A DNA stretch of 64,000 bases from Antitrichia curtipendula (taxonomy: Eukaryota > Streptophyta > Bryopsida > Hypnales > Leucodontaceae). Where the stretch lies: NCBI GenBank assembly GCA_951230915.1, contig OX579636.1:38623567-38687566 (forward strand), written 5' to 3'. The position numbers and the translations under genes were made by a program. Positions 1-64,000 of this stretch are shown here, in pieces; the stretch's first letter is position 1, and each line of letters opens with the position of its first letter. The notes beneath the pieces were generated by a model. It saw nothing but the letters and a program-made list of their open reading frames with translations. It made no database searches and was not told where the DNA came from.

Positions 1-1886
1 TGCTTTGATTGGCTCTAAAGGTTGCATAATATTTTAGAAAGTTACCTATGCTCATTCTCAAGGTAACTAAATTCCTCAAGCATGGAAACAAGTCTTGTAT
101 TTTTAGGACCATAAATGAGTGAAAAGATATGCCTATTGTAAAGGCCACTTTATCATTAAATTTAAAAAACTATTCCAGATAAATGGAAGATTTGTCACAA
201 ATCTAAAGCCACAATTCAAGATCAAAGATGGTAGACTGAAAGAATATAAGAAAAAAATTTGAAAAAAATTTGAAATTGGAGCACAAGATGTATATTCTAG
301 AGGTTGTTCACAAGATGCACGGGCCAAGAAGAGGTAAAAAACACATGACTCCACCTAATTGGCCAAAGTTCCCTATCCGATGACTCTTTATCTTTACCCT
401 GACTACCTATGCTTTGGAAATGTTTATAAATTCAGTAGTGAATCTTCTTCTAAATTTGAATACACCACTTCATAGCTAACTTTATTTTCTTGAAAATGAG
501 CCCAAGAACAAGTAACTTTTTACATTCCTAAGTCCCAAAATGGCCATTCTAAAAACAAATCCTCAAGGTTCCTTTGAGGGAACTCTTGGGACTTTAGAAC
601 TTCCATGAAATAATGTGCAATCTTTGGATGTGATAACAGTAGAGCATTTTTTGGGTGTGAAAATGACAACTTGAGTGACTTAGTGGCCACAATAAGATCA
701 TGTACTTTTTGAATACAAACTCATCAAAGAATTTGGTCATTTGAAGACTTTTGCATTATGACCATTTAGGAATATAGTGGCCATTTTAGGTCGTTAAGAG
801 GAACATTATAAATGCAATTCAACTGGGTTTGGAGTGACATAGTGACACTTGTGGGCTTTATAGCAAAGTACCTCAAAAATTTCAAAAACAATTATATACT
901 TTGTTAGACAAATATGATTCTATTCTCTATTTTATTATTTGTTATTTTTCCGCTTCTTGATACTTCTTCAAATCTCCAAGGAATCAAATAAAAAATTGTG
1001 GATACAATAGACTAACTTACTTCAATAATTTGGTTACTACACTTCAAAAATACTTATATTTTTGAAATTTGGACTAAGGCAACACGTTTTAGATAAATTT
1101 GGACTAAGACAACCTAATTATAATCCCTTTCTAAAACCAACCTACATATTTTTGCCTAAAATATGTTGCCTCTTTTCATGAAAGTCTACATTCACTTTTT
1201 TTATACCTAATTATTTTAAATACTTTGAAGATTCAAATTCTATTCCCACGTTGTCCAAAAAATGTACATGAAGAGAATCTCAAATGCTCTTTTGACTTAT
1301 GACAAAAATTTGCACTATTATTGGAATATGCTATTAATAACATTGCTCAATTGCTTATTTAGACATACTTATTCTAAAGTGGGCACTCCCAAATGCACTA
1401 GTGATCCTAAATTGCCATCTTCACTCTACGTACATCTCCAAAATCAATTATATACCTATATGGAAGAAAATATTTTGGAACCAAACTATGACCTTTCTTA
1501 TCTTTTGAATACGTTCTTCAAGTGAGTTGGAACCCTCTTTCAAGTGCCAATAAGAAAATATGAAAATTTGACCAATTTAATAATACTAAATAGACACAAA
1601 AGCAAAAAGTGGTGGTTTGGGGGGTACCACCTTAGGTGCAAGCAACCCCTCTCAAGTGATAATTTATTAGGAGTAAGTATCAGAGTTAATTGCAAGGTTT
1701 TCCCGTGTTGTACCTAGGGTGTCTAAGGAAGGCTTAACTAAGAGTAGTACAAAAGAAACACAACACCAAATTCCATTAGACCCAAATTTTAGTGTTTCAA
1801 GAAGTTTCATCACATGGTTTTCTCAAACTCCGGCTCTTGGTCCCTCATTTCACACACTTTTACAACTAACTCTAAACTAGTCTACT
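1..1886. other. anonymous AT-rich intergenic DNA
   Basis: No gene, RNA or complete mobile element is supported here. Around 525-600 a short stretch begins with CTAAGTCCCAA and ends with TTGGGACTTTAG, which resembles the ends of the type B TTAA elements found elsewhere in the window; it may be an extreme deletion derivative, but it is too short to be sure. Confidence 0.5.
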
Positions 1887-2838
1887 TTAACCCCTAAAGG
1901 ACCAGGGGGGTTTCCATGGAGACATTCCCAAAACTGTGACTTTTGGGTATGTGATTCAAAGAAGAAAATAAAAACTTTTTTTTTGAACTTCAACTGTACA
2001 AAGATAAAGCAAAGTATTTTATCAAAGTGTAGAAAAAATTTCAGCCCTTTTCATCGCGCAAATTAAAAGATTATAGCATTTGAAGTGAGAAAAAACCTTT
2101 TTTTCAATCCTGCGAAATAGGTCAATAGACTTCGGGCTCATTTGGAGTAAAAATTTTGTTCTACACAAACATGAGATTTTTGACCATTCATAAGTGTATG
2201 ATATTAGGTTCACTCACAAAAAAATTTAGAAGAAAACATAGAGTCTAGCTTATCTAAATCACCCTGCAATGCGAGGAGGTTTAATGAATTGGCAATACAC
2301 TAGTCATTTTTTTGTGCAATGAGGAAATAATTTATTTGAAATCCAAACGGTGAAAAATTAGAGACTAACATTTGGAATATTTGGAAAAAATTTCAAGAAT
2401 TATTTTGACTTCACTAATTGCAAGATAATAGGGTTTGAAGTTAGAAGAAAATGTTTTTTCTTGAAACTACCCCAACATAGCTAACAAAGTTTGACCCCAC
2501 GTAGAATGTGATTGGACAACTAAAATTTATATATTTTTTGGACAATTGTATGCCATATTTTATTAGTTACATACATGCCAAATTTCAAAACTTGATGATC
2601 TTTTTTGCAAAAGATTCTCCAAAGATTTCCAAATTGCCCAAGTTGCCCAAGAAGTTCAGGGCAACATAACTTTTGATTTGGGCACTCGATCGGAATAAAA
2701 ATTAGTTTTTCACGAAGGAAGTATATGTTTACACATTGTGTCCAAATTTCATGAACATCCAACCCAAAATGACTTTGTAGGAACCTACCCGAGATTTCTT
2801 GCGTACGTTGAACGGACACTTGGTCCTTTAGGGGTTAA
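1887..2838 (+). mobile_element. TTAA-flanked piggyBac-like MITE, type A1, complete copy
   Basis: A 952-bp element including the flanking TTAA at both ends. The left end reads TTAACCCCTAAAGGACC and the right end GGTCCTTTAGGGGTTAA, a perfect inverted repeat. The interior aligns by eye with 4487-5282 and with the two halves at 28720-28818 and 46346-47152 (shared phrase CTAAATCACCCTGCAATG and variants). It has no coding capacity. TTAA target sites and CCC-type ends are known for piggyBac elements, so assignment to that superfamily is an inference from the ends. Confidence 0.8.
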
Positions 2839-3087
2839 AAACAATCATGACACAAAGGTACACTCTACTTTCTTCAATGTAGTAACAATGTACATTTCAA
2901 GAGGTTGAACTTCAATAATTTGCAACTAATTCTGCAAAGGGTACGAATTGGGTTAGATGCCAATTCCATTTTTCTTCGTACTAAAACTTACTGAAAAATG
3001 TCATTTTTTTTTTTGACACAACTAAAGACTGATAAATGTTGGTAAGGAGTTTTAGCTTCCCCCCAGATGGTCGCTTACTCGCTTTAA

Positions 3088-3288
3088 GAGCATAATTGTC
3101 CACCTTATTGTGCTGTTGTCCCACTGCGGCCTTGCATTCAAGAGACGGAGTTTCTGAAACTTGTGCAGACAAATGCACATGCTCTTGAGGGAATAAGATC
3201 TCTGAACCGCAGTGCTGCTGTCAAGCCTCCAATATCTCATTGGGTAGAAGCTCCCATAAAAACCCTGACTACCCTCCCCCAAGTTTAA
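3088..3288 (+). other. possible coding fragment (66 codons), unidentified
   Basis: One plus-strand frame is open from the codon after a TAA at 3085-3087 to a TAA at 3286-3288. The translation has protein-like composition (for example TEFLKLVQTNAHALEGIR), and the local base composition is clearly less AT-rich than its surroundings. There is no start codon at a convincing place and no family I recognise. It could be an exon fragment captured by a repeat, or chance. Confidence 0.2.
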
Positions 3289-3313
3289 TCCTTACTGGCA
3301 GACCTTCAAATCC

Positions 3314-4073
3314 TTGAACCCCCTAACGTCCCAAGGCCTCTTTTCCATCAAAAACTGCCATTTTTAAAGCAAAGGGCAATTTTTTATTTTTTTTAAAAGT
3401 ATTTTATTGCATATTTAAACCATAGGATCTTGTATTAGACTAGTGTAAGAATGTGTGGAAGAAATTTCACAAACTTTTGACTGTGTAGATTGCAAGATAT
3501 ATATGCATTCAATATTTGTTAAAAGATTGTTAAGTAGAAGTAGGTTCAAGATTGAAGGAAAATCTAAATTGTTAATGGCTCTAAGATGGAATTGAAATAC
3601 ACTAATATCAACGGTGAGATTGTTCTAGCAAAAGATCTTAACCTTGTGAAACTTCTTTTTTTGAAAAATTGTTAAAATTGAGGCCAGAAATGAATCATGT
3701 TAAGTTATTTTTTCAACAAGATGCTCTAATTGCCCCCAAAACAAGATTGTCCATAACTTTCTCATAACAAATCCAAATGGAATAAATCAAAGTTTACCAT
3801 GTACAAAAAGATATAGTCTATACAATAAAATAAGGTAAAAAATTTACTTTAATTAAAATTTTTTTTTTTGCCCACTGCACTAAAAGAAGGCCTTTTGTGC
3901 CATAAAATTTGCTCCCAAGCTTCGATTGAAATAAAAATTATATTTTTGAAAAGATAACGTGTTTTTCTATTTTTACCAAAAAATTCATAAAATCATGACA
4001 CATGCTGAGACCATAGGGTCTTACCCAAAATCCATTTTGCCCCTTGAGGAGACAATGGAACTTTAGGGATTTA
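3314..4073 (-). mobile_element. TTAA-family element, type B, inverted, degenerate ends
   Basis: About 760 bp. The left end is TTGAACCCCCTAACGTCCC and the right end GGAACTTTAGGGATTTA, both decayed forms of the type B terminus TTAACCCCTAAAGTCCC. The interior matches other type B copies in reverse, including the conserved phrase AGATGGAATTGAAATAC at 3583-3600 and the 3'-half motif related to 20940-21080. Non-coding. Confidence 0.65.
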
Positions 4074-4486
4074 GAGCCAAAATTGAATTTTGGGAGGTGG
4101 AACTTCCTGAAATTAATTATTCGGTAATTTTTTTGTAAAAGATAAATGGAATTGTCTTCTACCTTCAATCGCTTCATTTTTTCAGCTCTATAGAATTAGT
4201 TATGAATTTTTGAAGTTGAAATGCAGGGCCACTAAAAGCGTCCACCTCTTGAAATGTAGATTATTTGTGCATTGCTAGTACAATGAAAAACAACAAGTAC
4301 GAACAATGTGCATTTGAAAAGGTGGGCAATTTTAGAGCTTGAGCGCTTTATGGACCTCCTACCTTATTGTATAAATTTTATGCTAAAACAATTAGGCCTA
4401 CAAAATTGAATTTTCTAAGCATCGATGTTTTACATTCTGTATGCTCTAATTGGCCACCATATTGTAAGTGTCCATTACCATCCTAC

Positions 4487-5282
4487 TTAACCCTTGAAGA
4501 ATGGAGGGTGTTTTTGTAAAGAAAAATTGTCAATTTTGGGTGTATGGTCCAAAATTGAAAATTAAAACATTTTTTTGAATTCTAAACATATAAAAGTGTA
4601 TTATACCATTATGTCAATGTGTTGAAATTTTTTTGAAGCCATTTGATTGCGTGGATTGCAAGATTGTACAAGATTATTTGAAGTTTGAAAAAAATTAAAA
4701 AATGACTCTACCGGAGAGGGACAATGGACTTTGAGCCCTCCTAGATTAAAATTTATACTCTCTACATAAAAATGAGGATTTACATCAATTATTAGATTAT
4801 CATGTTATATATATTCATGCAAAATTTTAGAAGCAAATTAGGGATTTACCTTACTCTAAATCACCCTACAATATGAGGAGGTCAAGAAATCCAACAATAC
4901 AATAGCCATTTTTTGATGATTTCCCATGCATTTATTAAAAATCAAAATGGTGACATCATAGAACCAAACATTTATAATGTGTAGAACTTTTTTCAAAATA
5001 TTTTATTACAAGAACTGTAAAATTATTGTGTTCGAAGTTTTTTTTAATTTTTTTTTTTTTCAAAATGCCCAATATAGTTAACAAAGTTTGACTCCTCTTT
5101 GAATATGATTTTTGAAATAAAATTGTATAATATATCATATTGATTACATACATGCCAAATTCAACCAAAAATTTATAAACTACTTGAATTGCCTATTTTT
5201 GGGGGTGGTATCATAACTCTTCACCCGTACATCCAATTGTAATTTTTCTTCTTGCACAGATGGTTACAATGATTTTTTTTTC
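4487..5282 (+). mobile_element. TTAA-family element, type A1, 3'-truncated
   Basis: The left end TTAACCCTTGAAGAATGG is a decayed A1 terminus. Homology to 1887-2838 runs to about 5282 and then stops, so the right end is missing. This copy is useful because its uninterrupted stretch at about 4583-4618 is the empty counterpart of the site where the giant hAT at 28819-46345 inserted. Confidence 0.65.
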
Positions 5283-8200
5283 TTGGCAATTTGGTGCAAA
5301 ATTGCACCAAATTTTTTGACCTAGCACCAAGCCTATAGGAAATATTTAGTAAAATTTTGGATGAAATCGCCAAAAAACTTCAAGTTCAAGAAAAACCTTG
5401 GATGAAATCGCCAAAAAACTTCAAGTTCAAGAAAAACCTTGGATGAAATTGCCACATCATGAATGAAAATAGAATTATAGATATGTAGTATCACATTTTC
5501 TATCTAGTACGTGGATGAATGTTGAAACTTGGAGCACCACATTAACATTTAATATCGCCACTTCGCCACTTCATAGAAAATGAAAAAAAAAACACTGGAT
5601 GGTTAGTGTAGGCACTTTGCATCAAAATATAAACAATGTCCATTCAAAATTGATTTTGTAAAACACTACTTGACTTTTCATTTGTCTATTCAATGGACAA
5701 TTGTCCTTCATGGATTAAGCAATTTGACAAATTATAGTAGAAAATCAATACATATAAAAATACTTTCAGTCTATTGAATATCATTAATTTAAAAAAATTA
5801 AGTTATAAGTTTATGAATTTCTATAAATATAATGTGAAAATTTGAAATTCAACCTCATGATGAACCATGTATTGTTGTTTTTTACATTTGGACTAGTTAT
5901 ATCTACATATCTTTAAAATGTTTTATTATTAGGGTTGGTTTGAGTCATTTTTCACTTAGTTTTCTATTTTGCATGTGAAATCACATTTTTTTATAAGTCA
6001 TAAATAATAAGCTTTTTCTTTTCTTTCAGTCAACCTCAACTCAATTTACTTCATCAACACACACATTAAACATCCATGAACTCAAATCAACCACCCGGAC
6101 AATATCATTCTTAGCTGAATAACTCAACTACCACACTCCTATATATTCCCTCTTATGATTAAAAAGTTTATGCCCACAATATTAGAGAAGGAAATAAAAA
6201 AGCAAATAACTTTGCTAATTCATGAAATTTAAAAAAGTACAATTTTCCTCAACATGACCACAAACATGACCATAAAATTCTCTACTACCTCCTCAAAGAC
6301 AATTGGACCTCCCTACAGCATATTCCATATAAAGATCAAATTTGCTTTTTAGATACCTACATCTTCAAACCAAAAATTCCATCAAATGCATTATTTGCAG
6401 AAAAAATTTTATTCGTAAAAATGGGCATATATTCCAAACATCAATAATTCTTTATCTAATAAAAACTAGATTAACTCCTCTCTTTCAAATGCCCAAATCA
6501 CACATCTCTCCAATTTCAGTATTGACAATACATGGGGTTAAGCCTAAAACACCTATTCTAGCCAATATAATATCCATCCCTCTTATGCACAATCTACAGT
6601 TTATAACAAACACACATAGTGTAGAATTCATAGTTGGTTTCAATTTTTGTTTTTGTTTTTGTTTTTAATGGTGTTTGTATCTCATTTTGCCAAATTGATT
6701 GTTAGTTTTGTGTCCAATTTGGTAGTTTTGGGTGTTATTTGACCAATTTGGAGGTAGTTTCTATTGTGGAGTTGTAAGTTAGATGGAATGTTGAGTGGGC
6801 TTAGGTAATAGGGATGCTAATTAGAAGTCACATTGTCTAGTTGAAGCTTGGGTGTCACGTAGTGAAGCTTGCATGAAGTAGTTCCAATTTGGCAGTTTGT
6901 TGTGCGGTTAGGTCGTCTCCCAATTGCCTAGTAACCGCTAGGGGGGGGGGGTGTCCTATTAGGATGGTGTTTGCTATTTGGTTGTCACCCACTTGGAGAG
7001 AATCAAGTGCGCGTCCCAACCCCAAGTTAAGCTGTGTATTTTATTTTATTTGTGAAATTTTGTAATTGGAGATTTAAGTAAATGTGATGAGAGTTTGAAT
7101 ATTAGTGATGGAAGAATTATGAGTTAGTGCTGATGATTGGGATGGAAAGTTTGAGATTACAAGTTGTTTAAGATGTTAAGATGTTGTAAGATGCTGAGAT
7201 AGTTGAAGAGCAAAATTGAGAAATTGTTAATTGGTGATGTGTTCACCAATTTGATTTAATGCGATAAAAATTACATGCCTAAGTGATTGTGTGAGTATTT
7301 ATGTGATTGGTGTATTTGATTGAAGTGTAGAAGTATAATTTGTGAGCCTAATTGGAAGTTATGCATGTGTCTATGCTTGCTCAATGAGAGTCCAAGTCTA
7401 TGGTGTGAGTTGGTTGTGTGAGTCTTAGTATGATGAATAAGTGCAAATTGATTCTAGTATATGAGTGCAATGTCATTACAATAATGGTTTTGGCTATCAA
7501 TGAAATTCAAAGCTGAATTGTTGAATTTAAATCAAGATTTTTTTATTTTAGATATAAAACCTATTAGCATAGATTTCCTACTTGACTGTCTCCTTTGGAA
7601 CAAACTTATTATACTAAAAGGATAATTTCCAAATAGGTCATTATTTTCCTTCAACACACAAATACCTTTTCCTATGTTGCATCCATCCAAATATCAAAGT
7701 CCTTTGCATACGATGACACAACCAAATAGTACATGAACTTTTAAAAATGATACTATTATATACAAACTCCAAATGTTTTGTACTCAAGAATGGAAAAAAT
7801 TTCAAAGACCCTCCAAAAGTACATTGCCCACCATAGTTAATTCCTTGTCAATGTCCTAATTCTATGATTATACATGTGATGCCCGCTTATGCCTTGATAT
7901 GCTTTGCCACTAAACAACACCTTTCAAAATGATTACCCAACTAGTTATCCCATCACTACAACACTAAATTCAAATCATGGAATTCACATATTGTTATGAC
8001 AAATTCTCCCTCTACTTAGTGGCACATCAGATCAATAAATATCATTTATTCATTATCAATACTTTAAACCTACGGTGGAATACACAACCACTAATGATAA
8101 TTATTGCAAGTCCTCGTGGCTGGACTCATATGCCATCCGTTTAATCACTTCACCAATATTTTAAAATCCCTATTTTGGATACAAATATCACACTTTCTAA

Positions 8201-9462
8201 CATTCATAACATTGTCGTTAAATACACCACTTAATACTATAAACAAACAAAAATTGGAAACAATCAAACACTTTTCAACATACATGAATTACTATTAAAA
8301 AAATAGTACTCTTTACACCACCTCTAACTTGATCCTACGCTCATTGCACCAATTTTTATCCAACTCTCAACCTATTCCCCCTCCTTTTTCAAATTAAATT
8401 AGATTGTACATAGTCTCCTTTCCTACAAAGATGCGTAGTATAAGTGTATTTGTACTGGCTTTTCCAAGCCCAATGTGGGACCTTAAATTAACAAAATCTT
8501 CATTTATGAAAACTACTTAGAGTGGTTCAAGTTATTTGTATTTAAGCTCTTTATATTGAAGATTAGATTATTATTATTATTTTTTAATCAACTTCTTTAA
8601 GGAGTGCTTTACACTACATCCCAAGTCCCTTTGAATTCTCAATATCTAATTTATCCATAGTATAAAATTGGAACTTTAGGCCTCGTGCTATGTTTGAAGG
8701 CCGAAGTCATGCAATGTTCCAAATCACCTACTTGGCAACACTTTAATGAAGTTTTAAAGTCAAAGAAGGGGGCTTGGAGGTTGAATTGGATCTAGCCAAA
8801 GTAGAAACCCAACTCAACCTCCAAGTCCTAATTATTTTTTAAATATAAAATGAAGGGATAAATACCATAGAAAACATCCTAGTATGTTGAATTTTTTTCC
8901 AAATTTGTCTAGTGCAAATTTAATGCCCCCCCAAATAGATTTTTGACTTTTTGACTAATTTGGAGGCATTTAATTGCTAAATTATATTACACAACAACCA
9001 ATTTAGTACTTAAAGTTGGAACTTTTGTCTTCACACTATGAGTCCCAAGTTCCACATTTAAAAAAATTTATTCACCTTCTATAACCCAAGAAAATTGGAA
9101 TATAGCCTTGGCCTAGAACTTAGGAAGTTGGGACTTGGAACATGGTATGTAAAGGCCCTAATATTGTGTTTTCTATCTTCTCATAGTAGCTTAGGAAAAA
9201 AACATGTCTCTAATTTGAAATCCACTCTTACTATTATCTCTTTAATATTACAATGAGTTACATTCAACTATCATACTTTTAAGTATAAGGACTCTAGACT
9301 GTTCATATATCTCCTTTTACAGCCTTAATTATTGCATGTATGTATCCCTAAATTCCCAAGGCACTATATTTTGGTGTTGACTAAACTTTGAAGTTATATG
9401 AATTCCTATCAAAGTATTCATTTTGGGTGTATTTTTTAGTCGAATACCCTTTAAAGTCTATT
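5283..9462. other. anonymous AT-rich intergenic DNA
   Basis: No supported gene over about 4 kb. Small features visible: a 22-bp palindrome at 5290-5311 (arms TTTGGTGCAA), a direct duplication of a 41-bp unit at 5359-5440, a (GTTTTT)n tract at about 6640-6666, and a G-run at 6941-6952. The short open frames have no protein-like features. Confidence 0.5.
5359..5440 (+). repeat. 41-bp tandem duplication
   Basis: Two perfect copies of a 41-bp unit beginning GGATGAAATCGCC (5359-5399 and 5400-5440), followed by the start of a third, diverged copy at 5441. The identity of the copies points to a recent local duplication. Confidence 0.9.
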
Positions 9463-10121
9463 TTAACCCCTAAAAGACCAAGCTGCATTTTTTAGTAAAA
9501 TAAATATTTTGGGCAGGTACGTGTGACTAGAGATTTATATATTTTTGGCTCAAACTTTAATAGAAGGTGTGGACGAGGAATATTGTTCATGTACACTAAA
9601 TTTCAGGACATTAGAAAATATGAGTCAAAAGTTATGGCCTAATATGTAGTTTGTTTATTAACTCAGGTACTCTAGTCAAATCTTAAAAATCACTTTTTGC
9701 AGAACAATAATTTGAAATTGATTTTTTACAATTATATATACACCTTTTTACTTACTATCTTTTTCCTACATATTATACAATTTCAAATGATCTAAAAATT
9801 TTCAAGCATGTAGCCAACTTGCCTTGAAAAAGTAATCAAAAGAAGCATCACCATTTTGTACATTTTTTCACACAATTGTGACCTTGTAAAGCGTAGCTGC
9901 CCAATTTTTTACAGGGTCAAAAAAAGGATTTTTATCACTTCAAATGCTAATATCTTGCAATCTACAAAGTGGAAATTTCTGAATTTTTTTCTAACATCTT
10001 CTCAATCTAGTGTACTACAAGATCCTACGGTTACATGTATCAAAAATTTGGTACTTGTACTAGAAATGACAGTTTTTGAGCATTTTGGGTGATAATAGAG
10101 TCATGGAACTTTTGGAGTTAA
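9463..10121 (-). mobile_element. TTAA-family element, type A2-related, 659 bp
   Basis: The left end is TTAACCCCTAAAAGACC and the right end GGAACTTTTGGAGTTAA; both end in TTAA. The right half matches the type A2 sequence in reverse (for example the region around 9760-10090 against 23820-24130). The left half looks like other family ends but not A2, so this may be a rearranged or hybrid copy. The 78-codon open frame at 9856-10092 is part of the repeat and not a gene. Confidence 0.65.
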
Positions 10122-10447
10122 GCATCAAAATATTTATATTGGAAAAAACTGTTCATGATTTTTTGTTAAAGATTTAGTGCAAGGATGTCCATTGACATTC
10201 TTGATTTTTTAGTATTAGAGGCTCATAGAGATGAGCCTGAAATTCACTAGACCTTGAAGAAAAATTCACCTTAGAATTTGTTTACAAACATTGTAAAGTA
10301 GATTTTGAAAAGCTGTAAATTGATTGTGGTTGAGGGTTGCTATTATGTAAGCTTAGACTTGTGAGCGCATAAGCCTTAAAAACTATACACCTATGTTACA
10401 GGCGTTTATATTATAAAAGTTTATGATATAAATACATCAATGGTTGT

Positions 10448-10448
<1 letters not shown>

Positions 10449-10529
<81 letters not shown>
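10449..10529. repeat. (AT)n microsatellite
   Basis: About 80 bp of uninterrupted AT dinucleotides. Length is likely polymorphic and may be uncertain in the assembly. Confidence 0.98.
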
Positions 10530-10530
<1 letters not shown>

Positions 10531-13500
10531 TTTCAAGGCTCACATGCTCACACACTAGCATCATTGAATTATAGTTTTGGATGTTATGTCCTTCAATCTC
10601 ATATTTTTCATGCCTCCCTTATATTAGATTTGACGTGTAAAAATTGGATTGAAAGACATCAAATCACTTTTGTAGTTTTAACACCCTCTTAATCAAACAT
10701 TACAATCTTTCAATCTATAATATTATCTTTTGATTTTTTAATCTTTTGACATTATTGTGTTTTATTTTGATGTGATCCATGATACATCTAATTTGAATTC
10801 ATACGGTTATTTTTTTTTTAAATTGATAAAAACAAATCAGAACTTGATCTTTTAATTTAGTTTTGAGCAAACTCCCATAAGCTCAATACAGGCCTAGGGC
10901 ATTCAAGTGTTAAGTGCCTAATTTATAATATTAAACAAGAATTAATATCATATCTTTAGCAATGATGTCATCAACTACAAGGAATTAAAGGGTAGGTGGG
11001 TGGGTGGGGTAAAACAAATGAAATAAAATTTTATTGCAAAGGAAACAGAAGGTTTCTTCAATTGTCACGATTGCAATTAGCAATTCATAGTGTTGAGAGG
11101 AAGAAAACATAATTATATTTTCAATTGGTTAGTTATTCCTCATAGGTGGGTATATCTCCAATCCCAAGACAGTTACGTGCATAATAAATCAACTAGGATC
11201 AACATAGTTGTTTATTTTCTACGATACAACCTACAAGAAGGCCAACTAAGTGACGTAATCCTTCCAAAATTCACACCGCCATTCATTCCTTTCTTGGCCT
11301 TGTGGTCCATTCAATGTGCATTTTATATCCAATTTCCCAAGGTAGTGCACCTTGCGATTATCTTAGTGATTATAACACGTCCCTTCACAAATACATTCAT
11401 CACACATAAAATTATTTTTTAGATATCATTCCAAATACCGTGATATCCTCTTCCTCCTCGTCCTTCGAGTGATCATTATTTTTCTCATAGGTGAACTGCA
11501 GTGATTGCATCCATTCCAAAACAACCCGGAGGTGATATTTTCCACCAAAAATATTCCAATCTTTTGTTCCGCCTTCCGCAAACGAATCAACCAATATGCC
11601 AACGAATCAAATCCCGGGTTCCTAGGCTGGCGGGTAGCCGCTATCATCACCTCCCGAAGCAAAACAAACCTCAGACTGGGATATTGAGTATTGGGCCAAA
11701 CAATTTTCCACGGTTCCCAAAAGCAGAATAATGCGCTGAGAGCGAGCGCAAGCCATGGGGAAGAAATGTACGTTAACTTAAACATGGGCCATCGGGCATG
11801 CATCTCTCGGCTCCTGGCGACACCTCAAAATTTGTTTGATATTTTTTTTTCTCTCTCTCTCGCACGGCGAGGGCGAGGCCATGATATTTATTTTTTGGGG
11901 TGCAAGATGTCAAGATGTGATGGCAGACTTCCCAGGCGTTGGAAGACTGTGTCCGCCGGCAAACGACTTTGCAAGAAACAAGGCAAATGGCCAATGGACT
12001 TTGACATTTGGGCAAGGGAAATAATATTATGATTATTATTATTGTTATTGTTATTTGAGTTGTGAGGAGGTTGCAGTTACCTTACCCAACACACCACGCC
12101 CCGGGAGGAGGACATGTGGAGGCCTGGAGGGGAGCCCCGGTCCACACCAATTGGAACTCTCCCCATCAGTCTGGCTGCTGCTTAGGTGCTCCCACGTCGT
12201 TACGGCAGCCCCCTTGTTTTTAGAGAGCATCTCCACTGTTCCAACTAGGAACCCGGCCCTCGCCCGGTTTATGGTGGGCCCCACCTTCCTAGAATCTTGG
12301 TAAGGGAGAATTGAACCCTACATTGCCTCCCAACCAAGGGTAATTTCGAAAAATTGCCCCCTATTTTGTGGGCCGGGGTGGATTGACCCCTGTATTGCCC
12401 CGTGTTTTACTTCTGCACAGAACACTGGGAATTTTTTATTTGCTGTAGATGACAAAAAATTTGAATTTTGAATTTCATATTTGCAATCAGAGGCCCTAAA
12501 TTAACTAGGAGGTGTGGAGAAATAAAAAAAATTTAAGCGGCACAAAATAGCCAAGGCAATTTTTACATTTTTTTCTTTGGCGGGGTAATACAGTGGTCAA
12601 GCCTCCTTGGCCCCTCTTTTGTGCCACGTTTACTGATAATTTTTCACCTCTCTTACGTAATTTGAGGCCTCCTGATTTCAAATATGAACTCAGAATTTCA
12701 AAATGTTATTGCATGTTGCAAATAAAAGATTCCAATGATTTTCCTATGGGACAATGAGGGGGTCAATTCATCATGGCCTTAAAAATCTCCTTGACCACAG
12801 ATACATCAAAGGGAAAAAAAAAAAGCCTGGACTTTGTAAAATGAGCCTTTTATCAGCCTTCTTCATGATGAACCCTCTGTCCCAAGAAAAAACCAAAGAC
12901 CGATTTCTACAAAATGAGCCCTCTTTCAACTCTCGATCGTGACGGACCTTCCCATCTCTTCATTGAGTTTGGATCGTTTGCTTTTTTGTAACATTTTCTG
13001 AAATGTTTGACAATTGTAGGAAACTCTCACCAATGAAATTACAAAGTTGGAGAGTACATCCGGTAATAGTGTTGAGTATCACAAAGATACAGAGAGGAGG
13101 GGTGGGGACTTAGTTTGTTGTTGGAGCCTGGGAGGACAGTTGAGTCCACCAAAAGCCACTTGGTAAGGCAATTTTATCTTGAAAAGGTTGGAGATGTTCT
13201 TATACCCGCAAAATTAGGTGCCCTGATAGGTTGTATGATTTTTCAATCTCAAAAAAAAATGAGAGAGAAAAAACAAAATCTAATACTTCACTTTGGATGC
13301 CCCAAAACATCCAAATATTCATTTTGGATTTAAAAAAGCCTTAGGGATTAAGCCTTTGATTCCACATAGGTTGATCGAGATCCAAAGATTCAACTATTGA
13401 AGCTATATTAAGTAACATGAAAATAGAATCTCGTTATACTTCAAAAATAACATCCCTAGTCAATTCTATAGCTTGGCCATGTTTCAAGAAGAATTGACAA

Positions 13501-13768
13501 TTAGTTCAAAGTTAGCTAGTGGAATTGGAATAATAATTGGTTGTAGTTTGAAAACATAGGCAAAAAATCAGTGAAAAAATCTATAAATTTTTTAATTTGA
13601 ATTAAAAAATAGGAAAATTAACCAAACATGGCACTTGAAAAAACTAATTCAATATGGGAATTGGAGGAAATTAGCTAGTAATACTAAAAAAACTTCCCCA
13701 AGGCATTAAGCTCGGCATGTCATTTTTCATAAAAACAAGGTTCTACTTCTACATTCCCTAATCCAATA
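10530..13768. other. intergenic DNA with a GC-richer island at about 11.43-12.42 kb
   Basis: The region 11430-12420 is visibly richer in G and C than its surroundings and has several overlapping short open frames on both strands, none with a recognisable domain or a convincing start. It includes a (CT)n tract at 11851-11862. The rest is AT-rich with no supported gene. The island could be a decayed mobile element or the edge of an old gene; I cannot tell. Confidence 0.4.
12448..12717. repeat. imperfect fold-back (hairpin) repeat
   Basis: The left arm (about 12448-12550, with TTGCAATCAGAGGCC and GCGGCACAAAATAG) is mirrored by the right arm (about 12617-12717, with TTGTGCCACG and GAGGCCTCCTGATTTC). 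A related single arm is present at about 23005-23110. This is consistent with a hairpin-type MITE; the superfamily is unknown. Confidence 0.55.
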
Positions 13769-14363
13769 TTCACCCCTAAAGTCCCATTGGTCCTACAAGG
13801 GCCAAAATGCGACTTCGGGTAGGCTCATACGGTCTCAATATTCATCATAATTTACTATAATTTTTAAAGCTAGAAAAACACATAAGCTTCTTGGGAATAT
13901 AATTTTTTTATTTCATTCGGTGACCAAAAGCAAAAGTTATTGCACAAAAAGCCAAAAACAGAGGTCAGAGGACAACCCAAAATAAATCACAAAAAGTCAA
14001 AATCACAAAATAATTGATATTTTTTTTCCTAATACATTATATTTTTGTCTACATATAAAACTTTGAATCATTCTATTTGGACTAGTGATGAGAAATTTAT
14101 GGACAATCTTGTTTTTTGGGCAAATCTAAGGATGTTCTTAGAAAAAACTTTTTGTCCAACTTTGAATGCTAATATCTTCCAATTCATGCGGTCAAATTTG
14201 ATGAAATTTTTACAACATGATATCAAACAATTGAATTACAAGATTTTTTGGTTAGATTATGAAAACAATGTGTGTGTTTTGCTTTCTTGGGTGAATGCAG
14301 CAGAAATGGCAGCTTTGAGTGTTTTTTTGACCGAAAAAATGGCCTCGGGACTTTACGGGTTAA
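13769..14363 (+). mobile_element. TTAA-family element, type B, 595 bp
   Basis: The left end is TTCACCCCTAAAGTCCC and the right end GGGACTTTACGGGTTAA. It is shorter than other type B copies, so it is internally deleted. Its phrase TTTTTTGGGCAAATC at about 14113 corresponds to the site into which the 943-bp A2 copy at 23778 was inserted in another type B copy. The 111-codon open frame at 14045-14380 is repeat sequence, not a gene. Confidence 0.75.
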
Positions 14364-15684
14364 CCATTACAAATAGATAACAAACTTTTATTTTTACCGC
14401 CAGTCAGTTTCACCAAAGGCTCCCTACTCATCAATACTTCCACCCACCCTACAACATGCACGTCATCTCCATTCTAATTTTTTTTAGTCATGCGCTTAAA
14501 AATACTACAGAATATGTATAAAAATTGGCTTTCTCGGGTTTTGTTTTCATGGGGTATTTTTGTTTTTTGCTTCTATAAAGATTCTTTTTTGTACGTAGTA
14601 TTTGTTTTTTGGATCTACATGAAGGGGGAGATAACTTACTGGCTAGCACGGACTGAGAGGTTCAGTTGATTTTGCAATGAGTAAAAGCGAAGGGATAACT
14701 TTTTCCTTTTAATAAATTTTACCCGCCTTGACTTCCATAAGAAGCAAGGGCAGATAGGCCAGGTGGCGTCAGCCCACCAGCGGAGCGTAGGCCGGCGAGA
14801 GGGGGCTGGTCATGGCGGCTGGAAAAGAGGAGGCATTGGGAACGGTCGATTTCAGTTCCCGTGTGGGATCAGCTCAGCTCAGTTCCGCTCCGCTGGCTGG
14901 GCCTGGGGGAACTTCGGAAGGGGAACAGTGCGGCAGACAAAGTACTTACGCTTACTACTGGATGAATAGTTTAATATAATTATTACTACTAGTATTGCGC
15001 AGACGGTGACATACATCCATCCGTCCTGGAGCCGCCACAGGGAACCAGCGTTGGTCCCCTCGTTGGCAGGACCGTACGGCGGACTCTCGCCCCACAATTC
15101 AGTAAGTTACTATTGGAGAGGAGGCCTAGGGGGGAGCCTAGAGGGGGACCTTCATGCGGTGGGTTTCACCAAGACTTGAGGAAGGGACCACCTCGAAGTT
15201 ATTGGGACTTGGAAGCTCCATTTTCTGGGATATGATCATGGGAAGTGGGGATGAACGGAAGAAAAAAACAAAAAAAATAAAAAAAATAAAAAACAAAATA
15301 TATGAGAAAGGTCTTGATGGAAGTGCATTTGCATTGTTGCATTTTGTATGAATCAACTTTGGGAAGGAAAGTGAATGGACGGATGTGCCGTGAAGGAACT
15401 CCCATTGAATAAATGTCCAAGGTTGTTAGCATGGGTGCTTAGAATCTCGAGCCTGGGAGCTTAGAATCTTGAGCCCATAAGTCTAGGAACTTAGGCAATT
15501 ACGTTATAAGCACCCCTTCTATGGTTACAAAGTACCTATGTTACAGACACCTTCAATGACTATAGGGTTCCTATTTTTTACCTGGACTTAAGGTTCGTAG
15601 GTGCGCATTTCTAGGCTCACATGTTGGCGTTGTTGTAGGAATGCCTACGGGAAAGGGCCTTGGAATGATCAACTTCAAAGATGA
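14364..15684. other. intergenic DNA with GC-richer island at about 14.75-15.16 kb
   Basis: Contains a GC-richer segment (14750-15160) with many short overlapping frames on both strands and no recognisable protein. An A-rich tract lies at 15264-15300. No gene supported. Confidence 0.4.
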
Positions 15685-16602
15685 TTAATCCCTAAAAGAC
15701 CATTGGACTTTTGAGGATAAATTGGATTTGGGGCATGTACCTACAATCTCAAATTTTGTCATAATTTTTTGAAACTTTTTTTGAAGATAGAGAAATTGAT
15801 TATCTTCGTGGGAATAGTTTTTTTTTCAATCGGTGCATAGGAACAAAAGTTATGCCTAGATAATTCAAAATAGAGGAGACCTTACAACCAAAAAAAGATT
15901 TCAAAAATTTGAATTAGTTGTTTTTTTCTTATAGATTATATTTTTGTCTACATGAAAAGCTTTGATTCATTGCATTTGGATAAGTGATGTGAAAGTTATG
16001 GATAATCTTGTTTTTTGGAAAATCTAAACATCTTAATGAAAAAATAGCTTGTAGGATTCATTTCTAAATGCAACTTCTGCAATTTTTCAGAGAAAAAAGT
16101 TCCACATGGTTTGATTTTCTTGCTACAACAATCCTACCATTGGAATTAGTTCATTTTAATTCCATCTTGGAAATACTAATAATTAAGATTCTTTTTCTAT
16201 CTCGTACCTACTTTTACTTAATAATTTTTTTAAAGAATGAAAATTAAATTTTTTTTGAGTTTTTTTTCCTAAGCTCTCAACTTAATTACCCACCATAAGG
16301 ATTTAAACCTCAAAACTTTGTAGTGCAAGAAATTAAAGTTAAGAAGGTCCAAAGTCAAATAATTTAATCCCACAATGTACCCCAAAACTTGTTTTCTTCA
16401 CTTTAAATGCATATATCTTGTAATCTGTACTATCAAAGAATTTGAAATTTATTCCCCATATTTTTATACTAGTTAGGTGCAAGATTCTACATTTAGAAGT
16501 GAAAAAAATAATAATTTTCAATGTTTTTACTCTTTATAATAGAAATGGCAATTTTGAATGTTTTTTGGGCAAAAAAGAGGGCTTTAATCCTTTAAAAGTT
16601 AA
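15685..16602 (+). mobile_element. TTAA-family element, type B, 918 bp
   Basis: The left end is TTAATCCCTAAAAGACC and the right end CCTTTAAAAGTTAA, with TTAA on both sides. The interior follows the type B order: a conserved pseudo-coding stretch (about 15750-15850), the phrase GGACAATCTTGTTTTTTGG near 16000 (with one change), then the 3' half also present at 26340-26540. Non-coding. Confidence 0.75.
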
Positions 16603-16724
16603 TAAAAGTGTGCATTTTAACTCTAGTAAACTTGTCCTCACAATCTCTCAATGTTAAAGTTCACCAATTATTCATATAGGATTGCAAACAAACTTGCAAG
16701 AGGTTCTAATAAGAACTAAAAGAA

Positions 16725-17300
16725 TGTGTCACGGCGAAGGTGAATAATTCTTAGATAGTCATATTGTAGCAACAATAACAATCCGTAGATAGTCATGTCA
16801 TGGAGATGTTAATGAGTCTCTAGAAAGACATATCACGGCAAAGATGAAAGTCTGTAGAGAGACATATCATAGCAAAGTTGACATCCTGTAGAGAGTCGCA
16901 TCATGACAAAGTTGATATATCGCGTCAAGACTATGGTGAGAGTCCATAGAAATTAGTGTCAAGACAAAGTTGATAGTATGTAGAGAGTTGTGTCAAGACA
17001 AAGATCATTAGTCAATAGAGAATCGTGTCAACGCAAAGAGAGGCATGTCAACACAAAGGTCAACAATTACATCTTTACATCTTTGTCACGGTGTTTACAA
17101 GCATGTGGCTATTTGGAACGTCAATATAGACCTTATGCTATAAAAAGTTGTATCAAGGCAAAAGTGAAAATTCACATCCTCATAGTTGAGCTATTCACGG
17201 CATCCAAATGTGAATGAATAAAGCAGTAATCAAATGCAATAAAGACACATGTTCCGACAAAGGTGAACAGTCACAACCACATGGCTTGTGGCAAGTATCA
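16725..17300. repeat. degenerate tandem repeat, unit about 40-45 bp
   Basis: A phrase close to GTAGAGAGTCATATCA followed by CGGCAAAG(A/T)TGA recurs roughly every 40-45 bp through this stretch, with many substitutions and indels. This reads as an old, mutated minisatellite. The 75-codon frame at 16990-17217 is a by-product. Confidence 0.6.
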
Positions 17301-18787
17301 AAAAATAAAGGAATGAAAAAGACAATGTCAACATAGACCTATTTGCATATGATGATTTGTATGTGATGATGAGATCCTAGTGATTTATATTTCACAAAGC
17401 CACTTATGAATTCAAGTGTTTAGAAATGTAACTAAATATGTAAAGAATTTGAAGATTCAAATCAAAGGGATCATTTGGAAGGCATTTGAAGATTCAAATA
17501 AAAAAAAGAACTTTAGAAGTTAAGTGAAACATTGCAAGCAAAATGGGTGGGATAATTTGATTAAACTTTTATTGAAGATTCATCACTTGAAACAATAAGA
17601 TAGAGGCCTTGAAGGCTATTTGAAATAGACAATAATACTCATCATCTATTTGGATTGTGTGTTAAAGTGTGGATGCTCTAAATCTGATAGAAACTTTGTA
17701 TGGTGTTGTATTAAATCCCAAAACATGGATCCACAGATCAATTATTGGATGTGAAATTAAGGCATAATAGTCTTTCAAAGTTCTACTGAACCTTCTGGAA
17801 AGAAGTCAGAAAAATAATTGATATTAGAAACTGAAAAAATATTTTATTTATGCCATGCTTGATTCCAAATAAAGGAGTAGTCATGGAGCTTAATCAAAGT
17901 TTAAAAATAGAACTAGGGATCAAAATCATCATCTAAGTGTTTGGTTTTGGACAATAAAAAATAAATTTAGAACTAAGATCAAATACATTTTAGCTTCCTA
18001 GCTTCCTATTGAGGTGCAAATATCCTTTGATTCCTTTTGGGGGTTTAAAATGATAAGGATGGGAATATTATTCTAATTTAAAGAAAAGACAATTGGAGTT
18101 TATGAAACTATGATTTGGTCATGGACATGGTCTAATTCTATGCCTTTCTTTCAACCTCCAATACTAACAAGTTTTGAAGAATGAGTTGATATGCCATTTA
18201 ATTTTTATAGGTGCTCTTGGTTTATTTTTTAACCAATATAAGAATCTAAATTTTTATTTATTTTAATTTTAAGAGTGTTTATCTTTTGAAAATCTTAAAA
18301 GAATATAGGATCGAAGATGAGATCATATGAATAATTTGTTTAAGTTTTTTCTAAGATTGCAATGATAGGTTATAAAGGGAAGCTATATATTAGTGCAAGG
18401 AGGGAGCAATTTAACATGTGGCTTGTCCCTACAATTATGTAATTATAGGTATAACTATATAACCTTGTGAATTACCTAAAAATAAGACAAAGTAGAATTT
18501 CATTGATTAAACATTGTTGAATAGTTAAAGTCTTAAAAGAACAACTTAGGTGCAATATTAAAAAACGTTTTTTGAAAGCTATATACTATAATTAATAGTG
18601 ACTGCATTGGTTTATTACAATTGACCCCATACAAGCCTTTGATCCTGAACTTAATCCCTAAAGAATTGAAGATTCTACTTTTTGAGAACTTGGACAAGCT
18701 CTATTGGCTTAATAATTTGGAGATTATTCATTCGGATTTTAGAATGGATGCCTCAGGAGGGGGGGGAGCACTTAGTTATACTACAAT

Positions 18788-19292
18788 AAACCACGTGCAA
18801 ACAAGTGGTTTCTAATAAACTATAATTTCAACCTAAAAGTTTGAGCGTTGTTTAATGATGACTATTGGTTTCTATTGCCAATTTTTTCAACTCAAACAAA
18901 ATGTGAAATGGTTTCTAGAAGAGGTTGAAAATGAACTAAAATGGCATGTTTTTCAACTCAAATAATTATAGAAAACACATTTAGATGACCATTGAATCAA
19001 TATTGAACTCAAAAGGAACTTTCAGTAGAGAGTTATTTTTAGGAATTTTTTAATTCGTTTCTTAGACAATTTTTTTTTATATAATATAGGGGTATGAAAG
19101 TTATTTTTCAGTTCTACAGTGTATCTTTTTACTTCAAAGATTTGTAACTAATTATTATTAACAAATAAAAATATCAATAATTCAAAACATAACCTTTCAA
19201 AGTAGAAAAATCTATTCATATTTTTCTAATTTTGTTTTATTTAAAATTAAAAATATATATAGGGGGTCTAAAGTTTTGTTTGCACGTGGTTT
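18788..19292. mobile_element. 505-bp element with 17-bp terminal inverted repeats, class unknown
   Basis: AAACCACGTGCAAACAA at 18788-18804 is exactly matched in reverse complement by TTGTTTGCACGTGGTTT at 19276-19292. No clear target duplication flanks it and no coding sequence lies inside. A MITE is the likeliest reading. Confidence 0.5.
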
Positions 19293-20189
19293 CTAATGGA
19301 CATTCTAAGTGAACTCCCCGTGATGGATGATAATCATCTTAATCTACATCTATATATGTTTCACACCACCCCAATTAATATTTCAAATGTAAGAAGTTTT
19401 TTTCCAATTCCAATGTCAAATTGGGCAGCTAGAAATATATTCAAAAAACATGTTAGATTAGGTCAATTGTATATATTGATTCCTATTCAAAAACATTTGA
19501 ATTGTTAAATTTTGAGTACTGAGATGAAAGTTATGAAGAATTTTATTTTGTAGGCAAAGAAGGTAGAAAAAATATAAAAAATCATTTTTTGGAATTCTAT
19601 TTAAAAAATTTCAAATAAAACCAAAAAGAAAGGATACCTATTGTTCATTAGATTGTCTTTACCATTGGAATTAATAATTTTTAATTTCTTATAATTGTTT
19701 GATTTATTTATTTTACATATATCTTCAATTCATTTTGCAGTATATTTGTTGAAGGGCTCAAATTCTAAACATTTGTGTTCTTTTCTAAAATGTTAAAAGA
19801 CAAAACGTCATCTAAACAAATGGCTAGAAAAATATATTTTTTTATATTTAGGCACATTGAGTTTGCAATAGGTGAGAATTTTTACTCTAGAATTTTAGGA
19901 GGACTTACTTGAATAAGTAAATTCCAAAGTGACCATGTGATTGTTTGACATATGCAAGAAATTCTTGGTAGTTGCTTACAAAGTCAATTTTATTTGGACG
20001 ATCATAAAATTTTGATACAAAGTGTGAACACGTACTTCCTTGGTGGAAATAATATATATTTTTAATTGCATGCCTAGATCAAAAGTTATGCTACCTGAAT
20101 AATTTCAAGAAATCTAAAGTAAGATTTTAGAGATGAAGGTATGAAAATTTGTAAAACCCCTAGAATTTGTCTTCAATTTAGGAGATGGA

Positions 20190-21093
20190 TTAACCCCTAA
20201 AGGACCGAGTCTTTATTTCCATCAATTTTTTTCCAAAACTGCCATTTCTATTGCAAAGAGCAAAAACTTTATTTTTTAATTTTTTTCATATATAACCATA
20301 GAATCTTATACTAGACTAATATAAGAATATATAGAAGAATTTTCAGAAACTTTGACTGTATAGATTGCAAGATATTTGCATCCAAAGTAGAAGAAAAAAA
20401 CTTTTTTTGCTTTGAATCTTCTTAACTGAATTTTTCTATACTATTAATTTTGATATTCTAAGTTTTTATGTTGAATAGTTGAGTTGAGAATCCAAGGCAA
20501 GAAATTCAAGAAAAAAGCAGTTAATTTTTTTTCTTTAAAAAATTGTTAAATATATATAGCTTCAAGTTTGAAGGAAAACCAAATCGTTAATAGCTCCAAG
20601 ATGGAATTGAAATACAATGATTTCAATAGTGAAATTATTCTAGCAAAAAAATCTTATCATGTCTAATAATTTTTCTTAGAAAACTCTAAAAATTGCATTT
20701 ACAAATGAATCCTATAAACTTCTTCTTTTTAAATGCTTAGATTGCCTAAAACACCAAGATTGTCCACAACTTAATCATCACTTGTCCAAATAAAATGAAT
20801 CAAAGCTTCAAATGTAGACAAAAATATTAAAAAATTTAGGAAATTAAAATTTTATTTTATTTTTACCTTTTGCGCTTTTTTGTGCTGCCCGCCGACCTCC
20901 ATTTTGGGCTTATTGTGCCAGAAAAAATCTCCCAAGCATCATTTGAAATAAAAATTATGTATCTACAAAGCTCTTGCAAAATTGCACATCCTCAAAAAGT
21001 TTCAAAAACATTTACTACAAATTGAGACAATAGAAACCTACTTGGATCCAAATTGTTCCATGAGGGCATGAATGTTGTTTTAGGTATTCTTAA
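20190..21093 (-). mobile_element. TTAA-family element, type B, inverted, about 904 bp
   Basis: The left end is TTAACCCCTAAAGGACC. The right end near 21062-21093 is decayed but ends in TTAA. The interior runs opposite to the type B copy at 25671-26543: AGATGGAATTGAAATAC at 20600 and the GAGACAATAGAAACCTAC phrase at 21027. Non-coding. Confidence 0.65.
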
Positions 21094-21599
21094 GGTATTT
21101 ATAATTCTTTTCAAAAAAATCTCCCCCTCCCCCAAATCTACTACAAATAGACTATTGTTTAAACCTAAAGAGACCATGATAGGAAAGGGAATGTAGATTT
21201 GGAGTATTTTTATACTAAATAAATTATGTTTTGAAAAAATCTAGACATAATATTTTATGTTTGTAAGTTTTTATTTATTTTTCATCCCTAGATAATTTGA
21301 TTCAAAACCTTGTACAAAATCTATGAAACACCAGATAACCAAATTGGTTACAACTTTAAAAAATAGGCAAAACTTGATTTTTCAACATACTAGTAGAAAA
21401 GAGGGCACCAACTTCAATAGGAGAGTTTGGTTCTATAGTTCTATAGTCTCATATGGACATCAAGCCAATGCTCAAATAGGCTTGGAAACCAAATTTTCCT
21501 ATAATTGCCCACAAAATAAGAAACTCTATAACTCTCACATTACTAATTCAAGTGGCATGAACTCTAGCTTTCTTCGTAGACAAAAATATAACATATGAG

Positions 21600-21850
21600 A
21601 GAAGAAAATCATTACAAATTTTTGTGGATTTTTTCTGTTGCCCAATCTCCCTTGTTTTGAACTTATAGTGGCATAATTTTTGTTCCCTAGAATCGATGGA
21701 AATAAAAATTATATTCCTTGAAAGCTAATTTTTTTTTATATATAAAAAAAAAAATTCAATTTTTTTGGGTCTAATGTTGAGGTTACACAAGCCTACCTGA
21801 AATCCATTTCGTGTAATGAGGAGAGTATATCACTTCAGGGAATAAAAATG
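21600..21850 (-). mobile_element. TTAA-family type B fragment
   Basis: The phrase ATAATTTTTGTTCCCTAGAA and the following CCTACCTGAAATCC match the 5' part of type B elements in reverse. The terminus near 21840 is decayed and the other end was not located, although a possible start lies near 21158. Confidence 0.4.
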
Positions 21851-23426
21851 AAAGGATAATTGATCGAATTCCAAATACCAAAAAGTAATAAATACATTGC
21901 ATACATGAATGAGAAAATATTAAAAATGAATGCATCTATCCAAATTTCATTTAGACATGTACTAATAAGGATCCATGCCTAAAGATATATATAAGCAGCC
22001 AACTTTTGACCATTTTGGTACCAAGGTACCTAGGGGGAAAATTCAAAAAACAAATAGAAAATATTCTCCAAGATGCACAATTACAAAAAAGAGTCTTACA
22101 GTAAAAAAAAACCAACCCGACCCAACTGACAAAATCTAGTTGCACAATTTTGGACAAATGGATCATCATCAGTTGTTAAATTTATTTTTTCAAAATAGTT
22201 TATGGTTAATTTTGGGGGTTCCTAGCCAGTTTCCAGTTGGGGGTGGTGGGCCCGGGAGTCCGGGACCCGGGACCCATGGGGGGAAGCCTGCTTGTGGGGA
22301 TATGGGTCGCCGCCCGTGGGCGGGTGCTGCACGTGAGCTTCCAACGCCTCAACATTGCCAAGAAATAGTTAAAATTTTCCCAAAAAAAAAACATTATAAA
22401 AAGGGGGTTACTTAAGCAAGTCTTAGAAAATTACAAACCTTAATAAATGCCTCGAATAATGAGCGGTTTTGTGGGGATGTTTGTGGGGCCTGCCCGCTCT
22501 GCCCGTAAGCCCATTCCTCCGTGCCGCTTGCGCTCAATTGGGGGGGCATCCCATCTCTGATTCGCGGTTGAATTTATTAGTGTAGATTCGAAAATAGACT
22601 GACATAGCCCCTCTCCCCCCCCCTGAAAATGGGGAAAGCTAAAGGAGACTCTGTTTTTGAGTGGTTGAATCATTTTAAGGGCCGGGGGCATCGGAGTGGT
22701 GGTGGTCCTGCTAATTGATCAGGGAACATTCAATGGTGATGTTGTTGATTTTGGGTACTTCCTGGTTTGCATTTGGTGTACAGCCAGGCTGGGGGAATCA
22801 ATGGGAACAGACCCCCTTTTATTATAAATTACTAGGCTGCCGTTGGGGAACAAGGGAGTGTGGAGTGATTTCTATCGAGGTAGCACACTGGCACAGGACT
22901 GTCCCTTTTGAGGGGATAGGGATAGTGAGAGAGATCACTAATAATAACCTAAGTACCCACTCACTTAGTAAGTGAGTTGGGTGAATAACCCTTATTGATT
23001 TGATCATATGATAAAATTTGCAAATTCTGAATTCTTATTTGCAATTAGAGGATTCAAATTAGTTGTGGTGGATGAAGAAATATGAAACTTACGGGGCACA
23101 ATATAGGGGGCAATTTTTACATTTATTGATGGCTAAGACAATAAGGGGGGCAATCCTCCGTGCCCCTCACTTAAGGCCAACTTACATGAGAGCCTGGTGG
23201 GCAAGAAAAGCAACTAGAAGACAAGAATAGTGCCATCGATGATCGGTAAGCGCGGAAGGAGGAGAGACAATTTCACCGATATCAATGTAGAAAACACTGT
23301 AGAAGGAGCATAAAAGTTTTTTCTATATTTCGCCCCTGTTGACTCCTCCCACCCACCGATGCATGTAAGGAGGCCCTTAGTAAGTGACTTAATCAATAAC
23401 CTCTATTGATTTATATTTCTTTTTCA
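21851..23426. other. intergenic DNA with GC-richer islands, 22.2-23.4 kb
   Basis: Segments at 22205-22345 and 22440-22980 are GC-richer than their surroundings and carry several short frames on both strands, none recognisable. About 23005-23110 is related to one arm of the fold-back at 12448-12717. No gene supported. Confidence 0.4.
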
Positions 23427-25279
23427 TTAACCCCTGAAGGACCGCTTGTCCTCTCGGGGGACAATTTGGGTCCAGGTAGGTTCCTATTGTCTCAATTTGA
23501 AGTGAATTTTTTTGAGATTTTTTTAAGTTGTGTAGCTTTGCAAGAGCTTTGTGGATATATAATTTTTGTTTCAATTAGATGGCGGATGAAAAAGTTATGG
23601 CACAATAAGCAAGAAATGGAGATTGGTGTGCAGTCCAAGAAAAATTACAAAAAGTCAAAATAATTTTTTTGAATTTTTTCCTAAAATATTATGTTTTTAT
23701 CTATATGTGAAGCTTTTATTCATTCTATTGGGACAAGGGATGAGAAAGTTATGGACAATCTTAGTTTTTTGGGCAATTTAACCCCTAAAGGTTTTTGACT
23801 ATGTTTTCACCAAAACCACTCCCAAACTGTCATTTCTAATACTAGTGCCAAATTTTAGAAAAAAAACATTTTTGGACACTTGTAAACGTAGGATCTTGTA
23901 GTAAACTTGTTTAAGAAGATGTGGAAAAAACTTCAGAATTTTCCACTAAGTGGATTGCAAGATAATAGCATTTGAATTGACAAAAATCCTTTTTTTGTCC
24001 CTGCGAAAAAATGGGCAGCTGCCCTTCACAAGGTCACATTTGTATGAAAAAATGTCCAAAATGATGGTTACTCTTTGGATTTATTCTTCAAGGCAAGTTG
24101 GCTACATGCTTGAAAAATTTCAGATCATTTGGAATTGTACAACATATAGGAAAAAAATAGTAAGTAGGAAGAGGTAGAGAATGATTCAAAACACTAAACT
24201 GTCAAGAATTTATTTATGAAATTGAAAAATGCCAATCCCAACAATTGTAATGTTGTACTAAAAAATCTACACCCAATGTTTTTATTTTTTTTCAAAAATA
24301 TTGAAAATCGAGTTAAATAAAGGACTTCAAAGTTTATTTTAGAGTAGAGATTCCATAACTACCCTCAAACTAAGAATCCTCATAACTTTTGACTCATTGA
24401 TCGGAATGGAATGATTCAAATCCTCCCACATACATATAAATCTAAAGAACCAATTTCAAATTTTAGTTTTTTTTAAAAGTGAATTTTTAAGAAGTTTTTT
24501 TTGTTGCCCTGGCTGCCCGCCGAACAATGAAAATGACATATCATGCAATAACTTTTTAACCATGTAGTCAAAAGTTACGAAAATTGTTGGACCTTAAAGC
24601 TACTCCTTGGGCACATCTTATGTGAAAATTTCAAAGAAAAAAAAGAAAAATTACAGTCATATTGAGCTGCCCAAAATCGCTATGTTGTCAAAAAACAGTG
24701 TTTGGTCCTTTAGGGGTTAAGCATCTTCTTGAAAAGAAACTTTTTGTTCAACTTGGGATGCTAATATCTTCCAACCCGTACGGTCAAATTTGATGAATTT
24801 TTTGGTTAGACATTCAATTTTGATACAGTGTGAATATGAACCTCCTTAGAGGGGAATTTAATTTTTTTCCAATCGATTGCCCAAATCAAAGGTTATGTTG
24901 CCCTAAATTTTACTAGCAGCTCAAGCAACTTTTGTAAAATTCCTACTTTACTCCTGAAATTTGGCGAGTATGTAACTTACATGATACAAGATGCAAATGT
25001 AAAAAAATCCACCAAGTGTAGTGTAAAAATTTCACTCTAGAAGGGGTTAAAGACCACTCGTCTTGTTCGCAAGGTCCAAAAATCTCATTTTTCTCTAACA
25101 TCAAGCATTATAGTCTTTCAAATCATGTGGTCAAATTTTCTGAAATTTTTTCCACATATTCCTAAAGTAGTCCAGTAGAAATTTTTATAGTTTCATTTTT
25201 CATTTTTTTTCATTGCTCTAAGAAGTGGCAATTTTTCATAATTTTTGTCCAAAATATGCCTCGGTCCTTTAGAAATTAA
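23427..25279 (+). mobile_element. TTAA-family element, type B, split by an A2 insertion
   Basis: The left end is TTAACCCCTGAAGGACCG and the right end GGTCCTTTAGAAATTAA. Removing the nested 943-bp A2 element at 23778-24720 leaves about 910 bp, the usual type B length. The two halves rejoin in the middle of a phrase (TTTTTTGGGCAAT... GCATCTTCTTGAAAA) that is continuous in the copy at 25671-26543. Confidence 0.75.
23778..24720 (+). mobile_element. TTAA-flanked piggyBac-like MITE, type A2, 943 bp, nested
   Basis: Begins TTAACCCCTAAAGG and ends CCTTTAGGGGTTAA, a perfect 14-bp inverted repeat that includes the TTAA on each side. It has the same length as, and is nearly identical by eye to, the copy at 49697-50639, so both moved recently. 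It is inserted in a type B element. The shared 75-codon frame (23950-24177) is conserved only because the copies are young; it shows no domain. Confidence 0.9.
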
Positions 25280-25355
25280 AAATAGTATTTGGTATTTATA
25301 TCCATATTTGTATGTTGTACTATATTTATATTCCATATAACAATTGTATTGTGTA

Positions 25356-26782
25356 CTCACTCTGTCCCAAAATGATCTTTTTATTGGACAAAATGCTACA
25401 AACTAAGGCTGAAAATAACATTTTTTAAATTCATTTTGCAATGCAAATAGAGTTTGGTGCACTCCTAGTGTCCTAGAAATTTTGAGTTTTGAAACCCTTT
25501 CAAAGTGCAATTTGGAAATATTGAAAAGTGGATTTTTAAAGGCATTTTCAAGGAGCACCAATGGGCACTTAGTTGTTGAGTGTGAGGTGTCATTTTGTGG
25601 ATAGTTAGTATGGCTCTAGAGCACGTGTGGTCCTTTGTACCAAAGCCTCATTTCCTTTGATTAGGCAACATTAACCCCTAAAGTCCCGTTGTCCCTTCGG
25701 GGGACAAAATGGATTTCAGGCAGGCTCCTACAGTCTCAATATTTTTTGTGATTTTCTGAATTTTTCACATTAGCTTTCCAAAAATATAATTTTTATTTCA
25801 ATCGGTGCACATGAGAAAAGTTATGGCACAAAAACCCAAAATCTTAGTTCTGCGGGCAGAAAAAAATCCTCAAAAAAAATTAAAACTAAATTTAAAAAAA
25901 ATTTGTTTCATATAAATTTTATTTTTATTTACATAGGAAGCTTTGATTCATTCCATTTGGATTTGTTATGCAAAAGTTATGGTCAATCTTATTTATTGGG
26001 CAATTAGAGCATCTTTTTGAAAAAATAACTTGTAGGATTCATTTCTGAACTCAATTTTAACAATTCAAAATAAATAAAAGTTTCACAAGGTCAACATTTC
26101 TTGCTAGAACAATCTCACCGTTGAGATTAGTATATTTCAATTCTATCTTAGAGCTATTAATGATTTAATTTTTCCTTCAATTTTGAACCTTCTTCTACTT
26201 AAAAAATAAATTCTAGATCCTCGACTCAATTCTTCATCATATAAAATTAGAAATTCAAAATCATTAGAGCAAAAAATTTAAGTTAAAAAGGTTCAAAGCC
26301 AAAAAATGTAGTTGAGCAAGGTGCAAAAAAACTAGATTCCTTCACTTTAAATGCAAATCTCTTGCAATCTACACGGTCAAAATTTTGAAATTTCTTCCAC
26401 ACATTCTTACACTAGTCTAGTACAAGATTCTACGGTTAAATATGCAAAAAAAATATTAAATTTTTGTTTTTTGCTCTTTGCTCTAGAAATGGCAGTTTTG
26501 AGTGGGTTTTGATGGAAAAATGGCCTTGGGACTTAGGGATTAAAAGGGATTCCAAAAATAAGAACGAACAATGTTAATTGATCCCTTTGATCATTTTATT
26601 TGTCTTTTGATTGACGATTGAATGGATGGAGGAGGAACTATTGCTCAAAGTTGTTTTGCTAGTCCCATATAGAAATCAAAAGCCAAATTTGACCAATTTT
26701 CAACGTCACAAAGTACAACAAAAATATCGTTTTGGGACAAAAAATTGAGGCCATCAAGAAGATCATTTTGGGATGGAGGGAG
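25356..26782 (+). mobile_element. Stowaway-like (Tc1/mariner) element containing a TTAA element
   Basis: The left end CTCACTCTGTCCCAAAATGA and the right end, in reverse complement CTCCCTCCATCCCAAAATGA, are flanked by TA on both sides. This is the plant Stowaway terminal signature and TA target. The total length is 1,427 bp, of which 873 bp is the nested TTAA element at 25671-26543, leaving about 555 bp of host element without coding capacity. Confidence 0.8.
25671..26543 (+). mobile_element. TTAA-family element, type B, 873 bp
   Basis: The left end is TTAACCCCTAAAGTCCC and the right end GGGACTTAGGGATTAA. A well-preserved type B copy and the best reference for that type. Its phrase GGGCAATTAGAGCATC at about 25998 is the empty counterpart of the A2 insertion at 23778. 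It is inserted inside the Stowaway-like element 25356-26782. Confidence 0.85.
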
Positions 26783-28719
26783 TATATCATATCCATATAT
26801 AGTCCGTGTATTATACCTGCATCAAAGTTTTTTGGGCTTGTGGGTTGCAAATTGACAAATTAGTTTTTTTTTTTAATTTTATTCTAGAGGTGATTAATTA
26901 TTTGATAAGACTTGTGTATGTGTGTTTCTTCAAGGAATAGTTAATCCTAGAAAGACCATATTCATCATTGAAGTACAAAATGGTCCAAAATAAGATTGAA
27001 TAATTTTTAGTTTACCATGTGCAAAAATTGTTGTAGAGGATGTAGAATGTAACTATAGGATCTCTTGTGGGGTGCAAATGATCAATTAGAAGTCAATGGT
27101 GACATAGGAAAGGATCCTTTTGGAGTCTTTTTAAAAAAATTTAACCCCTAAAGGATCAAACACCGTTTTTTAGCAACATAGTGATTTAAGCAGCTCACTA
27201 TGAATAGATTCTTTATTTTTTTCTTTTAAAATTTCACATCACATGTGCCCAAGGAGTAACTTTAAGGTCCAACAATTTTCATAACTTTTGACTACATGGT
27301 TAAGAAGTTATTGCATGATATATAGTTTTCATTACTCGGTGGGCAACTCGAGCACTTCAAAAAAATTCTTTAAAAAATCACTTTTTTTTAAAATAAAAAT
27401 TTAAAATTGGTTCTAAGGATTTATTTACATGTGAATTTTTTTGAAACATTCCATTTTGGTTAATGAAATGAAAATTATGAGAAATTATAGTTTACGGGAG
27501 GGTATGGAATCTAGAGACTCCATTGAAAATATGCCTTTAGTTCAAATTGCATTAAAACATTCAAATTCAGAAAAAAACCCTTAGTTTTTGAATTTTTTTT
27601 AGAAATTAGAGTAAATAAACTTTATTTCATTAGTTGGAGTCAAATTCAAAAAATTCATTTTAATGGAAAAATTTGGATCTAGAGCAAGGAGCAACAAGTT
27701 TCTCTAATATACTAGAATAGCATATTTAGTGATTCATTTTTCTTGCATTGTCTTATGTAGGGAGGTCATGAATGAAGCAATTTCCAACATCATCCAAAAT
27801 AACTTCCAAAACAAGAATTGGATGAAAAATGCTTTGATATTATGGCGTACATTGTTCTTAAGTCATCCAAATGCCATTTTTTGGTGTAAGCAACATTGAA
27901 GGGTAACCTTGAAAGGACGAGACCTATCACCAATATATGATTCAATTTTGGGACCAATAGGTGCATTCTTCATTTTTATGATAGTCTTGAAAGTCCCATT
28001 GCATGCATTTTGACCTTAACTTCCCTATAGAGATAATACAGTATTTTCAACCTCTATATTGTATCACCAATGACTCATTTACTGATATTGATGAAAAGTC
28101 AAGTGATTGGGCCACCATCCATCCTAGATAACATGGATTTTTAGTGGTGGTGGTAGAAGTGGTGGGCACAAATCAAAACTAGTTTCAGCAGCAGAGAATA
28201 TAAACACAAAAAAGATATGTCGCACACTTTTCATTTCCATATATTCATGAGTCAAGCTACTCTAAAAAAATATTTTTAAACTCCATTTTGTCTAGCAAAG
28301 TCATAAGGCACAACCATATCAGATAGTAGTCCATATAATAAAATATTTTTATAAAAGATATTTCTATAGATTTCTAGAAGGCATTTTTATAGGCTCACTA
28401 TTGCAGCCTTGCTTATGATGCCCAAATTTCTCACAAGAAAATTATCCTCCCTTGTATGTGGGTATAAATTTAGAGTACTAAATAAAGTTGATATTGTCCA
28501 AAAGAGACACACTTATAAATGTGTGTAAATGGGCTATAAGAAATTCTTTGGTTGGGACTATAAACAAATAAATTTTTGCATTGTAGTTAGTTTTCATTTA
28601 TAATTTTTTTTTAAAAATTACTAGTATTTGAAAAGTAATAAGACTAACGTTAATCTTCTTCTACTATACAAACAACTAATGAAATTATATATTTTTAAAA
28701 TTTTCAAGCATACTTTGAT
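26783..28719. other. intergenic AT-rich DNA
   Basis: Apart from the A2 fragment at 27141-27520, no gene or known element is visible between the Stowaway-like element and the left flank of the giant hAT. Confidence 0.5.
27141..27520 (-). mobile_element. TTAA-family type A2 fragment, inverted
   Basis: Begins TTAACCCCTAAAGGATC and follows the reverse of the 3' half of the 943-bp A2 element (AGCAACATAGTGATT, then GGTTAAGAAGTTATTGCATG) until about 27520, where similarity ends. No right terminus seen. Confidence 0.6.
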
Positions 28720-28818
28720 TTTACGCCCTAAAAGATTTGGAATGTTTTTAAAGAACCATTTTTCAATGCATTGCCCAAAATTGAAGATAACTTTATAAAC
28801 CTTGAACCATAAAAAAGT
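28720..28818 (+). mobile_element. left part of TTAA-family A1 element split by the giant hAT
   Basis: The start TTTACGCCCTAAAAGATT is a decayed A1 terminus. The stretch CCCAAAATTGAAGATAAC... aligns with 4547-4590 in the A1 copy at 4487-5282. The element resumes at 46346 on the other side of the hAT insertion and ends at 47152; together the halves make about 900 bp. Confidence 0.6.
28811..28818 (+). repeat. 8-bp target site duplication of giant hAT, left copy
   Basis: AAAAAAGT immediately outside the left terminal inverted repeat, identical to 46346-46353. Eight base pairs is the target duplication length of hAT transposons. Confidence 0.92.
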
Positions 28819-28831
28819 CAGGGTTGTCATA
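28819..28831 (+). repeat. left terminal inverted repeat of giant hAT
   Basis: CAGGGTTGTCATA. The match to the right end is 12 of 13; beyond this the two ends diverge, but both carry a subterminal CGGACGTCCCGGAC ... GGCAAACCGGA block (28851-28880 and 46289-46321) in the same orientation. Confidence 0.88.
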
Positions 28832-28975
28832 ACGGGCGAGTTAGGGTCATCGGACGTCCCGGACAGATGGGCAAACCGGACCGGACGGACGGACGGTCCG
28901 GACCAACTGGACGGCCTCAATTTCTCAAAGTTGTGGAATTTTTTTCAATGACACGTCAGCTTGGACAGTTGGATT

Positions 28976-29608
28976 CAGGGGCGGGGACTTCTTCAGTCAG
29001 GGCGCGAACGTTAGGGCGGGGACTTCTTCAGTCAGGGCGCGGACTTCGGCGCGTGAGGGCGCGAACTCCTTTAAGCAAGGCGGGGACATCAGTGTGAGCG
29101 TCAGGGCGCGGACTCCTTCATTCAGGGCGCGGACTTCAGCGCTTCAGGGCGCGGACTCATTGAATCAGGGCGGGGACTTCAGTGTGAGCGTCAGGGCGCG
29201 GACTCCTTCAAGCAGGGCGCGGACTTCGGCTAGCAGGGCGCGGACTCCTCGAAGCAGGGCGGGGACTTCTGTGTGACAGTTAGGGCGCGGACTCCTTCAG
29301 TCAGGGCGCGGACTTCAGCGCGTCAGGGCGCGGACTCCTTCAATCAGGGCACGGACTTCAACGCGTCAGGGCGCGGACTCCTTCAAGAAGGGCGGGGACT
29401 TCAATGTGACAGTGAGGGCGCGGACTCCTTCAGTCAGGGCGCGGACTTCAGCGCGTCAGGGCGCGGACTCCTTCAAGCAGGGCGGGGACTTCACTGTGAC
29501 AGGCAGGGCGCGGACTCCTTCAGACAGGGCGCGGACTTCAGCGCATTAGGGCGCGGACTCCTTCAGGTACGGCGCGGACCTGAACGTGAGTGGGAGGGCA
29601 CGGACGGG
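28976..29608 (+). repeat. left subterminal array of GGGCGCGGACT motifs, about 21-bp spacing
   Basis: About thirty copies of AGGGCGCGGACTCC / AGGGCGCGGACTTC or AGGGCGGGGACTTC, separated by short TCA-rich spacers so that starts are about 21-22 bp apart, near two helical turns. The motif points inward from the left end; the array at the right end points the opposite way. Clustered subterminal motifs are known transposase-binding sites in hAT and CACTA elements; binding here is inferred. Open frames 28867-29656 read the 7-residue echo of this repeat and are not genes. Confidence 0.9.
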
Positions 29609-30012
29609 CAATGGTGGATTAAATTTATGTGTTCTACTATATATATATATGTATAAAAAAAATTCGGAACAAATAGGAGACCCCACTGCATTAAAAAGAA
29701 CCAGTAACTGGAATGTATTTTACATGATTTCCCCACCAAGGTTTCCAGGAGGCCCATCAAATACAAAATACACAAAAAAAATACAGGTAGGCTGCAATGA
29801 TTGTGATAACCAAAATAGTTTATAAAATTCATGCATTGCAAAGTACAATATCAATACAATGAATCTATACTTCCAAAATACGCTCACTTTCTCTGTTTCT
29901 CATAGGTTATCCAAAACATTTTTTTGGCTTCTCGTCTATATTTCTTCCAATTGCTACAATTATCTTCAACTCTTAAAGATCCGAGATCTACCATCGATGC
30001 AACTCAATAACC
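29609..30012. other. 3' flank of transposase gene inside giant hAT
   Basis: AT-rich spacer between the left subterminal array and the transposase stop codon, with an (AT)n tract at 29637-29652. It presumably holds the transposase 3' UTR. No other gene seen. Confidence 0.5.
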
Positions 30013-33000
30013 TCAATTATTCAAACGACTCGACCTACGAACTTCTTGGGCACTTGGATTCGCTGCATTAGCATCTCGAACAACAACATCATCATCCTCT
30101 GGTGCCTCGTCATTGGCATCTTCATTGCTGTCATATTCATCTTCTGCTTCACCACTGTCGGTGGTCCAATGTTCCTCAACTTCCGAGTTTTCATTTCGAA
30201 GCTCTATAGTTGTTTGGCCATGAGTACGTTTGCGCTTCAACCTCTTGTGTCGTTGTGCGTTGGGGTCTTCTGCATCAGAATTTATAGTAGGCCCACCTGG
30301 AATTGTTCGAACAACAAATGCCGGAGTTGACCGGCTAGGTCCTGGTACGTATGTACTTAGGAACGGTTCTATCACCCTATTTGGATCTCTTGCTCCAATT
30401 CCGAGGGGTGAACGATTAGCATGCCTTGGCGATGATGCTTCTCCAATATGCAGATCTTCTGTTCGTCCTCGGCCTGTACTCCCTCCACGGCCTGCAGCTC
30501 TACCATGGCCTCTCGTCCGTCCACGGGCTTGTTGATATTGACCTACTTCATGATGAACGGAGGGCCGAGGGGCCACAAGTGGTCTACCACGTGAAACTCT
30601 TTGCAGAGTCAAATCAACATTTCCCACTGAGCCTAATCCTTCTTGAGAAGGTCTTTGGATGGCATTGGAAATTGTTTCTGAAGATGGATCTAGGAAATGT
30701 GGCACTTGTGTACCATGTTCAGAAATAGCAGGATGGCCTGCAACTGGAGCCGGTACAGGGGCAATGTCTTCGGGTGGTTCTACAAAAGCAAAAACATCAT
30801 CATGGTCCACATGCTCTGGATCAAAAGGCCTTCTCATGTTACCAGCCGGTTGATTTCTTGCAAAAGGGCGTGGCACTCTTGCATTTCTAACGTTTCTATC
30901 ATGCTGTCTTTCTAGAGCTCTAATGTTACGAGTTGCTGGTTCCACTCCCGTAGGGCGTGTATTGCCATCTCGATTGTGAGAAGATCCTCCATGATTTGGA
31001 TTCGCATTCCTCCCCCTGTTTCTCTCGCCATTTTCATGTCCACCACCATTTCCATTTCCACCGCCATTTCCGCCGCCATTTCCTGGAGGGAGGTTGTCAT
31101 CATCGTCGTTGTTGTTGTGGGAAATACCATCATCAACGTTATCGTCATTTGGATTGTCGGTCTCCAAAGAAGACGACAAAGCTGGGACTTCTACAACCCC
31201 TTCATTTTGAGGAAGTGGAGGTGAAAGACTACGACGAGGATTTGGTGGTGGTGGTCCCCTACGACCACGAAGGAGTTCCTCCTCTCCATCATCAGCATCT
31301 CCATAGTAGTTCCGCGCTTCTTCGAGGTGATCGGCTCCTTGCCTCCAAAGATCTGGGTTTGCCGGATACTCTTGAGCTCCTCGGTTGGCTTCCCCATCAA
31401 CCTCTTCTTCTTCCTCTGATTGCAGTGCGTCAAATTCCCGATTGCGTTCATTCACCGGGATCGGTCCAAGGGCATCTGGATCAGAATCCTCTGAGTACAT
31501 ATTCGCATCATACCAACGAACTGGATCGGCTTCTGGTCGTTGGCAAAGTACACGGCTATTGGTATAAATATATACCAGGGACTCTGCCTTTTCAGGGGCC
31601 AATCGATTTCGGATCTTATTGTGAACAAAGGAATACATACTCCAATTCCTTTCACAGGAGCTGGCGGAACACGTGAGGGATAAAACACGCACGGCAATTT
31701 TCGAAAGAGCCCGATCTCCAACCCTGTGCCACCATTGGTGGGGAAGCATTTGTGTCGCACGGATGTTGGGTGTCTCAGCTGGACTGTAGGGTCCAATACC
31801 CTCCTCGAATTCTGTTAATTCCGCCATCACATCATCAAAATTGACACCCAGGTTCCCCATCATGTTGCGGATGACTCTGTACAATGCACGTAGGGCAGTT
31901 CGATCTTCCCTGAGCGCCACGTTATCCAAGAGGTATGGATTCAAAAGGGCCGCTGCGTAGTGTGTATCTTCAAAAACCATGTGCCATCTTGCACTGAAAG
32001 ATTCTTCCAAAATGACTGCTATGTCATCACGTAAGCTGAAAGGTGGTTCTCTTAAAGAAAACACATGCCCTCGCAAATTGTGCATTACGAGCCACGCCCG
32101 ACCCATGGCTGGTTCTCGTCCATCAAACACACGCAAAGCCTTCAATACGTCTTCAGTCATGTACACGTAATTCACACACCGTTGCCAGAAAGCCACATCT
32201 TCAATGGTTCTTTTGACATTACGTGAAGTGGTAGCTGCTTGCGGTCCATTTTGTTCATTCCTTAGGGTATCAAAGAAATTTAGAACACGTGGGTGGTTAT
32301 TCAACCGCTCCAAGACTCCTCTAAGTTTCACCAATCGCTGCAACATGAGGAAATTACAAGCGAAGCGGGTTTCGCTAGGCACTACGAATTGCAGATTCGG
32401 ACTCAACTCGCGGAAAACCGACATGGTCGCATGATGGTTTCGAATGTATTGGCACAATCTTTTTGCCCTAGCAATTAAACCGGAAAATTCTTGGACTTTG
32501 GCCCAGTCTTCCAACATGAGATCTAGTGCATGTGCCATGCAACCTTGCGCAAAAATATGCGGGTATGTGTTAGTGATGTCCTTCAATGCGCCAAGCATGT
32601 TTGCTGCATTATCTGTGCACACTTGTGTTACATATTTGGGACCCACCTTCTCAATGTACACGTTCATTTGGTCCGATATGTAGCGCATGGTTTTTTTTTG
32701 CGAGGTAGTATCAATTGACCCCAAAAATACATCATCTGTGGGGCATGACATCATCACATTCATGAGGGGTCTCCGATTGACATCATCCCAACCATCGGTG
32801 CATATCGACACCCCGTAGTGCTTGACAGCAAATCCAACCTTCTCTTGAATCTGCTTCTCAATTTGCAACCTCCTCGGTTCAATCAAATTAGTCCTAAATT
32901 GATGGTAAGAAGGTGGACTGTATTCAAACTTCGCCACTGAGGTTGCTCTCACCGCTTCAATGAAGGCTGGATGCCTTGCCACATTAAATGGCACATTCGC

Positions 33001-33525
33001 TTCATAGAAAAAACTTGCCCACTTCTCATCCAACTCCTTACTCTTTGCAATGTTGAATGCGTCCGCCATGCGTTGTTGACGTAATGATCCAGATCTCGTA
33101 GAATTGGATCCAGCAAGACTATTTGACGTTTGTAGAATATCAATTCCTTTTGAAACGTTTGCCCCTTCTTCCGCTCTTCCACCATTGATCCCACCCGTCA
33201 CCTCATTTTCAGTGGCTTCACTTGAACTTGCAAGAGGAGTTGCTCTAGATGGCGCACTTTGAATTGGTTCTCCTTCATACATGTCCTCGACATCGATTCG
33301 TAGCGGGACAAATCCTGCACAATTGGCAAATCTATGTCGCACTGGACGAGGCATACTTCGACAAATTGACCTCTCCGATTTGGAGCCATATCCAAAGTGT
33401 GCAAAAGCACGTTCACGTTTGTAACTGAAGGTCCCAGTACAGAAAACACAAGTCACTTTAACCCTATTCTCCGTAAACTGAAGCCACGGCTCCCATTCCT
33501 TGGTCTGCTTCCTTTGACTTGCCAT
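30013..33525 (-). CDS. hAT-family transposase with long C-terminal extension
   Basis: Single uninterrupted frame of about 1170 codons. I start at the ATG at 33523-33525 rather than the upstream in-frame TTG. In order: an N-terminal BED-like zinc finger (CVFC near residue 27, His near 43); a DUF659/RNase-H-like core with the first acidic residue in CTDGWDD (about 244), the second in CTDNAANM (about 305) and the GCMAHALDLM Cys/His motif (about 328); and the hAT C-terminal dimerisation region with SASSCERNWS (catalytic Glu about 625). So all three expected acidic residues are present and the enzyme could be active. From about residue 670 to the end there is a ~500-residue low-complexity tail: acidic runs, a Gly/Asn-rich block, RG-rich repeats (about 960-1010) and a basic cluster HKRLKRKR, likely a nuclear localisation signal. 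Such a tail is not usual for hAT transposases. It is the only enzyme gene in the element that could mobilise it. Confidence 0.95.
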   Translation of the reverse strand: MASQRKQTKEWEPWLQFTENRVKVTCVFCTGTFSYKRERAFAHFGYGSKSERSICRSMPRPVRHRFANCAGFVPLRIDVEDMYEGEPIQSAPSRATPLASSSEATENEVTGGINGGRAEEGANVSKGIDILQTSNSLAGSNSTRSGSLRQQRMADAFNIAKSKELDEKWASFFYEANVPFNVARHPAFIEAVRATSVAKFEYSPPSYHQFRTNLIEPRRLQIEKQIQEKVGFAVKHYGVSICTDGWDDVNRRPLMNVMMSCPTDDVFLGSIDTTSQKKTMRYISDQMNVYIEKVGPKYVTQVCTDNAANMLGALKDITNTYPHIFAQGCMAHALDLMLEDWAKVQEFSGLIARAKRLCQYIRNHHATMSVFRELSPNLQFVVPSETRFACNFLMLQRLVKLRGVLERLNNHPRVLNFFDTLRNEQNGPQAATTSRNVKRTIEDVAFWQRCVNYVYMTEDVLKALRVFDGREPAMGRAWLVMHNLRGHVFSLREPPFSLRDDIAVILEESFSARWHMVFEDTHYAAALLNPYLLDNVALREDRTALRALYRVIRNMMGNLGVNFDDVMAELTEFEEGIGPYSPAETPNIRATQMLPHQWWHRVGDRALSKIAVRVLSLTCSASSCERNWSMYSFVHNKIRNRLAPEKAESLVYIYTNSRVLCQRPEADPVRWYDANMYSEDSDPDALGPIPVNERNREFDALQSEEEEEVDGEANRGAQEYPANPDLWRQGADHLEEARNYYGDADDGEEELLRGRRGPPPPNPRRSLSPPLPQNEGVVEVPALSSSLETDNPNDDNVDDGISHNNNDDDDNLPPGNGGGNGGGNGNGGGHENGERNRGRNANPNHGGSSHNRDGNTRPTGVEPATRNIRALERQHDRNVRNARVPRPFARNQPAGNMRRPFDPEHVDHDDVFAFVEPPEDIAPVPAPVAGHPAISEHGTQVPHFLDPSSETISNAIQRPSQEGLGSVGNVDLTLQRVSRGRPLVAPRPSVHHEVGQYQQARGRTRGHGRAAGRGGSTGRGRTEDLHIGEASSPRHANRSPLGIGARDPNRVIEPFLSTYVPGPSRSTPAFVVRTIPGGPTINSDAEDPNAQRHKRLKRKRTHGQTTIELRNENSEVEEHWTTDSGEAEDEYDSNEDANDEAPEDDDVVVRDANAANPSAQEVRRSSRLNN

Positions 33526-33784
33526 TGCGTTCAACGATCCAAGGATATTTTCTTCCGTCTTCCTCCTCCTTTATATTGAAGTTAAAAGGATCCAAGATAT
33601 ACCAAACACAGTATCAGTAACAGCAGTTAGCGCTACTCCACTGCTTGAACTGATTTTGACATCACCTCAGCAGCAAACTAGGGCCATCTGCCACCCAAGT
33701 AGACTCACAAGGAGCTCAAAATGAATTGAAGTCCAAAAAATAGAGGCCAGGTGACAAATGTGGGGAATGCTGGGTCTTCCTTTC

Positions 33785-33793
33785 CTTTATATA
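33785..33793 (-). promoter_or_regulatory. TATA box of the transposase gene
   Basis: Reads TATATAAAG on the minus strand, about 260 bp upstream of the transposase ATG and immediately downstream of a GC-motif array (33806-34015). The same arrangement stands before both cargo genes. Confidence 0.7.
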
Positions 33794-33805
33794 CATAGCG
33801 GTTTA

Positions 33806-34015
33806 GGGGGCGCGGACGTCTTCGTCACCAAAGTATAGGGCGCGGACTTGAAGTCAGGGCGGGGACTCTAAGTCAGGGCGGGGACTCTAGGGCGGGGACT
33901 CGAAGGCAGGGCGCGGACTCCACGGCGGGGACTCGAAGGCAGGGCGGGGACTCGAAGACAGGGCGGGGACTCCAGGGCGGGGACTCGAACGCGCGGACTC
34001 CAGGGCGCGACTCCA
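33806..34015 (+). repeat. GGGCGSGGACT motif array upstream of transposase
   Basis: About twelve copies of GGGCGGGGACTC or GGGCGCGGACT, directly upstream of the transposase TATA box. The position suggests a promoter-proximal regulatory array as well as, or instead of, a transposase-binding site. A related smaller cluster lies at 34209-34380. Confidence 0.88.
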
Positions 34016-34208
34016 GTATAGAAATGCAGGTGTGCTCATGGGGATGCATTGAAAAGTACGTTGACCTTCGCCATCCTTAATGGTCTGGGAAGATTGTGTC
34101 CCTCCTTTTCATGGAAAAAGGGGAACATTAAATGTCGTCACGCCCCCAAATTCGTGGGCAAAGAAAATGGCTTTCACTCCCCAATGTTTTCGCTGAATGG
34201 ATTGTGCT

Positions 34209-34380
34209 AGGGCGCGAACGCAGGGCGCGGACTCCGGGGCGGACAATTCACACAAATGGAGGAACTTGAGAGAGCGCAGCTCAATCTCAGACTCCATGGA
34301 ATGGACTCAAAGTCAGGGCGCGAACTCGAAGTCAGGGCGTGGACTTGAAGGCAGGGCGGGGACTCCAGGGCGGGGACGTA
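34209..34380 (+). repeat. second GC-motif cluster, part of an internal duplication
   Basis: Scattered copies of GGGCGCGGACT / GGGCGGGGACTCC. The cluster and the sequence after it (to about 34590) are repeated at 36940-37285, including TACTCGTCCAGCCAGGAAGC and GCCTAAGATTTGGAAGAAA with small changes. Confidence 0.8.
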
Positions 34381-34639
34381 CTCGTCCAGCCAGGAAGCAT
34401 GACTTTGAAATGCGCTTGTGCTTGACATCCTTCAACCGCCTTTTCCTTAGAGCGGGGGAAGCATTAATTTTAGCCTCAACAAATTCTGACAAGACAATGA
34501 AAGCAAGATGCCAAATAAAGAGCTCCACGGCCTAAGATTTGGAAGAAACTCCATGAAAGAGCATGTCCCCTTCGTTGTGATGAAAGGTATTAGGAAAACT
34601 CTCCTATCCCAAGTTTGTGCCATTCATTCGAGGTCGGAT

Positions 34640-35580
34640 CTTTCTCTCTCCTTTTTTTTGGGCTTCATTCCTAGAACTCTCCCATTCCAACTTATTCTAA
34701 TTTTTTTTCTTTTGGTTGAATCATTTTTTTTTCTATTTTGTTCCTAAAACTCTTCCATCTCAAATCAAAGCCAAATGTTCATTTTTGGTTCCATCATTCC
34801 TTTCCCTATTTATTTGGATCATTCCTAGAACTCTCCCATCCCAATTCATATTTTTTGGGTTGTTTTGTTGAATGATCTCCTTTTCTAATTTGTTTTGCTT
34901 CAAAACTTAGCAAGTCTCTTTTGTAGTATTCTTCCAATACCATGCCGATCTTTGTTTGTTGAATCATGCCCTTTCCTACTTCATTTTTGCTTATTTCTTG
35001 AAGTTCTACCACCTCAATTCAAAGCCATAATTTATTTGTTCCATCATTCTCTTTTTTTTCGTTTTTGTTTCTGCTTCATTTCTAAAATTCTTCCATTCCA
35101 CCTCAATGCCCCTTAGTTTTTTTGGCTACATGAACTCCTTAAGCACTTTGTTTTCAACTCAATGCCATTTTATTTTTGTTCCACCATTCCCTTTCCTATT
35201 TTGTTTGGCTTCATTAATTCCTAAAACTCTTTAATTCCAATTGCATGCCAATAGTTATATGTAGAATCATTCGATTCTCTATTTTTATATACGTTCCTAT
35301 TTTTTTCCTTCTTTAATTCCTAAACTCTTTTATTTCAAGTCTATGCCAATCTTTTTTTATTTAGTCATTCCCTTTCCTATATTTGTTCTTTTCTTCGTTC
35401 CAAAAACTCTTCCATCCTAAATCATTGCCATTCTTGATTTGTTGAATCATTCCCTTTCTTATCACTTTTGCTTCATCCATAAACAAATTCTTCCATCCGA
35501 AGTTCCGAACTCAATGCCATTTGTTTTTTAATCCATTATTCATATTCCTATTGATTTTTTATTTCATTCTTGTCTTAGAA
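34640..35580. repeat. pyrimidine-rich degenerate tandem block 1 inside giant hAT
   Basis: Phrases close to CATTCCCTTTCCTATTTT, TTCATTCCTAAAACTCTTCC and ATCCCAACTCAATGCCAT recur in the same order roughly every 80-100 bp with heavy divergence. No gene. The same material is at 37540-39080 and 42600-43830. Confidence 0.65.
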
Positions 35581-35674
35581 CAATGAGAAGTTACAAGTTA
35601 TAGTTTGTTCTTCATGTAAAGGGATTCATTTTTTGGAATACTTGGCACAAGGGACTCTTTTTTAATTGAATGTA

Positions 35675-36909
35675 CAGTACCCTCCAAGAACTCTTGCAAC
35701 CCCATGTCTAGTTCTCATCCGAGTAGTTTGATTACAAATCAAACTCATGATAGGTAAATTTAGATATTTGATTGAGATTTTTTGCCCCAAACTAGGTGAG
35801 TCATGCACCTTGTTGTAACTCATTCCACTTCTTAGAAAAATCTTTCTTTGTGAAAGGTGGTTGATTTTGAAAACACTAAGCTAAATTTAAAGGGACAATG
35901 CTAATTTGAAAATTTCATTGTAGAAGATCATAGGTAGTGGATTTCAACCGGTTTTGCGGTTGAGAGGATCAACATTAGTGCATGCATGCTTCTAGTGATT
36001 GTTGCTTGTAGACATAGCCTAGAAGTTTTGTGAGAAAAAATTAATGTTTGTCTAAAATATTGTATATATGATGTTGCTAGAAGTTCTATAAGCAAACTTG
36101 TGAAGTTCTAAGCAATGTTGGTCAACTTTGCACCATGACATAATGTAAAATTCATTGAGTGGCCACCAAATTCTTTTGACCTTAATCCTATAGAAAATTT
36201 ATAGAAGCAAGTCAAAGATCGAGTACAAAAAAGATGTAGATCCTACAACAATGACTAAATGTGGACATTAGTGAATATGGCATGCAAGGATATACCTCAA
36301 GAAAGTATTCAAAAGTCAATTTCTACGATGCCAAACCAAATCAAAGCTAAGATAGCAGCTCAAGGTGGTAGTACTTGATGGTAGTAGGTGTAACACTTTG
36401 TTGCAAAGTCGTTGCTAGTCAGCGAGACATACTGTAAAATTCATGATATAGTAGGCTTCTACAATACCATAGCTTCCTAATGATATCCTATTTGACAATA
36501 TTTATTCAAATGTTTTTGAATACATGACCTTTGCCTTGAACATGTATGAAAGGAAATTGCAAAATACATTAAAGCCAAATAGACAAAAAATTTACCTACA
36601 TAGTGTGCATCTTTGTAATATGAAAGATGTCAACAATGATGTTTCCTAAATATATACGCAATCAGATCTTAAAAAATCATCATACACATTTTCTAATTAA
36701 TTATTATGTAATATCGTGAAAAATAAATAAAATAATTCACCAAAAATGGAGTTTCTATTTTTAGACATTGAAATTTCATATGTTGGTGAAGGTTCCATAA
36801 AGCAATAGATTTAATAGGATACTTTTCATAGTATGTTCTTAAAATGGAGTTAAAAAGGAAAATTTGAAGGACTTCATAATGGGGTTGCAAGACTTTTTGG
36901 AGGGTACTG
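35675..36909 (+). mobile_element. decayed Tc1/mariner element nested in the giant hAT
   Basis: Ends CAGTACCCTCCAAGAACTCT and (reverse complement) CAGTACCCTCCAAAAAGTCT form inverted repeats matching at about 27 of 29 positions, flanked by TA on both sides as expected for this superfamily. The plus-strand interior carries the transposase remnant at 36100-36378. The TIRs are better preserved than the gene, which suggests past non-autonomous movement. Confidence 0.85.
36100..36378 (+). pseudogene. Tc1-like transposase remnant (C-terminal part)
   Basis: One frame reads EWPPNSFDLNPIENL followed by a TAG where Trp is expected, then KQVKDRVQKRC, another stop (TAA) and QESIQKSISTMPNQIKAKI, ending at TGA 36376-36378. 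The NPIEN(L/W) motif with its Glu is the third catalytic region of Tc1-type DDE transposases. The upstream part is too decayed to read. The stops show that it cannot make an active enzyme. Confidence 0.85.
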
Positions 36910-36915
36910 TACAAT

Positions 36916-37071
36916 AGGGCGGGGACTCCATGGTGGGGACTTCAAATAAGGGTGGGAACTCAAAGTCAGGGCGGGGACTCTAGGGCGGGGACTCAAAGTC
37001 AGGGCGGGGACTCCAGGGCGGGGACTCGAAGGCAGGGCGGGGACTCCAGGGCGGGGACTCCAGGGCGGGGA
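36916..37071 (+). repeat. GGGCGGGGACTCC motif array without a gene
   Basis: About nine copies of the promoter/terminus motif, immediately right of the Tc1 insertion. By analogy with the other internal arrays it may be the promoter array of a lost minus-strand gene, or simply part of the duplication of 34209-34590. Confidence 0.85.
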
Positions 37072-37539
37072 TTAACTCGTCCAGCACAGGAAGCAAGACT
37101 TTGAAATGCGACATCCTTGAACCGCCCTTTTCCTTGGAGAGTGGGAAGCATTAATTTAGCCTCAACAACTTATTTTGGATTCTGACAAGACAATGAAAGC
37201 AAGATGCCGAATAAAGAGGTCCATGGCCTAAGATTTGGAAGAAAATCCATGGAAGAGGATGTCTCCTTTGTTGTGGTGAGAAATGTTTTTCCTTACTTCT
37301 TCTAACACTTCAAACTACTTTGAACAAACATATCATTTAGGTTGTAAAAAACAATGTAAATTCTTTGATTTAGGAAATGTTTAGGACACTTTGAGGAAAT
37401 ATTTAGTAAATGTTTAATCAATATTTTTGAAATGTAGTGTACTAGATAAAAGGATAAAACTGCATTGTATTTGAAATGAAAGAAATAGTAGGGGAGTTAT
37501 TTAAAATTCTAGGCCTTCAATATGCAACTGCAATTTTTA

Positions 37540-39080
37540 ATTCCATCATTTCCTTTCCTAATTTTTCGGGCTTCATTCCTAAAAGTCTTCCATTCTAAGT
37601 CACTGTCCTTTTTGGGGGGGCATCATTCCCTTTCCTATTTTTTTCCAGGAATTAGCATAGGTCTCCCATCCCAACTTGTCAATTGTATGGCATTCTTTTT
37701 GGGTTGGATCATTTTGTCTTCTTTTTCTGTAGATGCTTCATTTGTAAGACTCTCCCATCCCAAATTATATTTAATTTTTTTGGTTTAGTTGAATCATTCC
37801 TTTTTCTATTTTGTTCCTAACAATCTTCCATCCCAATTTTCAATTCATCTTTTTTTGTTGAATCATTTCCATCTCTATTTTGTTTTCGCTTATTTCCTGA
37901 AGTTCTCCCACCCCAAGTCCCCAACTCAAAGACACCATTTTTTTCTTCATTAATTCATAGAACTCTTTTATGTGAACTCCATGCCAATATTTATTCATCC
38001 AACTCACTTCCTTTCCTATTTTTTTTCTTCATTAATTCCTAAAATTGTTTAATCCAACGGTAAGCATTTTTCTTTTGCTTATTTCCTTTCCTATTTGTTT
38101 TATTTATTAGCACAATTATTCCATCCTAAGGGATTCCCTAAATTTTTTTCTTTATGGTACGAAATTGAAGTCTATCCATTCACTTCCCATTTTTCATATG
38201 ACATAAGAGGTAATGTGAAACAATATTTGTTTCATATTTCTTTCACATTTGTTTGTTTTTATTAGCAACATTTAAAATGCACTTACATTTCTTTCCCTTC
38301 CTAATCTTTGTAAAATTCATTAGCAAAATGCCAAAATGGCTCCATTCCATCATGAGCCCGAAGGCCATTTAAATAATTTAATTTTTGTATTACCTAAGCC
38401 CTTCTTATTTTTTGTTAGTGATTTGCAAGATTATTGTATCCCAAATAGCTGCCTTTTTTTTGGGTATATCATTTACTTCCTAATTTTATTTGAACTTCAT
38501 TTGCAACATTATCCCATGCCATCCCAATGGCCAATGCCCTTTATTTTTTGTATATCATTCCCTTTCCTATTTCTTTGGGATTCATTCCCTTATCAAATGT
38601 TTCTTGGGATTCATTCCCTTTCCTTTTTGGGGGGGATTCTTTCCCTTTCCTAATTTTTTGGATTCATTTCTTTTCCAATTTTTTTTAGATTGATTAGCAA
38701 AATTGTTACATCCCAAGTTATATAAAAACTAAATGGCATTATTATTCTCTTCCTAATTTTTCTCCAACTCAATGCCAATTTTTGGCATTCAGTTTACCTT
38801 CCTACTTTTTTTGTGCTTCATTAGCAAAATTGCTCCATCTAAAATTCTCAATCAAAGGCCATTTAAATTTTGTATTCTCTAAACCCATTCTAATTTTTTT
38901 GGGCTTCATTTGTCACGTTATTCTATCCCAACTAAATGCCATTCATTTTTAAGTAGGTAATTACTTCCCTATTTTTTGCTTTTCTCTATCATTCCTTTGC
39001 CTATTTTGCAAGTGAATTTTTACCTATTTCAATCCCTTTTGGGGGGGAGTTCCATCATTCCTTTGCATATATATATTTCC
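37540..39080. repeat. pyrimidine-rich degenerate tandem block 2 inside giant hAT
   Basis: Same diverged phrases as block 1 (CATTCCCTTTCCTATTT, TTCATTAGCAAAATTG, CATCCCAA, AATGCCATT), recurring about every 80-100 bp. Open frames here are short Phe/Leu/Ser-rich by-products of the repeat. Confidence 0.65.
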
Positions 39081-39476
39081 ATCAAGGCATTAATGACATT
39101 TGAAAAGCGTTTTTTCCCCTAATTTCAAGTTCGGGCCACTTCGTGCCTTCGTGGTCCGTCCAACCTTCCCTACTTCTATTCATTGAGTGGAAATTGGGAA
39201 TGAATTGTACTCCAATTCAATGACATTTCATTTCATGGTATAAATAATTTTAATATGTATGAAGTCCACAAGTCCATTCAAATTTCAAATGAGTACGTGC
39301 AAAAAATAAATGAAGTCACTTTGGGCAAAATCATTCAAAACAAAATCAAATATATTTCATATGCATAGTGTAATACAAAGTAGGAAAGTATATAAGCCTA
39401 TATAATATTATAGTGCTAGGAAAATAAGTCTTCTAAGAAAACCTAAGCTCACTAGCTAAAACACTCAAAACTATAC

Positions 39477-41774
39477 TTAGTCCATGTTCATTGGACTACT
39501 TGCACTGCCACTTGGTCCAGCCTCATTGTCATGTGTCCCGGCGCGAATTGGAAGGTCTTCATCTGTTCCCAAACGAAGTCTACGAACTGCGGATCGAGTT
39601 CTCCTCGCTGGTCCGTCTTCCTCTAAAAGAGCCTTCAATATTTGTGATTGCTTGAGGCTTTGAAGACATTGGAGAGTTCCCGGGCTATGTTGTTCCAACA
39701 AGAAGTCCATCCCATCATTTCGAAAGGTTTCTCGCCACTCTGACTCCGATAGTTGTGCAAGTTCAGCAGGGTCTGGCATGTCAATGTCTTCCCCCCTCCG
39801 CATCCCCTGGTCGTCAGTAATGCAAACTCCATCAACGCCCCACAACCATCCAAGAGGATGAGGTCCAAATTGGAAGTATTCTTGTGCCTCATTCCAATGC
39901 CCATTGAAGCATTGGAAGAAGAATTTTCGTTGTCCTTGGCTAAAGTTGTCCTTCAATGGAACCAAGTGGTGGCACACCTCCACAATTTGAGCCGGATCTT
40001 TTTCCCAACCCCATTCGGTACAAAGTTGTTGTTTGCCCAACGAATGGATGTTCAATTTCCAACTCCACACCAAGTCTATTCCCCACTTCTAAGAATGATC
40101 AGGGGCATTTTCAGCATTGAATTCCCAATGCGGTGGCATATAGGGAACTAATCCAAACAACTCATACAAGCGCTTATGGAAAGGAGCCTTGCATAGTGAA
40201 CAACGTCGGCGGACAATCATCAAGCTAATTAGGCAGAATGGGTGGTACAAATGTTCACACGTGCCTAAGTGCATTCCACCTTCCGGGCCAAATGGATTAA
40301 GGCAAATGGGACATGTAGTTCCATCGTGTACGAAGGTTGAAGGGTTTGGCTACAGTAGTAATGGATTGCTTTCATGGTCCACGGCAGAGCCAACTTCATT
40401 CTTGAAATCCCAATCATGTTTGGACCAGTCGATGGTTTTTTGTCCACCAGCAATGTCAATGGTTGCCATTTCATCCATGTTGAAATGATCATCCACCAGG
40501 GCCCACAATGTCAAACCAAAAACCCTCTTTTGATTGTGTGCGCCGTAATTGTGGTCAATTTTTTTGAATTCCTCCACCATTTGCCTAGTCCTGTCAACAC
40601 TGAAGACACATGCCAGCTTCCATTGGTAATACTGCTCCATCAATGCATGCAATTGATTTTTCAATGTCAAATTCATTGCAAGCGCGTCCGTCAGTTGGAT
40701 GCTTTGGTCCACTGGCCCTGCTGCACCTACATTTGCGGGTAATTCTCCAAAGGACAAAGAATCATCCTGAGTATCCATTGTTGCACCAACTTCTGTAGGT
40801 TCCAATGGAATTTGAGAATTATTTGAAGGCCCTTGCGCTTCCCCTCATGGATCTTGACCACGATTGGCCAATGTTGCTGCCTCAAGAGCGTGCCGAAGTA
40901 CCTCCATCTCACGTTGTTGTTGATTGATAATGTTGTCTTTCTCTTGCATGTCTTCTCTCATTTTGTTAACATCATTATACAAAGAATGCAATTCCTCATT
41001 CTTCTCATTCACTTCAATCAACAAACCCTGGATTCGGTTTGTAGCAGCTGTAACATCCACAATTCCTACCACTGGTTCGTCAATAGGTGGCACCTGTTCC
41101 TCCACAACATTTTCGTGTAAAACCTCAGCAGTTTGACGCGAAGCCCTCCTCTTTTTAGCTCGTAGTAGTTGAGTTCTATGGCTGATTACAACTGGTACAC
41201 GAGATCCATCTGAGTCGTCGTCCGTAGATGAGTCTTCAGTGTCATATCTTCGTGGTGCTTGAACCTGCGTATTTGTTTTCCCTAGACCACCTTCCGGGTA
41301 TCTTTTTACCCCCCTTGGAATGAATCCATTTGCTGGAGTAGGAATATTGACATTTTCTCCCATTTGCTTCAAAGTTGACCAATCCACTCTCTTGTTCAAC
41401 TTCAGCTCCGCATAGACCCCTCGTGCAAGGAAAAGTTGCACTTCATTGCGTATGACGTTTGAGAGAGTTTACAACACTTGGTACACCTCAATGCATCGGT
41501 TTGTAAACTCTTCGTCCAGGCAGTATTTTAAATTTGCCTTGTAGAAGCGTCTGTGACAGTTGTGTCGCTCTTCCGGGAACAACTTGTCTATGTGGCACCA
41601 CTCAATATAATTGGCGCAGTCATCATATGTCCATGGTTCAAGCACGCCCTCCCACCCCCTGAATGCAAGTTTGTCAGGGTTTCGTAGAACATGTAGTCGC
41701 TTACGATGTTTGTTTCTGGCTCGTGGTCGGGTCCTATCTCGTTCTTCCTTGGTCATTCTTGGTGGTGTATCCAT
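39477..41774 (-). pseudogene. cargo gene 1: coiled-coil, RING-H2 protein with four in-frame stops
   Basis: One reading frame runs 766 codons from an ATG at 41772-41774 to the stop at 39477, with protein-like sequence throughout, but is cut by TAA (41469-41471), TGA (40845-40847), TAG (40350-40352) and TAG (40089-40091). There is no frameshift. Codons 1-101 are basic then aromatic-rich; about 243-303 is a predicted coiled coil (ELHSLYNDVNKMREDMQEKD); about 488-530 is a RING-H2 finger: CPIC, then CEHLYHPFC, then CSLC, with all eight metal ligands in the order C3H2C3. The C-terminal part is Trp-rich, then acidic. RING-H2 proteins are commonly E3 ubiquitin ligases; the target is unknown. All four stops can come from CAA, CGA or CAG by one C-to-T change, which fits deamination of methylated DNA. 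No family for the rest recognised. Confidence 0.8.
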
Positions 41775-41902
41775 TTTTGTAGAAAAAAGCGAAATCCTCC
41801 ACGTGGCAATCAAGTAGACCCCGCACAACGCTCACAACCAGCTCAATGAAGAGATGGAAGGCTGAGAGTATGCAGGGCGGAGACAAATGAGGCAGGGACG
41901 GC
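41775..41902 (-). other. presumed 5' UTR of cargo gene 1
   Basis: Short interval between the TATA box and the ATG, too short and too AT/GC-neutral to hold another gene. Confidence 0.4.
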
Positions 41903-41910
41903 CTTATATA
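41903..41910 (-). promoter_or_regulatory. TATA box of cargo gene 1
   Basis: TATATAAG on the minus strand, about 130 bp upstream of the ATG, with the GC-motif array 41928-42070 directly upstream. Confidence 0.7.
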
Positions 41911-41927
41911 GTTGCAGCTGGGGGACG

Positions 41928-42070
41928 CCAGGGCGGGGACTCCATCGAGTTGGGGCGGGGACTCCTCCGAGTGGGGGCGGGGACTCCACCGAGAGGGGGC
42001 GGGGACTCCAGACAGTGGGACTGGGACTCCAGACAGTGGGGGCGGGGACTCTAGAGAGTGGGCGCGGACA
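41928..42070 (+). repeat. GGGCGGGGACTCC motif array upstream of cargo gene 1
   Basis: About seven motifs at roughly 22-26 bp spacing (spacers such as ATCGAGTG, ACCGAGAG, AGACAGTG), same plus-strand orientation as the transposase array. This is the second example of the array, TATA box, gene order. Confidence 0.88.
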
Positions 42071-42599
42071 TGATTTAAATATACGAAGTTAATGTGCTTA
42101 GACATATTTCTATTTCCTAAGGTAGAAGGCTCGAAAAGAGTTTTGGCATTAAGAACTGCCCCTATAAGTGGTTGTAGAATGGACATGATGCAGTTTTCAA
42201 ATTGACCTCAAAAGACAAAAAGGAAGGAAGGAAAAAAACATTCTTTATCACAAGAGCCAATCATTGTCTTTGCTATCCCCATTTTTCTTTAGAATTGCAA
42301 TATGAAGGACGTAAGAATATAAATAGGGACCTAGGACACATCTCCTTTGAAAATTTATAATTAATTCAATAATGTTTAAAAAAATATGAAACCGATTGGG
42401 CTACATTCCTCATCAATTTTTCTTGGTTTCAAGGATGAGCTTAAAAATATTCCCATGTAAAGAAATACTGTAAAAATGCGAACCAGCCCTTAGATGAGTG
42501 ATTTCTGAGCCTTCTACATTACTCCATGTTCTAAGTGACTCTAGCAGTCCATATTGAGATTTAATGTTAGATCATATCACTCTAACACCCCAATAATTT
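42071..42599. other. spacer inside giant hAT
   Basis: AT-rich spacer between the array of cargo gene 1 and degenerate block 3. Nothing recognisable. Confidence 0.4.
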
Positions 42600-43830
42600 C
42601 CATATCCTAATCAATCCACCATTCCATATTTTTTTTGGGTGTTAAATTGCTTCATTATAAGTTTGTAACCCCCAAACCACTTCCATGTCCAAATCACTCC
42701 ACTATTCCATAGATTTTTTGGATGTTACATTATTTTATAGTGACACCCAAATCATTTCCATATAAGAAAGCACTCCACCATTCATATTTCTTTTAATGTT
42801 AGATTATTTAAGTCCGTAAAAATAATTCCCCCCGCTAAAAATCCTAAAATAAATTGGTATGCTTTTCTAAAGCTTTGGTCACTCCATCTCCCCTTTTAGA
42901 CATTGATTTTTAAAGCACACTTCCATTTCAAGTGATTGCCATAATTTTTCTGGTGTTTTCATTCTCTTCCCTATTTTGTGGGCATCATTACCAGAAAAAA
43001 TTATTTGAATTCAATGCCACTTGTGTAAGGTGGAATGATTTTTTTTTCCCGCTATTAGCAAAATTGTTCCATCCCAACTCGAGGCCATTTATTTTTGAAT
43101 GATCATTCCTATTAATTTCATTTTTTGTTTTTATTAGCCAAGCTCTTTCATCTAAAGGAAATTCCATTTACTTTTTGTGGTAACGCAAATCTATCCGAAC
43201 TAAATGGTAAATTTTTTGGGGTGTTAGTTGAAATCACTTTGACACACTATTTTTTGTGGGTCTATGTCTCTCACAAAATTATTCCATACCAACCCCAAGC
43301 CATTTCGGATTTGTTCCATGATTTCCTTTCCTATTTTTTTTTCCATTAATGAACAAAGGAGTTCCCATGCCAACTCTATGCCATTCCTTTTGGCTTGGAT
43401 GATTATCATTTTTTGTTCGCTTCATTCCTAAAACTCTCCCATCCCAACTCATAGTTATTTTTTTTTTTTTTGTTCAAACATTCCATTTTCTATTTTGTTT
43501 TCGTTCATTAAGTGAGAAGACTATTTTATTCGAATTCATAGTTTAGCTTTATTCGTTCAATCTTTCCTTTCCCTACTTAATTTTTTTCTAATTTACTAAA
43601 GTTCTTCCACCTCAACTCAAAGCCATTAATCTTATTTTTGGGTTCCATCATTCCCTTTCCTTTTCTTTTTTTCGTTTTATAATTTTTAATTTTTTTGAAC
43701 CTTTTTTTGTGTTCATGATTAAAATTATCCCAATGTACTTCAATGTTATTCTTTTTTTTGTTGGATCATTTATTTTATTTTGGGGGGGCTTCATTAACTT
43801 CTAAAACTGTAAAACATAGACATAGTGAAA
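42600..43830. repeat. pyrimidine-rich degenerate tandem block 3 inside giant hAT
   Basis: Continues the same diverged phrases as blocks 1 and 2 (TTCATTCCTAAAACTCTCCC at 43420, CATTCCCTTTCC at 43650). Lies between cargo gene 1 and the 3' end of the kinase-like gene. Confidence 0.6.
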
Positions 43831-44110
43831 AGATAAAGTGTATGTATTTTTATACCAAACTATTGCATTCACTATTTTTATAAAAGTTTTATCATCAATT
43901 CATAGAACCCATAAACATGCAATGAGAAAGAACAATGACATAGCAGGTTAATATATTCACATGAGATCTTGAATGTACAATGCATCCGACTTCATATATA
44001 TTTGAGGTGTTCGGCAATTGCGAAGTACATACACATGGTCCTCTATGAGGATGATTTACCTTCTATGCCTGAACTATATGCTAAGCTACAAAAAGTAAAA
44101 AAACTAAATA

Positions 44111-45691
44111 CTATATACAATAACAACATTCTGGCATAGTCCAACAGTGGGGGGCCTTCTTCAATGCGTCGAGAACATCTGGCACTGACGTCCTTTCACT
44201 CACATCCTCTTTTACGAGGCTTTCCAATTTGATCCTGAGGTTCTGATACTGCTCTGGATTCTTCGTTGTAAAGTATTTGGAGCCCCACTCTTCCTTCCAA
44301 ATTTGTGCTGCTATCCATCCGGCCGCATATGCATCAACTGCCATGGAATACAAATGCATTTTTTGCATGGCCTCAATTGAATTTGCCGAACCTTGCTCTC
44401 CGTATATATAAAACAATTCAGGGGCTGCAAACCTTCGCATTCTCTTCTCCTTCACTAGGATGTCCTTGTTGGGAAAGCCATACCTTGACGGCTCCTTCTC
44501 TACAGCTCGGCTAGAAAGTCCCCAATCACATATCCCTATATACACCGTGTGCTCTTTATAATCATCAAAATGGAGCAAAATATTGGATGGAGTGATGTCG
44601 TTGTGCATGTACTGCGCATCGTGGCATTTCCCCACAATGACAAGCAAAGAAAGTGCCAAGTTCACTCGGTTCCGTCGGCAAGTTGCAACCCATGTAAGCT
44701 CCTCTTTTGTCAACCCTATACCTTGTTCATGCTTAATCTCATCGACATCCAATGTTTCGCTTACTTTCGAATTGTATTTGGATAAGAAAGAAATTAGAGA
44801 GCCTCCATTCCACCATAACGTGTAGCCTTCCATCATTTTAGGGTGGAGGTACGCAATTCGAATGATGCCAGGATGTCTCACTGGACACCCGCCCGCCTCA
44901 TTGATGATTCCTTGGCGCTTCTCCTTTTCATTTGTGGTTTTCAAGCTCTTCCCAGCAAAAAATATCCAACTAGGAATGCTCTGAAGTTTTGTAAGCATCA
45001 CCTTCCTCACGGTCCCATATGAACCAACGGCACTTTGTTCCGGCATGGGAATGACTTTTACTGAACTTTCAAGCCACTTGAATGTTCCACTAACACAATG
45101 AGCTGTTATGGTGTCTTCAATTGTCGCTTTCCAAGGTGTTTGCTTTTTCTTACGTGATGAAGAAAATTGTTGAGCAAAGTTTTGAATGATTTTCAACTTT
45201 GCAACCACCTCTTTATTTTGTGTGTCCCAATCGCTACCATCTTCTTTCTTCCCCATGTGGTAACACCAATTTGACACTATATTGGTTGTGAAGGCAACCA
45301 CCTGTTTATCCAGCCAGTCTTGGTGCAACCAATAATCAGAGAAATTGTTGAATTTCTCAGATGCTTCAAACTTTGACTCCAGCTCCGTTCTCAGGTCCCT
45401 CGTGAGTTTGTGGTACCCTTCTTCGTTGAGCGCCACATACTCCCTGGTCAACATAGTCGTACTGCGACGAGTGTAGAACACCACAACTATTGCTCTCCCT
45501 TCAACTATGAATTCATGTGGAGGCATATGGGGATTGAGTGCTTTCTTGCGTTTCTTTTGGCTTGATGAAGAAGGGTTCGATGAACCTGAGGCCATCAAGT
45601 TGTCCGTGGATGGAATTACCATCTCACCGACATCATCTAAATCTACAAACATAGGTTTTTTCTCCGCCGATGCACTCCCTTCCCCCGCCAT
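44111..45691 (-). CDS. cargo gene 2: protein-kinase-like protein
   Basis: Intact frame of 526 codons from ATG 45689-45691; the frame extends upstream only with a GTG start, which I do not use. The N-terminal ~210 residues (Ser-rich, with KKRKK, a possible nuclear signal) match nothing I know. The C-terminal half has a protein-kinase fold: glycine loop VGSYGTV (about 222), candidate ATP-binding Lys in FFAGKSLK (about 248), catalytic loop HNDITPSNILL (about 363, HRD replaced by HND but Asp and Asn kept), DWG in place of DFG (about 389), and AAPE (about 423). Activity is therefore possible but not certain. It stands between its own TATA/array module and degenerate block 3, and is the rightmost gene of the giant hAT. 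Its role in the element is unknown; it could act on the transposase or on host chromatin, but nothing in the sequence shows this. Confidence 0.85.
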   Translation of the reverse strand: MAGEGSASAEKKPMFVDLDDVGEMVIPSTDNLMASGSSNPSSSSQKKRKKALNPHMPPHEFIVEGRAIVVVFYTRRSTTMLTREYVALNEEGYHKLTRDLRTELESKFEASEKFNNFSDYWLHQDWLDKQVVAFTTNIVSNWCYHMGKKEDGSDWDTQNKEVVAKLKIIQNFAQQFSSSRKKKQTPWKATIEDTITAHCVSGTFKWLESSVKVIPMPEQSAVGSYGTVRKVMLTKLQSIPSWIFFAGKSLKTTNEKEKRQGIINEAGGCPVRHPGIIRIAYLHPKMMEGYTLWWNGGSLISFLSKYNSKVSETLDVDEIKHEQGIGLTKEELTWVATCRRNRVNLALSLLVIVGKCHDAQYMHNDITPSNILLHFDDYKEHTVYIGICDWGLSSRAVEKEPSRYGFPNKDILVKEKRMRRFAAPELFYIYGEQGSANSIEAMQKMHLYSMAVDAYAAGWIAAQIWKEEWGSKYFTTKNPEQYQNLRIKLESLVKEDVSERTSVPDVLDALKKAPHCWTMPECCYCI

Positions 45692-45874
45692 AACGAAAAG
45701 AAATTGTTCAATGGGCCTCTGCAAGCACAAAAGCCCCGAAAATTTGAAAAAAACCGGGTCACATATGAGGGCCAAGCCCACCACCCACCAAACTCACTCA
45801 CATAGGCCGTGGGGACGAACTAGTGTGTGAGGCGTAGGGCGCGGACTTGGCAAAGAAATGAGGGCGGGGACTCG

Positions 45875-45883
45875 CTTTATATA
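45875..45883 (-). promoter_or_regulatory. TATA box of cargo gene 2
   Basis: TATATAAAG on the minus strand, about 185 bp upstream of the kinase-like ATG. Two GC motifs lie between it and the ATG (45836-45874) and the right subterminal array lies upstream. Confidence 0.7.
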
Positions 45884-45899
45884 GTTCCCCCGCTCCTCA

Positions 45900-46193
45900 A
45901 GTACCCGCCCCGACACGTGCCGTCCACGCCCCGTCTTCCTCACGTTCCCGCCCCAGTCGCTGGAGTCCTCGCCCCCACGCAGGAGTCCCCGCCCCACTCT
46001 TTGGAGTCCCCGCCCCACTCTCTGGAGTCCCCGCCCCCTCTCACTGGAGTCCCCGCCCCCCACTCACTGGAGTCCCCGCCCCCACTCACTGAAGTCCCCG
46101 CCCCCACTGTCTGGAGTCCCCGCCCCTACTGGATGGAGTCCCTGCCCCCACTCAATGGAGTCCCCGCCCTGACTCTGGAGTCCCCGCCCTGCA
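45900..46193 (-). repeat. right subterminal GC-motif array of giant hAT
   Basis: About thirteen copies of the motif in reverse orientation (GGAGTCCCCGCCCC on the plus strand), at about 24-bp spacing. So the motif points inward from both ends of the transposon. The array also serves as the upstream region of cargo gene 2. Confidence 0.9.
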
Positions 46194-46332
46194 TGTTCCT
46201 AAATCCACGTGGCGTCCATGTGGCCTACTTTTTTGGTTTCATAAAGTCAACTTTGTGTTGACTGTATCGGGTGGGTGAGACCTCTAACGGACGTCCCGGA
46301 CGGACGGACAGGCAAACCGGACGTCCATACAG

Positions 46333-46345
46333 TATGACAACCATG
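46333..46345 (-). repeat. right terminal inverted repeat of giant hAT
   Basis: Reverse complement reads CATGGTTGTCATA, one mismatch from the left end. Followed by the target duplication AAAAAAGT at 46346-46353. Confidence 0.88.
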
Positions 46346-47152
46346 AAAAAAGTGTAGTAGACTACTATGACAATGTGTTGAAAAAATTTCAGCCAATTTG
46401 ACTACATGGATTGAAGGATTATAACATTTGAAGTAAAAAAAAACGTTAGATTCCTTTCAAATAGGGCTGTTAGACTTCAAGCCCTCTTGGAGTAAAATTG
46501 ATGAATTTGAATCTTTCCACCATTGAGTTTTAAATCTTGTTACGTACATTCATGCAGAATTTTAGAAGCAAATACATACTCTAGCTTAGTCTAAATCACC
46601 CTGCAATGCAAAGAGGTTAAGCGAACTAGTCATTTCTTGATGATTTTTTGTGCAATGAAGAAATTTTTTTAATTGAAATTCACATGGTGAAAATTTAGAG
46701 ACAAACATTTGAATTATATGGGAAATATTTCAAGAACTTGGACTTCATAGATAACAAAGCTTGAAGTTAGAAAAAAATATTTTTTTCTGCCTAAATTGCC
46801 CCATCATAGGTAACAAAGTTTGACTCCTCTTAGAATGTAATTCGAGAACTAAAATTTGTTTTTTTGTAAAACTTTATGCCATATTTTAATAGTTACATAC
46901 AACCAAGTTTCAAAAGTAGATGAAGATTCTAGAAAAAATTGCTCAAATTGTTGAAGGTACCAAATTCTTTTGGAATAGCATAACTTTTTTATTTATGCAC
47001 CCAATTGGAAAAAAAATATGATCCTACTAAAAGGGTACATGTTAACACCTTGTATCAAGATTTTATGAACTTCCAACCAAAATTGACATCATATGATCCC
47101 ACCCAAGTTTTTAGGTGTCCTTTAAACAAACATTTGGTCCATTAGGGATTAA
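46346..47152 (+). mobile_element. right part of TTAA-family A1 element split by the giant hAT
   Basis: Continues the A1 sequence begun at 28720-28818 (ACAATGTGTTGAAAAAATTT, then CACCCTGCAATGC at about 46599) and ends TTGGTCCATTAGGGATTAA, with TTAA at 47149-47152. It shows that the hAT inserted after the A1 element. Confidence 0.8.
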
Positions 47153-47342
47153 ACTCTCTTTGTAACCTTTCTTTGATTCACAGTGAACCACATCAATGCC
47201 TTTTTTTATATTGCATTTGAATTTTTGTTCAACTTTGAAATGGTAATTAACAACTTTGGATAGTCACATAGAATCTATCTGTTTTTTTCCCTCGATTGCC
47301 ATATTGATCCCACATTTTTGTAATTCTCAATGCAATTAAGGA

Positions 47343-48259
47343 TTAACCCTTAAAGGACCAAACTTCAATGTTTTGACACATAGCGATTTGGGGCAGCTCA
47401 ATATGAATGGAATTTTTATTTATTTTTCTTTGAAATTTTCATACAAAATGTGCCCAAGAAATAGCTTTAAGGCCCCAATTTTTTTTTATAATTTTTGACT
47501 ACATGGTTAAAAAGTTATTGTATGCTATGTTTATTTTTTTCTAGACCGAGCAGTCCAAACAAATTAGATTTTTTTTTTTGCTTAAACAAAAATTTGAATT
47601 TGATTTTCAAGATTGATATACACATGGAAAGCTTTTAATCATTCCATTTTGATTAATGAGGTGAAAGTTATGAGGAGTAGTTTTAGTTTGCGGACACTTA
47701 TGGATTTTTTACTCTAAAATAAACTTTGAAGTTCTTTATTTCAATCAGTTTCAATAGTTTTGGGAAAAAAATAAAAACATAGAATGAATATTGCTTATTA
47801 AAACATTACAACCATTGGGATTGGCATTTTTCAATTCTATAACTAATTTTTCAACAATTTAGTATTTTGAATCATTTTCCACTCTTTTCTATTTACTATT
47901 TTTTTCCTATATGTTGTACAATTCCAAATGGTCTAAAGTTTTTCAAGCATGTAGCCAATAATGAATCCAAAGAAGCACCACCAACATGGACATTTTTTCA
48001 TACAAATGTGACCTTGTGAAGTGTGCTGCCCTATTTTTTGCAAGGCCATAAAAAGGATTTTTGTCACTTCAAACGCTAATATCTTGCAATCTATAATCTA
48101 AATTTTTTTTCTACATCTTTTCAAACAAGTGCACTACAAGATTATATGGTTATATGTATCCACTTTTTATATTTTTTTCTAAAATTTGGTACTTATACTA
48201 GAAATGGCAGTTTGGGATTGTTTTTGGTGAAAATATAGTAAAAAACATTTAGAGGCTTC
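47343..48259 (-). mobile_element. TTAA-family element, type A2, inverted, near full length
   Basis: The left end is TTAACCCTTAAAGGACC; the right end near 48259 is decayed. The interior is the reverse of the 943-bp A2 elements at clearly lower identity, so this is an older copy. Confidence 0.7.
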
Positions 48260-49696
48260 TTATCAATAATAAAATTCATGTAGCTTAATTGAAAATTTTG
48301 TAACTTGAATTTGGATTTCATTTGAATCTCTAAAGTCTTAAGGCCAATTTTTTTGGTCCAAAATTGCTCAAAATGCTAGTTTCAATGCAAACAACAAAAA
48401 ATTTAAGCATTTATTTCTTTGCATATCCAACCATTGGATCTTGCACTAGCTTGGTATGAAAATGTTTGGAAGAAATTTCAAAAAAATGTGATTGTATCGA
48501 TCACAAGATATAAAGGTTGAAATTGAAGAAAATAATTTTTTGTTCCTAGCTTGACTAGATTATAAGCTAGGCTTTGAATCCTTTTAACTTCAAATTTCTG
48601 TACTACAACTTGTGAATTAATTTTTTTTATGTTGAAGAATTGAATTTAAAATTTAGAATTAAAAAAAAGAATCATTTTCATTCTTTAAAAAATTGTTAAG
48701 TCAAAATATTAGGTACAAGATAGAGGAAAAAACTGAACAATTGATAGCTCTAAGATGGAATTGAAATAATCCTAATGGTGAGATTATTCTAGCACTACTA
48801 AAACATCTTCATCCAAATCAACAAAAAATCAACAAAAAATCAACAAAAAAATGTTGATTTTTCTTGTCCATTTTCTATTGATTTGGATATATTGACTTGG
48901 ACAATATGGAACAAAAAAGTGTTGATTTGATTGTTGATTTGGTTTTAATTTTAAATCATAAAGATTCAATTAAAAAAATTTACAACACTGACCCATTAGA
49001 ACCCAACACATTGTTCTGCAATTTGTTGCTTATCTGAAAAAGCTTAAGGCTCTTGGATGTGGTAAATGTTTGTGAAAAGAGAAGAAATGCAAAAAGGTAG
49101 AAGAAAACCTTAAACAAACACCTAACCAATCCATGAAATCCAAAAGAACCTAGTTCCTATAACAAGTAAGGAAACAACGCTATTGCTTTAGATAATTCCC
49201 CTCACTTGTAATTCAAATCCTAAAAGTCAACTTTCAAAATTTGTAAGATGCAATAGCACTTGAATCCCTCTCAATTTTTCCTACTATACCCTCTCAAGCT
49301 CTAAAGTTTAATACTCCTAACACAAAAATAAAAGCAATCTGCAAGACCACAACCACAATTTACTCAGTAATTCGCGAAAATTTATGACCTCAAGTAAGTG
49401 ATGATATATTAAATCATCCTCATGTCCTCCTAACCTAGAATACAAGGCTTGTTCAAATCAAAGTCATCCAAATCATAAAAGAAAGTCAAGTACTAAAAAA
49501 GAAGTAAACAAACGTACCAAAAAAACAAGAGTACAAGAGAGCTCCAAAATTGGAAGCTAAGCCTTTAATTTTCTTGTCAAAAGGACAAGGATACCAATAA
49601 TATAGGACAAATGACCAGTCGAACCCCTATCATACCTTCCTCCCAAGCCTAACAACCTTTCAATTTCCACTACCAACTCTTCAACTTGGAACCAAC

Positions 49697-50639
49697 TTAA
49701 CCCCTAAAGGTTTTTGACTATGTTTTCAGCAAAACCGCTCCAGAACTGCCATTTCTAATACTAGTGCCAAATTTTAGAAAAAAAACATTTTTGGACACTT
49801 GTAGCAGTAGGATCTTGAAGTAAACTTGTTTAAGAAGACGTGGAAAAAATTTCAGAATTTTCCACTAAGTGGATTGCAAGATAATAGCATTTGAATTGAC
49901 AAAAATCCTTTTTTTGTCCCTGCGAAAAAACGGGCAGCTGCCCTTCACAAGGTCACATTTGTATGAAAAAATGTCCAAAATGATGGTTACTCTTTGGATT
50001 TATTCTTCAAGGCAATTTGGCTACATGCTTGAAAATTTTCAGATCATTTGGAATTGTACAACATATAGGAAAAAAATAGTAAGTAGGAAGAGGTAGAGAA
50101 TGATTTAAAACACTAAATTGTCAAGAATTTATTTATGAAATTGAAAAATGCCAATCCCAACGATTGTAATGTTGTAATAAACAATCTACACCCAATGTTT
50201 TTATTTTTTTTCAAAAATATTGAAAATCGAGTTAAATAAAGGACTCCAAAATTTATTTTAGAGTAGAGATTCCATAACTACCCTCAAACTAAGAATCCTC
50301 ATAACTTTTGACTCATTGATTGGAATGGAATGATTAAAAGCCTCCCATGTACATATAAATCTAAAGAACCAATTTCAAATTTTAGTTTTTTTTAAAAGTG
50401 ATTTTTTAAGAAGTTTTTTTTGCTGCCCTGGCTGCCCGCCGAACAATGAAAATGACATATCATGCAATAACTTTTTAACCATGTAGTCAAAAGTTACGAA
50501 ATTTTTTGGACCTTAAAGCTACTCCTCGGGCACATCTTATGTGAAAATTTCAAAGAAAAAAAAGAAAAATTCTGATCATAGTGAGCTGCCCAAAATCGCT
50601 ATGTTGTCAAAAAACGGTGTTTGGTCCTTTAGGGGTTAA
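49697..50639 (+). mobile_element. TTAA-flanked piggyBac-like MITE, type A2, 943 bp, second young copy
   Basis: Starts TTAACCCCTAAAGG and ends CCTTTAGGGGTTAA. Same length as the copy at 23778-24720 with few substitutions and no visible net indel. It is inserted in the CACTA-like element 48793-51694. Confidence 0.9.
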
Positions 50640-50924
50640 TATAGTAAGATGCCTAACTTTAACTAGTAGACGGCCTACATCATGACAACATGGTGGGTGC
50701 TATATCATCAATTATGTAAGAAAAATGCCACATGGCAAGCTACCTAGGGAACCTGCCACACAAGCAAAGGGGTGCCAACAGAATTTGGACTTTTCATTCC
50801 TTGCTTGAAAGGGAAGGCCTTGCCCATTGCACCATGCATGGACTTGAACATATAAGGTTTAAATTTTTATTTATTTTTATTTTGTCAGTTCCTGTTTGGT
50901 TTGTAAACTTAGTAGAAAGCAATG

Positions 50925-51243
50925 GCCGTTTTGTCATAGTAGAATAACTTTTTCAAAAAACTCTAAACTTATAAATGTTGTTAAATCAAGCTAAATTTCA
51001 TCATCAAAAATCCGTTTTCAATTTTGAGTCTCCAATCAAAAGTTATGGACAAAGTTCATAGAAGATGTTTATAAATGTCAAAGAAAATTTCCATTGCAAA
51101 TCCCACTGTGAACTTTGTCCATAACTTTTTATTGGAGGCTCTCAATTTCAAACGGATTTTTGATGATGAAATTTAGCTTGATTTTACTCCTTTTATTAGT
51201 TAAATTTTTTAAGAATTTTTTTATTCTACTATGACTAAACGGC
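50925..51243. repeat. long hairpin (fold-back) repeat, arms about 130-150 bp
   Basis: The left arm starts GCCGTTTTGTCATAGTAGAA and the right arm ends TTCTACTATGACTAAACGGC. The arms pair through GATTTTTGATGATGAAATTT to ACTTTGTCCATAACTTTT, around a loop near 51083-51106. If transcribed it would fold into long double-stranded RNA. A related single arm lies at 53645-53775. Confidence 0.85.
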
Positions 51244-51389
51244 TACCAAAGTCTACTGATTTTAAAGAACACCCAATAATAAATGATTAAGTTTAGGAAA
51301 AAAATTCCATTGTACATAGAATTTCAACCATGGTAATTTAAACATTCCTCAAATGTTGAAAACTTATTTGCAACTCATGTAAATCAAAA

Positions 51390-51603
51390 TGAACAAATTT
51401 TTGCAAATTTTTTATTATGAGCTTATTTGGGCATAACTTTTGTTCCCAGGCACCGACTGAAAAAAAATGATATTCCCACACAACTAATCAGTTTTTCTAT
51501 CTTCATAAAAGGTCTAAAAAAACCAGGACAAAAATTCAGCCTGTAGATACTTGCCCGAAATCTCATTTGTCCCCCGAAGGAACAATGGTCGTTTAGGGGT
51601 TAA
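51390..51603 (-). mobile_element. TTAA-family type B fragment, inverted
   Basis: Matches the 5' part of type B elements in reverse (CATAACTTTTGTTCCCAGGC, then TTGCCCGAAATC) and ends GTCGTTTAGGGGTTAA with TTAA at 51600-51603. The other end is missing. Confidence 0.65.
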
Positions 51604-52834
51604 CTAAAAACTGTAAAAATGGTTCGTACAATATCTACCTCAACAAAAATTTGGTTCTTTTTTTTGTTGATTTGGACATCATCTTTTAGTATTGTAAAAT
51701 GCAAACTAAATTGTGTGCAACTTCTTGATTTTATATTCTTAAAATTGAATTCATAAAAGGATCCAATTACAAGACAAGAAGCTTAATAACTTTTACATTA
51801 CTTATCCAAATGTAGTGAACTAAATCTTTCAACATAGACAAAAATATAATCTATAAAAAATAAATTTTGTTTTTTAAGATTTACACTTTTTTTTTTTTTT
51901 TGTTGCTTACCTTTGCCTTTGGGAAGCTATCATGGCATAACTCTTGCTAAAATGCACTACTGGAAATAATAGTTATGCCCCTTTAAAGCTAATCAACTTT
52001 CCGATCTTGAAAAAAAAAAAAAAATCTTGCCAAAATTTGAGATCATAGTTACCTATCCAAATTTTCAAGATTTCCTTGAAAGAACTGTTGGGCATTAAGG
52101 AACATATATTTAGTTTGAGGTTAGAAAAAGGAAGGAAGATGTTACTAAATTATGCCTTGAATCTTTAAGGGCCCCAAAATATACAATAGCCTTTAGTTGA
52201 ACCTCATTTTGTAACTATACTATGAGCATTCTTCTGGTCTTTCAAACTAATTGGCATTTGAAGTATTCATGAAAATATTTCCAGTGTATTCAAGGTTGCA
52301 ATACCTCATTCCAAAGAAATGAGACCTATGAAGGCAAGAGGACTAATTCTACAATGGAAGAAAATCAATGTGCAATCATGATAATGTTTGTCTTGTTTTT
52401 TTTTTTGCCAAAACATTATCATTTTGGCAAAACATTGCTCTTTGCTATAAGGCACGCTGTGCCATTGGCAAAATATGTATTGGACGGCATTTTCATTTTG
52501 AAAAAGCATGCTTAATAGCAAGGGGCAAAGATTTGATTTCTTAGCAAAACCTATCGGATCTGCAAATTGATACTCCAAGTAATCATTTCAAAGCCCATGA
52601 GGAATGTGGGACCAACACTCTTTATGTATGTAATGTGACCTAGCCACAAGAAGTCTTCCACTAGTGGCATACTAAGTGAAAAGTTTGGAGTAGGCTCTAC
52701 AAAACTCTCATGCTAATCAATAAGTTTAAAGGCAGCACAATTTCTTTATGTGCCCAAGAAGTAGGTCTCTTTTTGGAAGAAAACTATACCATTAAGTCAA
52801 CTTGTTTTGGTAAGTCATGATTAGAGTCAGGGGA

Positions 52835-55413
52835 CACTACAAGAAAATGATGGAAAAAATGACTAGCAAAGCAGTCATTATGGTCACAATTGACTGCAAA
52901 ACGACTTTAGGGCCCGAGAGTCGTTTTAGTCAAGTCGTTTATGTAAATGACTGCCAATGTATTATCACCACCCATTTGTACCTTGGACGTATAAATGGAT
53001 GAGAGATAGTTATCATTGAATTGATAAAGAAAGTTCAACTTAAAGAAATGGCTATTGTGCTGCCATGTGGAAAGTGCTTCTCCTTTCTGTCCTATGTAGA
53101 CATCCACATGGCCAGTCATTTGCAAGTCATTTTGAAGTTATGATAGACCCATTACAAATCTAATGTTGACAACCATATCGGAAGTCATTATGTAGTCATT
53201 TAGAAGTTGCGATGGAGTCTTTGCACCATTCAAATGGACTAGCACATGGCAAGTCATTCCATAATCATCTTGAAGTGACATGGATTTAGGGTTCAAGTCA
53301 CTCTCCAAGGAAGTGGGAAGTCATTTTCTTGTCATTTTCAAGTTGCAACAACATGTGCAAAAAGGAGTGTAATGACAATTGGATGGGGAATAGTCATTTA
53401 AGAGTTGCATATGAATTTTATTTAAAGTTCTACAACAGTACACCATATACAATACACTATGTGCCGTACACCAAATTTGGTAAAAAGTGTTGCATGGTTC
53501 CAAAAGCTACTTAATGGGTGAGTATATATAGATGAAATGACAAGTGCTTTATACAAGTGGGGTGGTAGGAAGCAAGACAAACCATGTGGGATATGTAAAA
53601 TGCAGGAATTGTGTTACATGTAATATTTCAAACTTCATATAGGCATAGTAGATTAACTTTTTTCAAAAAACTTTAAACTAATAAAAGTTGAAAAATCAAT
53701 CTCTCTTTCTTTTCCTAGAAACAGTTTTAGATTTCAAGCCTCAAATCAAAAGTTATGGACAAATTTGAGAAAGTGGATTGAAAAGGATAGTTTTGTCTCC
53801 CGGAAGTCATTTTATAGTGGCTATGGAATAGTGATATAGTCGTCCATAGAAGGTAGAAGCACATGTAAACAACTTTTGACGGCATTGCCAATGTCAATTT
53901 CTATACTAAATGGTTGAAGATACAAAATTGAGTGAACCCCCAGTGTTTTTACATTTGCATTGAAGTAAAGTGTGGTTGCAGTGCATGACTTTATTCTACA
54001 CATTGTTGTCTATGTTCTAGTCCTAGGACTAAATGCACTACTATGAGAGGCAACCTTGGAGGTCATGCATATATGTGCCTGCAATGGTCTGCACAACAAT
54101 TCCACTTTGAAGACTCAATACCGTAAACCGTGTCATTGTTAGACATTTTTATAGTAATTATGGAATGCTTGAAAGAGCTGATATAAGAAATCCCTTACTA
54201 TGTGCTTTTTGTAACCCTTATAGATTCAAAGTTGAATCATATCAATTATTCAAAAGTTGTTTAATCCCTAAAGGACCAAGCTGCATTTTTTGGCAATGTC
54301 ATAGTAATTTTAGGTAGCTCGCTACAGATGGAGTTTTTATTTCTTTTCTTTGAAATTTTCACACAACAAGGGGGCAATTTTTTTCCACATCTTTTTAAAC
54401 TAGCGTACTACAAGATCCTATAGTTACATGAGTCCAAATTTATTTTTTCCTAAAATTTGGTACATGTATTTATGTACTAAAAATGACAGTTTTGGAGCAT
54501 TTTTGGCAAAAATATAGTCAAGGAACTTTAGGGGTTAATAATACTAGCAGATATTGTCATCAAATATTGCTCCCATATTTTTAGGAGATTAAATAAATCA
54601 TACAAGAAAATTCAAGGAAGAAAGTAATACATATCACTAAAAAGGAAAAGCCGTCATGAATTCATCAGTTTAGGGTGGTCTAACCAATCTATTGAAGTCA
54701 CACCCTAATCTTTGATGACATCATTGATCATTGTGCATTTGCAATGCAAAAATCTCAAATTTTTTCTAGTAAATCAATAAGTGCATACTCAAAGTAATTA
54801 GAAGTTAAGGCATTTTAATTGCCTAGTATTTATTGATTTATTTGTGGACAACATATCATCTTGTCAAAGTGGCATCCATTAACAAAGTGGCATATAGAAA
54901 CATCCTAAAGAATAGAACTATTTGTACCAAAGTACCTAGTAAGGTGCAGTGACTAGTTAGTCATTTCGTAGTGGCCCTGTAGTAAAATCCGGGTTGATTA
55001 GAACATCTTTTTCCACCATGTCTTTTGTAGTGGCCTCTTTTTTTTTCCATCAACAAGCCAAAACTTCTGAAGTCATATGCCAGTTGTACTTCAGACATTT
55101 TTTAGTTGTGCTACAACGAACTCGTAGGTAAGTTACAATGTATAACAACCACCCCCTCTTCTTTGATTGGGCCTTTATACTGGAATGCCGCCTTGCCACA
55201 TTAGAATGTCGATGACATTGTGAACAAAATGTGGTGGATGAAATTTTGTCCTCTTTCACTCTTCATCTAGTAGTTGTAGACATGACTCTACCTTCACTTG
55301 GACATTGTAGAATTAGCAGTGTTGGTGCAATTAAGGAGCCCTAATCATTCTGAAGTCACAATTTTCATAAAGTCATTTTTTATACTTACATATTTGCCCA
55401 TTTTCTTGTAGTA
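52835..55413. mobile_element. non-autonomous CACTA element, about 2.6 kb
   Basis: The left end CACTACAAGAAAATGATGG and the right end (reverse complement) TACTACAAGAAAATGG differ mainly by a change at the terminal base. Flanking triplets GGA and GAA match at 2 of 3. Near both ends, and especially from 52870 to 53420, copies of AAGTCATT / GTCATTT recur as subterminal repeats. No transposase frame. Contains the 278-bp TTAA element at 54261 and a sequence related to one arm of the hairpin at 50925. A second CACTA-like end lies at 55020-55032, so the right boundary may reflect two events. Confidence 0.65.
54261..54538 (-). mobile_element. TTAA-family type A2 deletion derivative, 278 bp
   Basis: Begins TTAATCCCTAAAGGACC and ends GGAACTTTAGGGGTTAA. 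The left part is the reverse of the A2 3' end and the right part the reverse of the A2 5' end, with about 660 bp of the middle missing. Both TTAA sites are present, so the deleted form may itself have moved. Confidence 0.8.
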
Positions 55414-55522
55414 GAAGGAGTTGAAGGAGGATTTTGAAAGAATCCAGTGGTATTGTTGAGTCTCAAAGAAGGTATATGACAAGTGAAGGGTAGAGGACTT
55501 GAAGCTTGAAATCAAAAGCAAG

Positions 55523-56960
55523 TTAATCCCTTAAATTCCTTGACTATGTTTTCACCAAAAACACTCCAAAACTAGAGTTGTCTTCCTGGACATCGCGACA
55601 TGCGACATCCAACAAAGTCAAACTGACTGTTGACTTTTAGAAAAAAGTTATTTTGTTGCCCAGTCACTTGGATTCCATGTGGCGGCCGTGTGGCACATTC
55701 ACGGGTGACCATAGGTAGGGGCGACCACGGGAACGTCATGAACCCGCAATCGCCTTTTTTTCTTCTTCTTCTAGATTTCATAGTTGGAAGTAAAATCTTT
55801 GGTCATAAATCACCAAACAAAGAGATTAGTTTGGCTACTACATGGATGGCAATAACAGCTCATATGCTTTAACTAATGAATTAGCTCCATTACTAATTTA
55901 GTATCCAATATTGAGGAATCTAACTACCTAAGTACAACAAGTCGGGTAGAGGTGACCACCGGTAGAGGCGACCCCGGGAAAAAAAAGGAGTGATTGCATC
56001 TAGGCAACCGCAGGAACGTCGTGAACCTGTAGTCGCCCCTTTTTCTTCTTTTTTCTCGTGGTCGCACTCTTCGTACCCACAGTCGCCTCCTAAACTTGAA
56101 GTCGCCCTGATCTTCGTACCCGCGGTTGCCCTACTCAGACCCACATGCGCCCCGACCCAAAGTCACCCTTGATGACGTGGTTCTCTCTCTCCACGTCACT
56201 CATGACAACTAGCGACGTAAGACAAATTTGGGCAGCTCGGGGTACAAAAAAGTGAAACCCTAATTTTCTACATGACGCCTTATCTCGTTTTGTCAGACAC
56301 TTGTGCTATATGATACGCAACGTCAAACGTCCAACACGTCACCAATACCCCGGGACATGTCTAACAAGGCAATCCTATCCAAAACTGGCATTTTTAGTAC
56401 AGGTACCAAATATTAAAAAAAATTGGCACATGTTATTGTAGGATCTTGTAGTATGCTGACTTGAAAACAAGTAGTAAGAATTTCAAAAATTTCCACTACG
56501 TGCATTGCAAGATATAAGCATTCAAATTCATTGAAATCATATTTTTAGCCCTGCAAAAATATGGGCAATTGCACTTCACAATCTCACTTTTCTATGAAGA
56601 AATGTCCAAAATGGTGGTGCTTTTTTGGATTTTTTTCCTAAAAAAGATGGAAACACGCTTAAAAAATTTCACATCATTTGGAATTGTACAACATATAGGT
56701 AAAACGTAGTAAGTAGAAAGAAGTAGATAATGCTTCAAAATACAAAATTGTTAGGAATTTAGTTATGGATTTGAAAAATTCCAATCCCAATGGTTGCAAT
56801 GATGTAATGAACAATCTACATCCTATGATTTTATTTTATTTTTTGAATATTGAAAATTGAGTAAGATAAAAGACTTTATGACGAAGAAAAATAAAAAAAA
56901 AATGATTGCAAAGTTTATGTTAGAGTGGAGGATCCATAACCATCTGGAAACTATTTTTTT
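55523..56960 (+). mobile_element. TTAA-family type A2 element split by a hAT-type MITE, 3' end decayed
   Basis: The left end is TTAATCCCTTAAATTCC, then the A2 sequence to CACTCCAAAACT (55573). It resumes at 56386 with GGCATTTTTAGTACAGG and follows A2 to about 56940. The right terminus was not found. Confidence 0.7.
55573..56377. mobile_element. hAT-like MITE, 805 bp, with 8-bp target duplication
   Basis: TCCAAAAC occurs immediately outside both ends (55565-55572 and 56378-56385), and uninterrupted A2 copies show the single version. The ends TAGAGTTGTCTTCC and (reverse complement) TAGGATTGCCTTG are imperfect inverted repeats resembling hAT ends. The interior is GC-richer than its surroundings with repeated GTCGCC/GCGACC blocks (55719-55770 resembles 55990-56048). 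No transposase. Confidence 0.75.
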
Positions 56961-58494
56961 TCTCTTTTTTTTCTCTTTTCAAATTTTTTTCCATTCATGG
57001 CAAACTTTATGTACAAATATTGGCCAAACTTTGTAGAATGACAAAAGATTTTATAGAATGCAAAATGTAAGTGTACAATGTTTATAAGAGGATAATTAAA
57101 TTTTTGATTGACAAAATTTTAGAGATGCTTTTGAAACTCTATTTTAACATTGAACTTAAACACTTAAGCTATTTTTAGTTTAACAACAAGACAAATCTAT
57201 TTTTAATAAGAGTGGTTGCAAGAAAGACTGATTGATTTTGGTAGAGTTTTGCCAAAATTGCAATTTTTGCGGTTAGTACAAGGATACCATGAAACAAAAC
57301 AATCTTAGCCATTGATTTGAAAAATCAACAACTAAAAGTATTGTTGCAAGTACTATGACTACTTGCAAGTACTGAAATAGTACTATTTGAAAAAAAGACA
57401 GTTTGTCATAGAAAAAGATACAATGGGGTATGTAAATTAATAATAAATAGAAAATCATGAACAAAATTCCTTTAAAAATTGGCGATTTGTGAAGACTTGA
57501 TTGTGATCACATTTCATCCAAAACATGAACTCGAAACCATCTTTAATGTTTAGAAGTGTGTACGAAAGGGAGACCTATTTGAACATATATAGAGGCTATA
57601 AAATAATGTATTTTTAGATTTCCTTTGGTAGGCACATGTCTCCCTATTGTAGAAATAGACCACAAAAATTTCAGCTCTAGATCATTAGTTTTGGGTACTC
57701 CCTGCACTAAAAAACTTTAAAACTCAAAGTGTGACAAATTAGGAAAATTGACTTTTAAATACAATACAATCTTTTTTTTAATTTCTGAAAAGTAAAAGAT
57801 GTGATTAGAATCAAGTTAGCCATCTCCAATAAAAATTTCAAGTTCATTGAATTGTACCTTCAAAATTTATAGTAGAAAAAACCTTCATCACTTTGAATGT
57901 GATGCAAAATAGGACCAATCTTTCTTGCAATCATCCACAAATAGTTTCTCCATGTACTCACATAGAAATTAGCTAAACATTTAAAAAATAATTAGAATTT
58001 GGAGAACTTGAAAAAAAAATCTTTGATTTTGACACATGGAAGTTTGCCCTAATTAAACTCTTCAATTACAAAAATGAGGGTCATTAGCATTTTCAAGACC
58101 ATCTCCACTTGTACTGCTCCATGCACTCTAATTTCTTTATTGTAGCAACTAGGCCTAGCTTGGTTGCATGTACACTCATTGTTTATTGTATTGGCACAAA
58201 GTTGTAGTATGCTTAGGCTCTTTGTTAAGCATTGCACAAGGATAAAAAACTCTTGTGGTGCTTGTTGGTGCTAGCCTTTCAAGTTCTTCAAGTCAATTGC
58301 AAGAGATTCTCACTCTTTGAAGTCCAAGGATGACTTTGTGAGGAATCCAATTGTCATAATTGCTTGAAAGGGCTTGTATGATGATGGTGGATATATATTC
58401 TATGTGAGTAGTGGAAAATTACATTTCAAAAGAGCTTTGCCTTATTCTCAAAATAGAAGCTTGCACCCTAAAATTCCAAAGTTTGAATCCAATG
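56961..58494. other. anonymous AT-rich intergenic DNA
   Basis: No gene, RNA or element recognised. Confidence 0.5.
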
Positions 58495-59300
58495 TTAATC
58501 CCTAAGTTCCAAAGTTCCTACAATGGACTCTTGGGATTTTGGGTAGGCTCAAGTGATCTCAACTTTTGACATGATTTTTCGAAACTTTTTTGAAGATAGG
58601 AAATTAGATTAGCTTTTTCGAAATATAATTTTTATTTCAATTTGTGCCCCCAAACAAAAGTTATGCTATTATAAGTCCAAAAAATAGCTTGATGAAAAGT
58701 TATGGACAATTTTATTTTTAGGGCAATCTAATTGAAAAAATAACTTACAAAATTCATTTTTTAATGCAATTTTTATAATTTTCAAAAAAATTGTTAAGCA
58801 AGGTTAAGTTTGTTTGCTAGAACAATCTCACCATTGGTGTGGGATTAGTGTGTTTCAATTCCATCTTAGAGCTATTAATGGTTTAGTTATCTGCTCAATC
58901 TTGAACCTACTTCTATTTAACAATTTTTAAAAAGAATGAGAATTAAGTATTTTTATATTGAATTTTGTTTTCAAGATTCTCAATCCAAATCTTCAACATA
59001 AAAAATAAAAAAATAAAAATCAAGAGTGCAAAAATTTTTAGTTAAGAAGATTCAAAGCCAAAAAATTAAGTCAATTAAGGTGTAAAATTTTTTTATTTTG
59101 TTCACTTGAAATGCAAATGTTTGGCAATCTACACGGTCAAAGTTTCTGAAAAATTTTCCACGCATTCTTACACTAGTGTACTACAAGATCCTACAGTTAA
59201 ATATGTAAAAAAAAATTCAAAGTTGTTTGCTCTTTGCAATAGAAATGACAAACTTGAATGGATTTTGATGGGAAAAAGGCCTTGGGACTTTAGTGGGTAA
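58495..59300 (+). mobile_element. TTAA-family element, type B, 806 bp
   Basis: The left end is TTAATCCCTAAGTTCC and the right end GGGACTTTAGTGGGTAA. The interior follows the type B order (GAACAATCTCACCATTGG with one change near 58820; AATCTACACGGTCAAAG at 59128). The 64-codon frame at 59106-59300 is repeat sequence. Confidence 0.75.
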
Positions 59301-62263
59301 ATATTTTTTTGGGAAGTTAAAATATTGTCTTCACTACTTTTCATGAGTCTCTCTTAAAAAATTCCAACAATCTTGATTCTCCTCTTGCAAATATTATATA
59401 ATTCTATGTAGAATTTTGGAACCTTTTTTGTTTTTTGATAAGGTTTGACTAATTTTTTTACCCAAAATTTTACAATAATAATTTATATAGGACATCAAAA
59501 TTTCTTTAAAATCAAGGGATTTCAAATTTTTACTTTAATATCATATAAAAATTCATGACTCTAACATGTTTTCAACAGATATTTGGGTTGATTTTCATGT
59601 AAAATTCCAAACAACTATTTAGTGGAAAGTTATTAAGTAATTTCATTCTCAAAATGATAGAAATAAAAAATATAAAGAATGCTAGATTCTCTAGAAATAT
59701 CCAACACCAAATGCAATAATCCTAGGAAGTAGTAAAATGCTAAGTACAAATGAATTCAAAGCTTACTTTTCTTAAAACACAATAGTTCCATGCTTTTTTT
59801 GAAACTTTACCACTTGAGAAAAATTTAGAAAAGAAATCACTTTGTATTTATGATCCTAATATCCTATGACTGGTTAAGATGTATTTTCATATACTAGGTT
59901 CCCCATACAAGGTTGTGTTTGGTATGAAGTATGTTAGTTTATTATATATCAAACTTTAGTATCTTTGGATCTTGCTTCTTTGCTTGTGATTGATAATGCA
60001 ATTTTGCTTGAAATTGCTCCACATAGGATTCTTTAACTTTTGAAAGGTATTCAAAAACCTTTCATTATTCTATAATAAAGGTAACTTGAATATTTTTTAA
60101 CACTAAAAGTATGTTATTGAAGCAACAATTCATGGAGGTGGTAAATTGCAAGAATAACTAAATTATTATTACCTTTTCTTAAAATAAATTTTCTAAAACC
60201 TAAAAAATACACATGGATATTTTTCACTTTCCATATTATTCAATCAAAATGCACTTTCAATTACATTAAAGATGGTGCTGAAAATGGGTCAATCTAGTAT
60301 TAAATTAATTATATACTACAGATGTACCACTAATAGAACACAATTCAAATTTGCAAAGAAATTTAAACTTTTAACATCATAATCACTAGCTTTATTCAAA
60401 ATGAAAGATTGTTGGTTTGAAATGAATCTTCAAATTGTAGTAATTTTGTCATTTTGTGCACCAAATCATTGAATTAGATGTTGAAATTCAAAAGTGGACC
60501 CATGGCCAAACTAGATGTACAATAGCCAAGGCACAAATGAAATGGTGTTATTATATTCTAAGGGAAAAAGAAATCATTGCTACCATCTTTGACACTATTC
60601 TAAAGGCTAAAAATTGTTCATTACCAAGAATTTTTTTGCAAGAGAACATCTCTATGTTAATCCTTTAGTGGTGGGAATCATGCAAAAGAGTTGGGGAAGT
60701 TAGAGAAGACAAAATTGTGGCAAAAGCTTTCTTTGAAAAAGAAAAATTGTGGCACAATGATTGACTATAATATCTTTAATGCAAGCATCCATGCTATGCA
60801 AAACAAGATAATTGCTTGTGGTCGACTGGAAGATTATGAGGTTTGACTACTGAGTGGACGGTGTTGACTCCAATGGACAAAGCCTTTTGTAGTGATGTTT
60901 GATTGATTTGGTGCACCTCAAGGGGGTGAAATTTATCAAACAAATCCAAAGTCTAGAGTGCATGATGTCTGCAATCAAATGGAACTTCTACAATATAGAA
61001 CGACTATACCGATTTCTATATATCAAGCTTGCAGTTGGAAGCTCGTCTTGAGCGTGGCAAAGAAAAGGCCTTTCTTGTACTTTGATACAACCCAATGAAG
61101 GTCATCAAGGAGGAAAATTAAAAACAATAATGGCCTGCCCATCAAACTATAATGGCCCGTTGAATTCATTTTTGGTCAACTTCAAGTCACAACAATCTAC
61201 ATAATAATTTTATAAAATTGGAGATGCACATATAATATTAAAATGAATGTGAATGGAAGAATGACATTCTAAACAACAAACAATGATGGATTGTCTTTGT
61301 GCATACACTTCTTTGATGAGCTTTGAGGTAAAATAAGCAAAAACAGAAAAATTACTTTGGAAGGCGACGCGGCCACCTATTGTTTTATTATTATAGACTA
61401 AAGACACTGAATATCAAAGTTGTCATGGCATTTGGTGCCAATAGCCTTGTTCTCATTGCAATACAACAAATAAAGGAGGCAATACTACTTACAAAAGAGG
61501 TGCAGTTCTTGAAAGCTTGTAATGTATACTAGGTTGTAGAGAGGCCCTTAACTCCCTTTAATCTTGGGATTCCATGCCAATCTCCCTCATCCGGTCTTCC
61601 AACTGAGTTTGTCCCCCGTCTCCATCCCAATCCTGCTCCCGTCATGTCCTAGCCTATGTGCCACTCCTTTTTGCAATCCCCCTTGCAATGAAGGGACTCT
61701 CTACCTATCTCACGGTGGAACTGTTGTTGTTTTAAATTATTTTTTGAGTAGGAGGCGAGAAGGGGTTTTGTAGTCAAACGGCTCCATACCATTGTAATTG
61801 GGTGACCAATGATTATAGTATAATCTGTAAACTACTCTAATATTCCATATGATCAAACTTATGTATGACATGTCTTCTATTACATATGAACACATTACAA
61901 AAAGAAAATTTACAGTACAACCAATCTAATCACCAAAAAAACTTCTATTACGTTTGTTTGTCTATAACTCTATATTGTACGACACTATAAGAATGTGTCA
62001 CAAACAAAAATTACATTACATCCATCCTAATGACATAAAAACAAAATCTATTACATCTATCCGCCTATACTATACAATGCTATCAGTACATGTAATATTG
62101 CTACATTGATATCTGATGCATGATTTGTGTATATATGTAGCACATCAAATTTCATACAACAATAGTATTGCTCTTAGCGTAACTTCCTTAAAGTGATAAA
62201 AATAAATCTTGAACTCCGTCACTCATCTGCGTACCAGGTAACGGCTTCTTTAAAAACATTCAC
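59301..62263. other. anonymous intergenic DNA
   Basis: No gene supported. CCTTTTGTAGTG at 60883-60894 resembles a CACTA right end, but no partner was found. Short frames at 60456-60668 and 61210-61407 have no recognisable features. The left end of the piggyBac remnant may lie somewhere in 61.5-62.26 kb but could not be placed. Confidence 0.4.
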
Positions 62264-63815
62264 CTAAATGTATAAAATGCCTTCGCATTGCGAGTACAAT
62301 ATATTTGTGCACCTTGGTGCCCTATAGAATCGACACTTTCTCCTATATGCACTTTTAACCAAATTGTAAACTCCAAGAACCAACTGTTGAAACTGCAATA
62401 TAGTACCTTTTTGCAAACTCCAAGGACAATCGAGTTTGTCGGTCAATTGTAATTGAAACTTCATGTACAATTGGGGGTACTTCTCCATCATCTCTAATGC
62501 TACCACTAGAAGAAAAACATGTCCGCTATAACCGACTGAAATGCAACTACATATCCTACGCAACTGCCCTGCAACTACAATCTATATTTGCACCAACTTT
62601 GACATAGTTACACTGTAGTTGCAAAATAGTTGCAAAGTAGTCGCAACATGTAGTTACGCATACGGGAATGTAACATAAGAGTTGATGTGAGGTACTTTAC
62701 ATCCAATCTTCATCACAATTGTCGATGTGGACAATTTTACGTTCTGTAGAGTCCAATGTGTCTATCTACAGTTGCATATAATTTAAATTCAATAGCAATT
62801 TAACTAGAATGCAACTAGATTGCAACTGGACTGCAATTGGATTGCAACTGGACTGCAATTGGATTGCAACTATAGTACAACTAGACTACAACTACATTGC
62901 AATTACAATTTGACTAGTGTTTGACTTAAAAACAACTAGACTTTAATTTGAAAAAACTAGCATGCAACTACTATTAAGTCTTTTATTAATTGTCCCACAT
63001 CAATTGGCAAGAATACCATTAGGCTGAACATATAAGAATTGTAAGTTATAGCAGTATTGTGTAATGAATTTTGATAATGAAATTCTAATATTTCTATATT
63101 TTGTAGATTTCTACAACTTGTAGATTTTTATAATCTACAAAAATCTATAAATATTTAAAGTTTAAGATATTTCTAGATTTGGCAATCTAAAAAAAAAGAT
63201 AGATCTGAAATTTAGAATCTACAAATCTTTGAAATTCAAATTTCAAATCTACAAGTCACAAAGACGCAAACTAGTTGCACACCAGTCGCAAACTAGTTGC
63301 ACACCAGTCGCAAACCAGTTGTAAGTCAATCGCAAACCAGTTGCACATTAGTTGCAAACAAATTGCACACAAATGACTTCCACGTAAGCAACCATGTCAA
63401 AAAAGTTCATCGATGAACTTTCAAGTATACTGTCAAATGATAAAAAACTTTGAATTTTTTGCAACTGCTTTGCAACTCATGCAACTTGTCTACTGCAATT
63501 GCGGGCTCCAAATTATCACCTAGTTGCAAACGACCTATGCAACTACAAAATGACTTGCACAATGTAGTTGCAAAACCCCTCGTTTTCTTGTAGTGTACGT
63601 TATTGAAAATGAAGTAATTCGCTACTGAATTGTCGAGGAGGTAGAAGAATATTTTGTGCCACCACTTGTAACTGCACGTTTGGCAAAAGTAGTTCCCTTG
63701 CAACTAGTTGACAACATTCATTCTATGCATGAATTATGAGTATGCTTTGTGCACTGGAGACGTCCAATGTTTTTTTCCCAGATAGAATGACAACACAAAA
63801 AACACATCATTTAAG
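62264..63815 (-). pseudogene. piggyBac-type transposase remnant, split by a CACTA element
   Basis: Read on the minus strand, 63760-63599 carries HWTSPVHKAYS, a TAA (63734-63736), FMHRMNVVN, a TAG (63704-63706), then LQGNYFCQTCSYKWWHKIFF and LLDNSVANYFIFNNV. This is the order of the third catalytic Asp region (M-x-G-V-D-x-x-D-Q-L) followed by the KWW-x-x-x-F-F-x-L-L-D helix in piggyBac transposases (DDE_Tnp_1_7); the Gly and Asp positions are mutated or lost. The frame is interrupted exactly at 62504-63595 by a CACTA element and continues in the same frame from 62503 (VALEMMEKYPQLYMKF) to a stop at 62264, ending in a short Cys-containing tail. Upstream coding beyond 63815 is not readable and much of the protein lies outside or is lost. 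Nonfunctional. Confidence 0.75.
62504..63595. mobile_element. non-autonomous CACTA element, 1,092 bp, with TAC target duplication
   Basis: The left end is CACTAGAAGAAAA and the right end (reverse complement) CACTACAAGAAAA, one mismatch. TAC flanks both ends (62501-62503, 63596-63598), the 3-bp duplication expected for CACTA elements. Both subterminal regions are packed with GCAACTA / TAGTTGC motifs (62540-62900 and 63260-63575), probably transposase-binding sites. No coding capacity. It lies inside the piggyBac-type pseudogene. Confidence 0.9.
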
Positions 63816-64000
63816 ATGTCTAGTAGACCCCCCCTCTATTTAGTAGAGGCAACTATTAAGTTTACTTTCAAATTGATTATCCCTGATTTATAATTTTAAC
63901 ATATTAAAGTTACATTTGATTGAAGTGTTGACGGGCGGTCAACACCTATTACATTCTAAATTTAATATTATAATTAAAAAAAGATTTAAAACGTTCAAAT
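63816..64000. other. window edge, unassigned
   Basis: AT-rich. May contain further decayed piggyBac sequence upstream of the readable part, but nothing can be supported. Confidence 0.3.

Follow-up and report, generated by a model that had tools for sequence, protein, structure and literature searches.

The hAT transposons are known as small elements, typically of a few kilobases, with one transposase gene, and hATs elsewhere move with the transposase alone; maize Ac is a plant hAT element. Their terminal inverted repeats are short, at 5 to 27 bp (PMC12506042). In grapevine, the hAT families with a stated length measure 2 to 5.5 kb, Hatvine-6 is given as "variable" with captured sequences, and the Hatvine descriptions in that source mention neither a kinase nor a RING gene retained alongside the transposase (PMC2528002). 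Larger plant DNA transposons are found among the CACTA elements, the grapevine Cactavine families being described there as 11 to 25 kb long, some with an added ULP domain (PMC2528002). As far as the VANDAL report goes, these Arabidopsis elements carry in their non-coding parts oriented, copy-number-variable arrays of short family-specific motifs, which are bound by VANC (PMC5735166). In fungi, the 14-kb ToxhAT/ToxTA has a 2-bp TA duplication and 74-bp ends, and the text on this element argues for a non-autonomous Tc1/mariner transposon (PMC12506042).

The window analyzed here, a stretch of 64,000 nucleotides from Antitrichia curtipendula, contains a giant hAT of 17,527 bp (28819..46345, no strand assigned), delimited by its ends and by the limits of its homology to other genomic copies, which breaks off at 28819 and 46345 (±1 to 3 bases) and is colinear throughout the element. 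The left terminal inverted repeat, CAGGGTTGTCATA (28819..28831, forward strand), was identical in 10 of 10 left ends seen, and the right one, CATGGTTGTCATA (46333..46345, reverse strand), in 16 of 16 right ends. The initial annotation had reported 13-bp ends matching at 12 positions within an exact 8-bp duplication, and both were confirmed, with AAAAAAGT at 28811..28818 and 46346..46353 (unstranded; read directly and compared with other copies). The lone mismatch between the ends is itself fixed, reading CAGGG in every left end and CATGG in every right end seen. Eleven family A copies, namely that of the window and ten others of the same genome, were read for their ends, and both ends were obtained in nine (C2:19.13 Mb yielded the left end only and C6:0.37 Mb neither). 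Exact 8-bp duplications, all mutually different, flank eight of these nine (AAAAAAGT, CTTTTACT, CTTTGAAC, GTTTGAGT, GTCGTAGA, CTTCTAAA, CATTCAAG, and CCCTCGGC), while that of the ninth agrees at 7 of 8 positions (GACGAGCC/GACCAGCC). These results show that the family A element integrates whole, bounded by its 13-bp ends and duplicating 8 bp at the target site, and the proposal of a single large hAT insertion therefore stands.

The transposase frame (30013..33570, reverse strand) is intact in the window copy, as had been claimed, with 1,185 codons from stop to stop and ∼1,170 amino acids from the first ATG at 33525. It matched Pfam DUF659 (E value 2.9e-35; 121.6 bits against a cutoff of 34.7) and, at the C terminus, the dimerization domain Dimer_Tnp_hAT (E value 1.7e-8; 34.5 bits against 21.4). 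The stretches CTDGW, CTDN, CMAH, and CERNW, which we take to hold the hAT catalytic acidic residues and the CxxH motif, are present in the window copy; the other ten copies have them too, amid scattered changes in the neighboring sequence. Thus, the dimerization-domain transposase, the 8-bp duplication, the short inverted repeats of 13 bp, and the catalytic motifs place the element among the hATs, whereas it departs from the typical, nondefining trait of a few kilobases with one gene in having three genes and measuring 14.8 to 18.2 kb across six elements. No Starship tyrosine recombinase captain (DUF3435) was found among the six window frames scanned with Pfam, and a search of viral contigs returned no relative of the transposase. 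In addition, ten frames flanking the element in the window had no Pfam match above the cutoff, and the window had no Rfam match.

All three genes are intronless, with full-length open frames among the copies read. Of the two genes that the initial annotation had placed beside the transposase, the kinase-like frame is intact in the window copy, and the RING gene has four in-frame stops there, which corrects that account. The kinase-like gene (44111..45691, reverse strand), recognized by Pfam Pkinase and by its motifs, encodes 526 amino acids from the first ATG within 560 codons from stop to stop (E value 1.1e-9; 38.5 bits against a cutoff of 31.7). Its catalytic motifs K, HND, DWG, and APE are kept in eight aligned family A copies, bar one neighboring residue, and in the diverged relatives read, except for L042 with APK instead of APE. 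The transposon kinase has diverged from solved kinases: among solved structures no relative was found at an E value of ≤0.01, the best being VRK1 at 0.035. Moreover, an NCBIfam search gave weak matches only, far under the cutoff, no relative of the kinase was found in the viral and prokaryote contigs searched, and fold prediction of its domain from the single sequence gave no confident model (mean pLDDT, 31.8). The RING gene (39477..41774, reverse strand), defined by its frame and by comparison with intact copies, is one open 784-codon frame in 3 of 10 copies read whole or nearly whole, with ∼765 amino acids from the first ATG. Its RING-H2 pattern scored under the Pfam cutoff (zf-RING_2, E value 5.3e-5; 23.9 bits against 27.3), with zinc ligands unchanged in all 10 family A copies and in one family B gene; fold prediction without an alignment likewise gave no confident model for the RING piece (mean pLDDT, 43.9).

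Promoter modules shared by the genes had also been proposed and were borne out, since in the two copies checked an array of GGGCGSGGACT starts 25 to 31 bp above a TATATAA box at all three. In the window, the box of the transposase module (33788..33995, reverse strand) stands 268 bp before the ATG with the array from 25 bp above it, and that of the RING module (41903..42070, reverse strand) 136 bp before the ATG with the array from 31 bp above. The kinase module (45837..46189, reverse strand) doubles as the right subterminal array, mostly in reverse orientation; its box stands 192 bp before the ATG, the array begins 27 bp above the box, and the interval from box to ATG contains two more motifs in the window copy. 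A motif scan placed the left subterminal array, in forward orientation, at 28979..29559 (forward strand), so that the arrays are inverted at the two element ends, and an internal array with no gene attached, missing in one of six elements measured, at 36917..37059 (forward strand). All 56 exact sites in the window fall within the element, with 0 expected, and six elements carried 61 to 87 sites each, with none in the flanks examined. The motif was absent from one family B RING gene stretch, which was mainly coding sequence.

A genome search of the kind that the initial annotation had called for recovered further copies with the 8-bp duplications and the three genes. Copy counts are lower bounds, the matches listed for short queries being the best 150 of 1,064, 1,030, and 1,321 candidates. 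Families A and B were separated by us according to identity with no row dropped; the rows of C173 and C218 were intermediate (kinase, 79 to 82%; transposase, 86 to 91%; RING, 93 to 95%), and we assigned the kinases and transposases of these rows to B but their RING rows to A. Among the matches listed, family A comprises about a hundred copies at least in the window's own genome. The extra genes are neither confined to the window nor apart from the transposase, as 106 of 109 listed family A transposases have both the RING and the kinase gene beside them in constant order and strand, and 108 of 113 listed family A kinases are linked to a transposase. The transposase-kinase linkage rose from 24/39 with the best 78 kinase copies to 38/39 and then 107/109 with longer lists. 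In family B, known here from its genes and their order, with ends and duplications established on family A copies, the trio recurs in the family A order with the kinase strand flipped: among the matches listed, both extra genes adjoin 18 of 41 B-like transposases, all in order, and the RING-kinase pairs lie on opposite strands in 22 of 22 cases. Of the 37 B-like kinases listed, including the 57% kinase of L043, 22 adjoin a B-like transposase against 0.34 expected and at most 3 in 2,000 random placements, for which some chromosome lengths were roughly guessed. Fifteen of these 37 kinases and 19 of the 41 transposases have no partner among the matches listed, perhaps because those are the best 150 of the candidates.

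Since the family A copies form a star-like burst, dN/dS within the family is uninformative, and diverged relatives were therefore compared. The kinases of A and B are ∼70% identical, with dN/dS of 0.125 to 0.147 at a dS of 1.41 to 1.60 (two B genes, chosen for long open frames; near saturation), and the RING proteins 64%, falling to 54% in the middle, the least conserved part, with dN/dS of 0.167 at a dS of 1.47 (one B gene, chosen likewise; near saturation). Such values, 0.12 to 0.17 for the extra genes at a dS of ∼1.5, near saturation, indicate long purifying selection on both proteins between the families. Inside family A, decay after insertion is neutral and equal across the three genes, and the C-to-T decay of element copies in CG, CHG, and CHH contexts is consistent with plant-type methylation. 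Because the trio is common to about a hundred listed copies and to a diverged second family, the kinase and RING genes look like lasting transposon parts rather than chance passengers.

Taken at the level of sequence, the element is probably an autonomous multigene hAT of ∼17.5 kb whose kinase and RING protein would aid its expression or movement. We guess that the arrays, at both ends and above the three promoters, are binding sites for an element protein, either the transposase or the RING protein; the RING protein, as a putative ubiquitin ligase, and the kinase could modify the transposase or host factors for silencing or transcription, and methylated copies would thereby be expressed and moved. 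More tentatively, it may represent a class of autonomous multigene hATs that overcome host silencing with their own signaling pair, a kinase and a RING ubiquitin ligase, working through a single motif that is specific to the family and shared by ends and promoters, the module having persisted in no fewer than two families and outlasted inversion of the kinase gene.

In Spm/CACTA, TnpA binds DNA and keeps the element ends together, and a direct role in transposition could be imagined here too, with the RING protein joining the ends, the kinase regulating the transposase, and no anti-silencing at all. The inverted end arrays, the conserved trio, and a RING middle that is least conserved, as a specificity region might be, speak for this reading, but other hATs need the transposase alone and the arrays lie equally above every promoter, so that we consider it rather doubtful. 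It is less likely still that the two genes are host-beneficial cargo spread by the transposon, as proposed for some Starship cargo: both are under purifying selection between families and 37 of the best 78 kinase copies listed are stop-free, but in family A they decay neutrally along with the transposase, the same two genes recur without variation between copies, and no copy set clearly free of the transposase was seen among the family A kinases listed. Gene pieces have been captured by plant transposons of several superfamilies, as far as that survey describes them (PMC2528002), yet transduplicated host fragments riding as passengers, like Pack-MULEs or Hatvine-6, are highly improbable against full-length intronless frames and the same pair in two families under low dN/dS, and we count this explanation as refuted for A and B, save for the case that every open relative is a recent capture. 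A fortuitous pairing of ends, a set of nested insertions, or a misassembly retains almost no probability. In its favor, the two 13-bp matches found in the window when up to 2 mismatches are allowed do not exceed the chance number (1.54 expected), for which reason the ends were checked against other copies; nine two-ended copies at different places, eight with exact duplications, and colinear homology across the element refute it.

A three-gene hAT kept through long divergence shows that a stable multigene organization is within the reach of cut-and-paste transposons, the accessory factors here being a kinase and a putative ubiquitin ligase, and open copies in the same genome make any use of phosphorylation and ubiquitination in silencing escape or movement directly testable. 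With the plant hATs Hatvine-1 to -11 and maize Ac, the element shares a dimerization-domain transposase, short ends, and 8-bp duplications. Like VANDAL/VANC, it has an accessory gene beside the transposase and dense oriented motif arrays in non-coding parts; VANDAL differs in belonging to the Mutator superfamily, VANC is neither kinase nor RING protein, and anti-silencing has been shown there and is putative here. Cactavine, as described, is likewise a large plant DNA transposon but of another superfamily with 3-bp duplications, and ToxhAT/ToxTA, in the account cited, is a DNA transposon with an added gene that differs in duplication and ends. The likeness drawn at the outset to the cargo-carrying giants of fungi and fish extends to their nontransposition genes, according to the passages on each: Starships use a tyrosine recombinase (PMC12506042), and Teratorn, of 41 to 182 kb, combines a piggyBac-like enzyme with herpesvirus genes (PMC6431247). 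It stops at the constancy of the genes, and of the "stable cargo" first proposed, the stability holds and the label does not: kept in two families under dN/dS of 0.12 to 0.17, the extra genes behave as transposon parts, unlike exchangeable Starship cargo, and "accessory genes" suits the kinase and RING genes better than "cargo."

The element spans positions 28819 to 46345 of the window (17,527 bp), carries 13-bp ends identical to each other at 12 of 13 positions, and is flanked on both sides by AAAAAAGT. Since 1.54 matches to the 13-bp end were expected by chance in a loose search of the window, the two matches alone were not beyond chance, and the ends were therefore examined in other copies. 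Searching the window's own genome (400 Mb, 303 contigs) revealed at least 39 transposase copies at 97 to 100% identity (the best 39 of 1,946 candidates were scored), and the 20-kb surroundings of ten of these were compared with the window. Similarity to the window ended at both element termini, and the three genes (transposase, RING gene, and kinase) occurred in the same order in 8 of the 10 copies, including one with a 3.4-kb insertion, in which the kinase ran past the stretch compared, and one without a non-coding part; inside the 20-kb stretches of the C6:0.37 Mb and C2:19.13 Mb copies, the match broke off at the RING gene and before the kinase, respectively. Both ends were recovered in 9 of 11 copies, counting that of the window, and the 8-bp duplications were exact and mutually different in eight of these nine (one base differed in the other), confirming the giant hAT with 13-bp ends and an 8-bp duplication proposed in the initial annotation. 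The element is a single mobile unit, 14,837 to 18,158 bp long in the six elements measured, and its transposase, ends, and duplication all showed the features examined for hAT membership.

Around the insertion, a near-identical 75-aa reading frame lies in the same direction on each side of the element (23950 to 24177 and 49869 to 50096), and this pair is either a repeat or the product of an older duplication that surrounds the insertion site. A dispersed repeat is also located near both ends (27141 to 27512 and 47342 to 48000) and recurs as a ∼0.9-kb insertion within the C1:54.4 Mb copy (73 to 79% identity, two copies matched). Elsewhere in the window, a weak BED zinc-finger match at 6333 to 6668 (+), below the cutoff (E value of 0.0085), is perhaps a decayed transposase piece.

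In family A, the giant three-gene hAT to which the window copy belongs, all three genes are intronless and lie on the same strand. The transposase (∼1,170 aa from the first ATG) contains DUF659 and a hAT dimerization domain, and its frame was open in 7 of 11 copies. Among the 39 copies listed, 32 gave single-piece matches, while the 7 two-piece matches, split around residues 830 to 848 with slightly longer frames (1,195 to 1,199 aa), are length variants of the low-complexity middle region. The RING gene is a single 784-codon frame, open in 3 of the 10 copies read whole or nearly so; the gene previously noted in the window as RING-H2 is present, but that copy is broken by four in-frame stops. 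Among the matches listed, the open-frame value was 784 and the matched piece was free of stops for 26 of 115 family A RING rows. The RING-H2 pattern scored slightly below the Pfam cutoff, and the Pfam scan yielded nothing above it in the rest of the protein. The kinase (526 aa; Pfam Pkinase match, 1.1e-9) retains the catalytic motifs, with no close relative among solved structures. Its frame was intact in 4 of 8 copies for which the whole gene was read, and 37 of 78 copies among the matches listed were stop-free. All three frames are open in the C4:10.8 Mb copy.

Genome-wide linkage was determined with short queries of 91, 91, and 86 residues, scoring the best 150 matches for each. Split by identity, the matches listed include 113 rows for the kinase, 109 for the transposase, and 115 for the RING gene in family A. 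On the expected side and strand, the 109 listed transposases were accompanied by the RING gene in 108 cases, by the kinase in 107, and by both in 106. RING-kinase pairs no more than 20 kb apart numbered 111 among the matches listed, and in every one the two genes shared a strand. An additional family A kinase near 6 of the 109 transposases, in another arrangement, was taken as a neighboring element. Family B, a second set of the same three genes, is diverged from family A (core identities of 69 to 73% for the kinase, 81 to 88% for the transposase, and 81 to 87% for the RING protein), with a few intermediate rows. The 41 listed B-like transposases were linked to the RING gene in 23 cases, the kinase in 22, and both in 18, and partnerless rows may be fragments or have partners outside the matches listed. 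The order transposase-RING-kinase was kept in all listed B trios, with all 22 RING-kinase pairs among the matches listed on opposite strands. Moreover, 22 of 37 listed B-like kinases were linked to a B-like transposase versus 0.34 by random placement (maximum of 3 in 2,000 trials, with some chromosome lengths rough). At C3:32.34-32.37 Mb, C6:14.24-14.28 Mb, and C9:20.20-20.23 Mb, genes of both families lie within 35 kb, representing nested or neighboring insertions. Rows on contigs C173 and C218 (kinase, 79 to 82%; transposase, 86 to 91%; RING, 93 to 95%), with the kinase on the opposite strand as in family B, possibly represent an intermediate family.

Family A copies form a star-like burst with a mean pairwise difference of 1.3 to 1.7%, and C-to-T or G-to-A accounts for 76 to 81% of changes. 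Replacement and stop changes in all three genes were consistent with a neutral simulation, the one exception being that the transposase had fewer shared replacement changes than expected (P = 0.018). Copies therefore decay once inserted, and the three open frames are a mark of selection that predates the burst. In comparisons between families, two B kinases (69 to 70% identical to A) gave dN/dS values of 0.125 to 0.147 with dS of 1.41 to 1.60, and one B RING protein (64% identical over 644 codons) gave 0.167, with 0.114 in the last third, which holds the RING, and 0.222 in the middle; these values come from relatives picked for long open frames, by a simple method (Nei-Gojobori) and with dS near saturation. 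Silent change clearly exceeds replacement change in both genes. A third kinase relative, L043 (C6:8896800-8898600; full-length, open, 57% identical to A, dN/dS of 0.263), with no related transposase nearby among the matches listed, may mark a third family or be a free gene. The kinase and RING genes belong to a conserved module of three genes; reading them as a chance pair, gene fragments, or variable cargo was rejected.

The motif GGGCGSGGACT has 56 sites in the window (0 expected), all within the element; allowing one mismatch, six elements contained 61 to 87 each, with none in their flanks examined. Motif clusters mark both ends of the element, running forward at the left and mostly in reverse at the right, where they lie above the kinase. 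Others precede the transposase and the RING gene, and one internal cluster is absent from one of the six elements. In the window and C4:10.8 Mb copies, a TATATAA box precedes the ATG of each gene by 136, 192, or 268 bp, and the nearest motif above it begins 25 to 31 bp further up; the shared promoter modules noted earlier are real in both copies checked. Additional motifs occur between box and ATG, two at the kinase and, in the C4:10.8 Mb copy, one at the RING gene. The internal array and its surroundings (36916 to 37279), which no gene follows, resemble the transposase promoter region (33830 to 34600; ∼80 to 88% in parts) and may be the remnant of a fourth gene since lost or a promoter that was duplicated.

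We infer that the kinase and RING protein work on the element's behalf. A single protein of the element would recognize the arrays in ends and promoters, and the kinase and RING protein might alter host factors or the transposase, which could permit expression and movement of methylated copies.

Titles and abstracts of open-license PMC papers yielded no description of a plant hAT that carries both a kinase gene and a RING gene, and one may exist elsewhere, e.g., in a repeat database; neither "hAT" nor "kinase" occurs as a whole word in the main text of a 2026 review on plant-transposon gene capture (PMC13317346). Grapevine hAT families of stated length measure 2 to 5.5 kb (PMC2528002). Nearest in size and extra genes are the fungal ToxhAT and Starships, the fish Teratorn, and large CACTAs, all of other superfamilies; those who study ToxhAT argue that it is Tc1/mariner (PMC12506042). 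The nearest functional parallel to the role proposed here on inference is VANC of the Arabidopsis VANDAL elements (Mutator superfamily), whose target motif arrays reportedly vary in length from copy to copy (PMC5735166), as do the GGGCGSGGACT arrays across the six elements.
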